From Anastrepha obliqua (taxonomy: Eukaryota > Arthropoda > Insecta > Diptera > Tephritidae): DNA of 64,000 nt. The position numbers and the translations under genes are program-made. Below are positions 1 to 64,000 of this stretch, piece after piece (position 1 is the first letter of the stretch; each line of letters begins with the position of its first letter). Location of the stretch: NCBI RefSeq assembly GCF_027943255.1, contig NC_072896.1, positions 121,179,879 through 121,243,878 on the forward strand, in the 5' to 3' direction. Under the pieces are notes generated by a model. The model was not told where the DNA came from. It searched no databases and worked only from the letters and a program-made list of their open reading frames with translations.

Positions 1-147
1 AATGAAAGGGTACACGCCGCCATGAGAAGCATTGAAAACAAATTTTGGCGGTGTAAATTTTGCAAGAAACATACTATTTTTGCTTGCAAAAAATGCAATA
101 TTCCTTTACATACTAAATGTTTTGATGATTATCATAAAAATTTGTAA
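1..147 (+). pseudogene. piggyBac-like transposase, C-terminal end (partial)
   Basis: Reading from base 1 to the taa at 145-147 gives 48 residues ending in a Cys/His-rich module: C18, C21, H24, C29, C32, H37, C40, H45, with the ending CFDDYHKNL. Family knowledge: piggyBac transposases (DDE_Tnp_1_7) end in a cysteine-rich zinc module of the form C-x2-C...C-x2-C...C-F-x2-Y-H, which binds the terminal repeats. The catalytic core lies outside the window, so intactness cannot be judged. About 135 bases downstream is a perfect short hairpin, ggtcga-tttt-tcgacc (283-298), in the presumed 3' flank. No clear TTAA-bounded terminal repeat was identified. Alternative: another zinc-ribbon protein. Confidence 0.65.
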
Positions 148-369
148 GCTGACTTTTCTATCAATAAAACAACAAAAAAATATTTGTATTTGAAATAAAA
201 TGAAATAAATTGACTTCGTGTGCTAAATTTTTTTCATAAATGTTGCATGTTTTTTTAATATATTTGACGGTTTTTGGCCAGTGGTCGATTTTTCGACCAG
301 CCCATATCTAAAACCCCGATGGTCAGAATTTTTTTTTTTTTTTAATTTTTCTTGATTATGGTCCTATAA
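148..369. other. AT-rich 3' flank of the piggyBac-like remnant
   Basis: No gene is visible. The stretch is T-rich and contains AATAAA-type signals at about 163-210, the hairpin at 283-298 and a 17-T run near 330-346. It is probably the 3' UTR or terminal region of the piggyBac-like element. Confidence 0.4.
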
Positions 370-398
370 GCACTGACTAAAAAGGAAATGGAAAAATT

Positions 399-905
399 AT
401 GTCGAATTCGTGTAGCGGCCGAAGATGGGTTAAAGCAACACAATTCTCAAATATTTGCAATATATCTGTCTCTCTTCACCCAACGCTCAATATCTCAAAA
501 GGTGTAATATACTCCGGAGTATTAAAAGACTTAAGAGAAGATGAAATCGTAGAAGGGTTGAAACAGCAAGGCGCAGTAGAATGCAAAAAACTCAAAAAAT
601 ACATAGAGGGAAAACTCACCAACACCCCTCTGCACATCGTTTCCTTCAGCACCTATATTCCACCAAAAGAAGTGAACGTAGGATGGCTTAAAATAAAAGT
701 TGAGCCATATATCCTATCTCCTAGTCAATGTAAGAACTGCTTCAAGATCGGTCACACAGCTAAACATTGTACCTCTGAAGCAAAATGCAATGTATGCTTA
801 TCTAGCATTCACTACCCCGAAGCAACTGCCATCTATAACGCCTGTGAAATAGCAGAAAAAAACGGAGGAAATGGCTTATCTGCAGTGACTCACTTTCAAC
901 TTTGA
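399..905 (+). pseudogene. I-like LINE ORF1 fragment fused to ORF2 RNase H by internal deletion
   Basis: The ATG ORF of 168 aa starts in the middle of a LINE gag-like ORF1. It carries a zinc knuckle C-x2-C-x4-H-x4-C (CKNCFKIGHTAKHC, about residues 112-125) and the start of a second (CNVC). The same arrangement is seen in the complete I-clade element at 26.2 kb (CKTCQLLGHTAKRC). Straight after the second knuckle (about base 815) the reading changes to EATAIYNACEIA, which is the RNase H signature that belongs late in ORF2. The rest of ORF1, the endonuclease and the reverse transcriptase are therefore missing. It is a dead copy; no function is expected. Confidence 0.75.
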
Positions 906-1506
906 CTTCAATAAAAAACATAAACAACAACGATACATTGATATCTCAAATCAGAGATACGCTAATATTAAACCCTGAAAAAATAAAGTTGTTTTGGATC
1001 CCTCGCCATATTGGAATACGTGAAAACACCTTAGCAGACGCAGCAGCAAAACTTGCCACCAAGTCGCCGTTTTACAGAACATACAGCTTTAACAAGGCGA
1101 CCTAAAAAACGCAACCAACAAACCAAATCGACAACAAATGTTACAACGATGTCAAAACATAAACCATTATTATAAATGCATTAATCCAAGCTTCATCCCT
1201 CCAATCTTCCCAGCAACAACCACAAGGCGAAACAAGATTATTTATACCCGTTTTCGGCTGGGACATACACGCCTGACCCACAGCAACCTCTTTCAAAACA
1301 ACAATCCACAAAACCACGTTTGTCAATTCTGCAACGAAGAGATCCTTTCTATCAAACACATCGTTACAAATTGTGAAGCATTACATTCAATAAGGCAATC
1401 AATATCCAGCCACACAATAGAAGAACTCCTGTCCGAAGTAAACGCAGAAAACATTAAAAGATTTATACACTTTATTTACAGAATTAATTTGTACTGTGAA
1501 ATATAA
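902..1506 (+). pseudogene. I-like LINE ORF2 C-terminal remnant (RNase H end and zinc motif)
   Basis: Two reading frames continue the same LINE. Frame 2 (902-1105) has the RNase H end FWIPRHIGIRENTLADAAAKL, equivalent to the WVPGHxGIxGNExAD motif. Frame 1 (1138-1506) has RLGHTRLTH and the terminal zinc-like motif C-x2-C-x8-H-x4-C (CQFCNEEILSIKHIVTNC). These are standard C-terminal landmarks of RNase H-bearing LINE ORF2 proteins. At least two frameshifts separate this region from the ORF1 piece. The 3' UTR has GCTGATGGCCTAGCC near 1530 and an A-rich tail to about 1615, comparable in position to the GCCGAAGGCCATGGC stretch of the 26-31 kb element. Confidence 0.75.
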
Positions 1507-1615
1507 AATTTAATACTTATGATACGTAAGGCTGATGGCCTAGCCGCTAATGCTTTTAAAATCTTTGTCATTGTAATTAATTGCTTTTCCAATTTTTAAA
1601 TAAAATAAAAAAAAA

Positions 1616-1890
1616 TTTTTTCAAGACAAACACGATTTTTAGAAATTAATGATGATTTTAATTGTGGATTGCCATAATATAAAATTTGTTCAACATAAAA
1701 CTTTAAAACGCTATAAATCTCTTCGTTTATCAACCGAGGTCATTTAAATGAAAAATATTTTTTTTAATTTTTAATAAAATTTGAAACTTTCAACAAATTT
1801 TTTTCTACACAGAAACGATTTTTAGAAGTTCAGCTAACGATGTACTTGCGGCGATCTAAAAATTTTGCAGCATTCGTTACTCCTTTGATT
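1616..1890. other. AT-rich spacer, no gene seen
   Basis: T- and A-rich sequence between the LINE tail and the tandem array. No coding signal or recognised repeat is seen. A phrase ACGATTTTTAGAA occurs twice (about 1631 and 1814), so this may be older tandem-repeat material. Confidence 0.35.
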
Positions 1891-1894
1891 TCTG

Positions 1895-2475
1895 ATGAAT
1901 ATTCTATGCTTGACCTTCTCTGATCTTCAATTTGACCCCGGAACGACAAATTGACAACGAATTCGGACTCAGCAACCCCAAAGGCATATATTTTAATTTT
2001 TTTGATACTTTTCTGGTGAGTATTCTATGTTTGACCTTGAACTGGCCCTTCAAGGTCAAGTGTACAACGAAATCAAACTCAACCCAAAAATCGTATATTT
2101 TCATTTTCTCGCGAGTTTTCTTGTGAATATAGTATGTTTGATCTTGAACTGACCCCTCAAGGTCAAATGAATAACGAAATCGAGTTCAACCCCAAAAAAA
2201 ATATTTTTATATTTTTGAGACTTTTCTGATGAATTTTCTATGTTTGACCTTGAACTGACCCCTCAAGGTCAAATGAACAACGAAATTGAAATCACCCCCA
2301 AAAACGTACATGTAATTTCATTTTTTGAAACTTTTCTTGTGAATATTTCATGTTTGACCTTGAACTGACCCTTCAAGGTCTAATGAACAACGAAATTGGA
2401 CTCACCACCAAAAAACGTATATTTTCATTTTTTTGAAAATTTCCGCTGAATATTCTATGTTTGATCTTGAAAAAA
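1895..2475. repeat. ~107-bp tandem repeat array with inverted TCAAGGTCA motifs
   Basis: About five to six copies of a unit that begins TATTCTATGTTTGACC and ends with GTATATTTTCATTTTTTTGA. The anchor TTGACCTTGA or its variant lies at 1910, 2031, 2138, 2244, 2354 and 2461, so spacing is 106-110 bp after a first step of 121. In the best copies the unit holds TTGACCTTGA, a 9-base spacer, then TCAAGGTCAA: a perfect 10-bp inverted repeat (2244-2253 and 2263-2272). TCAAGGTCA matches the monomeric nuclear-receptor site of FTZ-F1 and ERR type. ORFs in this stretch on either strand are by-products of the repeat. Confidence 0.8.
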
Positions 2476-5099
2476 TTAGTTTTTAGTTTTGAGGTATTAG
2501 GAGGAAATTTGGGTACTTGCCGAAATGTATTGCCGTCGATTAGAATTACAATAAAAAATGCCAAACCGAAAACACATTTTTTTATTTTTAAAGTTTTACT
2601 GTAGTTTTCATAAATATATCCTATTCATGAGTGTATTTTCATATAATAAAAAAAATTTGAAATTCGTGTCTCGACAGTTTCTGCCAAAATCATTTGCGAC
2701 ATTTTAAGATAAAAATTATTAAAATTGTCAAAAACATTCCCACTGTGTTACGTTGAGCCAGTACCAGTAAAAAAATTAAATTAAAAAAATTGTTTTAAAA
2801 ATATTTTAAATAAAAATATAAAAAAAAATTTACTTTAACTAGTGACGAATCTGTGAAAACTAAATAAATAAACCAAAACAAATTTTTTTTTCCAAAAAAA
2901 CTGAAATTTTACCATAACAGTCTAGTTACGGGTGACCCAATGTTAGGCTAAAGTATTTGCTGGAAGTCATCAAATATGCATTTTTTTCTGTTTCTGTTTT
3001 TGTCTGTGCGGCACCTTCATGCCTGGCCTTGTGTGCTTGACGGTCTAACAAATGGTTCTGTCACAATTACCCAAATATCCATGAATGCGTTTATTGCTTT
3101 TTCTCGCCACCCCACACACACACATACAACGGCAAAAGTAACAGCATTAATTTTAAAATTTGCTCTCCTTTGTCTCTGCGCATTCTTTTTCAAATGCATT
3201 TATTTATCTCTTATGGTTTTACTCTGCTTTTTGCGCTTACTTTTTTGAACTTGTGCTTATCCTCCTAAACTGTCAAAAGAAAAAGAATCTGTCAAAGCGA
3301 AATGCAAATATAGATAAAAATAAAATGTCAGCAAAAGTATTGGAATGTTACTGATCCTGAAGCTCGGACGCGCTGTTGTTGCAGGGGCAGCCGAAGGCTA
3401 TTGCCATCCATTCGCCAATGTTGCTGGGCTCCAAACTTGTATTTACTAAGAACGTTGCATAGCAAAAAATATAGAAATGGAAATTCCAAGTAGACTAGGG
3501 TGATTCGGGTGAGGATCGATGTGTAGTGAGAGTAATTGTGAGTGGATGTGCAAGTGTGTGTGTAGGTGAATGTCACATGGGGAGCATAAAATGTTAGAGT
3601 GCAAAACAGTCAAAATAAAAGCGAAAAGGGGAATGTAAATCCTTAAGAAAAAAATTCAATTTGCAAAACGATATCCTTCGGATTTACATAAAGCAGTAAT
3701 ATCAAGTTATCTGCTCAGCTTAGCATCCTTTTTTTCTCGTGCTTTCAAAAGCGCACAAATGTCAGTAAGCTGCTGTGTGGGTGATGCGAATAGTTGCCAG
3801 GGGGGAAATTCCAGATTCCAATACAAGTTACGCATGGGCATATCAGCGCTGAAGATACGCAACGTTTCCTGCACTGCGCTACACGGGAGGGTTACTGTTT
3901 TCTTTGATTTCTATGCTTTTTTCTAAAAAGTGAAGTAAAGGCAAGTGACATGAGTTGGTGACGAGCGCTCCTACTACACAAAATTTGGCATCAAATCGAA
4001 TGCATTGGAAACAAGCTAGAAATGTTTCGCCCTTCAAACACACACACATTCATGTGTGCCACACGTATGTATGTAAGCATGTATGTATGCTAACTCAAAT
4101 CCTTTTTCGCATTTTTATTTTAGCTTTTTTAGCTGTTTTTTGGCTTTTACTGTCGTGCTGAAAATGTCTACTTTAAAGTGGAGAAAACGGCAAAGCCATC
4201 AAATTTATTGAAATCACTTCTCGGCGTAAAATGCAAAGAAAAACTCCACTGGCTTAACATTTACTCTGGCGCAATTCACTCACTTTCCAAACCCTGCTAA
4301 GTGTGTTTGCGCCTTGGATCCTACGGTATTTGCTGTGTGCGTGTTTTGGTATTTGTTTTTCTTGTATTTTTATCTTAGTAGTAATTTTTCTAATGGCAAA
4401 CATTTAAATAGACAAATAGGCAAACAGAGAAATATCCAAGAAAAGCAAACTAACAAACGCTTGTAAACTGATAATGTCCCACAAATAGCTGCAGGGATGT
4501 GTCTGTTTAGAAGGAAACACATATGCAAAGTGGCCCTGCGTGTGTGTGTGTGTGAAGATAATAATATCATAAGCTTGTAATAGTTAAAGTAAACTTAAAA
4601 AAAGGCACCACCGACTGTTGCTTTAAGCAAAAATAAATTGTGAGTGGAAAAACTTAAATGGTTCACTCAGCATTGGCTAGGGCTCGAACGTATTTTTTAT
4701 GTGTTTGATACCCTGACTTTGGCCACAAGCTCCTTAACCTTTATTTAAATTTTCAAAACTATTTTGGTTTCATAATAAGATTCTCTAGTCACAAATCTAC
4801 TAATGCAAATATTTTTTAAATTATCAAAGTAGTTGCTCGATTTTCGAGAGGATTTTAAATTCACGTCACAATTTAATTGGAACAACTTTTATGGGCTCAA
4901 AAGGGTGACGTGGCATGTTTTAGTTCATTGAAAAGAAAAGTTAGATGATTAATGTATTTTATTATAAGATATAATAGCATCGCTGAAGCCTATAATGATT
5001 GGAATGATAAAGAGAAGACTTGGAAAGAAATATCATCCAGATAAAAAAATTTAAACCATCTGAACAAGATCTCCATTTTCTAAAGTTTTTTTCCGTTAA
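2476..5099. other. Unannotated intergenic or intronic DNA
   Basis: No supported gene. Visible features are a short CA run (about 3113-3126), a short GT-rich run at 3553-3565, ACAC/CATG microsatellite sequence around 4038-4090 and a GT run near 4540-4553. The ORFs of 60-90 aa here have microsatellite-driven or unbiased composition and show no domain. It is consistent with ordinary fly non-coding DNA. Confidence 0.4.
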
Positions 5100-5545
5100 A
5101 AACCAAATTTTACAATTTTTAATTTAAAATTTTTTTTTTGTTGTTAAAATTTTTTTTTTTATAATTTTTAATAATTTTTTTTAAATTTCAAAATCAAATT
5201 TTTTTTATTTTTGTTTAATTTTTAATTTAATTTTATTTTTTAATTAAAAGCCTCATTTTCTAAATTTTTTTTCCATTAACAACCAAATTTTATAATTTTT
5301 AATTCTTTTTTATTTTTTAATTAAACTAAAATAGAAAAAAATTAAAAATTTATTAAAATTTAAAAATAATTAAAAAAAAGAAATTATTTTCAAATTAAAA
5401 AAAATTTAAATAAAAATTACAAAAATAAAAATTTTTTTTATTTCTTTTTTAATTTATAATTTTTTTTGGTTATTAAAAAAAAATTTAATTCTTAATTTTG
5501 TTTTAATTTCTAATTTAAAAAAAATTTTTTTTTTTTGTTCAAATA
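5100..5545. repeat. AT-rich low-complexity tract
   Basis: About 450 bases made almost entirely of A and T homopolymer blocks (TTTTAAATT-like). One internal near-duplication is present: the phrase CCATTTTCTAAAGTTTTTTTCCGTTAAAAACC at about 5073 recurs in altered form at about 5252. There is no coding potential. Confidence 0.7.
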
Positions 5546-5559
5546 ACAACACTCACAGC

Positions 5560-5645
5560 AAAATGTCTACGTTCATACAGCTACGCATTGGGCACACTAG
5601 ATTTACCCTCGAACACTTTTTAACCGGAAAACCCCAAAAATACCG
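5560..5645 (+). pseudogene. Tiny LINE ORF2 C-terminal scrap
   Basis: A short reading frame gives FIQLRIGHTRFTLEHFLTGKP, which carries the RLRIGHTRLTH landmark seen just before the terminal zinc motif of RNase H-bearing LINEs (compare RLGHTRLTH at 1.25 kb and RLGHTIATH at 31.2 kb in this window). The zinc motif is not preserved. Downstream a frame reads KATGSKYLRILSLDKP, possibly the end of the same protein. It lies directly before a SINE. Confidence 0.4.
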
Positions 5646-5806
5646 GAAAACCCCAAAAATTGCGGATCACATTCCACGGCATCTCATCTACTAGACCTGT
5701 GATCGAGTCTTCAAGGCCACAGGATCAAAATACTTAAGAATATTAAGCCTTGACAAACCCACTTCATAAAACATTAAAAAATATATGAGAGCCAATTCTG
5801 AAGGCG

Positions 5807-6110
5807 GCCGCCGTAGCCGAATGGGTTGGTGCGTGTCTACCATTCAAAATTCACAGAGGGAACGTCGGTTCGAATCTCGGTGAAACACCAAAATTAAGAA
5901 AGACATTTTTCTAATAGCGGTCGCCCCTCGGCAGGCAATGGCAAACCTCCGATTGTATTTCAGACATGAAAAAGCTCCTCATAAAAATAACTGCCGTTCG
6001 GAGTCGGAACAACATCAAGACGCACGCCACAAATAGGAGGAGGAGCTCGGCCAAACACCCAAAAAGGGTGTATACGCCAATTAAATATATATATATACAT
6101 ATAATTCTGA
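5807..6110 (+). repeat. tRNA-derived SINE, copy 1
   Basis: The head contains GTAGCCGAATGGGTTGGTG (A-box-like, about 5813) and, about 50 bases on, GGTTCGAATCTCGG (B-box-like, about 5869). This is the split RNA polymerase III promoter of a tRNA-derived SINE. The body runs through GGCAGGCAATGGCAAACCTCC, AGCTCCTCATAAAAATAACTGCCGTTCG and GGAGGAGCTCGGCCAAACACCC and ends in a TA-rich tail (about 6088-6104). Two more copies lie at 14.7 kb (minus) and 57.0 kb (plus). This copy lacks about 30 bases before ACATCAAGACG that the 14.7-kb copy keeps. The Errantivirus LTR starts 78 bases downstream. Confidence 0.8.
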
Positions 6111-6187
6111 CGATGACTTTTCACCCTGCTTGTCGAGCTTGGTGGCAAAAAGTGTAGAGAAGCCAGAGAAGTGTAGGTACGCATGCA

Positions 6188-6544
6188 AGTTAACGCCTCC
6201 TATACCACACACCACTAACCCAGGATGTAAACAGTTAAGCATAGATTAATAGCGCAAGCCACTTCCCAAAAAAATAAACAATAAATATAAGCACTTACCA
6301 TTAGCGAAAGAAGTGGACATCACAATAAAAATAAGCGCTTACCTTAGCGAAAATGTCAAACATGTCACATATCACGTATGGTCCGCTTTCAATAGAATTA
6401 AGACATACTAACCTAAGATTTAAGCTTCAGATTCTGTATAAATATTAAGATTAATAAAGTTTCGGATCAGTTTGTATCCGGTGTGCAACGAAGACTCACA
6501 ATGTGTTTTTTAAAAAGCTTTTGCTAGTTAAGCAAAAGATAATT
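6188..6544 (+). repeat. Errantivirus 5' LTR (357 bp)
   Basis: It matches the 3' LTR base for base in all shared parts but lacks two stretches of 35 and 39 bp, giving 357 instead of 431 bp. The 35-bp gap lies after CATTAGCGAAAG and is bounded by GAAAG on both sides in the longer LTR. The 39-bp gap lies after GTGGACATCAC. The missing 39 bp carry one of two copies of a U3 repeat (ATATCACGTATGGTCC...) found in the 3' LTR. Confidence 0.93.
6437..6473 (+). promoter_or_regulatory. LTR core promoter: TATA box and TCAGT initiator
   Basis: TATAAATA at 6437-6444 is followed about 30 bases later by TCAGTTT at 6467-6473, a match to the arthropod initiator TCAGTY. The predicted transcription start is at or near A6469. 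An AATAAA at 6453-6458 sits between them. The same block recurs in the 3' LTR. Spacing and motifs are seen directly; use as the start site is inferred from gypsy-type elements. Confidence 0.7.
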
Positions 6545-6561
6545 GGCGATCCTGCCAGGAG
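6544..6561 (+). other. Primer binding site, arginine-tRNA type
   Basis: TGGCGATCCTGCCAGGAG follows the 5' LTR, sharing its first T with the LTR end. It starts with TGG, the complement of the tRNA CCA end. From memory it is complementary to the 3' end of an insect tRNA-Arg (UCU-like) whose end reads CTCCTGGCAGGATCG-CCA. The tRNA identity should be checked against a tRNA set; the position and TGG start are clear. Confidence 0.75.
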
Positions 6562-7264
6562 CGATTTAAGTTCTGGTGGACCAAATAAAAGTTGTGTGCT
6601 ATAATAGCCTGTAAAAAGGCAGTGCACAATTTAAACAAATAAGTATCCCTAAATCGGAAAAGGGAGAAAAAAAAAAAAAAAAAAAAAAAAATTTTTAGAC
6701 TAAAAAAAGGAGAAAACTAAAAAGTATCCTAAGTCTAAAAAATAATAAAACAAAAAGAAAAAATTTAAAAAAGGAGAAAACCAAAAAGTATCCTAATAAA
6801 ACAAAAAGAAAAAATTTAAAAAAAAAGGAGAAAACCAAAAAGTATCCTAATAAAACAAAAAGAAAAAAAGGAGAAAATCAAAAAGTATCCTAGTAAACCA
6901 AAATATCAAGCAAGTCTACAAAATATAATAATTCTACAAGGAAACAAGCAAAGGAGGAAAAACGCACTCAATAGAGGAAAAATCACTGTATGCAAACATC
7001 TTTAGCAAGCAAACACCAAGTTGGACCTGAAGGAATCTTCCAGTAATGAGTAAGAAACTAAATAATTTTTAAGCATTAAAAGTTGTAAATTATAAATATA
7101 GCATATGGGCAATAGACCTAGTAGCTGAGGTTACGAGAAATTACACTATTGTGAAAAGTGTAAAGAAAACCACAAAAATTGTGTAAAAAATAAGGAAGTG
7201 ATTAAAAATTTTTCAAATTTTACCAAAAATAAAGCTGGAAGAGTTGAGAAGTAGATTTGCAGAT
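6562..7264 (+). other. Errantivirus 5' leader with A-rich tandem repeats
   Basis: About 700 bases of untranslated leader before the gag ATG. A poly-A run sits near 6667-6694. Four diverged copies of a ~50-60-bp unit follow (about 6704-6899), each with AAGGAGAAAA(C/T)(C/T)AAAAAGTATCCTA and an AAACAAAAAGAAAAA filler. Repeated leader motifs are known in gypsy-type elements, where some bind insulator proteins. I do not see the classical gypsy insulator motif clearly, so no function is assigned. Confidence 0.7.
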
Positions 7265-8386
7265 ATGTCTATAGTGAATAATAACAATAGCACGTCCAAT
7301 ATGGATGTTGTGTCGCGACTTATAGCTGCTAGCACCGCCTCGCTGCGTAGCGAGGTAGAACAAGTTAGACGTCAGTTGCAGGCTTTAAGTAATTCCGACA
7401 ATGTTGCTGAATATACTACAGAATCAATAGATTCAACAATCAATTGTGAGGAAAGTTTAGACGTCATAAAATCTCTTCCTGAATTTCGAGGAAAAATCAA
7501 CAATTATGTTAGCTGGCGCGAGGCTGCTAACAATTCAATGTCATTGTATACTAGGGGAAGCAAAAAATATTTTGCTGCCTTGACTATCTTGCGTAACAAA
7601 ATTACGCAGGACGCTAACAATATTTTAACGAACCACGGTACGGTTCTTAATTTCGATGCAATTCTGAGTAGGCTAGATTTTGCCTTCGCTGATAAGAGGC
7701 CGTGTCACATAATAGAACAGGAAATGAGTGTGCTTAGGCAAGGACCTGGTACCCTAATAGAGTTCTACAACGAGGTCAATAAAAAACTGACGTTATTAAT
7801 TAACAAAACGATAATGACGCACGGAACGAATTCCGCAATTACAAAGGAGCTTAATACCAAAAACAGGGAAACAGCTCTTCGAACTTTCATTACAGGTCTT
7901 AACCCTCCGCTGGACCAGATCCTCTTCACGTTGGCACCACGTGACTTACCAAATGCTCTTGCCAAGGCGCAGGAGCTCGATGCCAATCAAATGCGAGCAC
8001 AATTCGCATTGCATTTTTCAAGGAGTAATAATAATAGTAATAATAATATTACAATAAACAGAAACGCTCATCAGGGCGTTCGTAGGGGTGCGAATTTTCT
8101 GAACAATTTAAGGTATCCACCAAGGAATACCCCAGCAAATGAGGTCAAGCAAAATCGTCCAGAGCCAATGGACGTTGATCCATCATTACAGATCACAAAT
8201 ATTCCCAAACCGGTACAAACGTACCAGCAACAGGTGAGAGGCAATAGAACTAATTGGCAGACCAATTATAATTATCAGGCAAATGCTGTGCCAAAGAGGT
8301 CGAATAATAGTGCGCAAATAAGTACGCAACCTCAACAGAAGGTGCAAAGAATTAATAACATGGGAGAAAATCATTTTTTAGAGTAA
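7265..8386 (+). CDS. gag: Errantivirus Gag polyprotein
   Basis: The first in-frame ATG (7265, MSIVNNNN) opens a 373-aa ORF; the frame extends 7 codons upstream without an ATG. Residues about 65-250 are the globular capsid-like part, with LPEFRGKINNYVSWREAA and LDFAFADKRPCHIIEQEMSV, which are typical of gypsy/17.6-type Gag. The C-terminal third is Asn/Gln-rich and basic (NNNSNNNITINRN). There is no CCHC zinc knuckle, as expected for many Errantiviruses. Gag would assemble the particle and package RNA in the cytoplasm. The ORF ends with a slippery heptamer just before its stop, linking it to pol. Confidence 0.92.
   Translation: MSIVNNNNSTSNMDVVSRLIAASTASLRSEVEQVRRQLQALSNSDNVAEYTTESIDSTINCEESLDVIKSLPEFRGKINNYVSWREAANNSMSLYTRGSKKYFAALTILRNKITQDANNILTNHGTVLNFDAILSRLDFAFADKRPCHIIEQEMSVLRQGPGTLIEFYNEVNKKLTLLINKTIMTHGTNSAITKELNTKNRETALRTFITGLNPPLDQILFTLAPRDLPNALAKAQELDANQMRAQFALHFSRSNNNSNNNITINRNAHQGVRRGANFLNNLRYPPRNTPANEVKQNRPEPMDVDPSLQITNIPKPVQTYQQQVRGNRTNWQTNYNYQANAVPKRSNNSAQISTQPQQKVQRINNMGENHFLE
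8374..8380 (+). promoter_or_regulatory. -1 ribosomal frameshift site TTTTTTA
   Basis: In the gag frame the heptamer reads T TTT TTA, followed by GAG and the gag stop TAA (8384-8386). It fits the X-XXY-YYZ rule and is the same heptamer used by several retroviruses. The pol frame is -1 relative to gag and is open from 8356 on, so a slip here joins Gag to Pol. No stimulatory structure was computed. Confidence 0.8.
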
Positions 8387-11300
8387 GGTCTGATTTGCCC
8401 TACATTGTCAAGACGGATAGGAAGACGGGGCAAATCTTCAAAATCTTAATTGATACGGGAGCAACAAGCTCATATATACGGGCCGGGCTCTATGTAAACA
8501 AAAATGTTTTAGAAAATAAGAAGAGGGTAAGAACCATTCATGGTTCGACCATCATAAACTTTTTCCATAATATCAATTTATTTGATGCTCAGGAGCGATT
8601 TTACGAGATTGAAAATTTAGAAAGTGATCTCTTAATTGGAATCAATTTCTTGAGTAAAATCGAAGCCAAGATTGATATTCCAAATCGGGTGTTGATCTAT
8701 GGTAATAACAAAACAGAAAAAATTCATTTTCTTGATGATTTTGATATACCAAACCCCTCGGGACAAGAAGGTCCTGAAACGTCTGTCGAAAATATTATCA
8801 ATAAACCAAAAGGGAAAAATAATGAAAGAAATACCAAAAACGGTGTGAAGAAAATTAATCAGAAACTAGTAGGGAAAAAAGGTCAAAAGGGGCCTGACAA
8901 AAATTATACTAGAAACAAAAAAGATAATAAAAATTTGCAAAAAAATATATCGGAAAACCTAACTCCTAAAACTTTTGCTGAGGTAGATACCGCGAAAATA
9001 AAAAAATTTAAAAATCAAGATAAGAATGAAGATTCCCAAATTGGAAATTCATTGAATAATTTAAGGTCGGAGTCCTCAAAGATATCCTTTGAAGTAGATA
9101 GGAAAGGGGAGTCGATCGAAGGGTTGCAAAATAAGGTGATTGAGGAAATTTCAATAACACATAGTGATGTTAATTTAAATTTACCTTTTCGTACCGACGT
9201 AAAGGCGGAAATACGAACTTTTGAAGAAAGGCCAATTTGGTCAAAACAATACCCTTACCCAATGTCAGTGAATGATTTTGTTAATAATGAGGTTCAAAGC
9301 CTGTTGCAAAAGAATATAATTAGGGAAAGTAAAAGTCCATACAATTCTCCAGTATGGGTGGTTCCAAAGAAAGGAGTAAATGATGACGGAAGTCCTAAAT
9401 TGAGATTGGTCATCGATTTCAAAAAAATTAATGAAAAAACCACATCTGATAGGTACCCAATGCCTAATCCAGAGGTTATACTTTCAAATTTGGGAAAGTC
9501 TAATTATTTTTCTACAATAGATTTGGAGTCTGGATTTTACCAGATATTAATGAAAGAAAATGATATAGAGAAAACGGCATTTTCGGTAAATAACGGGAAG
9601 TACGAATTCCTACGAATGCCGTTCGGATTGAAAAATGCACCAAGTATTTTTCAACGGGCTATGGATAATGTATTAAGAGAATATATTGGAAAGTTTTGTC
9701 ACGTTTATGTCGACGATGTTATAATTTTTTCAAAAAATTTGGAAGACCATAAAAAACATTTGAGTTTGGTAATTAATATATTAAGGGAGGCAAATATGAA
9801 AATATCCTCTGAAAAATCTAAGTTCTACCAAAGAGAGGTGGAATTTTTGGGATATATAGTGGCAAAGAATATAATCAAAACGGACCCAAGAAAGGTTGAA
9901 GCCATACAGAATTATCCTATACCAAAGACATTGCGTCAATTGCGGGGATTTTTGGGGCTGACAGGCTATTATAGAAAATTTATACACAATTACGCGGTTG
10001 TGGCAAAGCCATTAACTAAGCATTTGCAGGGGGAAAACGGAAAAATTTCCCAGTATTTGTCAAAGAAAAAGATAGTTAGTCTAGATCAAGACGGAGTGGC
10101 TGCTTGTGACAAATTGAAGAATTTACTGGCTCAACAAGTTGAATTGACACAACCTGATTATAACAAAAAATTTGTTTTAACAACCGATGCATCAAATGTA
10201 GCTTTGGGTGCAGTATTGTCACAAGAGGGGAAACCTATTGTCTTTATATCAAAAACATTAAATTCTACGGAGTTTAATTATGCTACAAATGAGAAAGAGT
10301 TGTTCGCAATAGTCTGGGCTTTGAAAGCATTGCGTAATTACCTTTACGGTGTTAGTGATCTGGAAATACACATTGATCATCAACCTTTGTCATTTGCGAT
10401 TTCGGAAAGAAATCCGAATATTAAGATTAAGAGATGGAGATCATTTATTGAAGAATTTTCTCCAAAAATTATTTACAAGCCAGGTGCAACCAATGTCGTT
10501 GCTGATGCATTGTCGAGACAAATGCTTAATAATTTGACAAATTCCAAAGAACATAGTGAGTCCAGTGATTCGTTAGCGGACACACAACATTCTGCTGAAA
10601 GCAGTAATGAATATCAGATTCATGAAACAAAAAAGCCATTAAATCATTTTAAGCAACAAATTTTGATAGATAACGGGGCGAAAATAACCGTGTTAGAGAC
10701 AATTTCTCATTTTAATAATAAACGATTTTTGATCGAATACGACATACCGGAAAATATTGTTGGAGTTTTAAAAGAATATATTAACCCAAAGTTGGTTACG
10801 GGAATATATTGCTCACCTGAGGTGCTTTACGAAATAAAGAACGTATTGAGGGAGGCATTTCCAACTGTAAAATTTTTTCATACGAAATTGTTCCCAAACG
10901 ATATTACTAATAGAGAGGATCAGGGAGCGATTATTGAACAAACTCACAATAGGGCACATAGAAATTATAGGGAAAATTTGGCCCAAATTAGGCAACAATA
11001 TTATTGGCCATTGATGATAAAACAGTTCAAGCAATATGTAAAAAATTGTAACATATGCAACAGTAATAAATATGAAAGGCACCCAAAACTTATTCCGATA
11101 GGAGAGGCACCTATTCCGGAAAGAGAGGGAGAACAACTCCATATTGATATTTTTTTCGCGCAAAAATTAAAATTTTTAACTTGTATAGATTCTTATTCTA
11201 AATATTTAATTGTAAAATATATTGGGGATAAGCTTAATTTGGAGGAAAAAATTTTGGAACTTCTGCAAACATTTCCAGATGTTAAAAGTATAGTTATGGA

Positions 11301-11808
11301 TAATGAACCAGGTTTAAGTACGATACAATTCAGGTCTTTAATGGAAAGACTCAACATACAAATCTATTATTGCACACCACGTCATAGCACGAGTAATGGT
11401 CAAATAGAAAGGGTTCATTCCACACTTATAGAAATATCTCGATGTTTAAAAGAGGAACACAGTTTAGTTAGTGATTTCGAATCAATTATGAGGGCGGTGC
11501 AGCAGTATAATAAAACTATACATTCAGTAACAGGTAAACAACCTTGTAATATTTTGTTTAATAAAGAGAAGCATGAGAATATAAGGGATATATTAAAAAA
11601 TAATCAGGAAAAAATGTTAGAATACCACAACAAGAAAAGGCTTCAAAAAAATTACCATAGGGGTGAAATTATATATGAAAAAGTATATGGGGAACGAAAT
11701 AAATTAAAACCCAAATATAAAAAGCAGATAGTAGTAGAAGATTTAGGAAATAAAGTTAAAATACAAAACAGAAACAGAATAATTCACAAAGATAACATTA
11801 AAGTTTAA
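8380..11808 (+). CDS. pol: Errantivirus Pol polyprotein (PR-RT-RNase H-IN)
   Basis: About 1,140 aa in the -1 frame; the first ATG is not near the start, so it is probably made as Gag-Pol. Domains in order: aspartic protease with IDTGATSSYI (about 8449); reverse transcriptase with VIDFKKINEKT and YVDDVIIFS (about 9706); RNase H with TTDASNVALGAVLSQ (about 10180) and HIDHQPL; integrase with an HHCC zinc domain (H-x3-H...C-x2-C, about 10940-11070), then D in LHIDIFF, D in VMDNEPG and E in NGQIERVHS. Catalytic residues of all four enzymes are present and there is no internal stop or frameshift. It copies the RNA genome and inserts the DNA. Confidence 0.94.
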   Translation, partial: RVRSDLPYIVKTDRKTGQIFKILIDTGATSSYIRAGLYVNKNVLENKKRVRTIHGSTIINFFHNINLFDAQERFYEIENLESDLLIGINFLSKIEAKIDIPNRVLIYGNNKTEKIHFLDDFDIPNPSGQEGPETSVENIINKPKGKNNERNTKNGVKKINQKLVGKKGQKGPDKNYTRNKKDNKNLQKNISENLTPKTFAEVDTAKIKKFKNQDKNEDSQIGNSLNNLRSESSKISFEVDRKGESIEGLQNKVIEEISITHSDVNLNLPFRTDVKAEIRTFEERPIWSKQYPYPMSVNDFVNNEVQSLLQKNIIRESKSPYNSPVWVVPKKGVNDDGSPKLRLVIDFKKINEKTTSDRYPMPNPEVILSNLGKSNYFSTIDLESGFYQILMKENDIEKTAFSVNNGKYEFLRMPFGLKNAPSIFQRAMDNVLREYIGKFCHVYVDDVIIFSKNLEDHKKHLSLVINILREANMKISSEKSKFYQREVEFLGYIVAKNIIKTDPRKVEAIQNYPIPKTLRQLRGFLGLTGYYRKFIHNYAVVAKPLTKHLQGENGKISQYLSKKKIVSLDQDGVAACDKLKNLLAQQVELTQPDYNKKFVLTTDASNVALGAVLSQEGKPIVFISKTLNSTEFNYATNEKELFAIVWALKALRNYLYGVSDLEIHIDHQPLSFAISERNPNIKIKRWRSFIEEFSPKIIYKPGATNVVADALSRQMLNNLTNSKEHSESSDSLADTQHSAESSNEYQIHETKKPLNHFKQQILIDNGAKITVLETISHFNNKRFLIEYDIPENIVGVLKEYINPKLVTGIYCSPEVLYEIKNVLREAFPTVKFFHTKLFPNDITNREDQGAIIEQTHNRAHRNYRENLAQIRQQYYWPLMIKQFKQYVKNCNICNSNKYERHPKLIPIGEAPIPEREGEQLHIDIFFAQKLKFLTCIDSYSKYLIVKYIGDKLNLEEKILELLQTFPDVKSIVMDNEPGLSTIQFRSLMERLNIQIYYCTPRHSTSNGQIERVHSTLIEISRCLKEEHSLVSDFESIMRAVQQYNKTIHSVTGKQPCNILFNKEKHENIRDILKNNQEKMLEYHNKKRLQKNYHRGEIIYEKVYGERNKLKPKYKKQIVVEDLGNKVKIQNRNRIIHKDNIKV

Positions 11809-11812
11809 TTGC

Positions 11813-11824
11813 ATTATTTTTAGG
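11813..11824 (+). promoter_or_regulatory. Candidate splice acceptor for env mRNA
   Basis: The 20-base gap between the pol stop and the env ATG holds a pyrimidine-rich run ending in TTTTTAG/G (AG at 11822-11823), five bases before ATG 11829. Errantivirus env is made from a spliced subgenomic RNA, so an acceptor here is expected. The donor, expected in the leader or early gag, was not identified. Confidence 0.5.
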
Positions 11825-11828
11825 AAAC

Positions 11829-13325
11829 ATGGCGAAATTAGTGCCACTTATATTGATATTTTCATATATCAATATCATTACAACAGATATAATTGATTAC
11901 ACAAGAGAAAATTATATACTTGTAGAAGAAGAAGATGCAGGAATTTTTGAATATTATGGATCATTATACCATTTAACAAATCTATCGTTATTTGAAAATG
12001 TTGTAAACAAATACAAAAGCAATGAAGAAATAATATTAATTGATAATTCAAGTATGGATTATGAAATACAGATGATAGAAACATTACTAAGACAATTGAA
12101 GGTTGATAACAAAAGATCGAAAAGAGGTATTAATGAATTAGGTACTGTTTGGAAATGGATTTCGGGTACGCCTGACCATGATGATTTTATGAAAATAACG
12201 AATAAAGTAAATGATCTAATAGAAAATAATAATAAGCAGTTTACAACAAATTCACAAATATTCAAAACAATCACAGAATTAAAGCAAATCCTTAAGCAAT
12301 TACAGGGCAGTTCTAATGAAAAAACTGTTTTAAGGCAAAGAAATAAATTAATAATTACAGAGCTTGAAAATATAGTGGAAACAATTACCTTGTCAAAAGT
12401 AGGAATATTAAATCCTTTAATTTTAGATATGTCAGAAATAAAAGAAATAATAAGCAATGAGCAAGTAAATGTAACAATATCAGATCTTATAGATGTTTCG
12501 GAATTTAAAATTGTACAAAAGAGTAATTTAATAGTTGTTTACATTAAGTATCCAAAAGTAAAAAATGTTTGTAAATTGTATAAAGCAATAGCTGTAGCGC
12601 AAAATGATGGAAAATTGTTGATTGAAAATGAAGTAATAAAATGTGGAGATAAATTTTATTCAGTCAAATTTTGTAAAAAGGAATTAAATAATGCTTTTTG
12701 TATGATAAAAGGAAATAACACATGTTTGTCCGATATGTTAAATAATAAACATGCCAACTGCACAAAAATAAATGAAGCAAATGAATCAATAAATATTGTA
12801 AAAGATGGTGCTATAATAGCATCAGGAAAGCATAAAATTAATAATCACACTATAGAAGGAGTTTATTTGATAACTTTTCAAGATGATGTTATAATTGACA
12901 ACAGAAAATATGAAAATCCTACAGGAAAAATTTTAGGATATTTAAGGGAAGGAAAATTAAAATCTTTTTTTGTAAATAAATACATTGAAACAAAAAATAT
13001 TGATTTAAAATTAAACAATGTTAATATACTCACACCATTAAAGCAAGAAATAAAACGAAATCCTGTTTGGTGGACATTTACCACTTTAATTGTAATAATA
13101 TTATCTGCATATTTTGTCTTTAAATTTATCATATATATTAATCTAAAAATTAAATTAAAAAATGCAAAAGAAAAAGAAGAATTATTATTGCAATTATCAG
13201 ACAGAATTAATCACTTAACAGCTTTATATTCGAAGACGGGACGCTTCGATTTAGAAGAGGGGGAGTTAACGCCTCCTATACCACACACCACTAACCCAGG
13301 ATGTAAACAGTTAAGCATAGATTAA
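11829..13325 (+). CDS. env: Errantivirus envelope-like glycoprotein
   Basis: A 498-aa ORF with a hydrophobic N-terminus (residues about 1-19, signal-peptide-like), a basic furin-type site (RSKR, residues 96-99) followed by a G-rich segment of the kind that opens the fusion subunit in Errantivirus Env, several N-x-S/T sites and paired cysteines in the middle, and a transmembrane helix at about 414-438 before a short Lys-rich tail. The length fits the family (about 450-550 aa). The last ~20 codons run through the polypurine tract into the 3' LTR, with the stop at 13323-13325. It is uninterrupted. Membrane fusion or particle spread is a family property and is not shown here. Confidence 0.9.
   Translation: MAKLVPLILIFSYINIITTDIIDYTRENYILVEEEDAGIFEYYGSLYHLTNLSLFENVVNKYKSNEEIILIDNSSMDYEIQMIETLLRQLKVDNKRSKRGINELGTVWKWISGTPDHDDFMKITNKVNDLIENNNKQFTTNSQIFKTITELKQILKQLQGSSNEKTVLRQRNKLIITELENIVETITLSKVGILNPLILDMSEIKEIISNEQVNVTISDLIDVSEFKIVQKSNLIVVYIKYPKVKNVCKLYKAIAVAQNDGKLLIENEVIKCGDKFYSVKFCKKELNNAFCMIKGNNTCLSDMLNNKHANCTKINEANESINIVKDGAIIASGKHKINNHTIEGVYLITFQDDVIIDNRKYENPTGKILGYLREGKLKSFFVNKYIETKNIDLKLNNVNILTPLKQEIKRNPVWWTFTTLIVIILSAYFVFKFIIYINLKIKLKNAKEKEELLLQLSDRINHLTALYSKTGRFDLEEGELTPPIPHTTNPGCKQLSID
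13253..13263 (+). other. Polypurine tract
   Basis: AGAAGAGGGGG lies directly before the 3' LTR start AGTTAAC. It is the expected primer for plus-strand DNA synthesis. It is also read as env codons (about LEEGE), so it is under double use. Confidence 0.8.
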
Positions 13326-13694
13326 TAGCGCAAGCCACTTCCCAAAAAAATAAACAATAAATATAAGCACTTACCATTAGCGAAAGTGTCAAACATGTCA
13401 TTGACACTTTGCTAATGAAAGAAGTGGACATCACATATCACGTATGGTCCGCTTTCAATAGAATTAAGAAAACAATAAAAATAAGCGCTTACCTTAGCGA
13501 AAATGTCAAACATGTCACATATCACGTATGGTCCGCTTTCAATAGAATTAAGACATACTAACCTAAGATTTAAGCTTCAGATTCTGTATAAATATTAAGA
13601 TTAATAAAGTTTCGGATCAGTTTGTATCCGGTGTGCAACGAAGACTCACAATGTGTTTTTTAAAAAGCTTTTGCTAGTTAAGCAAAAGATAATT
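13264..13694 (+). repeat. Errantivirus 3' LTR (431 bp)
   Basis: It has the same ends as the 5' LTR and is identical in all shared sequence, but 74 bp longer. It contains two copies of a ~39-bp U3 segment (CACATATCACGTATGGTCCG...AATTAAGA at about 13431 and 13517) and an inverted GTCAAACATGTCATTGAC motif. The final coding part of env lies in its first 62 bases. Confidence 0.93.
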
Positions 13695-13698
13695 TGCA

Positions 13699-14085
13699 CG
13701 GCTAGCGAAATGGAGGTTTTTTTTTGACATTTTGCTTTCATCGTATTCACATTTTCGTATTTGTACTCAGGTGTACTTTGGCTGGCGCTCAATTAACGAA
13801 TATCCAAAGAAAATTGTCCGCTTAACGGTCAAAAACACACAAGGATGCCGCAAATCGAATATCATCGTGTAAGTGCACGAAAATTTCCGCAGACTTCTTT
13901 ACACGAGAATGTGCAAAAACACTCAGGGTGAAACGTCAACGCATAAATTTGTTCTAACTCTTTGAAACAAGGCAAGCCACTGAAATTTATCTAATCTTGA
14001 AATTAATTTTCTAAAAAGAGAGCCATAGACCCAGATAGATTGCAGTCTTTTTTCTATTTAGATATTGGCATTTTTGATATATTAA
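13699..14085. other. Unannotated flank right of the Errantivirus
   Basis: No gene, repeat or coding signal is recognised. It is ordinary AT-rich sequence between the LTR element and the mariner remnant. Confidence 0.35.
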
Positions 14086-14089
14086 GGGG

Positions 14090-14520
14090 TTATTTAATAA
14101 GAGGTGTTATTTTGATATTCAAAGAAAAATGCTAATTTTTAATATAAATGATCGAATGTTATGCCCTTAGTAGTGGAATTGCAAAGTGGCTGCCTATGTC
14201 CTCGATAGTCTCACAAATTCCATCTTTGAGGTCTTGAATCGACCCTGGGCTGTTGGCGTAGACCTTCTCTTTCAGGTGGCCCTAAAGAAAAAAGTCACAA
14301 GGTATTAAATCACAAGATCTCGGGGGCTAATTGTGATCACCCCTTCGAGAGATAACACGGTCCGGAAACTTTTCCCGTAAAAGATCAATGGTTTCGTTGC
14401 TTGTGTGGCACGTAGTGCCATCTTGTTGAAAATAAACCTTCTCCAGATCAATACCATCCAATTCCGGCCATAAAAAATCGTAAATAATCTCTCAATAGCG
14501 CAATCCGTTCACCTATAACA
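14090..14520 (-). pseudogene. DD41D (rosa-type) mariner transposase remnant
   Basis: Minus-strand reading gives DFLWPELDGIDLEKVYFQQDGTTCHTS, then RSCDLIPCDFFL, then GHLKEKVYANSPGSIQDLKDGI. These are the second and third catalytic Asp regions and C-terminal tail of a mariner-family DDE enzyme. I count 41 residues between the Asp of QQDG and the Asp of PCDFF, which is the DD41D spacing of the rosa group, first described in a Ceratitis fruit fly. Stops (NxPPRSC, FLxGH) show that it is dead. The N-terminal half and first Asp are missing. A terminal-repeat-like GGGGTTATTTAATAAGAGGTG lies at about 14087-14107. Confidence 0.7.
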
Positions 14521-14689
14521 TCTGTAATTGGAAAACCCTTTATAATAAATAATAATACAACTATGCACATAAAAGGGTAAATTTTTTTAGCTGAAAAGTC
14601 AAGCAGTTTACCTCGCAAAAATATAGCCTTCTTTTGCGCAAAGCTTCACGCAGTCCACAGATATGTTGCTTATGCCCCTTGTTAGGTGT

Positions 14690-14900
14690 CATGCGAATCT
14701 CTTCCCCCAATTTGTGATATTCGTCTTGATGTTGCTTTAGAAATAGAAGAACCTACAATTTTAGTTGATCTCCCAACGGCAGTAGGTTTTTTATCAGGAG
14801 CTTTTTTGTGGCACAAATACACTCGGAGGTTTGCCATTGCCTGCCGTGGGGTTACCACTATTAAAGAAAGGCGACGGATAAGACACAGAAAACATTTATT
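14690..14900 (-). repeat. tRNA-derived SINE, copy 2 (5'-truncated)
   Basis: On the minus strand it carries the SINE body: CGGCAGGCAATGGCAAACCT, then AAAAGCTCCTGATAAAAAAC, CTGCCGTTGGGAG and AACATCAAGACGAATATCAC. The tRNA-like A and B boxes are not recognisable. It retains a segment (about 30 bases ahead of AACATCAAGACG) that copy 1 lacks. Divergence is much higher than between copy 1 and the implied consensus, so it is old. Confidence 0.7.
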
Positions 14901-14959
14901 TTTAATGATTTGACTGGGAGGAGGAAATTCGTCCCTTTGATTGAAGGAAATTGTCAAAG

Positions 14960-15600
14960 CAACTTAAGCTTTAAGAGAATTAGTTCTTATCTAATTTCTA
15001 TGGCATTTTTCCATCTCTGGCATGATCTTTGCTTAACTGTCGGGTTGTTTCTGCGCCACAAGTATCGAATCGAGTACAATTTCTAGATATCTGCATTCCA
15101 AACCACCTCTGCGCCAGATACTATACCTTTTTTATGTCAAAAATGCACGATAATTTCATAAAGAACTGACTTCGAATCAACGGAAATAAGAAAGGTGTGG
15201 GGGTCAGGGAGTTATTTCAGAGGTATTTGAATTGATCCATACAAAAGGCCAAAATCAATATTAAAAATATGTTTAATGATCAGCCGATTATTTTTCAATC
15301 TTTGATATCCTTGATGTGAGGACTAATGATAAAGTAGCTCGATGTAGAGTCTATTAAGATAAAAGAAGTAAAAATAAGCGGAAACTATTGTTTATCCTAT
15401 GTTATAATAGTTAATGTCCACCGAAAGCTAAATAACAAAAAATGAATTTGAGTAATGGAAATCTTTCTTTTGTCCTCTACGTTCTTTAATTCTTTTCTTT
15501 TTGTATACTGCAGCTGTTTAGTTCCTAGGTGTCAAATATGATAGACATAGGACACCATTGGAAAAAATTATACATCTTGCGATAGGGTAACTAATTTTGC
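14960..15600. other. Unannotated AT-rich DNA
   Basis: No supported gene. The phrase CACCTTGTATATATACATATA near 15603-15623 is microsatellite-like and may mark the end of the Tc1-like scrap that follows. Confidence 0.35.
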
Positions 15601-15614
15601 ACCACCTTGTATAT

Positions 15615-15720
15615 ATACATATAATCTGGCTTCTATTGTTCTTCTGCTGACTGTATTTTGGCTAATATCTGTTTTCTTGGAAAAATTTAGGTCATTTTGA
15701 ATTATTCGTTTGATCAATTA
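15615..15720 (-). pseudogene. Possible Tc1-like transposase N-terminal scrap
   Basis: A minus-strand frame reads IKRIIQNDLNFSKKTDISQN followed by TVSRRTIEARLY. The pattern ISxNTVSRRxxEARL resembles the second helix-turn-helix of Tc1-family transposases (the SxxTVRRRLxEAGL type). Next to it, at about 15588-15612, is GGTAACTAATTTTGCACCACCTTG, which reads like a Tc1-type terminal repeat. Only about 35 residues are recognisable, so the call is tentative. Confidence 0.35.
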
Positions 15721-15799
15721 GCCGGCAAGTCACTTGATACTTTGCCATATTTACACTGCAGTCCTGTACAATATTTGGTTCATCGATTCCATGTTTGTT

Positions 15800-16490
15800 T
15801 ATTCATAATGCCTGGAATATTTTTGGGTATTGGGTACCTGTAAACGGCTATATTTTCCTTGATTTTCATTAAAATTATTTAAAAAGAAGAAGTCAATATA
15901 TTTTTTTCAAAATTGGCATTCAGTTTATTTATACACTAAAATAATGTAATTTTTTTTTTATTTTAATAATTTAAAATGGCGGATGTACGCTTAATTCTTC
16001 CAGGAAGGTCGAAGTGGGGCTTCTCCATCGGCGGGCATTGAGTAGCGGCGTCAGTGACCTGAATACAAAAAACACACAATTTTTTGCTTATTAATGTCAT
16101 AATTTCTATATGAATTAAAATTAAAAAAATGAAAAAAATGGAAAAAAAAATTTTGCGGAATAAAATGCTTAAAAACAAAAAATTTATTTTGGGGCGAATT
16201 TTCTTACTATTTTTGCATCGAAAAAATTATTTTTTCGAAAAACTTTTGAAAACCTGAAAATTCTCATGGAAGGTAATATCATAAAAAAGATGTGATCAAA
16301 ATTTCATGAGGATCGGTCAATAACTTTTCGAGTATATATGTCTCCCAGCGCTCGAACGCAAAGAATAGAGTCGTCACGGTTGACGATCTAAAATATAGGA
16401 AATACGTAAATTTCTTATTCTTAAAAGATTATATTAACATTTTATGAAAAAAGATTTTTTTTGAAATTTTACAGGTATCTGTCCCCCTAA
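15800..16490. other. Unannotated AT-rich DNA
   Basis: No coding signal. The stretch 16262-16345 (CATGAGGATCGGTCAATAACTTTTCGAG) has the look of a repeated non-coding element, but no second copy occurs in this window. Confidence 0.3.
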
Positions 16491-16796
16491 TTCTAATATA
16501 ATAAATTGCAGGTAAGTAAATAGTTGTTTTTTTCTAATTTTTAATTTTTTTCTATTTTTTCCTTTTTTTCTAATGTTTTATTTTATTATTTTTTTATAAC
16601 TTTTTTATTTTGGATTTTTTTCCAATTTTTTTCATTTTTTTTCAAATTTTTTATTTATTTTTTAATTTTTTGCTTATTTCTACTTTTAAAGTTTTTTATT
16701 TTAATTTTTCGCTTTTTTCTATTTTAATTTTTTTTCAAATTTTTTATTTTCTTATTTCTTTTTGTAACGTTTTGCTTTTTTTCTAATTTTAGATTT
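16491..16796. repeat. T-rich low-complexity tract, left half of the BEL target
   Basis: Runs of TTTTTCTAATTTTT and TTTTTATTTT. The same composition resumes at 22440-22590 on the far side of the BEL/Pao element, so the two were one tract before insertion. The 5-bp duplication GATTT (16792-16796 and 22440-22444) confirms the join. Confidence 0.7.
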
Positions 16797-17020
16797 TGTT
16801 CAAAGTATATTCTTCAAATTTAATTTAATTTATTTTATTATACTGTAGAGTATATAATTTTGTATGTTGTCAATATCGCTGCAGCGGCACATCCGTTCAC
16901 GCAAAAGTCAAAGAAAAAAGAGAGAGAAAATGAGGGTGCGCAAAATATAGAAAAAAGCAAATGTCAAATTGGGTTGCCATATTAGCATTTTATTGACCAG
17001 CTTTGCATTCAGTCGTAACA
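16797..17020 (-). repeat. BEL/Pao 3' LTR (sense orientation)
   Basis: It shares with the other LTR the run from TGTTCAAAGTATATTCTTC through GCAGCGGCACATCCGTTCAC to GTCGTAACA. Differences include a 5-base TTAAT-like deletion near the start, GGG against AACGGGG near the end, ATAG against ATGG and two point changes near the end. This is more divergence than in the Errantivirus, so the insertion is older. Confidence 0.9.
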
Positions 17021-17082
17021 TTCCGCCCACCTCGTTCAGGTCCTGCGACGAAATAAGGGACCAGCCGCCCACCGTAAAGACA

Positions 17083-18760
17083 TCAGGTGTCCTCCATAGG
17101 CAGCAGTACTAACTTTGATATGGCTCGCTTGATAATGGAAGTTGGCGTACGAATGGTTGCCACTCTGACAACGTCGTCAGTTCCTGGATGCACGTCCTTT
17201 ATACGACCCAACGTCCACTGAGTGGGAGGAGCGCGCTCGTCGCGTATTAAGACCAAGTCTCCGGGTGGTAGATTGGTGCTAGTTTGATGCCATTTGCGTC
17301 TTACTTGTAGTTCTCGCAAGTACTCAAAACTCCATCGGGCCCAGAAATGTTGCTGTATTTGTTGAAGCTGTTTCCACCGTTTGAGTCGATTTGGATTAAC
17401 ATAAAGTAAACTTGGTTCGGGAGTAGCGACTAACGGACCGCCCACCAAAAAATGGCCAGGGGTCAACGCAGCTAAGTCCGTTGCGTCTTCTGTTAGTGCC
17501 GAGATCGGCCTCGAGTTAAGCACTGCTTCCACTTGCTTTAAAAGAGTATAAAATTCTTCAAATGTTAGCTTCGCGCTGCCAATTATGCGCTTTAAATGAT
17601 GTTTCATGCTTTTTATACCCGCCTCCCAGATGCCTCCGAAATTTGGAGATCCAGGTGGTATGAAATGCCATGTTACTCCCCAAGTTGGCACGTACCGTGC
17701 TGCCGCCTCAAGCTGTTGTCGAAAGCTGGCCAGATCTGCTTTTAGTTCCGCATCGGCTCCTACGAACGTTGTAGCACAGTCGCTGTATATGTCCGAACTG
17801 TATCCACGGTGTGCAAAGAATCTTCGAAGGGCTGCAAGAAACGCTGCAGTGCTCAAGTCGCTAACCAGCTCCAGATGAATTGCTCGGGTGCTGAAGCATA
17901 CGAATAGGGCAACATAGCCCTTGTAACTGTGATGGCCTCTGCCTTTCGCGCTGCGAATTTGGTACGGTCCACCGTAATCGAGACCACAATGACTAAAAGG
18001 TTTTGCTGCGTTGCAGCGATGCGTGGGAAGACTTCCCATGATTTGGGTCGAGGGAACATCTCGGTGACGAAAACATTTTATACAACGATGAATGAATCGT
18101 CTGATTGACGAACGAGCGTCAATAATCCAGTATCTTCTTCTTATAAAGTTGAGAGTCGATTGAACGCCGCCATGCAACGTATAGTCATGCGCTTGACTGA
18201 TCAGTAAGGTGCACAGAGGATCCTGTTTCGGTAACAAGCATGGAAACTGTTCATAGAAAGGCATGTTTGCGTTCTTCAACCGCCCGTTTAAACGCAAAAT
18301 ACCATCGTCATCCAAAACTGGGTTCAATTTGAGGAGCTTGCTCTTCTGGCAAATCGGTTTGCTAGAACGAAGACAGGAGATATCATTAGCGAAATGAATC
18401 TGCTGAACATACCTTATCCAGAATTGCAAGGCCGCGGTTCTTTCAGTCACAGTACACCATAGAGTTGTTTCATGGGGTCGCTTCATCAGTGCGGCAAGGA
18501 AATGCTGACACCAAGATGTGACTGCCAATAGCTTGTTGAGATTCGAGTATTTTTGAAGCAATGTCGTGAGCATGGTTGGTTTGGACTCTTCCGGAATCGT
18601 CACTAGGGAGAGAACTAATTCTTCGTCTGGATCTGTCGAACCGTTGTGTTGTTCAGGCCAGGTGCTTGAGTAACAATTTAGCCACGGAGGTCCCCGCCAC
18701 CACATCGACAACCCTGCGAGCTGAGACGGGAAAATACCCCGGGATGCAATGTCGGCTGGG
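17083..18760 (-). pseudogene. pol: BEL/Pao integrase region
   Basis: Third frame of the same Pol. It opens within the conserved NPADIASRG...WWRGPPWL link and runs for about 560 aa. The integrase zinc domain is H-x3-H...C-x2-C (AHDYTLHGG...CIKCFRH, about 18195-18060). The catalytic triad is D in GLDYGGPY (about 17980), D in YSDCATTF (about 17775) and E in FGGIWEAGIKS (about 17630). The C-terminal part DLVLIRDERAPPTQWTLGRI is the usual BEL C-terminal domain. The domain itself is uninterrupted, but upstream lesions silence it. Confidence 0.9.
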
Positions 18761-20288
18761 TTCGTTGTAGTATATTAGGTACATACTTCCAAGCGTTGAT
18801 TGGTGTTAACTCTTGGATTTGAGTTACACGATTGCTGATGTATTGCTTGTGTTTACCAGGATTTAATCGAATCCAGCTGAGCGTGGTTTTGGAATCCGAC
18901 CAACAGTAAAGTTGAATCGCTGGGAGTTGCAGTGTTGACAGCACTTTAGCGGCTACTTTCGCTGCGAGTAGAGCAGCATTTAGCTCCAAACACGGGATGG
19001 TTATCTTCTTCAGTGGGGCCACCTTAGTCTTAGCGGTTAGAATTGATATTTTTACATCATTACCTGAAGTTTCCACACGAAGGTACGCGACAGCAGCATA
19101 TGCCACAGTAGAAGCATCAGAAAATACATGCAGTTGGTAACTGGATACACTGGGCTCAGCTCTAACCCACCTGGGCACTTTGAGTTCTCTGATTTGAGGT
19201 ATTTCGTCTCTAAAGCGCCGCCATTCTTGTTGAAGGGGATCAGGAATGGGATCGTCCCAATCGACACCCGATAACCACAGCTGCTGACAAATAGCTTTAC
19301 CTTTAACTACGACAGGTGCTAGTAGATCCGGCGGGTCATAGATTTTGGCCACATCGGACAATTGCTGCCTCTTTGTGATGTCTCCAATGATAGGTATTAC
19401 GTTTGTCTTGTAACCGATGCTGTCAGTGTCACACAGCCAATAAATTCCTAGAGCGTTTGTTTCGCTATCAAGATTTAAGTTGCGGGACAGCCCAAGGTTT
19501 TCGTCTTCAGTGTACAGATGGCGCATAAATTCAGTAGAGTTGGACATCCACTTCCGAAGGTTGAATCCGCCGCGCTGTAAAAGCTGTTGTAGCTGGCGTT
19601 GAATATTCAGAGCGTCTTCCACGGTTGCGGCACCATGCAGGCAATCATCCATGTAAAACGACTCCGTTAATATTTTTGATGCTGCCGGAAAATCATCCGT
19701 AGCAAGCGTGTGCAGAACCTTAATGGTGAGATAGGGCGAGCAATTTAAGCCGTAAGTTACAGTGAGCAACCGGTAAATGGCTGGCTTGCCCTGCTCGTCA
19801 CGCCAGACAATCCGCTGCATATCAGCATCAGGTCTGCTGACTAAAATCTGGCGATAACATTTTTCAATGTCCGCTATGAACGCAACCCGATGCATCCGCC
19901 ATTTTAAAATGATGGAGCTTAAGTCGCTCTGCAGCTTGGGTCCAACATGAAGACAGTCGTTTAGAGAAACGCCACCTTTGTATTTCCTTGAAGCATTAAA
20001 TACAGTGCGAAGCTTCGTCGTAGTGCTATCTTTTTTGTACACACCATGATGAGGAATGTAACATACTGGATGCGCAAAATCGTCAGATGGGACTGGCTCC
20101 ATATGACCAAGATTTCTGTACTCAGCCATAAACGCTGAATACATTTCATTCGGTGTGGCATTGTTGGTATGCAAATAGTCGAAGGGCATCTGATTTAGAA
20201 TCGGATAGAGCAGCAAGGTCACAGGACTCCTTAAAGGGATATTGAACGTGATAGCGCCCGGAAAGATCGCGACACACTGTACGCTCAA
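18678..20288 (-). pseudogene. pol: BEL/Pao reverse transcriptase and RNase H region
   Basis: This continues Gag-Pro after a one-base frameshift near 20180 (the upstream frame ends ...SDALRLFAYQQC; this frame picks up at FDYLHTNNATPNEMYSAF). It contains LRTVFNASRKYKGGVSLNDCL, FIADIEKCYRQI, the catalytic YMDDCLHGA (about 19660-19635) and RNase H VFSDASTVAYAAVAYL (about 19130) and CWSDSKTTLSWI. A second one-base frameshift near 18770 cuts the frame after AWKYVPN; the correct continuation, with NPADIASRGI and then WWRGPPWL, is in the next frame. Confidence 0.88.
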
Positions 20289-22086
20289 ATAGCTTCTCGC
20301 AATAAATTTCGTCTTGCGTCATTGAGGATGAGCCTTCCACGTCCTCACATTCATTGAACTTGCACAGTTGCTGAACCAAATTGTTGAGTTCAGTAGTGGC
20401 TGCGCCGATGATGACATCAATAGACCCTGGTTCGAAGAAGTTTGGATCGGCTAATGGCAGATCGAGAAATTCCGAATATGGTTTTGGGTCGACACGATTT
20501 AACGGCATGAGATGTCCCAAGCGGGGCAGGACCAAAGCCGAACAATCGATGTTGAACTCGCGTTCTGTAAGTGAATGTAATGAGAAATGAACTACGCCAT
20601 TAGACTCACCTACACGGCAGCCGCCTATACCGGTGATGGGTACTTGAAGACGGGCTCTGCGAAGGTGTAGTTGTTGAACTGCAAACTCGCTGATGAAAGA
20701 TGCCTGTGATCCATTGTCCAGAAGCGCCCGCAGTTGGAGTTCATGCCCTGTGGGAGAGCGTATTCCAATAACCGCAGTTGCAAGCAGAACAGATGTGAGA
20801 TCATTTGTGTTTGGTGTCTGTATTAAATAATCGGAACGCGTATGATGAGTAGCAACCTTGTTGGGTAGCGTAGAAAGACTGTCATGCAACAGTGTATGAT
20901 GTTTTTGCATGCACCTTTGGCATGTATAAGTAGATGAGCACTCGTCAATAGTGTGGCCTGGTTTTAGACAATTTTTGCAAAGTTTTGCCTTATGAACCAG
21001 ATCTAATTTTGCTGAAGATGTTTTCTTGCGGAAATCCGGGCAGCACATGAGCGTATGCTTACCCGAACAGCATGAGCATCGGCCAAAGCTCGTTTGATGA
21101 CTTCGCACAGCTTGATTGTGTGGTGAATTTTGTGAAAAATCTTTCGATTTATTCTTGGCAGCTGCCCCCACTGCTTCCAATCCAAGAATGCGTTTTTCTA
21201 GAAACGAGACTAAATCGCTGTAAGCAGGCACCTCACTTGGACTACCAAGACTCATCTCCCATTCTTTAACTGTGGCAGAATCGAGCTTTTCGGTGATTAG
21301 AAAAATTAGCCAATCATTCCACTTAGCTGTTGGACGGCCAAGCTGTTGTAACGCACGCATTGACTCAGTCACGGTGTCCAACAGTTTTCGCAGACTCGTT
21401 TCGGATTCTGTGGGCATTGCCGCCAACTTGACAATGTTTCGCAAGTGTGACTTCACAAGTCGTCGTGTGTTGTCATACCTTTGTTGGAGTAGGTCCCACG
21501 CGATTATAAAATTAGCGTCTATAACCGAAAAACTCCGGAGCATAACCTCCGGCTCACCCTGTACGCTGCTTTTGAGATAGTACATTCATTGCACGTTGGA
21601 GAGTGTCGTATCTTTGATCACGCACGTGGTGAACATGTCCTTAAAGCTTAGCCACTTTTCAAAAGACCCATCGAACTTCGGCAACTCGATTTTTGGAAGA
21701 ATTGTGAGTGGTGCACTTGCTGTAACTGAGCGAAACGTGGCAGATTGATTAAAACTGTCATTGCCGATATCTGACAGCTCGTCGATACCATCGTTGAGTT
21801 CACCCATTGCTTCGCAATATGCTCCTTCAATAGCTGCAAAGTGCTCATCGGACAGCGCGTCACGCACCGCTGCTGCATTAGCATCAGTGACCGCCAGCGC
21901 ACCAAGATCGTCGCGAATAGCGTGGTAGCGCGACCAATACTCCGACAGCAGACTGCGCCTGGCTCCGAGATAGCCCTTTGTTTTTTTGGACTTTGCCATT
22001 TTACGCGTGTTTGCACCAAAGTTTAAGATGAGCTTGGACAAAGACTCTTCCTTTCCAAGCACCATGTCTGATTGTGCGACGAACAC
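20146..22086 (-). pseudogene. gag-pro: BEL/Pao Gag and protease region, interrupted by a stop
   Basis: The frame runs from 22086 to 20146 with one in-frame TGA at 21588-21586 (after DTTLSNVQ); both parts are in the same frame, so this is a premature stop in an otherwise open Gag. The second part contains the zinc knuckles CKNCLKPGHTIDEC (about 20980-20935) and CQRCMQKHH, then the aspartic protease LLDNGSQASFISEFAV (about 20735-20690) and the linker towards RT. Reasonable starts are the Met of MVLGKEESLSKL or MAKSKKTKGYLG; the latter resembles BEL Gag N-termini. Gag forms particles and the protease cleaves the polyprotein. Confidence 0.85.
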
Positions 22087-22206
22087 GCGGGTCTTCCGTA
22101 TTTGAGGTTAAGTTCCTTCGAAGTGTAGAACGTTGCTGGACTGCTGCAGCCTTACTTTTATTATTTCCAATGTGCAGGGAAAGGTTCCCCGCAAGGGATG
22201 CCAAAA

Positions 22207-22439
22207 TGTTCAAAGTATATTCTTCAAATTTAATTTTATTTAATTTATTTTATTATACTGTAGAGTATATAATTTTGTATGTTGTCAATATCGCTGCAGC
22301 GGCACATCCGTTCACGCAAAAGTCAAAGAAAAAAGAGAGAGAAAATGAGGGTGCGCAAAATATGGGAAAAAGCAAATGTCAAATTAACGGGGTTGCCATA
22401 TTAGCATTTTATTGAACAGCTTTGCATTAAGTCGTAACA
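22207..22439 (-). repeat. BEL/Pao 5' LTR (sense orientation) with primer site
   Basis: A 233-bp LTR. Just inside it, in sense direction after AACA-TTT, lies TGGCATCCCTTGCGGGG (complement of 22203 down to 22187), the expected place and TGG start of a tRNA primer site. I cannot name the tRNA with confidence. Confidence 0.85.
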
Positions 22440-22444
22440 GATTT

Positions 22445-24229
22445 TTTTTAATTTTTGATTTTTTTCCAATTTTTGTATTTTTTTCTAATTTTTTTTTTAA
22501 TTTTTTGCTTAGTTCTAATTTTACGTTTTTTGTTTAATTTTTGGATTTTTTCCAATTGTGATTTTTTTCTAAATTTTTTATTTTGTGCTGACGGTTCTAT
22601 TCTATTTGCATGTACTAAACAATTTTAACACCGGACTGTGTCTCATTCGTATTTCACACCCCGTCAATCGTTAGCATTTCGCACTGTTGGGCTACCTTGG
22701 AATAACCTTTTTAAAATAGTTCTCATTTCCGCTTTTCAAATACTGAAATAAATCAATTTTCTGCCACTTGAATGAGCTTCCAAATCTCCGTCGATGGTTA
22801 TGCTTGTTTGTGTATTTATATTTTTGTGTAAAGCTGTATTGAGTGCTTACGCTTGCCAAAGGCACTCGCACTCGCTTTTATCTACATAAAACACATACAT
22901 GCATACTTACACAAAATGTAGATGTATGTGCAATTGGAGTATGTATTCGTGTATGAAAAAGGCGCCCTACTATCTCTCAATCAATGCAAATGTTGCTATT
23001 AATTTTGCTTTACATTTGCTTAGCAAAATAAACGAAGCACCAAATACGTACACAAATTTAATGTTAGATACATTTTGCTTTATCGGATATGCGGTCGAGT
23101 TTGTCGGTGCACAAACATACGAGTACAAGCACACACAAATCTACATACGCACAAATATACATCTACGTGAATACGCATGCATACACACAAGCACAAAACT
23201 GGCATGAATTTGTGTCGGGCTAAATGGCCGAGCGATATAAACTACGTCAGTCAAATCGCTGCGGGAGTATTTTGTTGATATACATGTCCGTCCTATCCTA
23301 ACTGCCATTCTCCCGCTTTTTCCTTATCCGGCCGTCTGCCTCACTGCCTGCCTCCTGCTCGTTCGACATTTAAACTATTTGAATTTACTAAAGCACTCAA
23401 ACGCACACATATACACACACACACGTAAGTGTATTAGATATGCACAATTTTGTTGCTTGGATTTCCGATCGACGAGCAGTCTGGAGCTTTGCGTTGCTTT
23501 GCGAATAGAGTGTAAAAAAGTCATTTGGGATAATGTCAGTGCAATCAAATTTAATGTGTGTGCCACTTTTGCCAATTGAAATGTAGAATTGCAAAGGGAA
23601 TGAAATTCAAAATAATGCGTATGTATGTGCGCATAAAGTATACAAATGGATTTGTATATGCGCATAAGTATGTGTTAGCACATGCATATGTGTGCGTGTG
23701 TGTACACACAGGAAATGTTAAATGAATGCATAACTGTTGTGAAAGGAAATTCCAAATGTTTATTTGGCTATCAAATTCATCCATGCATTTCGTTTTCGAT
23801 TTTGTTCAAATTTCAAATACACTCAATTCACTCAAAGTTGTTTATTCCGAAAGTTGGTGTAAAATTGTAAACTTAATCTAATCGTATACGCGCACCCAGC
23901 TTCTGAAGTTATGCTAAATAAAAATAAATAAATAAACGAAATATCCCAAAAATGTGGCTGGTGTCGATTGATAATTTATTTCCAACATACATAAAATATT
24001 TATCAGTTTTAATTGCTTAGTTGTAAAAGGTGTTTTTATTGAGCCGTAAAGAACTTTTGGTCAAACCAGCTGACTTGCATAGTCACTTGAATTGCAAAAC
24101 CACCAAACAGTTTTTTGTAGAAAAATCACAAACACCCACACGGCTCACCAACACTTTTTTGCTTTACTTTATCTGTTAGTTTAAAGCTATGAAATTCGTA
24201 GGATTTCATATTTGAAGCAGCTGGCAAAT
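22445..24229. other. T-rich tract, then unannotated DNA
   Basis: Bases 22445-22590 are the right half of the T-rich tract split by the BEL element. The remainder has no supported gene. It has ACATAC, CACACA and TGTGTG microsatellite patches (about 23125-23200, 23400-23425, 23685-23705). ORFs of up to 102 aa here follow those microsatellites and have no domain. Confidence 0.4.
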
Positions 24230-24239
24230 TGGAAGCTGT

Positions 24240-24330
24240 GTTGTGGGCTACAGTGAAAATAAAATAAAATAAAATAAGAAAAATAAAATAAAATGAACTA
24301 AAAAAAAATAAAATAAGAACAAAAAGGTTG
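24240..24330. repeat. AAAAT-rich simple repeat
   Basis: Runs of AAAATAAAATAAAAT, like the tail at 26020-26046 of the LINE that starts just downstream. It could be the tail of an earlier copy or a target preference for A-rich DNA. Confidence 0.5.
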
Positions 24331-24394
24331 CAGGAAGCGCACATTAGGCTGTAAAGATCAGCTTATTATAGACACTGTAATCACAGGTGTAGCT

Positions 24395-24820
24395 ATGAGA
24401 AGAAGGCGGAATTTAAGCGTTGCGTTTATTGACTACAAAAAAGCTTTTGATTCAATGCCGCATTACCTATTAGAAATATTAAGAATATACAAAATCAATG
24501 CTGCCACTGTTGCCCTCTTGGGTCGCGTAATGAGCAAGTGGAATACAAAACTGGTTCTAAATGGAACTGTTTCAAAACAGATTTCAATCAAACGTGGTAT
24601 ATTCCAAGGAGATGCCTTAAACCCCCTATGGTTCTGTATGGGCCTCAATCCACTTAGTAGGCTTCTCACGCTTAAACAAAATGGCTTTATAATCAAAACG
24701 GAAGTAGGAGAGCACACGTTCAACCATCTTTTGTTTGTTGATGACTTGAAACTTTACGCGAACAAAAAGCATAAGCTTTACGAGCTGATAGATGCCACTA
24801 AAGCTTTTAGCGATGAGTAA
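24395..24820 (+). pseudogene. RT domain part of the R2/R4-like LINE
   Basis: 141 aa from the first ATG, although the true frame starts upstream at about 24336. It holds RT motifs A (AFIDYKKAFDSMP), B (RGIFQGDALNPLWF) and C (FVDDLKLYA, equivalent to the YxDD box). It is cut off by ATGAGTA repeated three times in tandem (24814-24834), after which the protein resumes out of frame with NIIIDNLHSSESYKNLGF, with a short piece missing. Confidence 0.85.
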
Positions 24821-24959
24821 TGAGTAATGAGTAGACCAAAATATTATTATAGACAACTTGCATAGCAGTGAATCTTATAAAAATTTAGGATTTCTGTAAC
24901 TTAAAGGAATCAGCCACACGCTAGTAAAGCAAAGTCTCATTAACAAATTTGAGGCACCT

Positions 24960-26032
24960 TTGAAAGCTGTATTAAAAACTAGTCTGAACAGTGGAAATAA
25001 ATGCAAAGCAATTAATACCTGGGCCATACCTCTTTTGACATACTCGTTTGGAGTAATAAAATGGTCTCAGACAGACATCCTTCGGATTGAAACGCTGATA
25101 CGCAGCACTTTTACAAAGTTCCAAAGCCATTACCCTCAAAGCACTGTGGAAAGAATATCCCTTCCTCGAAACGTTGGTGGGAGAGGAATCATCAATATAG
25201 CGCGTCTACACTTCTCGCAAACTTTAAAGCTACGTACATATTTTCTAAGCAGCGAGTCCTATATATTTAAAGCTATCGCTAGGGCAGATAATGGCTTTAC
25301 CCCGCTAAGTCTGATGGAGCAGAATTTCCCAGTACCTGAGGCGGTTAAATCCCCAGCAGAAATGATCGCAGCATGGAAGGCAAAAACAATGATCTCGAAA
25401 TGGAATGGATAGACGCACAATCATCCAATTTATGGTTGAAAAGAGGAAAGCTATTTTCTGAAACAGAAGGTTTCGCAATCGCTATCCAAGACCGAGTTAT
25501 CCCAACAAGAAATTTCCGAAGGTCGATACATGGCGAGGCAATAAAAGATAGATGCCGAAGGTGCGGCGTTTACGGTGAAACAATCGACCATTTAATTGCT
25601 GGTTGTAGCGTACTTGCCCCCCGTGAATATGTCATGAGACATAACAATATAGCAAAGATCCTCCACCAGCAACTTGCGATAAAACACGGTCTCTTACAAG
25701 CAGAAGTCTTGTATTTTAAATATGAACCAAAGGCAATATTGGAAAATACAAATTTTAAACTATACTGGGACAAATTTATTTCCACAGATCAAACCGCAGC
25801 TGCCATCAAACCTGACATCATCTTGTTCCACAAGATAAATAAAACAATCGAAGTAATCGATATAGCGGTGCCCCTTAATCGCCACATCCAAAGCACATAT
25901 TCCACTGAAGTATCGAAGTGTGCAGCTTTTGCCATAGAATTGAAACGGATGTACACAGTGAGGGAAGTTAATATAATACCAATAATTATATATAATAAAA
26001 AATCAAATAAAAATAATAAAAATTACAAATAA
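24960..26032 (+). pseudogene. Thumb, Cys/His motif and endonuclease part of the R2/R4-like LINE
   Basis: Two overlapping frames: 24960-25412 (thumb region, INTWAIPLLTYSFGVIKW, LPRNVGGRGIINIARLH) and 25373-26032. The second has C-x2-C-x7-H-x4-C (CRRCGVYGETIDHLIAGC, about 25555-25608) and KPDIILFHKINKTIEVIDIA (about 25809), which fits the PD...E/D core of the restriction-like endonuclease in R2-type elements. One frameshift near 25385 separates the two. The endonuclease would nick the target for reverse transcription. Confidence 0.82.
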
Positions 26033-26243
26033 AATAAAATAAAATATTAAAACAGTTCTCGACAGGTTCTCGCTCTGAGCAGACGTATTTGCTTACTCTC
26101 GATTTTCTGTTGTGACTATTCTTTCGGTGTGTCAAACGCGCACGTGTTCCTCTTCAAAACGCTTTACGGATTAACTTAACTTCTATCAAAGTATATATAT
26201 ACAAGTATATCAATACAAGTGTTATTGTGTAGTGATATTAACA

Positions 26244-27701
26244 ATGGCCCCCGGGCCACCAAATCTCGGGGACAACAGGTTTGCGTTGCTTGCCTCGGGT
26301 CCCCAGTCAAAAAGGAAAAAACCAACATATACCCCAATAAACTTTCCTGATTTGCCGCAGTTGAAAAAAGAAAACCCTAAATTTCTCACAATTCGTGCTG
26401 CTGATGCAAATAAACCGATTTCCAAATACTCGTGTTTTGCTGTGCATAAAGCGCTAGAATCCATAAGTAAGGAAATAATCTCAATATCTGAGCTACGTGA
26501 CGGTAACCTATTGTTTTTGGTTAAAAACTCCCAAATAGCACAAAAATTCATTTCCACTAAAAAACTAATTGGTGTATGTGATATTGTAGTGAACTACCAT
26601 GAAAACCTGAACAGCTCAAAAGGCACAATTTTCGCACCATGCTTAAACAATGTGGACGAAAAAGAGATTATTGAAAATATGAGCGCACAAGGTGTCACAG
26701 ACGTTTATAAATTTTCAAAACTGGAAAATAATGTATCACAATATACAGGAACCGTACTTCTTACATTCAACCTCTTCAAGCTCCCAGAAAAAGTCGAAGT
26801 ATCGTGGCGTATTGCAAAAGTCAAACCTTATTACCCAAATCCAATGAGGTGTAAAACCTGTCAGCTTTTAGGGCACACAGCTAAACGCTGCAACAATGCA
26901 CCCTCCTGTCAATCATGCAATTTCCCCCCACACCCACCATCATGTTCACGTATCTACTGTGCAAATTGTGCAGGCGATCATCCATCCTCTTCTAAATCAT
27001 GCCCAAAATATATGCAATCTAAAGAAATATTGAAAATCAAATGCCAAAACAAATGCTCAATGCGCGAAGCACTTAAACTCTACAAGGAACAGACACCGAC
27101 CACACTCAGCGCCTCATTTGCTGCTGTTGTAAGCGAGTCCCAAAATCTGAGCAAGATCGAACAAAGCAAAACGAAACCCCCTGCCGCTTTAGCACCTAGC
27201 CCATCAAGCAAATCACCGAGCACAGCTTCGCTCAATGCTCACTCCGACATCTTAATACAACCGAATTCAACTTCATCCAACACCACAACAGAAAATAACA
27301 AGAACCCGCAAATAAGCAACTCTCAATCGTCTATTGATTCACTCAGTATTCCTTCTGGTACTTCATTCCAAATAAACTCAGATTTAAGCAATCTTGTCTC
27401 AGAAAACAATAACGTCCACGTAAGCAAAACAATGCCGTCGTTTGTACCAAATGAACTCAATTTCAACTCTCACCCTCAATTTTCACCACATACACCACTT
27501 CTCTTAGACTCCACTCTCTCCCATATTCTCACACAAGCTCAAAGTATACAAACTGCATACGTTCCACAATCACACACATCCAACTCTTCAGCAATCAGTC
27601 AAATACTAAGCCAATCTCAATTCGACGCTAATAACTTCCACGATCAGACGATGTCAGACAACGATCAGACAATGTCACACAGCGATCCTCAATATATGTA
27701 A
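26244..27701 (+). CDS. I-clade LINE ORF1 (gag-like RNA-binding protein)
   Basis: ATG at 26244 (MAPGPPNLGDNRFALLASGP) gives 485 aa; the ORF is open 4 codons upstream without ATG. Residues about 50-190 form the RNA-recognition-like part (FLTIRAADANKPISKYSCFAVHKAL). Three cysteine motifs follow at about 205-255: CKTCQLLGHTAKRC, CQSCNFPPHPPSC and CANCAGDHPSSSKSC. The C-terminal 200 residues are Ser/Asn/Thr-rich and probably disordered. It is uninterrupted. In the I-element family ORF1 binds the transcript and carries it to the nucleus. Confidence 0.88.
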   Translation: MAPGPPNLGDNRFALLASGPQSKRKKPTYTPINFPDLPQLKKENPKFLTIRAADANKPISKYSCFAVHKALESISKEIISISELRDGNLLFLVKNSQIAQKFISTKKLIGVCDIVVNYHENLNSSKGTIFAPCLNNVDEKEIIENMSAQGVTDVYKFSKLENNVSQYTGTVLLTFNLFKLPEKVEVSWRIAKVKPYYPNPMRCKTCQLLGHTAKRCNNAPSCQSCNFPPHPPSCSRIYCANCAGDHPSSSKSCPKYMQSKEILKIKCQNKCSMREALKLYKEQTPTTLSASFAAVVSESQNLSKIEQSKTKPPAALAPSPSSKSPSTASLNAHSDILIQPNSTSSNTTTENNKNPQISNSQSSIDSLSIPSGTSFQINSDLSNLVSENNNVHVSKTMPSFVPNELNFNSHPQFSPHTPLLLDSTLSHILTQAQSIQTAYVPQSHTSNSSAISQILSQSQFDANNFHDQTMSDNDQTMSHSDPQYM

Positions 27702-27735
27702 TCATTTTAATCAATTTAACTACAAAGCATTCTCA

Positions 27736-30700
27736 ATGTTTAAGGTTTTACAGTGGAATCTGAAAGGTTTTTACAATAACTACACTGAACTAGAGCTTCT
27801 GATAAAAGAGCACTCTCCAAGCGTTATTGCTCTCCAAGAGACTCATTTAGCTGCCGACAAAACCGCATCCGTTCCGAAGCAATTTCAAAGCTATTTCCTA
27901 AATCTCCCCCATAACACTCAAAGTAAGCAAGGCATTGCCGTGTTGATTAAGAAAAATATTCCACATAAATACGTCCACATACAGTCTAAAATCGCTGTTC
28001 TTGCAGTAGAAATAACACTCAGTTTTAAGTTCACAATTGTAAATTTATATTTACCACCTCAACAAAACTTCACTCTTAGAGATTTAAACAATATAGTCCG
28101 ATCTATACGAACTCCAGTAATAATTGTTGGTGACTTTAATGCTTGGAGTCCTATTTGGGGCTCCCAAATTTGTAATAAGAGAGGTGAAATAGTAGAAGAT
28201 TGGATTTTGTCCGAAAATTTTACAATACTAAATGATAATAAACCTACACACTTTTCTACGCATTCCTCATTTAGCAACATAGACCTAACAATATGCTCCA
28301 CAAATATAGCACCTAAGCTCTGCACCAATACCTTAGATGAGCTATACGGTAGCGATCACTACCCCATTGCAACAACTGTGCACGCAAGGACTATTCAAAA
28401 CATTACTGCATGCCCCAAATTCTTGATAGACAAAGCGGACTGGGAAAATTTTAAATGTAAGGCTACCCAACTGTCCAATGAATTAGATACCTCCAATAAC
28501 ATTAACCGTGAGACTTCATTAATCACGAAAATTATTCGCACCGCAGCTCATCACTCTATTCCTCAAACATCCAGGAAAATGCATAAAAACTGTGTGCCTT
28601 ATTGGAACAATGAACTCTCCAAGCTAAGGAATGAAAAACAATTTTTCTGGGCCGAATTTAAAAAAAATAGGTCAAACGATAACCTAATCACGTACAAAAA
28701 AGCCAATGCTATGTTTTGGAAGAAATCAAAGCAACCGAAAAGAGAATGTTTAAATAAATTTTCCGAGAAAATTAATCACAAAACAAATACAAAAAAGGCC
28801 TGGGCTGATATAAAAATGATCTCAGGCTCTTATAAACAAACAACTATAACCCTGATGAACGGTCCGAATGGTCCTATATTTAACCCTAAAGAAATAGCTG
28901 ATCATTTTTCCATGGTTTGGTCTAAATACTCGCAAGACTCGAATTTCCACTCAACTTTCATTTCTACAAAAAAAGAATATTTAGCGAAGTCTAAGGACAT
29001 TCATACCTCCTCCACTACCGTTTTTGAAAATGAAATTGACCTCATTGAGTTTGAATCAGCCCTTGCGCCGATGTCAGGTAAAACCCCAGGTGCAGACAGA
29101 ATCTCATATCCCATGCTACAAAAACTGCCTTCTATTTTAAAACTCAGAATAATAAGGTTATACAATAATATCTTGATGCAGGGTGTATATCCGCAATGTT
29201 GGAAAAATGCTATTGTTCTACCTATACCAAAATCGAATAGTATATCACTGGAAGTACTGGGTTACAGACCGATTTCACTGCTTTGTTGTCTAGGGAAACT
29301 CCTCGAGAAAATTGTTTCTAAACGTATATCTTGGTATGCGCTGAAACGTAATTTAATAAATCCACAGCAAGTCGCATATAAACAAGGTCAGGATACCATG
29401 GACGCTTTGCTCGTCTTTGATAATTATGTATCCTCCGCACTATCAAACAGAAGACATGTTTCAACCTTAAGCCTGGACTTCGAAAAAGCTTTTGACCGTG
29501 TTGGTATACACGTGGTTCTACGTCAAATTGAAAAATGGAATATAGGTTGCAACGTATACAACTTTGTAAAAAGTTTTTTATCAAACCGCAAATTTAAAAC
29601 TAAAGTAAATTCAACCTTTTCTAACATTTACGATCTGTACAACGGTATACCACAAGGTTCTCCGCTCTCAGTAATTTTGTTTGTCATAGCATTTAACGAA
29701 ATAAGCAACATAATATCCAATTATAAAAATGTCTCCCATATTTGTTACGCCGACGATGTTCTCATTTTCACTAAAGTAAATGATTTAAACGTTGTTAGAA
29801 AAGACTTCCTTGATGTACTTTCTGCCATTTCGAGTTGGTCTAATTGCTCTGGCGCTAACATAAACACAGTAAAATGCAAATTGCTTCACATCTGTCGTAA
29901 ACACAAATGTGGTGGCATTAAATTGGAATATAATAATGTTGGTATTGTAAATACAAATAGTCTTAAGTTTTTGGGTATTATCTTTGATAAAAGATTAACT
30001 TTTAAGGAACACTGTTTGTATGTTAGAAATCAATTGGCTGCCAGGCTTAATGTTATTAAATACTCAAGCTCAAAAAACTGCTTAATTAACATCTCAACCT
30101 TAGTTAATGTAACGAAATCGTTTATATTGTCAAAGATAGATTATGGTCTTCCTGTATATGGTAATTGTTCTAAGAGCCATATAAAACTTATCTACGCTCC
30201 CTATCACACCGCTGTCTGCCGTAGCATCAGAGCGTTTCCTAAATCTCCAACTAAATTTATACTTGCGGAAGCTGGCTTACCTACTATTGAGGAGAGAATT
30301 GAGCTAAACACCAAGAAGCTGATACCAAAGTTGTTCCTGTCTAATAATAGGACACTTCACGAAACGGTGATTGACACCATTAATCTAAAACGACCACTGC
30401 GACGAAAATCTGTAATCGCGTCTTGCATCGAATATGCTAAAGAACTAGGAATTAATGGCCCGTCACTCAGGCATAAGGATAATCACCCACCGTGGTTTTT
30501 ACGACAGTCATCCTTTATTCTAGATCTCAGTAAATATCCGAAGGAAAACACCTGCCCTAGAATTTACCAACAACTATTCCGCGAATGCTTGGCACCTTTA
30601 CCTCCAGAATGGAGCCTTATTTTCACTGACGGATCAAAATCAGAAGATTACATATCATTCGCGGTTGTAAAATCTAGTGGTGAAACCATGTCAACGGGAC

Positions 30701-30819
30701 ACTTACTGCCATTTTCGTCTGTCTATACAGCAGAAGCCGTCGCGATATTGAAAGCAATTGACTCTGCACTTAGCTCTTCATCAAAAACCATAATTTGCAC
30801 TGACAGTAAACAATTCTAA
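27736..30819 (+). pseudogene. I-clade LINE ORF2: endonuclease, RT and first half of RNase H
   Basis: ATG 27736, 34 bases after ORF1. The AP endonuclease has LQWNLKGFYNN, ALQETHLA, IVGDFNAWSP and GSDHYPI. RT has SLDFEKAFDRVG, GIPQGSPLSVILF and CYADDVLIFTK (about 29740). RNase H begins with IFTDGSKSED, AEAVAI and CTDSK (about 30620-30808) and then hits TAA at 30817-30819. The remaining RNase H lies in another frame downstream, so a single 1-base indel around 30805-30815 breaks an otherwise full-length 1.2-kaa protein. Endonuclease and RT catalytic motifs are intact. Confidence 0.9.
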
Positions 30820-31406
30820 ACATAAACAATAAAAACCACATCATATCGTGTATCCGTGACAAGTTAATTGCAACCCATAACAAAATTAAAATAATGTGGG
30901 TACCAGGGCATAAAGGTATCGCAGGAAATGAACTAGCAGATCTGCGTGCCAAGCTCGCCGGAAAAGAACCTTTAATCTCTTTTCAGTTCCTCGACAAGAG
31001 GGACTTGCATAATTTAATTTCTTCACAACAGCGTACAAAACAAATGATTGAATGGAAATCCATCCGACACCACTACACGCAAATTAATGGTGATAGAAAT
31101 GCACCCAAGTACCCATCATCATGCCGATGCAACGATATCAAAGCTTTCGTTCGACTACGCTTAGGGCATACCATAGCCACACATTCGTATAGGCTATCTG
31201 GTATCAGCCCCCCATCATGTCAGTATTGTCCTGCGTCAACACTCTCCATCACACACCTGCTCAACGAATGTCCACAGTTCACGTCAATCAGAAGCAACAT
31301 ATTCAACTGCGACAACGCCATCGATCTCTTAAAAACCACTACACCCGAAAACATTGAGAAAATTGCCAAATATTTAACCCTAACGGATCTTCGTAAAGTC
31401 ATTTAA
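30810..31406 (+). pseudogene. I-clade LINE ORF2: rest of RNase H and C-terminus (frameshifted)
   Basis: The frame is open from about 30810; the first ATG is 30894. It gives KIMWVPGHKGIAGNELADLR, the final RNase H motif, then RLRLGHTIATHSY and the terminal zinc motif C-x2-C-x8-H-x4-C (CQYCPASTLSITHLLNEC). The stop is at 31404-31406. Read with the preceding frame it completes ORF2. Confidence 0.88.
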
Positions 31407-31785
31407 TTCCCTGTAGCTATAGCTCTAAGTAACGTATTGTTAGCAATTTAACTGCTATCTCAACTCAGTAATTTCTTATACTTTTTATATAATATAATAT
31501 AATGTTTCATATTCACACATACTTTTTTACATACCGGTGAGCCGAAGGCCATGGCAGCCAGTGCTCCTTTTTTGCTGTGCAATAACAATTGTATTGTTGT
31601 TTCTCATTTTTATAAATAAATAAATAAATAAATAAAATATTAAAAAATCAAATAAAACGCATGCACCAAATGAATTTAAATGGTCAGAAGCTCAAGAGTA
31701 CCACTCGAATTTATTTGGATACTGCAAAAATGCAACGAATTTCTCTTATATATCGGCTAATGCGCTCACTTTAATCTGCAACAAT

Positions 31786-31995
31786 AGAAACATAGCCACT
31801 TTTACTGGTAGCCAGGCAGCAATCAAGACTCTCAAATCTTTCCAACTTTTATTGGAGCTGGTGCTGGAACGGCTTGACAAAGTAAACATCTTAGGTAAGA
31901 ACAACCAGATACGTATCCCAGTATGAGCCACAGGACACATAAGGGTTAATGGGAACGCAATGGCATATAAACTAACCCGGAAAAGCACGGCGTAA
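31786..31995 (+). pseudogene. LINE RNase H scrap
   Basis: The plus-strand frame reads RNIATFTGSQAAIKTLKSFQ and, after about 40 codons, GHIRVNGNAMAYKLTRKSTA. These correspond to the SDSQAAIKAL and WVPGHxxIxGNExADxLAR motifs of LINE RNase H. The second Asp is changed (TGSQ instead of SDSQ) and a TGA interrupts the frame just before GH. Nothing upstream or downstream can be tied to it. Confidence 0.6.
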
Positions 31996-32189
31996 ATTCT
32001 CTTCTACTATTCTCTTATTTAGAAAGAAAAGGAAAGATGAAAAAGTTAATATCATCAAAATCTATGATTGGTTGCTTAAACCTAAACCGCCTTAAAGATT
32101 GTATGAAATGGAATAAGAATTATTTTAAAATCATCACAGGAAATCTAAGAGGGCATTGTAAATAGATTGACTCATCATCTTACTTTTTC

Positions 32190-32530
32190 TTTATTGGCGC
32201 GATAACTGCTTACGCGATTTTGGCCGAGTTTAACAAAGCGTGCCAGCCGTTTTTTTCTCGTGCTAACCGGCGCTAATTGCACACACCCATTCCTTTTCCA
32301 CCTGATCTTTCCAACGCAAAGGAGTGCTTCCTCTTCCTCTGATGCCACCAACTGGTACCACGTCGAATACTTTCACAGCCGGAGCATTTGTATGCATTTG
32401 GATGGCATAACCCAGCTAGCGTAGCCGTTGGATCTCTATTCGCTACGCCCTGTCGTGAAGCTCATACAGCTCATCGTTCCATCCCCTGCTCATCGTTCTT
32501 CTTACTAACCTGTGAATATACTCCAATGGA
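32190..32530 (-). pseudogene. RTE-like LINE 3' end, family X copy 1
   Basis: A minus-strand frame gives RWNDELYELHDRA, then IEIQRLR with LGYAIQMHTNAPAVKVFDVV, PVGGIRGRGSTPLRWKDQVEK, then a drifted tail. This is the C-terminal region shared by RTE-like and similar APE-type LINEs (RLRWLGHVxRM...RGRP...LRWKDxVEkD). Stops replace two positions. The non-coding end reads TTGGCGCGATAACTGCTTACGCGATTTTGGCCGAGTTTAA; a second copy of this block lies at 42.0-42.2 kb in the opposite orientation. Confidence 0.65.
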
Positions 32531-32534
32531 ACTT

Positions 32535-35050
32535 GAAGGTTCTGCATACACACCAGTAGTGCATCTCTCTGACTTTTCAAACGATCCTTGGGCACACCAC
32601 AACTTTGTTCTAAAAAATTCTTCTAAAATATTTTTGAAGCTCTCTCTTATGAAAGTATTCGCAGCGAAAAAAGGGGGTCTTTCAAAAATGAAAAGAAAAT
32701 TTTTTTTTTCAAAAATGGTCGTAAATAAAAAAATATTTAAAAAAGCATATTTTATCTTAAAAAGTAAAAAAAAAAGATTCTATCTTAAAAAGAAACGATA
32801 ATATTTCACTTCACTCTATACCAAAATTTTTAAAATTGAATAAATCGCAAAATTATTAAATTTCTTTCAGAATTTTTTCAGCTTACTTCTGATTAGCATT
32901 CAGCCAACAAATAAACCAATTGCGGAAAAATGTATGGCAATGAAAAGACACTTGGATACCTTGAGATGGAATTGCTCAATGCGCATTTATCTTTATTTAC
33001 GTTTCTCCTAATAAAACTTTGTAGTGATTAAAAAATTAAATGCATGAGAAAATTAAAAAAACGAGGTATCCAGCATTGCCATAAAAAATCTATAGCTTCA
33101 CATACATATGAAACTTTTTCTGGAATACAAAAAAAGTTGATTTTTGTCGGACGGTATAATTCTAATACTAAAAAAAGTTTATTCAAAACATAGTTTAATC
33201 GGTGGTGTAACTGTTCTCGTAAATAGTTGTGGATTTTTTTTAGTTTAAGAGGCTTGTCCCTCCAACAGCTTCTTAAGGCAAACAAATTGCTGAGAATTGC
33301 AGAGAATTAATTAATGGCGCATAACAGCTGGTTGAAAGGTAAAAGGAAACAAAATCGTTTGGGCTGAAACTTTTACCAGTCAGACATTTCTCATCAAAAT
33401 TTACCGCACTTAATTTTTGCGACTAAAAGCAAATAAAAGATTCAGTGAAATCATAAAAGGCAACCAGTGATTAGTAAGTCGGCTGGGGTTTGTCAAAAAG
33501 CTATAAGCAGTTTCAGTGGCCCATAAAAATATCTCTTCGCACTGATTGAAAAATGAAATCGAAAGAGTCCTATGTATATACGATAAAAGTATATAGAAAG
33601 GCAGCTGTTGTGACTTTTTTTTAATTTAAGATAGAGAGTGGGCTGTCAGATGAAATATTCCCTCTTAAAGTTATTCTTGTTTGACAATCAAAGAAAGTTA
33701 CTTGGCATTGTTTTCTCCTCAAATTCGAAGCATTCATGCCAGAGATGTAGAGACTTTAATGAATGCCATATCCAGTGGAACTAATGCGTACATGCCTACA
33801 TAAATGTATTTCGCTTAAATTATTTAAGGCTCTCAGCGAACACTGCGTAACCGGTTACAACTTTCAACAATATGCCACTTGAGTGATGTAAGCCCGGCAT
33901 ACATGAGAAGTTGTCTACCATCAAAAAAACTCACCTTTACCTGCGGCACATATGCATGTATGTGTGTGTACGCGCATACTGGCAAAAAGCAGCGCTTATA
34001 TAGCTAATCTATATAAATGTCATGCCATTTTTGCTACGCTTAGCGCGTTTCTGACGCGACGTCTCAGCATCCTTCACGGCACTTGATTTTTAGTAGTAGC
34101 AGCAGCAGCAGCAGCAGTCAAGTTAGTTATAGAAGTGGCTGCGCTACCGCAACTGCCGCTGAGTTGTCTACAATGCTAGCTTAATACCCACAAAAACATA
34201 TTTTAGGGCGCGTCGGCACTTTGTGAGTGCTATCAAAGTATGCAAAAAAGCGAAAAGGAAAGTAAGCCTAAAGCTGGCAGTATGTCACGTGAAACGCATC
34301 TCATTTTGGCAGGGATTCATCATGCGCTATGGATGCGGTGGTGGGGGAGCTCGAAAGGCTCGACTCGGCGTTGCGCGATTGTAGCCGTGAAAAAGCGGCA
34401 AATTACGAACAATGCCGTGCCATGGCCATGTGACGGCAGGTATGTTGTGGCAAGCGCTGACAGCTAGCTGAAAGCAGCAAGACTGCTGTGCGTGTGTGTG
34501 TGTAAGTGACAATCAAGCAGTTGAGGGCAAGTTTGAGGTAAGACGGAATTTGCCACAATTGGATTTCAGCGTAGCTGCCTCTTTTTCAGCAACTTGTCTT
34601 CGCTGTGGCCGCTGCTAGCGGTGCACTCAAGCGATACTAATTTCATTCATAAGCGGACACTGCGAGTAATTTGTGCTTGAAAATGGTGACAATTTTTTGC
34701 AGCGCATAAAACTTGGCTCCTTTCTGCGTCTTTGTTTTGAGTTTTGCTCTATAGTAGGCGCTTGTTTGACGAATGCAAGGTGAAAAAGGAATTAGTTGAC
34801 AGGTGAAACTTTTATTTTGAAGTAAATGCGATTTTATTTTGAAGCGAATGCTTTAAGCTGAGATTGAAAGTTTGTTTTGAGCGGAAGTGAAGCTTAAAAT
34901 CAGCAAATCTATAAAGGAATAACAGAAGTAATTTTCCTTAAAAGATTTGCCAAATTCAAAAAGGTTTATCCTAAAGCGTCGATGTGGTAAACTTACAATA
35001 AGCATACATTCCCACGAAAGTTCAGGCTTCACTATTAGAACGATCCAAAA
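32535..35050. other. Unannotated DNA
   Basis: No supported gene. Contents: an A-rich stretch at 32690-32800, a (AGC)7-like trinucleotide run at 34097-34118 and short TG/CA runs at 33958-33968 and 34488-34502. ORFs up to 137 aa have no recognisable domain and the longest is driven by the A-rich tract. Confidence 0.4.
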
Positions 35051-35059
35051 GGAAATGAA

Positions 35060-35260
35060 ACTGCTCATGAAGTGGCCATCTGCGGACCGAAGCCAATAAT
35101 CGGAATTAGTTCTACAGGAGTCTTGAATTGGATCAGCGTCGATGGTCTAGCTTAGAAAGATGCAGAGCTGCAAAGTGTTTTGTAAACAGAAAACTGTCGA
35201 ACTTTCTGCTAAAACAACCCGATTTGCCTGTCATACTTAGAGCATTTTCTCTGAGTAAGT
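35060..35260 (+). pseudogene. LINE fragment downstream of RNase H, plus strand
   Basis: Two adjacent frames give GPKPIIGISS (about 35084) and QRRWSSLERCRAAKCFVNRK (from 35134). GPEPxxGIS followed by a W...CRxAKxF motif is a conserved segment just after RNase H in one group of insect LINEs (LOA/I-like). Homology fades after FLLKQPDL. Direction is opposite to the LINE that starts about 270 bases further on. Confidence 0.5.
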
Positions 35261-35529
35261 ATCCTGACTTCACTAAAGGTAAACTACGAATTTTAGATTC
35301 CGATGTCATGAGAACGAGTAAAATTCGTTCTCTTAAACTGGAGGATATTTTCAGATTGGACTAACTGAAATGCCTTTAAGTGGTACGGATGGACTAATCT
35401 TATGGTGTTTTTAACCTAAAAGGGTTTGACGTACACGACAATTTCATTTGCATTGTTTGCCTTGAGAAGGATAAAACGCGAAGTACTTTCTATGTATTTG
35501 GCCTACTTCTTAGGGGGGGGGGGGGGGGA

Positions 35530-36425
35530 CACTATAAGTACACTAGAGCGCCGTTTTGATACCACAATGAACACCCATATACGTACAACCCCTACAGTTA
35601 CAAAACTTGAAGGAAGAAAAAACCATCTTCAACCATCCAGTGCTGTTGATGTAGTGGAGGAGAGAAATGGGATGCAGGCTAAAAAACTTCCTCAGGCTAT
35701 CCCCGAAAGGAAAACTAAGGAACCTCAAGCGCCTAACCGCCAAACCCGGATTCTCACTGTTTTTAAAATGGGGGTCGCATGGAAGTTCAAGCTTCTTCGC
35801 ATGAGCTCCGATCACCACGTGTCCAGTGAATATTATTATAAGTGAGGAAATTCAATGATAGGAGATCACGCTAGCACTTCGAACGGCTTGCTTCTCGTAC
35901 TGAGGCCCAAGTACTTCTGAGATAGAGAGAACCTCATCTACTATGCGCTTTTTTAAGAAAGAAATTGCGCAGTTTCCTTTTAACAACGGACAAAGTATCA
36001 CCGATGTCTTAGATGGGGACAACTGAAATCGGTTTTGTCGACCTTTTCCTGGTAGGCCCATTGTCCATTTCATTTCCCTTTTTGTTCCTATGCCCTGGAA
36101 CCCAGATAAGAGAAATGCTTCCTGTGCATTCGAGACGTTTGATCTGCTCTTTACAGGAGTTGGCTGTGAGTGAGCTGCAACATAGTGCCGACAGAAGGTT
36201 GATCGCAGCTTAACTAGTGGGAAAAATATTTTTGTTTCTCTTCCAGCAGCGAGTCCTTAGCGATTTCCATGCCTGGAGGTTCGCGAGGACCTTTGCTTGA
36301 AGAAATGCTACTAGTTTTTGGCAACTTAAAGGACACTGAAATATTGACTGATTTAGAGAAAACTCCCGTTCCAACTTCAGATTTTGTCTTGGATCCGTCG
36401 GTGAAATCAAAAAACATAGAAATCC
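35530..36425 (-). pseudogene. RNase H-bearing LINE 3' part, family Y copy 1
   Basis: Minus-strand pieces in order: FTDGSKTKSEVGTGVFSKSV with SVSFKLPKTSS (RNase H start, about 36405-36300); SLIWVPGHRNKKGNEMDNGP (RNase H end, about 36110-36050); and near the 3' end SLHPISLLHYINSTGWLK (about 35690-35630). Several frames are used. The ending matches the copy at 53.1-53.4 kb (ANPINLLHYINSSSW). It is a dead 5'-truncated LINE. Its 3' end abuts a run of 16 G (35513-35528). Confidence 0.65.
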
Positions 36426-36549
36426 ATATTCGTGTAGACTCTCTCTTCTCTGGTCAGACCTTGCTGAGGTTAGATATAAGGGTTTTAGGAAATATGAAGG
36501 GTGTTTTTAGCTGCGTGAGAACAATCGATATTTACTTATAACTATGGTC

Positions 36550-37225
36550 GAACAGCTGAGAATGATTAACTGTGTAAGCATTTCTGTTCAGTAAGGTTTA
36601 ACTCATCATAAATCTGTTAACGCAGGGTTGGGCATTGTGTACTAATTAATTAATACAAAAAGCGGAGAGCTAAATTACTTAAAACCTGAAGATTTAGTGA
36701 TAGTAAAAAATAGATAATAAAAATAATAAAACTTATTTAAACTACTACTAAAAAATTAGATAAAAAACTGTGGAAATTCATTTTGCAAAAAAAGAAAAAT
36801 TAATCTGTTCTAGAAGTTCGTAGAGCGAGGTGCTGAAGAAGGCGCCGAAATATCGATTCGTCACCTTTCTCAAGTTGTTGGCCTTTGTCCTTCGACTTCG
36901 TATGGGTCTTGGCTTACGTGCCTATCAAATACAGCTCATGCAAGAATAGAAGCCAAAACGAAAATCGTCTGTGTCCTATTTTCGCTGTTTGGGCTCATTT
37001 ATATTTATTTTTTAGATTTATTCCAAAAAGTAGTCAAAAAATGGACTGATCGAAGAGACGATGCAACTCAAGTAACACAAGTGTTTTTGTGCTTTTAGTT
37101 ACAACTAGATAACTAGTATTTGCACGCGAAAAATTTATTTCTAAGTTCTTCTTAATTACTGTAGTTGTACCTGAAAAATCACCGCTATAATCAGTCGGTT
37201 ACAAGTTTTTTCACCGCTGACTAAG
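36550..37225. other. Unannotated DNA
   Basis: No gene or repeat is recognised. AT-rich with an A-rich patch at 36690-36810. Confidence 0.35.
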
Positions 37226-37229
37226 GAAA

Positions 37230-37530
37230 TTTTTCGATAAATGCCAAGCAAGGGATGGATCGAAGAAGCAAACCTGGAGATGCTTGACATTTGGATTAGA
37301 AGACAGAAATGGAAATGGATTGGTCACACCTTACACAGATAAGACGGTAACATAGCGAAGAGGGTTCCACTCCCAACAAGAGGAAGAGCGCCTGGCAGGC
37401 CAAGGGAAACCTGGAAAAGAACTGTGGATCTCGAGAGGGCTCAACTCGAGTTGAGCAGGCAGCAGGGTGTTGTTGGTGCGCTATGCCCCACTAGGGATTC
37501 ACGGAAACAATGATGATGATGATAAAATTG
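37230..37530 (+). pseudogene. APE-type LINE 3' end, family Z copy 1
   Basis: The plus-strand frame reads LDIWIRRQKWKWIGHTLHR, a stop, DGNIAKRVPLPTRGRAPGRP, RETWKRTVDLE and finally VVGALCPTRDSRKQ-stop. The IRRRKWxWIGHTLRKxxxNI...GRPrxTWRRtVexEl...ALC pattern is a common C-terminus of invertebrate LINEs. Right after the stop comes a GATGATGATGAT tail (37511-37523). A second copy with the same ending lies at 38.9-39.3 kb in reverse. Confidence 0.7.
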
Positions 37531-38890
37531 CTCACTTCGTGTTGCAGTTTGTAAATATACATTTTTTCTATACTTGTCTTCCGTGATCCACAAATTTTGT
37601 AGCCCAGCGTTTCTCAATGCACTAGAAATTTCATCAGCAGATGCTATTTTCTCCAACCTACACATTTTTCTTAGTGTAATGGACAATTTCTTTCGTACAC
37701 CCCTGCCTGTGTTCACAGCATCTTAACTGCCTTACTTCCTTCCAGCTACTTTCGCACGTCATTTCAATGCAACCATAATCAGCAAAAATTTCTCTGGCAT
37801 AATGCGCACATAAATTCTCTTAAAATGTCAAAAAATGTCAGTATGTGCCATTGGCCTTCATTTTGACAAAGTGGCGACAGTTTAGACGAGTGACAAAAAA
37901 GCGGCAGTAAGAGAATAAAAAAAAAACAATTTGCACCGAGAAAAACTGCAAGGTGTGAGAAAAAGAATTCAGCCGTACATGGTTTAGACAAATGGACGTG
38001 GAAATTATAGGCGAATGAAATGCGTAAAAAACATCAAAAAAATGGGGTAGGACTCCAGCTCCGCGGTTACGGCGAGATGTATGAAAAATAGCAAGATAAA
38101 TAAAAATTACATTGAGGCAGAGCAGCATACGAAATGAATTATAAGCAAAACGTTTGCGGTGATGGCGGCGGCAACAGCAAATGACGTCAATCAGTGAAGT
38201 TAAGTGCCATTGGAAATTGACAGCTGACAGCTGGTGCTACTTCCTGATGCCTTTCATGTCAATGTCATGCATAGAGTATAGCTGAGAAGGTAACTTTTAC
38301 ATTTTATAAGCTAACAGAAAGCAGGAAATAAAAAAGTTGTAAGTTAAAAATATAAATATTTCTTTAATTCTCATAACTCAACTTCAGCTAAACATACAGA
38401 AGTATTTGTGAAACGTAATCCTGCGCCTGGTCTACGTTCTCGATCGAAGGCAAATTTACATAAAAGTCCCATTCAATTTGACCTTAGGGCTTGGGAGAAG
38501 ACACACGCACACACACACACGCGCGCGCGTGCGCTCCTAAACAAGCACATTAATTTGATTTATGCGACCGTTATTGTGGCACCACGAAATCATTTCCACC
38601 GCCGTACTTAACAAATATCCTTAAACGTTTAATGGCGCACTTAATAGACTTGGTTATGAAATAAACTGTGGCCAGCACCAGTCCCAAAATGTCACTTTTC
38701 CATAATTTTTAAATAAAGTCATAATCGTTAACAACACAACAATCAGCAGCCCGAAAGTGACTCGACAACGGTAATACTGTCGAAAGTGGCAGTTGTTGAG
38801 CGCAAATCGTTGAGGCAGAGGCCATCTTGTGGCGGCAGTGGCGGAGCTTGAGGTGCTGGAGCCCAGTGATTAAACTAAATGCAGAGCCAC
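37531..38890. other. Unannotated DNA
   Basis: No supported gene. There is a CA/CG microsatellite at about 38501-38530 (ACACGCACACACACACACGCGCGCG). The ORFs here are below 100 aa with no domain. Confidence 0.4.
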
Positions 38891-38894
38891 AATT

Positions 38895-39335
38895 CTGAGA
38901 GTCATTATCATTGTTTTCGTGAATCCTCAGCGGAACATAGGGCACCAACGAGACTTACGCGGCATCTCGTCCGATTACTGGATAACGCCTTTACCTGCTT
39001 CCAGCTTAATCCGATCCTTCGTTCTCTTCCCGGTTTCCCTTGACCTACCAGGCGCTCTTCTTCTCTCTGTGAGTGGATTCCATTCCATTGCCCTCTTCGC
39101 TATGTTACCGTCTTCTTTGCGTAAGACCAATCCAATTCCATTTCTGTGTTCTAATCGAAATGTTTAGCGGCTCGATGTTTGCTTTTTCTAGTAATTCAAT
39201 GTTTGACCTTATTTTTAGCCAGAAAATTCGTCTTGTCAACCTTAGACATCAGTTGAGAAAAACTTGTAAGCGACTGGTTCGCGTCGTAGACACCTTCATA
39301 ATCGGAAGTACTCAGCGCCGAGCGCCCGCTTGCCG
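38895..39335 (-). pseudogene. APE-type LINE 3' end, family Z copy 2
   Basis: The minus strand gives SNIELLEKANIEPLNISIRT, GNGIGLVLRKEDGNIAKRAM, EWNPLTERRRAPGRSRE and, at the end, LVGALCSAEDSRKQ-stop followed by TGATAATGA. It shares with copy 1 (37.23 kb) the phrases DGNIAKR, RAPGR, VGALC and DSRKQ-stop. It extends about 150 bases further upstream than copy 1, but with weaker frame retention. Inactive. Confidence 0.7.
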
Positions 39336-39339
39336 CCGC

Positions 39340-40430
39340 CTTTTAGTTCCAGCCCTGCATGCCAGCCATCAAGTTGACCCTCGCTGGGTGGTGGTGTTGC
39401 CCGTTTGTGAACAACAACGAAATGACCAAAGCGTACGCCCACAGGATAATGCAGAGATTTTCTCTGGCTTTTATGCCATTAATGACGATGTTTATAATTT
39501 ATGTGCGCGTATACTCGTAATAAAAATGAAATACGGAAGCTGGGAAGAAAGTGAGAGCGAGCTGGCGGTTGGTAGCGGCTGATTATGTATACATGTGTGT
39601 GTCTGTATGTATAAAACAGTGCAGTTCCAGTTGTATTTGTATGTAGCATCGTAGAAACAATAAAATAAAATAAAGTACTAGACTCCATCTTCCATACTTG
39701 GCGCTGTTTAGCTTTTTACTGCTGCGTCGGTTGTTTGATTGTCCACTATAAATGGCCCAGAATCCTGTGAGTTTTATGTCGTAGTCACAGCGGCGCAACT
39801 CAATAATAATTGAGACCAAATAAGTACTTCGGAAAGTGGTGCTCGACTGGATGGATGCATCATTGCCGCCATGTTACGCCTGCCGACTGGCGGCGAGTAG
39901 CTGACCGTAAGAATAATTGCATCATATTTGTGTGTGTGCATTTACAACTCATGACACACAAATACATACAAGTAAGACTGGACACATTTGATGCCCCAAG
40001 AAGTGCCTGTAACCGCATTCTACCAGTTTGAAGTTTTATGTACTCCATTGAGTTTCGATTTAAGCATGAAGATGTATTCTTACGCATTCATTAATACTAC
40101 ATACACACATACATACACATCTACATTTATATGTATAAGATTGCCTGTGCGCGCGTATGTGTATTGGCCTTTGTAATCTTTATATGCGGTAAAATTTATT
40201 GCACGATTTTTATACTCAGCCACAGCGTATACTCATTTTGCTATTCTACTCCAACTATGCTGGCGCTCATGGGTTTGTCTGGCTTCCGAGTCAGCGCGTT
40301 GATATGCACATTACATATTTATGAGAAAAATTACATATTTATGAAAATACACCCAGCGAATATTAGTTTTTGAATGCTTAGAAACTAGTACTTAACGGAG
40401 TTGTTCAAGACTCAAAATTAGTCAAAAAAT
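39340..40430. other. Unannotated DNA with short microsatellites
   Basis: No supported gene. TGTGTG and ACATAC runs at about 39592-39612, 39931-39942 and 40101-40125. Confidence 0.4.
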
Positions 40431-40439
40431 TTGTAAAAA

Positions 40440-41340
40440 TTTATAAAGACCCTCAGCGGTAGATGAGGAGCGCGCATTGATTTTTAACGCCGTCCAGAAC
40501 TTCGCTCAATTCAGTCGCAACTGAATAGAAGCCTAGCTGTTGAGAACTCATTTTTGTTTGAGATGTCTTTGTTATCGAAGGTAACGCCTTTCATATAGTT
40601 TGATATGGAGCGGAAAAGATGGTAATCGGTCTGTGCAAGGTCCGAAGAATGCAGCAGAAGGTACGGTTTGACCATGCCGATCAGGTCCTTTCACTCGAAC
40701 TTTCACTCACCTCATTCACGCGCTGTGGCAGAGCAATGTAGAGTTCCTTGTTGATCGTGGCATTATTTTCGAGCATTTCCCAGCTCACCATGCCCTCCTA
40801 GTTCCAGCAAACACATATCATGATCTTCTATGCTTCATATTGATGTACAGACACTGTTTCTCCTCTCTCGAGATGATTCGGTACAAAACGCGCTGTTTAC
40901 GACCGCGTCTTGGTCGATGGCGGGCGAGATGCTGAGAAGCAATTTAAAGGCGACTTTCTTTGCTTTTTTCGTTGAGCTCGTGTGACACCCAGGCTCCCAA
41001 TCTTTCCGCAAAACCCATTGAATAAAGTTTATTGAGAATCGTATCATGACCAAAGTTGAATTTTTCTGCCAATTCACGACTGGCTTGGCCACCGCTTCTC
41101 CTTCAAATGTGATTTGAGACGTTCTTCATCGAATTCAGAAGGCCCTCCGCTGCAGTGCGTGTCATCGACGTCAAATTCGCAATTTTGGAACTTTGCAAAC
41201 CATTTCCGTGTTGTAGACTCGCCTATGGCACCCTCTCCGTTCACGTCGCAAATGCCCAGGTCTGCTTCGGTAGCTTTTTGACCTCGATGAAAAGCAAAGA
41301 GGAGTAGGTGTGGAAAATGTTGATTTTTACCTCTTGGGTA
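40440..41340 (-). pseudogene. DD34D mariner transposase remnant
   Basis: On the minus strand: DVNGEGAIGESTTRKWFAKF, then DVDDTHCSGGPSEFDEERLK (helix-turn-helix linker), then GHDTILNKLYSMGFAERLGA and WVSHELNEKS (WVPHEL motif of mariners), then LAQTDYHLFRSISNYMKGVTF, where TDYHLF is the third catalytic Asp region. The order and motifs are those of the mauritiana/cecropia type. Several frames and stops are used and the stretch holding the first and second Asp is poorly preserved. No clear terminal repeats were found. Confidence 0.75.
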
Positions 41341-41599
41341 TTACAATTCTAAGCCTCAAAACTAACAAAAAATTAAATAACTCAACAATACAATTATCAT
41401 AGTTACAGCGGAAAGAGTTCTATAGAATTAATGGTTATCCTTTGTCAAACAGCAAACAAATCGTTGCAAAATGAAAGAAAATATAAAAGCGCTGTGAACT
41501 TATTCCTCAACCGAATATATATTTATTTAATTTACTTATCTAAGAAATACAATTATATTCTTACTAGCTTCTTCTTGTTCTTGTTATTCGTAGCATCAC

Positions 41600-41995
41600 A
41601 GTCCTTCGTGAACCATTGCATCATTTCGCCACCCGTCTCTATCTAAGGCTACTTCCTTCTACAGCCGGATGTTCAGTTTTTCAAGGTCATCCTCAACGTC
41701 TTCGAGCCATCTCTTTCTTGGGAATCCTCTTCTTCAGCCTCCAATAGAGCATAATTCAACTGCCTTTCGAGTTGTTCTCTCCATGGGCATTCTAAACACG
41801 TGCCCAAGCCATCTTATCCTCTGTGATTTTCTAAATCTAATCACAGTTTCGTGTTTTTCTAAAAGATCCAGCTCATGATTACAGGTACATCTAACTCGAT
41901 AAGTACTGTCCTGCAGTCTTAATGGCCCATACATTTTTCGTAAATTTTTTCTTTCGAAGACCATTGGCTGATTAATCCCAGTGATTTTTAGCGTC
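41600..41995 (-). pseudogene. RTE-like LINE C-terminal part (segment of the 44.2-41.6 kb element)
   Basis: Minus strand: CELWTLKITG, MVFERKNLRKMYGPLRLQDS, FRKSQRIRWLGHVFRMPMER, then after one stop PRKRWLEDVEDDLEKLNIRL, and finally VALDRDGWRNDAMVHEGL-stop near 41600. This is the classical C-terminus of RTE-like LINEs (RIRWLGHVxRM...KRWLEDVEeDL). The ORF drawn upstream of CELWTLK is not part of it, because a plus-strand fragment of another LINE sits there. Confidence 0.75.
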
Positions 41996-42004
41996 CATAG
42001 TTCG

Positions 42005-42175
42005 CATAGCCCTCCTTTGCGTTGGAAAGATCGGGTGGAGAATGACTTGGCTTCATTTGATGTGTTCAATTGGCGCCGGTTAGCACGAGAAACAAAACGA
42101 CTGGCGCGCTTTATTAAACTCGGCCAAATCGCGTAAGCGGTTATCGCGCCAATTAAGAAGAGAGAGAGAGAAGTT
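42005..42175 (+). pseudogene. RTE-like LINE 3' end, family X copy 2
   Basis: The plus-strand frame reads LRWKDRVENDLASFDVFNWRR, LARETKRLARFIKLGQIA-stop, followed by AGCGGTTATCGCGCCAATTAAGAAG. It is the same 3' block as at 32.19-32.32 kb (which is on the minus strand), with better coding preservation here. It interrupts or borders the minus-strand LINE on both sides, so it is probably a later insertion or a rearrangement join. Confidence 0.65.
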
Positions 42176-42639
42176 CGCAACCATAGATAAGCACTAGCTA
42201 ATCATTTATAAATGGGATCTATTAGTCTGAATATGGCTTAGGACAAAGTTTTGCAATGACCAGTTTCGAGTTTTAAGCTTGAAGCCTTCGACACACTTTC
42301 ATTGAGTTTCTTGAAATTTTGACATATTTTGAACATTTAGGCACTGGAAATGACTGCTATTTAGTCACATATCTCCGTAAGTTTTTCTTAGATTTCTTTA
42401 AAATTTTGACACAATATTTACGAAGTAATTCTTCCGAATCAATGAATCTCGTAGTTGTTCAGAAAGATGAGTATACTTGCAGTTTACACAAAAGTCTTCT
42501 TCTTCTTTATTTGCTTGTTCGATTTCAAATGTTAGCGATCATACAATTTTAATTTATATTCTATACAATTTGCTTAAGTCTGTTCATACCACCAACATTA
42601 AATGTCCAACATTCCACGCCGCATATAAGTGCAGACCCC

Positions 42640-44220
42640 ACTTAGTAGCTTATGAAACGAATTTTGTATTGGCAAAATGTAGATCTTGCCTTTTCTATTC
42701 TTGTCCTCATTTCATCCAATGCATCCCAGCTGTCATTGACCCAACCACCAAGGCATTTGTAGTTTGAAATATTTTCTATCGGTTCGTCATTTATCGTTAG
42801 TTCATAAGCAGTGACTGTAGGTTTCCTGTTGACATGCATAAATTGAGTGTTTTTGATGTTGATTCTTAGTCTGAATTGCTGATTCACTAATATTAAATAA
42901 TGATTGTAGGTCAGGCATACTGGTTGCTAAAAGTGTAACACTTGGCGTTTCTAATATTGCTTATGATGATGCCATTGACCTTTAGGCCTTCGCGTGCGCT
43001 CCAAAGAGCTTCTTGGCATATTTTTTCGCATAGATGTTAAAAAGAAGGGGTGACAATACACACGCCTGTCTTACGTCTTTAAGGATATTTATGTCTTTGG
43101 TATTCTCATCGCTCGGTTTTTTAGGCAACGTGATTTGCCATTTCCAATAGTTTCCAAAATCTCAAATAATTTGTTATGCGGCACATTGTCGAAAGATTTT
43201 TCATAGTCCAAGGAACATATGAATACATTTTTTTGCACATCTTTGCAATTCTGCATAAGAATATTTAAAGCAAATAGCAAATATAGCTTCGCGAGTATCC
43301 ATACCATTTTTGAAACTAAACTGGGAAATTTCCATATATCATATTTTTTATAAATTTTGTTAGGAATTATTTTTAAGAAATTTTTAATAGATTAGTTCAT
43401 GAGGCTTATAAGTCTACATACATCACATTTTTTGCACTGGTTCTCTTCGATAATGTGATAAAGGTGGATTTTAGCCATTTTTGTGGGTACCGACCAGAAT
43501 CATCAATATAATTCAAGATCTGTTGAAGTAGTTGCAAACTGTTTTCGACAATAAGTTTTAGAATATCTGAAGGGACTTATTATCTTTCAGAATTTGACAG
43601 GTTGTTCAACTTCTTCTAATGTTACATCCTGTGAGCTCATTTTCCAAAACATTTAATAGTTGATGGTTGTTCTTTTTGGTATATATTGTGACCTCATTGA
43701 GTAGTTTATGAATGAGGAAATCATCATGCGCAGCTTGCAGTCTTTCTACTCTTTGCACTGCTCATTTAGCCAATCAATTTTAGTTCCTCGCACTTTATGT
43801 CGAATTCGCTGGCTGCGTGTTTTTTTTCTTATAATTTATTCTTTCTTCAAAGTAAAAATTGTATGATATTATTTCGTTCGGTTCCATTTGGTTTTAGTCT
43901 TGCAGACTTTTTTGCTAAGAGAGTTTTTAGAAAGAGTGGAAAGAACATTTTTTAATTTTTTACCCATGATTCAAGAGAACTTCTATATTTGCGACCGGAT
44001 CGCAATAAAATTGTTGTTAATTTGTGTTGCTAGTATTGCTCTTGTGCTTTCGTCGTTTTTTAGTAGTCTTGCGTTGATTTTGGCTTTGTCTGCTTTTGTT
44101 TTGGTTTCTTTCGCTCTGGCCAATTTTGATTCAAACTTCGCCAGCAATAATTTGTGGTTGGAAAAAATATCAGCACAAGAATAGGCGTACAGTCTGCTTT
44201 TTAATCATTTAAAGCAGGTA
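42640..44220 (-). pseudogene. RTE-like LINE ORF2: endonuclease end and RT remnants
   Basis: In sense order: NHKLLLAKFESKLARAKETK (end of the AP endonuclease, SDHxLL motif, about 44160); TKIDWLNEQCKE (about 43770); NSLQLLQQILNYI, DDSGRYPQKWLKSTF and CRLISLMN (RT palm start, about 43540-43400); FICSLDYEKSFDNVPHNKLF (RT motif A, about 43220); KNTQFMHVNRKP, LTINDEPIENISNYKCLGGW and DEMRTRIEKARSTF (about 42850-42660). Many frames and stops. It is one long but ruined minus-strand element ending in the part at 41.6-42.0 kb. The hydrophobic plus-strand 98-aa ORF at 43888 is its antisense shadow. Confidence 0.72.
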
Positions 44221-44224
44221 TTGA

Positions 44225-46015
44225 AATTAAATGCAAAAGAAGAAACAGGGCGCGATGAAATGGCAACCCTTACTGATAGCAAACCTACGCCAGCTGGATA
44301 GTCACTTTTATTAATTGCTTAAAGACAAAAATTGGAAAAATCATAATTGATTTCTGGCCCCTTTCTTTCAGTAGCCGATTACAGTAAGATCCTGCAAGCT
44401 TTTGCTTGCTGGGAATTTCCCCATCTGTACAAGTTTATGTTAGCTTTTCATGGCCATGGCTATTTGCAATAAAAAGTGGCATTGCATACAGATTTTTATT
44501 GGTTTTTTATACCCGTAAGAGTTCTAAACCCTCTGCACGTGCGGAAGTTATCAAAAGCCATCATTCCAGTATCTATGTGTTTGTGTATTGTCTATGTGTA
44601 TGGGTATTTTAATACAATTTGTACTTAAACATATTAGTGCGTGCCTTTTCAGTGTTTTTTGTGCGGAAAATGAAATCAATTCTTCGAAGCAGAAATGGGG
44701 GAAGGGCAACAGGTGTGTAAGTGATAACTGCCAATGCCAGTATTTAGTTGCTTGTGTTCCTTTTTTGTTCTTTTATATCTTTCGAATGACTTATTGAATT
44801 CTAGTTATGCGCGAATTTATATATTCGACGCGAGAATTTAGGGGCAAACGGAAATAAAACCGTTTTTACTGTCATTTATTACACGATTTGAGGCGATATA
44901 TGTATGCCCGATTGAACGGTATTACAACATCGTGTAGAAAGTATTTACATGTAGTAGTAGTACTCCTGTATGTAGATGCTCATACAATACAGCATAAACG
45001 AGAAATTTGTTCTATAAGAACAAAAATGTTAAATTAGGTAGGGTAAGAATACTAGGCACCTGCATGCTATTCATTTCCTGTATAAGAATTTCGAATCTAA
45101 TCCACTACCATAGCTGTCATCTATCGAAGCGAGTGGCAGTCAAATAGGCTGCTGTCTGGTTAATAACTCATGTAGATAATACCACATCATCGATTGATGG
45201 ATTATCAATTCAGTGCTGATAACAGATTTTGTGACGCCTATTTTTTGTGAAAATCGTGTGAGTGACCACTAATTTCAACCAGATGACGTCACATGCCACA
45301 CAGCTCTGTGAATTATCCATTTGATGCGACCATTGTTTCTAAAGCGACTGAGATTGATTTTGATTGGCCACTGAGGCCATCCAATTCTATCCAAACTTTG
45401 ATTTGAGGAAATTTAAAGTTAACATCCGATGTGTTGCACCTATAAATCAATTGAGTTTATGAAGATAGCAAACATTTTCTTAAGTTTAGGCTTTGAATGA
45501 GTTTAGAGAATATAGAAATGTAGTGCTTCGTTAGTAAAAAGTGTGTGGATTATATTTAGGAAAGAATTGGGACTGCTTCACAAAAATACTCAGATGAATC
45601 TAAGCTGTTGGACAGCCACTAAGCTACAAAGCCTGCCATTCGATTGCAAGGCATGAGAGCCTGTTCAGCAGTGCCCATGTAAGTCCCTCTGTATTTAGCA
45701 TTCTTCACATCCACATCCAGACCCAAGCGTAGAGGGCTACTTTGAAGATCACTGGCATCATTATCAATATGGAAGCGTATCTGAGATATAAGATCATCGA
45801 TAATATTTGGACTTTATTTCCACAAAACGCAATACCGATAAACACCACGCAATTAAGATTTAGCTTTTCGAAAGAATGCAGGATGGAACTTTGTTAGAAA
45901 AATTATTGGGTACCGTGCACCCTGGCAATGGAAAAGAAGAAAGCATATGAGGAAGTATATTGAGACAATCTAACCACTTTGAAGAACTTCAAGAGACTCC
46001 CCGATTTTTATAAAT
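44225..46015. other. Unannotated DNA
   Basis: No supported gene; ORFs of 68-71 aa have no domain. Moderately AT-rich without long microsatellites. It forms the left flank of the hexanucleotide array. Confidence 0.4.
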
Positions 46016-46021
46016 GACATA

Positions 46022-47395
46022 GGAGATGAAGATGAAGATGATGATGAAGATGAAGATGGAGATGAAGATGAAGATGGAGATGAAGATGAAGATGAAGATG
46101 AAGATGAAGATGAAGATGAAGATGAAGATGAAGATGAAGATGAAGATGAAGATGAAGATGAAGATGAAGATGAAGATGAAGATGAAGATGAAGATGAAGA
46201 TGAAGATGAAGATGAAGATGAAGATGAAGATGCGGATGAGGATGCAGATGAAGATGAAGATGAAGATGAAGATGAAGATGAAGATGAAGATGAAGATGAA
46301 GATGAATATGAAGATGAAGATGAAGATGAAGATGAAGATGAAGATGAAGATGAAGATGAAGATGAAGATGAAGATGAAGATGAAGATGAAGATGAAGATG
46401 AAGATGAAGATGAAGATGAAGATGAAGATGAAGATGAAGATGAAGATGAAGATGAAGATGAAGATGAAGATGAAGATGAAGATGAAGATGAAGATGAAGA
46501 TGAAGATGAAGATGAAGATGAAGATGAAGATGAAGATGAAGATGAAGATGAAGATGAAGATGAAGATGAATATGAAGATGAAGATGAAGATGAAGATGAA
46601 GATGAAGATGAAGATGAAGATGAAGATGAAGATGAAGATGAAGATGAAGATGAAGATGAAGATGAAGATGAAGATGAAGATGAAGATGAAGATGAAGATG
46701 AAGATGAAGATGAAGATGAAGATGAAGATGAAGATGAAGATGAAGATGAAGATGAAGATGAAGATGAAGATGAAGATGAAGATGAAGATGAAGATGAAGA
46801 TGAAGATGAAGATGAAGATGAAGATGAAGATGAAGATGAAGATGAAGATGAAGATGAAGATGAAGATGAAGATGAAGATGAAGATGAAGATGAAGATGAA
46901 GATGAAGATGAAGATGAAGATGAAGATGAAGATGAAGATGAAGATGAAGATGAAGATGAAGATGAAGATGAAGATGAAGATGAAGATGAAGATGAAGATG
47001 AAGATGAAGATGAAGATGAAGATGAAGATGAAGATGAAGATGAAGATGAAGATGAAGATGAAGATGAAGATGAAGATGAAGATGAAGATGAAGATGAAGA
47101 TGAAGATGAAGATGAAGATGAAGATGAAGATGAAGATGAAGATGAAGATGAAGATGAAGATGAAGATGAAGATGAAGATGAAGATGAAGATGAAGATGAA
47201 GATGAAGATGAAGATGAAGATGAAGATGAAGATGAAGATGAAGATGAAGATGAAGATGAAGATGAGGATAAACATGAAGACGAAGATGAAGATGAAGATG
47301 AAAATGAAGATGAAGATGAAGATGAAGATGGAGATGAAGACGAAGATAAAGATGGAGATGAAGATGAAGATGAATATTAAGGTAAAGCAAAGAAG
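46022..47395. repeat. (GATGAA)n hexanucleotide array, ~1.36 kb
   Basis: About 225 units of GATGAA/GAAGAT. From 46311 to about 47260 it is almost uninterrupted; the only visible internal change there is GAATAT near 46571. Variant units cluster at both edges: GATGATGATGAA and GATGGA at 46032-46080, a GCGGATGAGGATGCAGAT block at about 46231-46250, GAATAT at about 46305, and GAGGATAAACAT, GACGAA, AAAGATGGA after 47262. Long ORFs in several frames on both strands (Met-Lys, Phe-Ile, His-Leu dipeptides) follow only from the repeat. Confidence 0.97.
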
Positions 47396-47514
47396 GCAAA
47401 CCTGAAGATTATGACAGAATTAAAGATAAAGTTACGAGATGTAGGGAAAGATAGAGGAAAATATTAGAATACAAATGTAAAGATTAAATAACTTCAAGCG
47501 CAGGGAAATCACCA

Positions 47515-48050
47515 GTTGTTGTTGCTGTAGCAGCATACTAAACTCTGTCAGTGCAATATAGATTACCGGTCGTCTTCATCTAGCTCATCTAACGGTAAGC
47601 CCAAGAGACTTGCTGCTTCGATAGGTTGGCTCCAGAGGGAGAGTGGTGTTAGATGAGTAGATTTGATGGGGTATGTGGTTAGTATCGTTTGGGTTGCCTT
47701 TACATGCTGGACATATGTTTAGTATGTCGGGATCAATTCTGGATCATTATTAGTTTAACCTGCTACAGTATACAGAATTTAATTGTGTCCAGGTTACGTG
47801 AGTGTCTCGGGCTAGCTGAAGCTCTAAATCTGCTATGGGTGGTAGTTGAACTCCAATTACGTCATTCGGGGGTCAGGAGTCACGAGTTTAAGCAGGTAGT
47901 TAGCGTCTTCCGGCCTCAGTGTCTAAACACTGCCCGGTTCAATAGTTGTCGATTGCTTTTGTCCTGGATCTTGTCGGATTAATTGAAGAGGTGCCTCCTC
48001 ACGTGCAGCGCTTGTTTAAGCAGGTGTCTACATGGCTGAAACCTGAATAC
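47515..48050. repeat. Candidate dispersed repeat fragment
   Basis: It begins with GTTGTTGTTGCTGTAGCAGCAT and continues through GGTTGGCTCCAGAGGGAGAGTG, ACATATGTTTAGTATGTCGGG and GCGTCTTCCGGCCTCAGTGTC. From memory such phrases belong to a high-copy dispersed repeat in tephritid assemblies, but I cannot place its class. There is no second copy in this window. A 97-aa ORF at 47689 crosses it; I see no domain and do not call it a gene. Confidence 0.35.
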
Positions 48051-49690
48051 TGAAAAATATAGTAGTCACAAGTGATCTGTCAAAGAAACCCTTTCGAAAA
48101 AAGTACCTCCAATCTGATCACCCGTTACTATGATAGAATCGCTCGCTGAAAACTATAGTAATAGCTTTCTTTATTTTCTTTATATTTTATTTCTAAACAA
48201 TAGATAAATCTCAAGGGCTAGCTGACATTAAAATCTCATAAAAGAGATATGTGAAATTATCATATTTGAGCCTGAACAACTAAAAAGTTTTTCAACTTTA
48301 ACTTGCCAATGGCTTAAATACACCAGAACCCGGTGTTGAAAATAAGTTTCAAACTTACTTTTTGCACCCAATACATAATATTTTATATTGCATGAAGAAA
48401 TACCGCAGCCGACAAAAGAAGAGGGAGAAAAAATACGAAGTATGTACAAATGTGCGCATCTTTGTCCTTCAAAAAGTGACACGCGGCAGCTTAGTGTGTA
48501 AGTATAGAGATAGGTGGGCAAGTGTGCATCAACAAAAAAAAAAAAACAAAAAAAAAGAGAAAAGCAGAAGAACAGAAAAGCAGTGAAGGGACAATGGTAA
48601 AGTTTCACCTCAGTTGTTGTTTACCACATCGCCATTTTTTTCGCCTTGCTGAACTTTGCTGCTGCTTTGGTTTTTGCTATTTGTTGAACTTGTTGTTGTT
48701 GTCAAGTTGGACATGCTTAATATACTAACTTCTTGTATACATATATACCTATATACCTATATATACATATAATCTCACACACATGCAATATATATTTTTT
48801 TTAGCAGAAATGCATGCAATTTTTCCAACTCCTTTTTGTCCTGACACCGTCGCTTGGTGACAAATTCTCTAATATGCAATGTCGTTGAAGTGACAGCTAC
48901 GATAACATTTATGACACTCTACATGAATACTTAGTTGGTGATAATGATGTTGCTGTAGCTGTTGCTGTTAATGCTAATGTGACTGACTTGGGAGAAAAGT
49001 AATAGGAGGATGCAGCGCGAGAGCAAAAAACAAATAATAAAAAAATTACTGCAAAAGTGAAGTGAGATAAAAAAAAACACAAATAAACTGTTATGTCACT
49101 CTCAACAATAAATGAGGCGCTGTGCCAGCATAAAAAATAGCGAAAATTTGCCACTCATGCCGCTCTGCTCGCTGCTAATTTTCATGTCCATTTTGATTTA
49201 GTTACTCAAGCGAGTATTGCTGTTTTTGCATGCCTAGGTCTTCATTTCTAACAAAAATTAGTTACTAGAATACACTGGGAGATAGTAAAATTTATACAGG
49301 CAAAACTTCATATGCACGTGAAACTTTAATTGTATAGAGTAATGCAGCATATTCCGTTTTTCACTTGCTTATCAATTTAACAACACTAACGTATATCCCA
49401 CCGGGGACGACAGGAATTTGCCCATTAAGGAGCAAAGCTCCGATTGGTAATAGAGTTTTTTAAGATAAGGAACTCTAACCAGCTTCTGCTCTGCGTCAGA
49501 TCTTAGAACTGGTGCTGCCAGTTAACCTCCCGGCAACAGTATTTCCTCTGCGCAGATCTTAAGTTTATACCGCTTCCCCCCCATGTAGATCCTCGTTTGC
49601 GAAAGTAGCAAATACATAGTGTAAAATCGTAAATTTAAAATTTTTTCTATTGATAATTTTTATTAATCGGCATAACTTTTAACTAGAAAC
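48051..49690. other. Unannotated DNA with TA/CA microsatellites
   Basis: No supported gene. TATACATATATACC repeats at about 48735-48775 and an A-rich stretch at 48530-48580. ORFs up to 126 aa lack domains and are biased by these tracts. Confidence 0.4.
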
Positions 49691-49719
49691 AGAAAACCCA
49701 TAAAAATATTTGTTTTTTT

Positions 49720-51085
49720 TTTAAATAATTTTTACTGATGAACATCTTGGAATTATTCAAAAAAGTGGACGTACAAGCAAAAAAAAAATTATTTTTCCAA
49801 TAACTTTTAATGTTTAATATCTCGAAATTATTTAAAAAAAACTATTCTTTTTCTGAAATAATTTTTTCTGAAATATTTACAAAATAAAATTGACGTACAA
49901 GCAAAAAAAAAGTTTTTTTTTTTTTAAATAATCTTCACTGTTGAATATCTCCAGATCATTTAAAAAAGTGGACGTAAAAGCAAAAACCTATGTTTTTTCC
50001 AAATAATTTTTAATGTTAATATCTCGAATTTATGTTTTTTATTCGCAAAAAAAAGTTTTTTTTTTAATTCTTTTTCTGTTGAATACATCGAAATTTTTAA
50101 AAAGGTGGACGAAAAAGTATGAAGGGAAAATTCTCTTTTTTTAATAATTTTTAATGTTTAAATTATTATTATTATTAATTAAAGTGGACACACAAGCAAA
50201 AGAAATTATGTTTTTTCAAATTTTTTTTTTAAGGTTGAGCACCTTGAAATTATTTAAAAAAGTGGTCGTACAATCCAAAACAAAAAAACTAATATATTTT
50301 TTTGAAAACTTTTTTTATGTGGAATATCTTGAAATTATTCCAAAAAAGTGAACGAATTGAATTTTGCTTTATTAGCAAAAAAAAGTTTTTTTTCAAATAC
50401 TTTTTATGTTGAATATCTCGAAATTATTGAAAAAAGTGGACGTACAAGCATTAAAAAACACTTTTTTCAAATAAATTTTAAACTTGAATATGTCGAAATC
50501 ATAATTAATTCCAATATTGAATATATTGATAATAATTCTTAATATTGAGTATCTCGAATTTATTTGAAAAAGTGGACATACGAGCAAAAGAAAATCTTTT
50601 TTTTTAATAAATTTTACCGTGGAATATCTCGAAATCATTTAAAAAGTGGACGTGCATCTGAAAAAAAAACATTTTTCTTATCAAATACTTTGTATTGTCG
50701 AAAATCCCGAAAAAAAATTTTTTTGTTTCAAAAAATTTTTGCTCACTCGAAGCTATTTTAAAAAGTGAACGTTTATAATAAATTTTACTATTGAATGTCT
50801 CGAAGTGGAATATATCGAAAAAGTGGACGTACATCAGAAAAAAAATTTTTTTATCAAATAATTTTTAATGCCGAATATCCGGAAAAAAATACTTTTTTGT
50901 TTCAAAAAAATTTTACTCACTCGAAACTATTTAAAAAAGTGGACGTCCGCAAGAATGTTTCAAATGATTTTTTTTAATATTTTTTACTGTTAAATATCTC
51001 GAAACTATTTAAAAAAGTGAACGTAAAAGCAAAATAGTTTTTTTTCCAAAGAATTCTTTTAGTTGATAATTTCGAAATTATTAAA
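49720..51085. repeat. Degenerate ~96-bp tandem array, about 14 units
   Basis: The recurring core is AATATCTCGAAATTATTTAAAA, then AAGTGGACGTACAAGCAAAA, then a T-rich stretch ending TTTTTAATGTTG. The GTGGACGT or variant anchor occurs near 49766, 49890, 49964, 50106, 50184, 50266, 50345, 50436, 50570, 50645, 50763, 50823, 50938 and 51017, a mean step of about 96 bp (range about 60-140). Units differ by substitutions and indels, so it is old. The 60-90-aa ORFs here are repeat by-products. Confidence 0.85.
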
Positions 51086-51119
51086 AAAAATCGAACATTT
51101 TTCCGTTCAAATCGAACAT

Positions 51120-53080
51120 TTTGAAAACGCTAAAGTTTTGAAAACCGTGGGACAAAACCAAATTTACCCCAAATGACATCCACAATAACGTCCATAAGTA
51201 TCTAGGATGACTTTTTCACCATAGCCCTGTATGTTGAAAAACTGGTTACACTTTTAGACGCGTGCATACTTTCTACCACTTTTCTTTGTCTCATTTCCGC
51301 TGGTTGTGGTTGTCTTGTTTAATACTTCAACTGTCATGAATTTATCACAGCGTCAGATAACGCTTATATTGTGCACTTGTGTGCTGTTGTTAACTCACAA
51401 GCGCATGTTTGAGAGTGTGAGCAGTTCTCAAGTACTTGGAAAACTACATTGAACCTCAAGCAATCTCAGTTTGACGTGTCGCCCAGTCTGCTGGCCTAGT
51501 TGTTTATCGAAGCACAGCAATCTGCATTGTCTCATCAGCTAAGTATTACAGCAACTACGAAAGTGATTCCTACTTAGTTTGCCTCCGTATATACTCGTAT
51601 GTACTTATACTCGTAAGCAAAGGTAACTAGAAAATCGAGAGTGTCGAAGTGGTGGGTGCGGCTGGTGAGCTACACGAGCGACTAATGATGCGCACGTGTT
51701 GCATGCATATATGCATACAAATCAGTTGGAATGATTCTTTTGCACACTAACACCCCTTCGCACAGGCGGGGGCAGACCAGATTTAGGTGGCTATAGGCTT
51801 TCTCGCGGCCGATCCATGCGCGTGACAAAAGTATTTTTTCTTTTTTGTTGTTGTTGTTGGTTTTTGTTTTTGCACGGAAGTTACAATTTTCAAACTCTTA
51901 AATCCCAGCAAATTCGCATTCGGCTTAGGTGTAGTGTGATGACATTGGCTGCAAGAGCGACCTTAATGAGCTTTTAATAAAAGATACTCATACCACACGT
52001 CGTCCGTGGTTCAACTACAAATGACTGACACGCACCAATATCCCTTGCAATAAAAAAGGCAAACTGTTCAAAACTCGGCTCTCAAGTGGCTGTCGAAACG
52101 TGCGCTGGCTTATTTGTTGTTTTTGTGCCTAACATTTTTTTCTTGGATTTTAGAAATTATACATCACTTGGCTATATATTTTGCGAATTGCGGCGCTATT
52201 GGCAAAAACATTTTTGTTACGCACACCAGCATTCAAACCAGCACCGCCCTTCAGCAGTCGATGCGTCCACTTGCAAGTGTTTCAGGTTGAATAACTGGTA
52301 GAAGAAAATTCCGTTTGCTAACCGTTTGGCTAAATTTTCACGCTATCAAACAGCATTGGATTTGTCGTCATAATCATCGAATGCTTTTCGTCACGGAAAT
52401 TGAATTTACTCGCTTCAACGATAATTGTTGAAGTTTTTATTGGTATTGGCGTGTTGGCGATTAGCTGCGTGCAACATCGTTGGTTGACTTACTGGCAAGT
52501 GTGGGTGTGCGCGTTTCGTTTGTAGGCATTGCCAACTACGTGTTTAAAGAACTTGCAATTGTCGCTCACCCGCTAAATGCGTTAAATGCGTCGCTGGTGG
52601 TAATAATGATGATGCCATTTGTTTATATAAATGATTTTTATTTCTATTGTTGTTTCTGTTATTTTTGTTTTCAATTGTATTTTCGCTTCTGTGTTTGTTT
52701 TTCCATTGCGTTCTGTGAGTGACGATTATTCAGTTTTAATCCGCCACTTTGGAAAGTACGTGCCGGCAATTTAGAAAACATACCAACCGCAACAAAAACA
52801 AACTTGCGGAATTTCGGCTCATATATTAATTGCCATGCGCGGCAGATGTGTATAAAAGAGGAAAATGTGCAAAATTTCATATTAATGCGAAGGCTAGAGT
52901 AGGTTGAGAAGAGTAAAATAAATTGTGGAGAAAAACATATTCCATAAAAATGTGTTATAGTTTTTTGATAAAAATTTTGCTTAGTTTCAGTCTTCTTATT
53001 TTAATTTTATTATTCGTATGTACGTAGGTAGGTAAATAGGGCGGTGAATTGGTTCGTGCATCAGTTTGGCACTCCGCAAG
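51120..53080. other. Unannotated DNA
   Basis: No supported gene. The longest ORF (80 aa at 52480) is hydrophobic and aromatic-rich with no domain. Contents: GTTGTTGTTGTTGG at about 51847 and microsatellite-like TACTCGTATGTACTTATACTCGTA at about 51592. Confidence 0.4.
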
Positions 53081-53084
53081 TAGC

Positions 53085-54600
53085 AATAAAGCGCCGTTTT
53101 GATACCATCGAGAGACCCCCAACAGACAGATATCTATAGCCAGCCAGCCAGCTAGAGCTGTTAATGTAATGAAGAAGATTGATGGGATTTGCGTTGGCGC
53201 ACTGTCCCGGACTGTCAAAGAAAGGAGCACTCAGTGAGCTTAACCGTCTAACTGCCGAACCCGGACATTCACAGAGAAAGTGCTCAACACGCTTCTTTGC
53301 CTTCTTTGAAAGGGCTCCACGGCTTCTGGGGTTAAATAGTAAACCTAGTTTTTCCTCATACACGCAGTCGGTCAATGACCGGTAAACACAGTTACGAGTT
53401 GGGAAAGTGAATGGCGATGAGTCCCATGACTTGCTGAGTTCGCCGCCTATTGCACTGGGGCTAAAATAACACATGAAGAAATGGAGTTCCATCTTTTCTA
53501 CGCCTTTCTGAGAAATAATTTATGCAATTCTTCTTTAAGAAAAGCTGATGACTGGGTAGAAGATCTCTAAGACCAATTCAGTCCCCTTCCTGGCAAGCTC
53601 ATCAGAAATTCCATTTCCCTCTATATTCCTGGAACCCAAATCAGAGAAATGTTACCTGCGTACCCAAGATATTTCATTTGCTGCTTACAGGAATTGACTA
53701 GTTTGGATATGCTCCATGCCATCGTCAGAGCTTTGATCGCGGCTTGACTATCGGAAAAAATGTTAATAGCTCACTCGTTCCATGCCTGCAGGATCACAAA
53801 GACTTTTAGTTGAAAAATACTAGCAGTATTCGGCAGTCTTAAGGAAATAGATAAATAATTGATTTAGCGAAAACCGCTGCTCCTATTCGCAATTACATGT
53901 TGGAACCATCAGTCAAGGCAGAGGTACCAACATCGGTACAGATTTCTTCTGGTCCCAATCCTACCTACTCGGAATGGTTGCCCTGGAATGACTCTCAAAC
54001 TCCAGTTTGCGGATGAAGAGATCTGTACGAAGTTCAGAGAAATACGGTGTTAAGTGCCCAAAAGTGCTAGCATGTCCATTGAGAGATTGCCCACAAAGGC
54101 TAACCGCCTTGAACCGAATTGTCGATGGAAAGTATATGCAAAAGAACATTCAGTGCAGCACTGGGGCAACTTCTACATTCTCGGGTTTTGCCACTGCTTT
54201 GCATCTTTCCTGTTTAGTATTATTATAACCCTTACGAAGAGCTTCCCACCAAAGCAGGCATCCATACGTTGAAATTGACGGAACCGCCTCGTTGCACATC
54301 CAAGGCATGACCTGTGGCTTGAGTTACCATATTTTACCGAACATAGATTTGCTGGAGTAGAAGGCTATACTGCCCTTCTGTATACGATTTTCAATGGACT
54401 TAGGAGTCGAGCATCACTCCAAATACCCAACTTCCGATGAAAGTCTGCGTGTATTTGTATATAAAAACGCTCATTCTCCAAAAACTGAACCCTGTATTCT
54501 GAAAATGCAATTTTAATGAAGGCTATCCTAATTTCAAGTTGATTTTGTTTAAACATTCCGGGAGTAAGGTTGATGCTATCCAAAAAGGCGCATGAACCAT
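53085..54600 (-). pseudogene. RNase H-bearing LINE ORF2 remnant, family Y copy 2
   Basis: Minus-strand pieces in order: STYGCLLWWEALRKGYNNTK (about 54275-54215), HASTFGHLTPYFSELRTDLF, RNIEGNGISDELARKGTEL (RNase H end, about 53640-53585), KKRVEHFLCECPGSAVRRLS (zinc end motif, about 53290) and ANPINLLHYINSSSWLAGYR (about 53190-53140). This is the RT-thumb to C-terminus order of LOA/I-like LINEs. Many stops and frames. The C-terminal LLHYINS ending identifies the family also seen at 35.5-36.4 kb. Confidence 0.7.
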
Positions 54601-54889
54601 TGCATGCGTTACGAGCTCATTTCCACCAGCTTTTATACACTCAGCCAGTGCACCAAGAGTTTGAAGGAGCCCTGTTGCTTCACACTAATTAACAGCCATT
54701 CTAGCCGCGGCTTGGCCAAGGGGTGTGACCGGAATTTCGAACTTTATTGCCGCTTTGTGGGTGTTGTTGTTGAAGTGGTTGAGTCTTTCCACTGTATTAA
54801 TCCCAAATAGTGACCAGCACCGTTTTAATACCACTGTCCTCGTGAGATGATGTCTTTTTTTTTGGATTTTTTTTTTGTTCAAAGCCAGA

Positions 54890-55520
54890 TCTATGTAGTG
54901 AGGTCCAATTATAGCAGCAAATTATTTATCTCAATGTGTGAGATCTCATTAATTTGCTGTAAGAAAGGCTTACCGAAGCAGCGCAGTCGTGCCCTAGCTA
55001 GCCCCGGACATTCACATAAGTAGTGCAAAGACTTTCATTACGCTTGACTTCTTCTGCTGGGGCTGCTTGCTCCCCTACTTTCTAATGACCTGTAAGGGTT
55101 GTGAGATGTTTGGTCGAGAAAACCCTAACAAGTGATTCGTCCTTTGGATTTTGTACGACGGTCATGTGTTTTTTGTTGTAATACATGTCGTTAGTTGCTC
55201 CATCTTCTTTCGGCTAAAGCATCATAGTGTGAAGCAATGGATGTTTTTATTGTGTTCAGGTGGAGACTGCCACCCTCTCTGCTATGTCTAGTGCCAAACC
55301 TTTTCTTGCTAGCTCATCCACTATCTCATTGCCCCGTATGTTCCTATGACCGGGAACCCATATCAGAGTAATTTCAAGCCAATGGCTGAGCAGTTCCAGC
55401 TCTTCTCTACATTGTAAGACCAGTTTGGATGAAATGTAGTTGGAGTCTAAGGCCTTGATAGCTGCTTGACTGTCTGTCATTGCCGCTTCATTTGAATACT
55501 TAGAGCAGCGCATCAATCAG
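54890..55520 (-). pseudogene. RNase H-bearing LINE remnant, second family
   Basis: Minus strand: the open frame 55516-55256 has AAMTDSQAAIKALDSNYISS, LVLQCREELELLSHW and LIWVPGHRNIRGNEIVDELARKG, the middle and end of a LINE RNase H with the TDSQ Asp and the GHxxIxGNE...DELA motif in place. Further on, CECPGLARARLRCFGKPFLQ (about 55020-54960) is the end motif. It is 5'-truncated, with stops between the two parts. It differs from family Y in its end (FLQQINEISHIEINNLL). Confidence 0.7.
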
Positions 55521-55524
55521 CGAA

Positions 55525-56955
55525 TACAAAAGTTATTTTCCCTTTTTTCTATCTTTTTTGTAAAATTATCATATTAATTTTTTATTATTTCATCGGCTCT
55601 TTCACACTTCGCCTCCTGACACAGTTGCAGGTTGCCAAATTCGAGGTGAACGACAGGTGAGATGCCGTCAAAACTGGCATTGCAGCAGCAGCGACGTAAA
55701 TAAATTTGCCAACACAGCGGCGAATAGGATACGCGAGTGAAGTTGTCAACATTACGAACAAATTCGTCAACATTGTGCAAATGGAATTTCCGTATTTGTT
55801 TATCCTTTTTTATATTATTATTTTTTTTTTTTTTTGGTTTTCAAATATTTCATTCGCTTTTTTCATTATTCGATGGTAGCATTAAATGCACGAAATTGCA
55901 ATAAAACCGCTTTCCGCTTATTTTGCGGCATGTCGGCAAGAATGTTAGTATTTATTACCAATTTATGTATTTGTTTTTGTATTTTGGTTTTCTGTTTTCT
56001 GCTTTCGCTCCGTCACCTTCACCTGTGCGCCGTCGTGTCAACAACTCATTTAGACGCCATCGTGTTTCGCTTTTCGATTATTACGACTTTGTTTGTGTTT
56101 CGCCATCGTATTGGTCATTTTTCTTCTTTTTTTGCTGTTTTTGTTCTTGTTTCTGCTTCAGTTGTAAGCATGTGTTTTCGTGCCGCAAGGACATAGTTCC
56201 AGACACATAAAATATCCTTAACTACCGGCGCTGGCACAACAAATTGAAATCCGCTATCAAACACACTCGCACTCACACACACACACATACACATAAGTGA
56301 ATACATTTTGTAAACAAATTTATTTTCATTTGCAATTTGTATGTACGTTAATGTGTCGCAAATATATTTGAATTGCCTGAAAATCGTTTAAGGAAACCTC
56401 CAAATGCTTAATGAGCAACTTGTGAGTAGAAAATACTAAAAAAGTCGCTGACCGAGAGAGAATGTAAAACAATTAAAGTAATGTAATCGATAATTGTTTT
56501 CTTGCTGAGAGGTCTTTGCAAAGCATTCACGAAAATCGATATTATTCTAATTTTAGCTGCTGTTCCTCGTCAGAAATTTTGAACCTTCAGTAATGATAAT
56601 TTATGTGCTTCTTGACAGTTTTTTCGCCTATTTTTTTCCTTATTCTTATGTAAGCGCATGTAGTTACTTCTTTTTTTTTTTGGTGGTAATTTTTCTACTT
56701 TCGCAAAGCACTTCACATTACATCAATTTGGTTGACAGCAATGCCGTTAAATTAATGTTGCTGCAGCCGCCTACCTACCAATTAATATTCGAGCGCAATT
56801 TTCTTTCCAACTGCCAGCCACAAGCACCATTTCAAGTGCTTATATGTACGCCTATTTTCGTGATGACGAAAAATTTCATCTGCACATAATAGAATGCCAC
56901 TTTGTACGATGCACAGTGAAGCCATTCCAGTGACTGGCTATTAATAATAAGTTAA
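55525..56955. other. Unannotated DNA
   Basis: No supported gene. A CA run at about 56265-56294. ORFs of 95-120 aa on the plus strand at 55834-56210 are Phe/Cys-rich, overlap one another in different frames and show no domain. Confidence 0.4.
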
Positions 56956-56961
56956 TAACAA

Positions 56962-57240
56962 CTGCCGTAGCCGAATGATTCGTGCGTGGCCACCATTCGG
57001 TAGATTCCGGATTCGAAACTCAGATCCCCAAAATGATAAGAAAGACTTTTCTAATAGCCGTGGCCCTTCGACAGGCAATGAAAAACTTCAGAGTGTATTT
57101 CTACCCTGAAAAATCTCCTATGAAAGCCATTCCGCGTGGGCATAAAACTGCAGATCTCTACATTTGAGAAAGAACGTCTCGCGGCAAACCACAAATTGGA
57201 GCAGAAGCATGGCCTAACATCCAACAAAGATATATATAAT
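56962..57240 (+). repeat. tRNA-derived SINE, copy 3
   Basis: The head reads GCCGTAGCCGAATGATTCGTGCGTG (A-box-like) and GGATTCGAAACTCAG (B-box-like, about 57010), then AAGAAAGACTTTTCTAATAGC, ACAGGCAATGAAAAACTTC, CAAACCACAAATTGGAGCAG and a TATATATAAT end (about 57229-57240). It is clearly the same family as copy 1 but with many substitutions. A mariner starts about 50 bases downstream. Confidence 0.75.
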
Positions 57241-57289
57241 ATGTCAGAAGAACTTTATATATCCAAAGCATGATTGCTGATTTTCACAG

Positions 57290-58521
57290 GTTACGTATAT
57301 TCGAATTTCGATTTTCTTGTGGCGATATGTTGGTACTCATGTCTCTCACTCATGCGGACGAGTTCGACCATTTTGAATGTCCAGTTAATTGTTGACAGCT
57401 GCTTTCCTTGCATGTGTTTCGGCACGTCTTCGATTTTTACCTATTCAAAAAGATGGATCAAAGAACCTGTATCAAATTTTGTATGAAAAACGAAAATAAG
57501 TGCGTGGATGCATTCCGATTGTTAACTGTGTCATACGGAGAAGCTACTTTGGACCAAAGCAACGTTTATCGGTGGCACAAAAGGTTCTCAGAAGGCCGAG
57601 CAGATGTGAACGACGAAAAGCGTGCCGACGTACCGGACGCCGGACGCCGGAGCACTTCAACAACAGACGAAAAAATGTATGAAGTGAAGAAAATGGTATT
57701 GGCCAATCGTTGAATCACCGTTAGAGAAGTTGCTGAGGACCTAGACATATCGATTGGCTCGAGCCATTCGATTTTTTTCTATGATTTGGGCATGAGACGG
57801 GTCGCCGCAAAATTCGTACCAAAACTGCTCAATTTCGACCAAAAGCAGCATCGCAAGAATATTGCTAATGAGATGTTGGACTCTGTCCGCGGCGACCCAA
57901 ATTTGCTCCAGAGCATCATAACTGGTGACGAATTGTGGGTTTATGCTTTTGACGTGGAAACCAAAGCTCAATCATCCCAATGGAAGCTGCCGCACGAACC
58001 AAGGCCGAAAAAAGTGCGCCAAGTTCGGTCGAATGTAAAAGTTTTGCCTACCGTTTTTTTCGATAGCAGGGGCGTTGCGCATCATGAGTTCTTGCTACAG
58101 GGTAAAACGGAAGGAGTATTACTTGCAAGTTATGCCCAATTTTCGCGAAGCAAACCACCAGAAATGCCCGGATTTGTGGAAGAACAAAAATTGGCTCTTG
58201 CATCACGACAACGCACCTGCTCACACGTCGTTGCTTGTGCGCGACTTTTTGGCCAAAAACAACACACTAATTATGCCACAGCCACCGTATTCGCCAGATC
58301 TGGCCCCCTGTGACTTTTTCTTGTTGCGGCCTCGAAGGAGGAGCTGAACAGATGAAAAAAAAAAATAATTTTTTGAAGTGCTTCGAAGATTGGTTAAACG
58401 TTGGCACAAGTGCATAATATCTAATGGGGATTACTTTTAAGGGGACAAAATAGATATTAATGAACAAATAAATAATTAAAAAAAACACAAAATTCGAGAT
58501 ACTTTTGAACACACCTCGTAT
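57290..58521 (+). mobile_element. DD34D mariner element, defective
   Basis: It carries a transposase gene and a 3' terminal repeat AATTCGAGATACTTTTGAACACACCTCGTA (ending about 58520). At the 5' side only the inner part is recognised (ATATTCGAATTTCGATTTTCTTGTGGCGATATG at about 57298); the outer terminal repeat corresponding to TACGAGGTGTGTTCAAAAGT is absent, so the 5' end is truncated by about 25 bases. Without both ends and with a broken gene, it is inactive. Confidence 0.85.
57453..58430 (+). pseudogene. DD34D mariner transposase (stop, frameshift, deletion)
   Basis: Starts MDQRTCIKFCMKNENKCVDA. The helix-turn-helix part has NVYRWHKRFSEGR. An in-frame TGA (57711-57713) follows VLANR; the same frame continues ITVREVAEDLDISIG and ITGDELWVYAFDVET (first catalytic Asp). 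A one-base frameshift near 58105 leads to NWLLHHDNAPAHTSL (second Asp) and PPYSPDLAPCDFFL (third Asp); I count 34 residues between them. Then about 20 residues are deleted and the end NNFLKCFEDW follows. Family knowledge: mariner transposases cut and paste DNA between TA sites. Confidence 0.88.
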
Positions 58522-58597
58522 TCACAGATACAGTTCCAGATAATATTTTTGTTTGTTTTGGTTTGGTTTTGTTTTTTTTAGGTATATGATATTTCTA

Positions 58598-59460
58598 CAG
58601 GGTGGACCATATAGCGTTTGCTTTTTGAACCACCTATTTTTTTGAGAATGGTAACACAAATAGCATGTCAAATGTGTTCATAATTTACATAAAGGTTTGA
58701 CATTTACGAAATGGGACGCTATACACTTGAACAAAATTGGGAAATATTGAAAACCTGTTTCCAAAGTGGTGAGTCTTCTTCCTCTTTTCTGATTTTCACA
58801 TCGGTGGCTACGTCAATAAGCAAAATTGTCGGATTTGGGGCTCAGAAAATCCACACGTTACTGTAGAGAAGCAAATGCATCCACAACGAGTCACTGTTTG
58901 GTGCGGTTTTTGGTCTGCCGGCATCATCAGGCCATTTTTTTTCGAAAATGAGCGAGGAGCCGCGGTTACAGCGTTGCCGTGACATGCTCAACGAGTTGTT
59001 CCCAAAAATTGAAGAGGATGACATGGACGACATTTTGTTTCATCAGAACGCTGCAACTTGTCACACTGCCAAAGTTACACTCGAACTTTTGGCTACCGTT
59101 TTTGAATTCCGATATCAATTGGCCGCCGCGGAGCTGTGATTTAAGCCCGTTGGACTATTTTTTATGGGGAGCCGTTAAGGACAAATGCTATGCGAACCAT
59201 CCAGAGAAGATTGATGCTTTAAAACACGAAATCGAAGTTGCCATGCATGAAATTGGAGCCCAAACAATCGAAAATGTTCTTAAAAATTAGGCTGATCGAA
59301 TGGAATACTGTAAAGCCAGTCGTGACAGTCATTTGAACGATATTATTTTTCATTCATAAATGTCAATGTTCAATCTTCAAAATAAAAAAAAAAAGTTTAA
59401 AAAAATATTGATTAGTTTTTTTTTATAGCCGATTCGAAAAGCAAATTTTAAATGGCCTAT
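58598..59460 (+). mobile_element. DD41D (rosa-type) mariner, internally deleted
   Basis: It starts after TA with CAGGGTGGACCATATAGCGTTTGC. The right end, read in reverse (about 59460-59420), gives ATAGGCCATTTAAAATTTGCTTTTCGAA, an imperfect match, so inverted terminal repeats of about 35 bp can be drawn. Inside, [22 protein letters not shown] (N-terminus) jumps directly to the catalytic region, so about 130 residues are deleted. The transposase remnant is given separately. Confidence 0.75.
58711..59290 (+). pseudogene. DD41D mariner transposase remnant
   Basis: After the N-terminal 22 residues a shifted frame reads [20 protein letters not shown] and [20 protein letters not shown] (first-Asp region), then another frame [20 protein letters not shown] and HQNAATCHTAKVTLELL, then a third WPPRSCDLSPLDYFLWGAVK, and NVLKN before the stop. 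The second catalytic residue is Asn (HQNA instead of QDGA/QDAA). The distance to PLDYF fits an original DD41D spacing with about six residues lost. It is related to the minus-strand remnant at 14.1-14.5 kb. Confidence 0.8.
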
Positions 59461-59534
59461 ACATCAAAGGCGACATCGCATCAGTGCTCATGCTGGGCTT
59501 TGCGTTGCCGTTCAATGAGTTGAAGTCGTAGCAT

Positions 59535-60640
59535 TATTTTTTTCCACCAAACACTCGAACCACCTCCGACTTAGCAATGAATGAGCACATGTCCCGTATG
59601 AGGTTGACAAGACTAAGTGAGTGTCCCAAAACTCTTTGAAGTAGTGCCTGATCTCGTGCGATGCAATCACAATGAAAAGTCTCGCGGTCTGTGCTTTCGA
59701 CTGCATTAGGCCATCTGGGGCAAAATGGGATAGCTGTCAGCTGAGATCGGTGGAAATATTTCATTAAGCAGCCGTGACTGGTGTGTTTTTGCGTAAGGTA
59801 ATAATCAGTATCAGCCATTCCATTCTATCTACATCTATTCCACTGTTCAATATGTGATATTAGCTTGTACGTTCATCGCCCTTTAGGTGACTCTGCCCAT
59901 CTTCTTTGTCATTCGTACATTGATCGCTCTCTCTCGATGACTTTTTCTGTTGCCTTTGGCTTTGCTCCTTGCTTGCTATAGAGACGGCTAGGCTCTTTTG
60001 CGTGAATATCAACAGGTAGTTTTCTGACTACAATACATATGGCATCGTCTGATATCGTTCTATTTGCCTGCGTGTGCGCACTACTTCACGTATGTCGATA
60101 TTCTTGGCTTCTGCCCATACCGCGTGGAACAAAATTGAGTCCCCGACCGTTGCGAAGAATTGCCTTCTTTTCTCTTGTGGACCACCTATATTAGGCAGTA
60201 TTTTTGTGAGAGCGCCCATTACAGTCGCTGCTATGTTTTCGACTGTTGCTAGATGTTGCTTAAACCGCAATCTCGCGTCGGCCATTACTCCCAGGTATTT
60301 CTTTGTCTCCCTTGTCAATATTTCGTGACCAGCAACTGAGTGTTTCATAGTTACCTTTTTCATTCGCGCACTTATCCGCACTGCCTCCGTTTTTTGGGCT
60401 GCAAGCTCTAGAACTGCATGGCTGAACCAACGCTGTATTTTCGCTGCCGCATCATTGCATTTAGCTTCTAGATGATCAAGTCGCTTGGCAACTACTACTA
60501 GCGCAATATCATCCAGCTACCCTCCGATTGTGGTTTTGTCTGGAAGTTTTAATTTCAAAACCCCGTCTACATAGTATTCCAAAGTGTTGACCCTAAACCC
60601 GATCCTTGTGGAACTCCTCCTGTACCTTTATATGTTTCTT
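59535..60640 (-). pseudogene. R1-like LINE ORF2 fragment
   Basis: Minus strand: ADDIALVVVAKRLDHLEAKC (read from a shifted frame at about 60520-60460; RT YxDD box), KNGGSADKCANEK, then the open frame 60381-60028 with KKYLGVMADARLRFKQHLAT and LPNIGGPQEKRRQFFATVGD, and at the end FCPRWPNAVESTDRETFHCD and LLQRVLGHSLSLVNLIRDMC (59535-59818). KYLGVxxDxRLxFxxHL and NxGGPxxxRRxLLAxVxxSxxLY are hallmarks of R1-clade LINEs, which lack RNase H. 5'-truncated, several stops. Confidence 0.78.
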
Positions 60641-60775
60641 AAGTTATAGTTATAGCCGTAAAAGAAATAGTTACATATATTCATAGTCCTGATAGTCATA
60701 ACTAAAATTGTAACCATAGTCAAAATCATAGCTAAAAACGCATAGTCATAATTATAGTCCTAGTCGTGGCCGTAG
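60640..60775. repeat. Degenerate ATAGTC/ATAGTTATAG simple repeat
   Basis: CATAGTC, CATAACTA, GTTATAGCC and similar six-to-eight-base phrases repeat over about 130 bases between the R1-like LINE and the mariner. It may be the expanded junction of one of the insertions. Confidence 0.55.
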
Positions 60776-60854
60776 TCAAGGCGGTTCAATAAGTACCCGT
60801 GTTTGATGACAGAGGGTCTTCCTGGGAGAAGTTTTGTTAGTTTGGATTTGGCTA

Positions 60855-61181
60855 CGATGCAAAAAGAGCAGTATCGTTCGGTAGGAGGTAGGGAATTTGA
60901 TTTTGGATGAAAAAAAATGCGAGGAGATAAAAGCAAAGTTAGATGCTGCCTATGGGGACGCTTCGCCAACTATGGCCACAATTAGATATTGGTTCAACGA
61001 ACTTAAACGTGGGCGAACATCTGTTGACGAGGAGCGACCAGGACGTCCGGCAGACGTAGTTACCGGGGAAAACATTCAAAACGTCCACGTCGTGATTCTC
61101 GCTGATCGGCAAACGAAAGTGCGCGGAGTAACAGAGGCCATAGGTGTGTCGACTGGAACGGCAATTGATTTTTACATAATA
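60855..61181 (+). pseudogene. Mariner transposase, N-terminal part
   Basis: The frame reads MQKEQYRSV at about 60857 in a neighbouring frame, then LDEKKCEEIKAKLDAAYGDA, SPTMATIRYWFNELKRGRTS, VDEERPGRPADVVTGENIQN and KVRGVTEAIGVSTGTAIDFY. The R-x-WFxxxxxGRTSxxDexRxGRP linker is typical of mellifera/irritans-type mariners. It is broken off at the LINE insertion. Confidence 0.82.
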
Positions 61182-61834
61182 GGTTAGGTTAGGTTATGGT
61201 GGTAGTCGGTCTGCACGACCAACTCACTTAGACCTTACAGGTCCGTTGTGATACCACTGTGCTACACGGGAACCTCATTTATCTTCCTTCGTGGAACCAT
61301 TTCGTGGCTCTTATGAAGCGTAGTATTGATGCCAACCCCACGCCAGACAGTTCTGTAAGAGAATTAAAAAAGTATTTACCTAGACAACCTGCTCTGATTT
61401 TAGCTAGGGCTGGACAATTGCAAAGGAAGTGCTCAACTGTTTCTTCCTCTTCTTCATCTCTACAACTTCTGCAATATTCATGGGAGAAAACTCCTAGTCT
61501 CGAGGAATGCCTGCCAAATAGCCAGTGACCGGTTAAACAAGCCACGACCTTCGAGATATTGTCTTGAGAGACTAAGCAATTCCTTTGTTCTTTTCTTGTT
61601 TATTTGCGGCCATAGTAGCCTAGCTGTTAGACACGTATCTTCATTTCTCCATGACCTATTGGCCTCTTGGATAAAGTGGTATTTTATTATTAGTTTACTC
61701 GTGGCCATGGGTATTCCGATGGTACTTTTATCACTCAGCAGTTGGAGAGCGGTACCCTTTCTGGCTAGCTCATCTGCTTTACAGTTTCCCTCAATATCTC
61801 TATGTCCCGGAACCCAAATAAGGCTGACTTTTTT
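61182..61834 (-). mobile_element. Nested 5'-truncated LINE (RNase H type) with 13-bp target duplication
   Basis: The duplicated target TTTTTACATAATA is at 61169-61181 and 61835-61847. In sense (minus) orientation it begins inside RNase H and ends in AACCTAACCTAACCTA next to the left duplication. The duplication, the 5' truncation and the simple-repeat 3' end are signs of target-primed insertion. On the plus strand the tail reads GGTTAGGTTAGGTTA, similar to the insect telomere repeat TTAGG. Confidence 0.88.
61279..61832 (-). pseudogene. LINE RNase H end and C-terminal zinc motif (nested insertion)
   Basis: Sense order: LIWVPGHRDIEGNCKADELA (RNase H end, from about 61825), ANRSWRNEDTCLTARLLWPQ, then after a one-base shift near 61545 CLTGHWLFGRHSSRLGVF, CRSCRDEEEEETVEHFLCNC (C-x2-C-x8-H-x4-C) and LGKYFFNSLTEL, with the stop at 61279. 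The LTGHWLxGRHxxRLG motif is typical of LOA-like (Bilbo/LOA) LINEs. Apart from the one frameshift it is well preserved, so this is a fairly young insertion. Confidence 0.82.
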
Positions 61835-61839
61835 TTTTT

Positions 61840-62215
61840 ACATAATAAGACGATGAAAAAATTATCGGCCCGATGGGTGCCGCGATTGCTCACAAGCAAC
61901 AACAAGCGGAATCGGCTATTAACTTCGAAGCAGTGTTTGAAGCAATTTAAGTGGGATCAGAAGGAATTTTTGCGCCCAGTAGTCACTGTTGATGAAACCT
62001 GGATTCATCATTACACACCAAAAGCTAAGCAACAGTCAGAACAATGGATTTCTGCCGGTGAATCTGCTCCACAGAAAGCGAAGACAGTCCCATCGGCCGG
62101 AAAAGTCATGACGACGAGTTTTTGGGATGCGAACGGCGTCATGCTCATGGATATTTTTTAGAAAATGGAAGAATAAACTCTTGGAAATTTATACAGTGAG
62201 TTTTTGGACCGCTTG
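61840..62215 (+). pseudogene. Mariner transposase, middle part (after nested LINE)
   Basis: Frame from MKKLSARWVPRLLTSNNKRN: WVPRLL motif, then VVTVDETWIHHYTPKAKQQS (first catalytic Asp in VDETWIHxYTPE) and SAGESAPQKAKTVPSAGKVM, TSFWDANGVMLMDIF, a TAG, then LGNLYSEFLDRL in another frame. The second and third catalytic Asp regions are not present. It completes the 60.8-kb N-terminal part across the nested LINE, but the frames do not match exactly at the join. Confidence 0.84.
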
Positions 62216-62334
62216 CTCTCGCCATGCATAAATTGGGTTTAACACTTCGTTGATTAGTATTATGTAATCACCTCTTTTGTTTAGCCTGACGCCATATATC
62301 CTCATGAGTACCCATTTTGCTCTCAATTGCCGCA

Positions 62335-63480
62335 ACTAAATGAATATGCTGAAAAAATTATTGACGACTATCAATGCGGCTTCAGAGCAGAGCGATGAAC
62401 AATTGACCAATGTTTTTCGCTGTCCCAGATATTTGAAAAATGTCACGAATAGAAAATTATGTTATGTTGCCTTTTTAGAGACTTCAAGCAAGCGTTTGAC
62501 AAACTTAATCGAAAGCATATTGAAAATCATTTAAAGACGTTACGCATACCTTGTGAATAATACGACTGATTGGCATAACTTTAACAAATACTCGGGCAAA
62601 AGTGAGAATCCAAGGTAATGTCACCGACCGTTTTGAAATGATCTCAAGTCTAAAACAAAGAGATGCGCTTTCATCCCTGCTTTTCAACTTGGTACCACAG
62701 TCTGTTAAAGCTGATATAGATCCCGGAGGCACAATGTTTTGCAAATCTACAAAAATTTGAGCAGATGGCATCGTATTATAGCCAGAAACAAACAGGCTCT
62801 TCAAGAGATATTTATGTGTCTAGAATCATCTGTTAGGTTGGTAGGACTTATCAACAATGAAGAGAAAACTAAATTTATGGCAGGTGCAGCGCGTAACGCA
62901 ACACATAACTTACAAATCGGCAGCTATAGCTTTGGTCAATGAATTTACCTTGAAGTTATGCTGAATGCACAGAAAGATACATATTTTGCCATGCAAGACA
63001 GGGTACAAGCTGCAAATAAGTCTTACTTCGCGCATACAAAGTTGGTGAAGTCGAGATTACTTTCTAGAAATCAGAAACTACGAATTTACAAAACTGTCAT
63101 AAGACCTACACTCACATACGGGTGCGCAGACTGGGTTCAGAAATCCAATGAAACTGATCAGTTAAATTGAAAAATGTATGGACATGAACGACTTGAAGAC
63201 GGTACTTACCGCATTCGGTACAACAGACACATTTACCAAGGGTGCAAATGTAATCAGATAGATGAAAGTGCAAAGGAAAAAAGGTCTAAAAAAGATTTTC
63301 GAAACAAATCCACAAGGCGACAGAAGAAGATGCCAGCCGAGAAATCTATGGAGAGAGGACATTGAAAGAGACTTTGGAGCTATGAGCATATCTGATATCA
63401 AACGAAAAGGTGATGACTGAGTGACGTGGAGGCGAATTGTAACGAAAGCAATGGTTCATCACGAACGGTGATGCTGTGAT
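62335..63480 (+). pseudogene. RTE-like LINE ORF2 remnant, plus strand
   Basis: Sense order: NEYAEKIIDDYQCGFRAER (RT, about 62340-62395), FRDFKQAFDKLNRKHIENHL (RT motif A, about 62480), RAKVRIQGNVTDRFEMISSL (about 62595), IIARNKQALQEIFMCLESSV with LVGLINNEEKTKFMAGAA (YADDI region end, about 62770-62890), KSRLLSRNQKLRIYKTVIRP and TLTYGCADWVQ (about 63048-63140), MYGHERLEDGTYRIRYNRHI (about 63174), WREDIERDFGAMSISDIKRK, and TWRRIVTKAMVHHER-stop (about 63465). Stops and frame changes every 100-250 bases. The C-terminal pattern is like the 41.6-44.2 kb element. A GATGATGATGATGAT tail follows at 63478-63492. Confidence 0.78.
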
Positions 63481-63494
63481 GATGATGATGATCA

Positions 63495-64000
63495 AGGGAT
63501 GAAATGGACCAATTGTAACAGGCATCTTGCTTCATTGATGAGATTTTAATTGGCGTATTGGACGTAAAGCTGAATCCTTTTAGGCTAAACGATTGCATTT
63601 AGTGTTGAAAGACTCCTATTTCCCATTACTTTTCAACTTTCTTGAACACTTTTGCATGAGTTCATGAACTTAATAATTTACATATCCATTTTACTAGGCC
63701 ATATTTTCACTTACTTTCACCACCAACACACTGTGCAACCCCCTCCCCTACTGCTGCATATTCAGCCGTGTGGCATCAAAAAATATCCTAGACACTTTCT
63801 ATTCGAGCCCGTGCACATTTGGTAATTTTTCACACTGCCGTCCAACAACGTCGCCATTCACCAATGCTGATGCTGGCACAGAGTCGACGCAATGGAGCAA
63901 TTTACTATGATAATTTACTTAAATGCGATTAAATAAATATTCCACGTCTAGCATCCACGCAGAAGTGCAGTGCAAACGGAGGCAGTCGTATATTTGACAG
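63495..64000. other. Unannotated DNA at the window end
   Basis: No gene or repeat is recognised in the last 500 bases. Confidence 0.35.

What the first reader, a model, noticed from the sequence alone, without database searches (positions are those of the whole stretch)
6188..13694. Structurally complete Errantivirus with open gag, pol and env
LTRs, primer site, three open genes with catalytic residues in place, polypurine tract and a perfect 4-bp TGCA duplication are all seen. The LTRs show no substitutions where they overlap. In a window otherwise full of wrecks, this one may be recently mobile and worth naming as a family member.
Basis: partly seen in the sequence, partly recalled or inferred. 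Interest (0 to 1): 0.75.

Follow-up and report, generated by a model that had tools for sequence, protein, structure and literature searches.

The report
Complete, recently inserted fly endogenous retrovirus
This is an apparently whole insect endogenous retrovirus of the gypsy (Errantivirus) type that landed in what is probably a fly chromosome not long ago; it is a new relative of a known kind, with one oddity, that its two end repeats agree letter for letter except for two short pieces missing from one of them.

Summary
At 6188-13694 lies a structurally complete Ty3/gypsy provirus: LTRs of 357 and 431 bp without substitutions where shared, a primer site, open gag, pol and env, a polypurine tract and a perfect TGCA duplication. 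The RT, RNase H and integrase active-site residues are invariant in 11 aligned Pol proteins. Gag has one in-frame TTTTTTA slip site, in its 28-nt overlap with pol. Env matches Pfam Gypsy (3e-60). LTR ends (AGT...ATT) and a palindromic target fit Errantivirus. A tephritid host is plausible: the nearest named Gag is from Ceratitis capitata (77%); an unnamed one is 97%. Correction: the 5' LTR lacks 35 and 39 bp of U3 that the 3' LTR has, each between short direct repeats, one covering most of a strong hairpin. I read this as loss from the 5' LTR, perhaps during plus-strand strong-stop synthesis of this same insertion; later deletion, a mixed particle or assembly error remain possible. A four-copy leader repeat recalls fly insulators, but Su(Hw) matches were no better than in shuffles. 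Copy number, polymorphism and activity were not tested: the genome search did not complete. An ordinary new member of a known kind with a testable LTR asymmetry.

The parts
6184..6187 (.). target site duplication TGCA, left copy
   Evidence: palindromic 4-mer inside a 13-base alternating purine/pyrimidine run of the empty site
6188..6544 (+). 5' LTR, 357 bp, short form (lacks 35 + 39 bp of U3); starts AGT, ends ATT
6437..6471 (+). core promoter: TATA box from 6437, AATAAA 6453, initiator TCAGT 6467; probable start of R
   Evidence: pattern matches; function inferred
6544..6561 (+). primer binding site, 18 nt, overlapping the LTR by one T; from recall fits tRNA-Arg(ACG), not tested
   Evidence: tRNA identity recalled; literature string search gave nothing relevant
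6673..6897 (+). leader array: four head-to-tail copies of an A-rich unit (spacing 64, 54, 43), each with AAAGTATCC
   Evidence: role unknown, Su(Hw) test negative
7046..7049 (+). putative short first env exon (ATGA) before a GTAAGA donor at 7050
   Evidence: prediction, no transcript
7265..8386 (+). gag, 373 aa from first ATG; capsid-like fold predicted; only two cysteines, so no CCHC zinc knuckle
8374..8380 (+). -1 frameshift heptamer TTTTTTA, the only in-frame one in gag
8359..11808 (+). pol in the -1 frame: protease, reverse transcriptase, RNase H, integrase; Lys/Asn-rich protease-RT linker
11809..11823 (+). putative env splice acceptor ending TTATTTTTAG, between pol stop and env ATG
   Evidence: prediction
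11829..13325 (+). env, 498 aa, F-type (Pfam Gypsy), furin-type site RSKR before GINELG, membrane helix near the end; last 62 nt lie in the 3' LTR
   Evidence: the membrane helix is read from the sequence
13253..13263 (+). polypurine tract AGAAGAGGGGG, also codes env
13264..13694 (+). 3' LTR, 431 bp, long form
13387..13421 (+). 35 bp absent from the 5' LTR; covers most of a 17-pair hairpin (13375-13417); GAAAG direct repeat at its ends
   Evidence: (z -6.1, 0 of 200 shuffles as stable)
13433..13471 (+). 39 bp absent from the 5' LTR; ACA direct repeat at its ends; 37 of the 39 bases lie in a 39-bp repeat (13431-13469) identical to 13515-13553
13695..13698 (.). target site duplication TGCA, right copy

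Best explanation
It is a structurally complete, young provirus of an Errantivirus (insect endogenous retrovirus, Ty3/gypsy, Metaviridae), probably of a fly and plausibly a tephritid. Shown by sequence: LTRs, primer site, three open genes, polypurine tract, target duplication. Inferred: RNA starts at the U3 TATA/initiator; Gag-Pol is made by a -1 slip at TTTTTTA; Env is made from a spliced RNA (donor 7049/7050, acceptor 11823/11824, frames compatible), cut at RSKR and used for fusion; a tRNA primes reverse transcription; integrase joined the ends to a palindromic TGCA. The long U3 of the 3' LTR is the older form; the 5' LTR lost 35 and 39 bp between short direct repeats. The single most likely cause (0.35-0.4, no more) is a slip while plus-strand strong-stop DNA, which becomes the 5' LTR, was copied across the hairpin during this very insertion. 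The provirus then has a short promoter of its own but would pass on the long U3, since the U3 of its RNA comes from the 3' LTR. The confidence below is for the identity and completeness of the provirus, not for the cause of the LTR gaps.
For: Anatomy. RT, RNase H and integrase active-site residues invariant in 11 aligned Pol proteins. One in-frame slip heptamer in gag, in the overlap. Env: Pfam Gypsy 3.3e-60; R105 and R108 of the RxxR site and 5 of the 6 cysteines between it and the membrane helix are invariant in 8 Env rows, query included; the model matches baculovirus F and other viral glycoproteins, best E 5e-10, 21 of 254 matches at E 0.001 or less. Gag: capsid structures are the top fold matches. 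LTR ends AGT/AnT and palindromic targets are given as errantivirus traits in PMC5408687 (passages). Long form older: the extra pieces of the 3' LTR, less the inverted insert, are consecutive parts of the downstream U3 repeat in the right order, which two gains would have to copy by coincidence. 0 substitutions beside two deletions speaks against slow decay (assumed ratios).
Against: No transcript or empty site was seen, and no second copy in the window; the genome could not be searched. Integrase-core and protease Pfam scores are below the curated cut-offs. Only 2 of 10 aligned relatives reach the protease DTGA motif. The frameshift hairpin is no better than chance (z -1.2, 27 of 200 shuffles as stable). 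Structure models are of low to middling confidence (mean pLDDT 57 and 67); the Env matches have TM-scores (query) of about 0.2-0.36 for the 21 best and the Gag search has no match at E 0.001 or less. The strong-stop origin of the LTR gaps is inference; one copy cannot prove it.
Confidence: 0.88

Rival explanations
1. The two U3 gaps arose by ordinary deletion in the chromosome after insertion; the element is young but not just arrived.
For: Both gaps have short direct repeats at their ends (GAAAG, ACA), usual for replication slippage, and the hairpin would promote loss in any replication.
Against: Two deletions and 0 substitutions: if deletions are 0.1, 0.15, 0.25 or 0.5 times as frequent as substitutions, the first two changes are both deletions with P 0.008, 0.017, 0.04 or 0.11 (ratios assumed). 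Both fell in the same LTR, 11 bp apart.
Confidence: 0.25
2. A particle held two RNAs, one short-U3 and one long-U3, and strong-stop DNA from one jumped to the other; or two proviruses recombined or underwent gene conversion. LTR length variants exist in the family.
For: Senti et al. (PMC12992720, passages) report rover with several LTR-length variants in D. melanogaster; possible gene conversion was predicted in 25% of LTR pairs in plants (PMC7251063, passages).
Against: The two LTRs have no substitution between them in 357 bases, so the short variant would have to be newly split from the long one. No second copy was seen, but only the window was searched.
Confidence: 0.2
3. The short 5' LTR is an assembly error: a hairpin and repeats collapsed.
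For: The missing pieces are most of a hairpin and a repeat copy, which assemblers can drop. The assembly method is unknown.
Against: Two separate gaps with clean ends leave an 11-bp piece that occurs once in the 3' LTR in place; a simple collapse would remove it too.
Confidence: 0.15
4. The element is whole but functionally dead through missense changes, or silenced. (Not exclusive of the others.)
For: Intact frames are not proof of function; other elements in the window are broken.
Against: The compared active-site positions are kept, young LTRs.
Confidence: 0.2

Closest known systems
Drosophila gypsy / ZAM / Tirant errantiviruses (iERVs)
   Same: [quoted passage not shown] PMC8872304: abstract and four sections)
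   Different: Repeat unit does not carry the TERM motif and its Su(Hw) matches are no better than in shuffles; no Drosophila reference protein was available for the tree
Ceratitis capitata Gag P0132 (named in UniRef as retrovirus-related Gag polyprotein from transposon gypsy)
   Same: 77% identity over 95% of Gag; Gag ends in the same way
   Different: Only Gag seen; whether it is yoyo or another medfly element was not established
Unnamed Gag P0131 (source tag lgn)
   Same: 97% over 92%: same family
   Different: Species not shown; 1252-bp contig, Gag only
yoyo of C. capitata
   Different: Not compared: no sequence on hand; the two papers found hold the word once each (listing seen, not read for it)

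Membership tests
Metaviridae | two LTRs, 18-nt primer site, about ten A/G before the 3' LTR, gag and pol with protease, RT, RNase H, integrase (PMC7879559, whole text) | tested here: met
   primer site by position and length, its tRNA not tested
Errantivirus | env gene downstream of integrase, F type | tested here: met
   Pfam Gypsy 3.3e-60; Env relatives; baculovirus F among the fold matches
Errantivirus | LTR ends AGT/AnT in place of TG/CA | tested here: met
   AGT...ATT; the review says n is usually A or C, here T
Errantivirus | 4-bp palindromic target | tested here: met
   TGCA both sides; palindromic 4-mers are 6.3% of the window. One site only; the reviewed preferences are TATA, CGCG, ATAT
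Errantivirus | Pol inside the monophyletic errantivirus clade | tested here: inconclusive
   Tree of 42 Pol rows puts it in a supported clade of 16 (100/100), but nearly all rows are unnamed and no Drosophila reference is among them
Errantivirus | env made from spliced RNA | not testable with these tools
   Sites predicted only
Errantivirus | infectivity between cells | not testable with these tools
   no expression or cell data
gypsy-type Su(Hw) insulator | Su(Hw) sites in the 5' leader better than chance | tested here: not met
   best leader match equalled or beaten by 142, 62 and 160 of 200 shuffles for three consensus forms; the count of copies was not tested apart, since the copies are tandem duplicates
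ZAM/Tirant/accord leader repeats | TERM motif (ATCCATCGCTGAT) in the repeats | tested here: not met
   at most 9 of 13 positions in the leader, with one position left free
yoyo | sequence identity to yoyo | not tested
   no yoyo sequence available

The most novel reading that the evidence does not exclude
This insertion preserves a reverse-transcription slip in the act: its 5' LTR was born shorter than its 3' LTR when plus-strand strong-stop DNA skipped a hairpin and a repeat in U3. Each such provirus would be driven by a one-off promoter that its own offspring do not inherit, so a family whose U3 hairpin yields unequal proviruses would have an unheritable source of expression diversity.
Probability: 0.35. 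Interest if true: 0.45.

Novelty: new member of a known kind. Interest (0 to 1): 0.3.

Why it matters
Intact, env-bearing errantiviruses outside Drosophila are useful for asking how soma-to-germline infection and piRNA defence work in other flies. The unequal LTRs give a simple, countable test (how many copies have unequal U3 at birth) of a step of reverse transcription that normally leaves two equal LTRs and so no trace. They also warn that counting indels as ageing could misdate such copies.

Tried and rejected
Su(Hw) insulator in the leader array: four copies hold TAGGATACTTTT (minus strand; 11 of 12 to the in vitro consensus quoted in PMC2374998, passages), in the leader where gypsy has its insulator, but a dinucleotide shuffle of the leader does as well in 62 of 200 cases, and the four copies are not independent. 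Not shown; kept as an untested idea.

TERM/RpL22 motif (PMC8872304, abstract and sections 4, 12, 17, 26 read): not found in the leader.

Structured frameshift stimulator: a hairpin from 8392 on is not better than shuffles.

Viral contigs (IMG/VR): 7 pattern matches, none a relative of Pol. Solved structures: Ty3 and other reverse transcriptases for pol (210 sequences, best 60 shown); only chance-level rows for env (2) and gag (1). Rfam: 0 matches in the window. tRNA genes: 0 in the window. Primer strings in papers: 1 irrelevant hit. A bacterial promoter and terminator scan of the LTR says nothing about a fly.

Papers: searches (80 papers hold at least two of the four terms; 20 listed; 42 papers hold at least four of five terms; 15 listed) were searched for tephritid errantiviruses; for that question I opened only PMC13172572 (passages), which studied Bactrocera tryoni among other insects. 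I make no claim that this element is unpublished.

Tree: the clade is supported but the neighbour of the query (P0012) is weakly placed, 83/46.

Full report
What is there. The element spans 6188-13694. Repeat search and BLAST give a 5' LTR of 357 bp (6188-6544) and a 3' LTR of 431 bp (13264-13694). It is flanked by TGCA at 6184-6187 and 13695-13698. The empty site holds GTACGCATGCACG around the target, 13 bases of alternating purine and pyrimidine; runs of 13 or more hold 514 of 64000 window positions, and palindromic 4-mers are 4044 of 63997. LTRs start AGT and end ATT. A review of fly errantiviruses gives AGT/AnT ends and palindromic targets as their marks (PMC5408687, passages).

Genes. Frames open from stop to stop are gag 7202-8386, pol 8359-11808 (the -1 frame), env 11802-13325. 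Gag has 373 aa from its first ATG at 7265, only two cysteines, no Pfam match, and a predicted helical core whose best structural matches are capsids of dARC1, PNMA2, PEG10, Arc and Ty3, none with E at or below 0.001. Pol has reverse transcriptase, RNase H and the integrase zinc domain above Pfam cut-offs; the integrase core and protease score below theirs. In an alignment of 11 Pol proteins these residues are invariant: RT D388, D452, D453; RNase H D610, E647, D673; integrase H863, H867, C897, C900, D930, D981, E1017 (which residues are catalytic or bind zinc is from general knowledge). The protease DTGA motif is present in the query and in the two of ten relatives that reach it (P0024, P0028). 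Env has 498 aa from its first ATG at 11829 and matches Pfam Gypsy at 3.3e-60 over residues 29-456. Its low-confidence model (mean pLDDT 57) finds other viral glycoproteins, with baculovirus F proteins at ranks 4 and 5, at E about 1e-9 and TM-scores near 0.3.

Expression signals. In the LTR a TATA box at 6437 precedes a TCAGT initiator at 6467, with AATAAA at 6453. Gag has exactly one X XXY YYZ heptamer in its own frame, TTTTTTA at 8374-8380, and it lies in the 28-nt overlap with pol. The hairpin after it is not special (z -1.2, 27 of 200 shuffles as stable). A donor ATGA|GTAAGA at 7049/7050 and an acceptor ending TTATTTTTAG at 11823/11824, just after the pol stop, are in compatible frames; of three donor-like GTRAG sites between 6545 and 8386 this is the only one before the gag ATG. 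Senti et al. [quoted passage not shown] Frame agreement alone has a chance of one in three, so this is a prediction only. Env runs on through the polypurine tract and 62 nt into the LTR. The ends of two distant relatives read GGVNV (P0072) and GGRVNV (P0010), which could be coded by a similar tract and LTR start in another frame (inference, no DNA seen).

Relatives and host. For Env and Pol only the candidates sharing most words were scored. Env: 7 hits of 7997 candidates, 30-45% identical. Pol: 1381 hits of 7987, 120 listed, at most 67% identical (P0012, over 78%). Gag: 148 hits of 6480, 120 listed; 97% over 92% (P0131, unnamed), 77% over 95% (P0132, Ceratitis capitata), 88% over 60% (P0133, unnamed). 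In a tree of 42 Pol rows (the query from residue 266 on and 41 of the 120 listed hits) it falls in a supported clade of 16, apart from two C. capitata Pol proteins of another lineage. No Drosophila reference element or yoyo was on hand, so its place in a named subclade is open.

The LTR mismatch. The shared 357 bases have no substitution; the 95% upper bound is 0.84%, or 0.26-0.38 million years with recalled fly rates of 1.1-1.6e-8 per site per year. Gene conversion can fake youth (PMC7251063, on plants, passages). The 3' LTR has 35 bp (13387-13421) and 39 bp (13433-13471) that the 5' LTR lacks, with GAAAG and ACA direct repeats at the ends. The first covers most of a 17-pair hairpin at 13375-13417, z -6.1, 0 of 200 shuffles as stable. 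U3 of the 3' LTR is an imperfect tandem repeat, whose first unit bears an insert with the inverted arm. The two extra pieces, less that arm, are consecutive parts of the second unit. Gaining both in the right places is unlikely, so the long form is taken as the older and the 5' LTR as having lost them. In reverse transcription (textbook knowledge) the 5' LTR is copied from plus-strand strong-stop DNA and the 3' LTR from the minus strand, so a slip while strong-stop DNA is made gives exactly this: short 5', long 3', no substitutions. Later deletion, a mixed particle or recombination, and assembly error are the rivals. I put the birth slip at 0.35-0.4, ahead of each rival but below one half.

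Leader array. Four head-to-tail A-rich units (spacing 64, 54, 43) lie at 6673-6897. Repeated leaders are common in fly elements: 19 of 49 tested, and the repeated leaders of gypsy, ZAM and Idefix have been tied to insulator function (PMC8872304, sections read). Su(Hw) and TERM tests here were negative.

What could not be done. The genome search did not complete (14 identical requests and one other), so copy number, other LTR pairs, tRNA identity and host were not tested. Activity is therefore unproven. The verdict is a sound observation, an ordinary kind of element, and one feature worth counting across copies.

Noticed in passing
16797-22439: Broken BEL/Pao element on the minus strand: Pao peptidase, RT and integrase pieces in overlapping frames, flanked by a 94% direct repeat of 233 columns (16797-17020, 22207-22439), probably its LTRs.
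   Followed up: partly
24317-31406: Remains of a non-LTR retrotransposon on the plus strand: endonuclease-RT frame of 1069 aa (27610-30819), an RNase H piece after it, and open frames before it, two of which were scanned without a Pfam match.
   Followed up: partly
46024-47374: Array of about 225 copies of the hexamer AGATGA, 97% matches, which leaves five of the six frames open for 460-476 codons.
   Followed up: no
1973-2471: Minisatellite of about 4.6 copies of a 107-bp unit.
   Followed up: no
57714-58313: Fragment of a transposase (Pfam Transposase_1), of mariner type by recall.
   Followed up: no
32187-32328 and 42008-42159: Inverted repeat pair, 84% over 153 columns, 9.7 kb apart.
   Followed up: no
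8741-9150 (approx.): The protease-RT linker of pol is long and Lys/Asn-rich; of the aligned relatives that cover it P0024 also has a long one of other sequence, the others shorter ones.
   Followed up: partly
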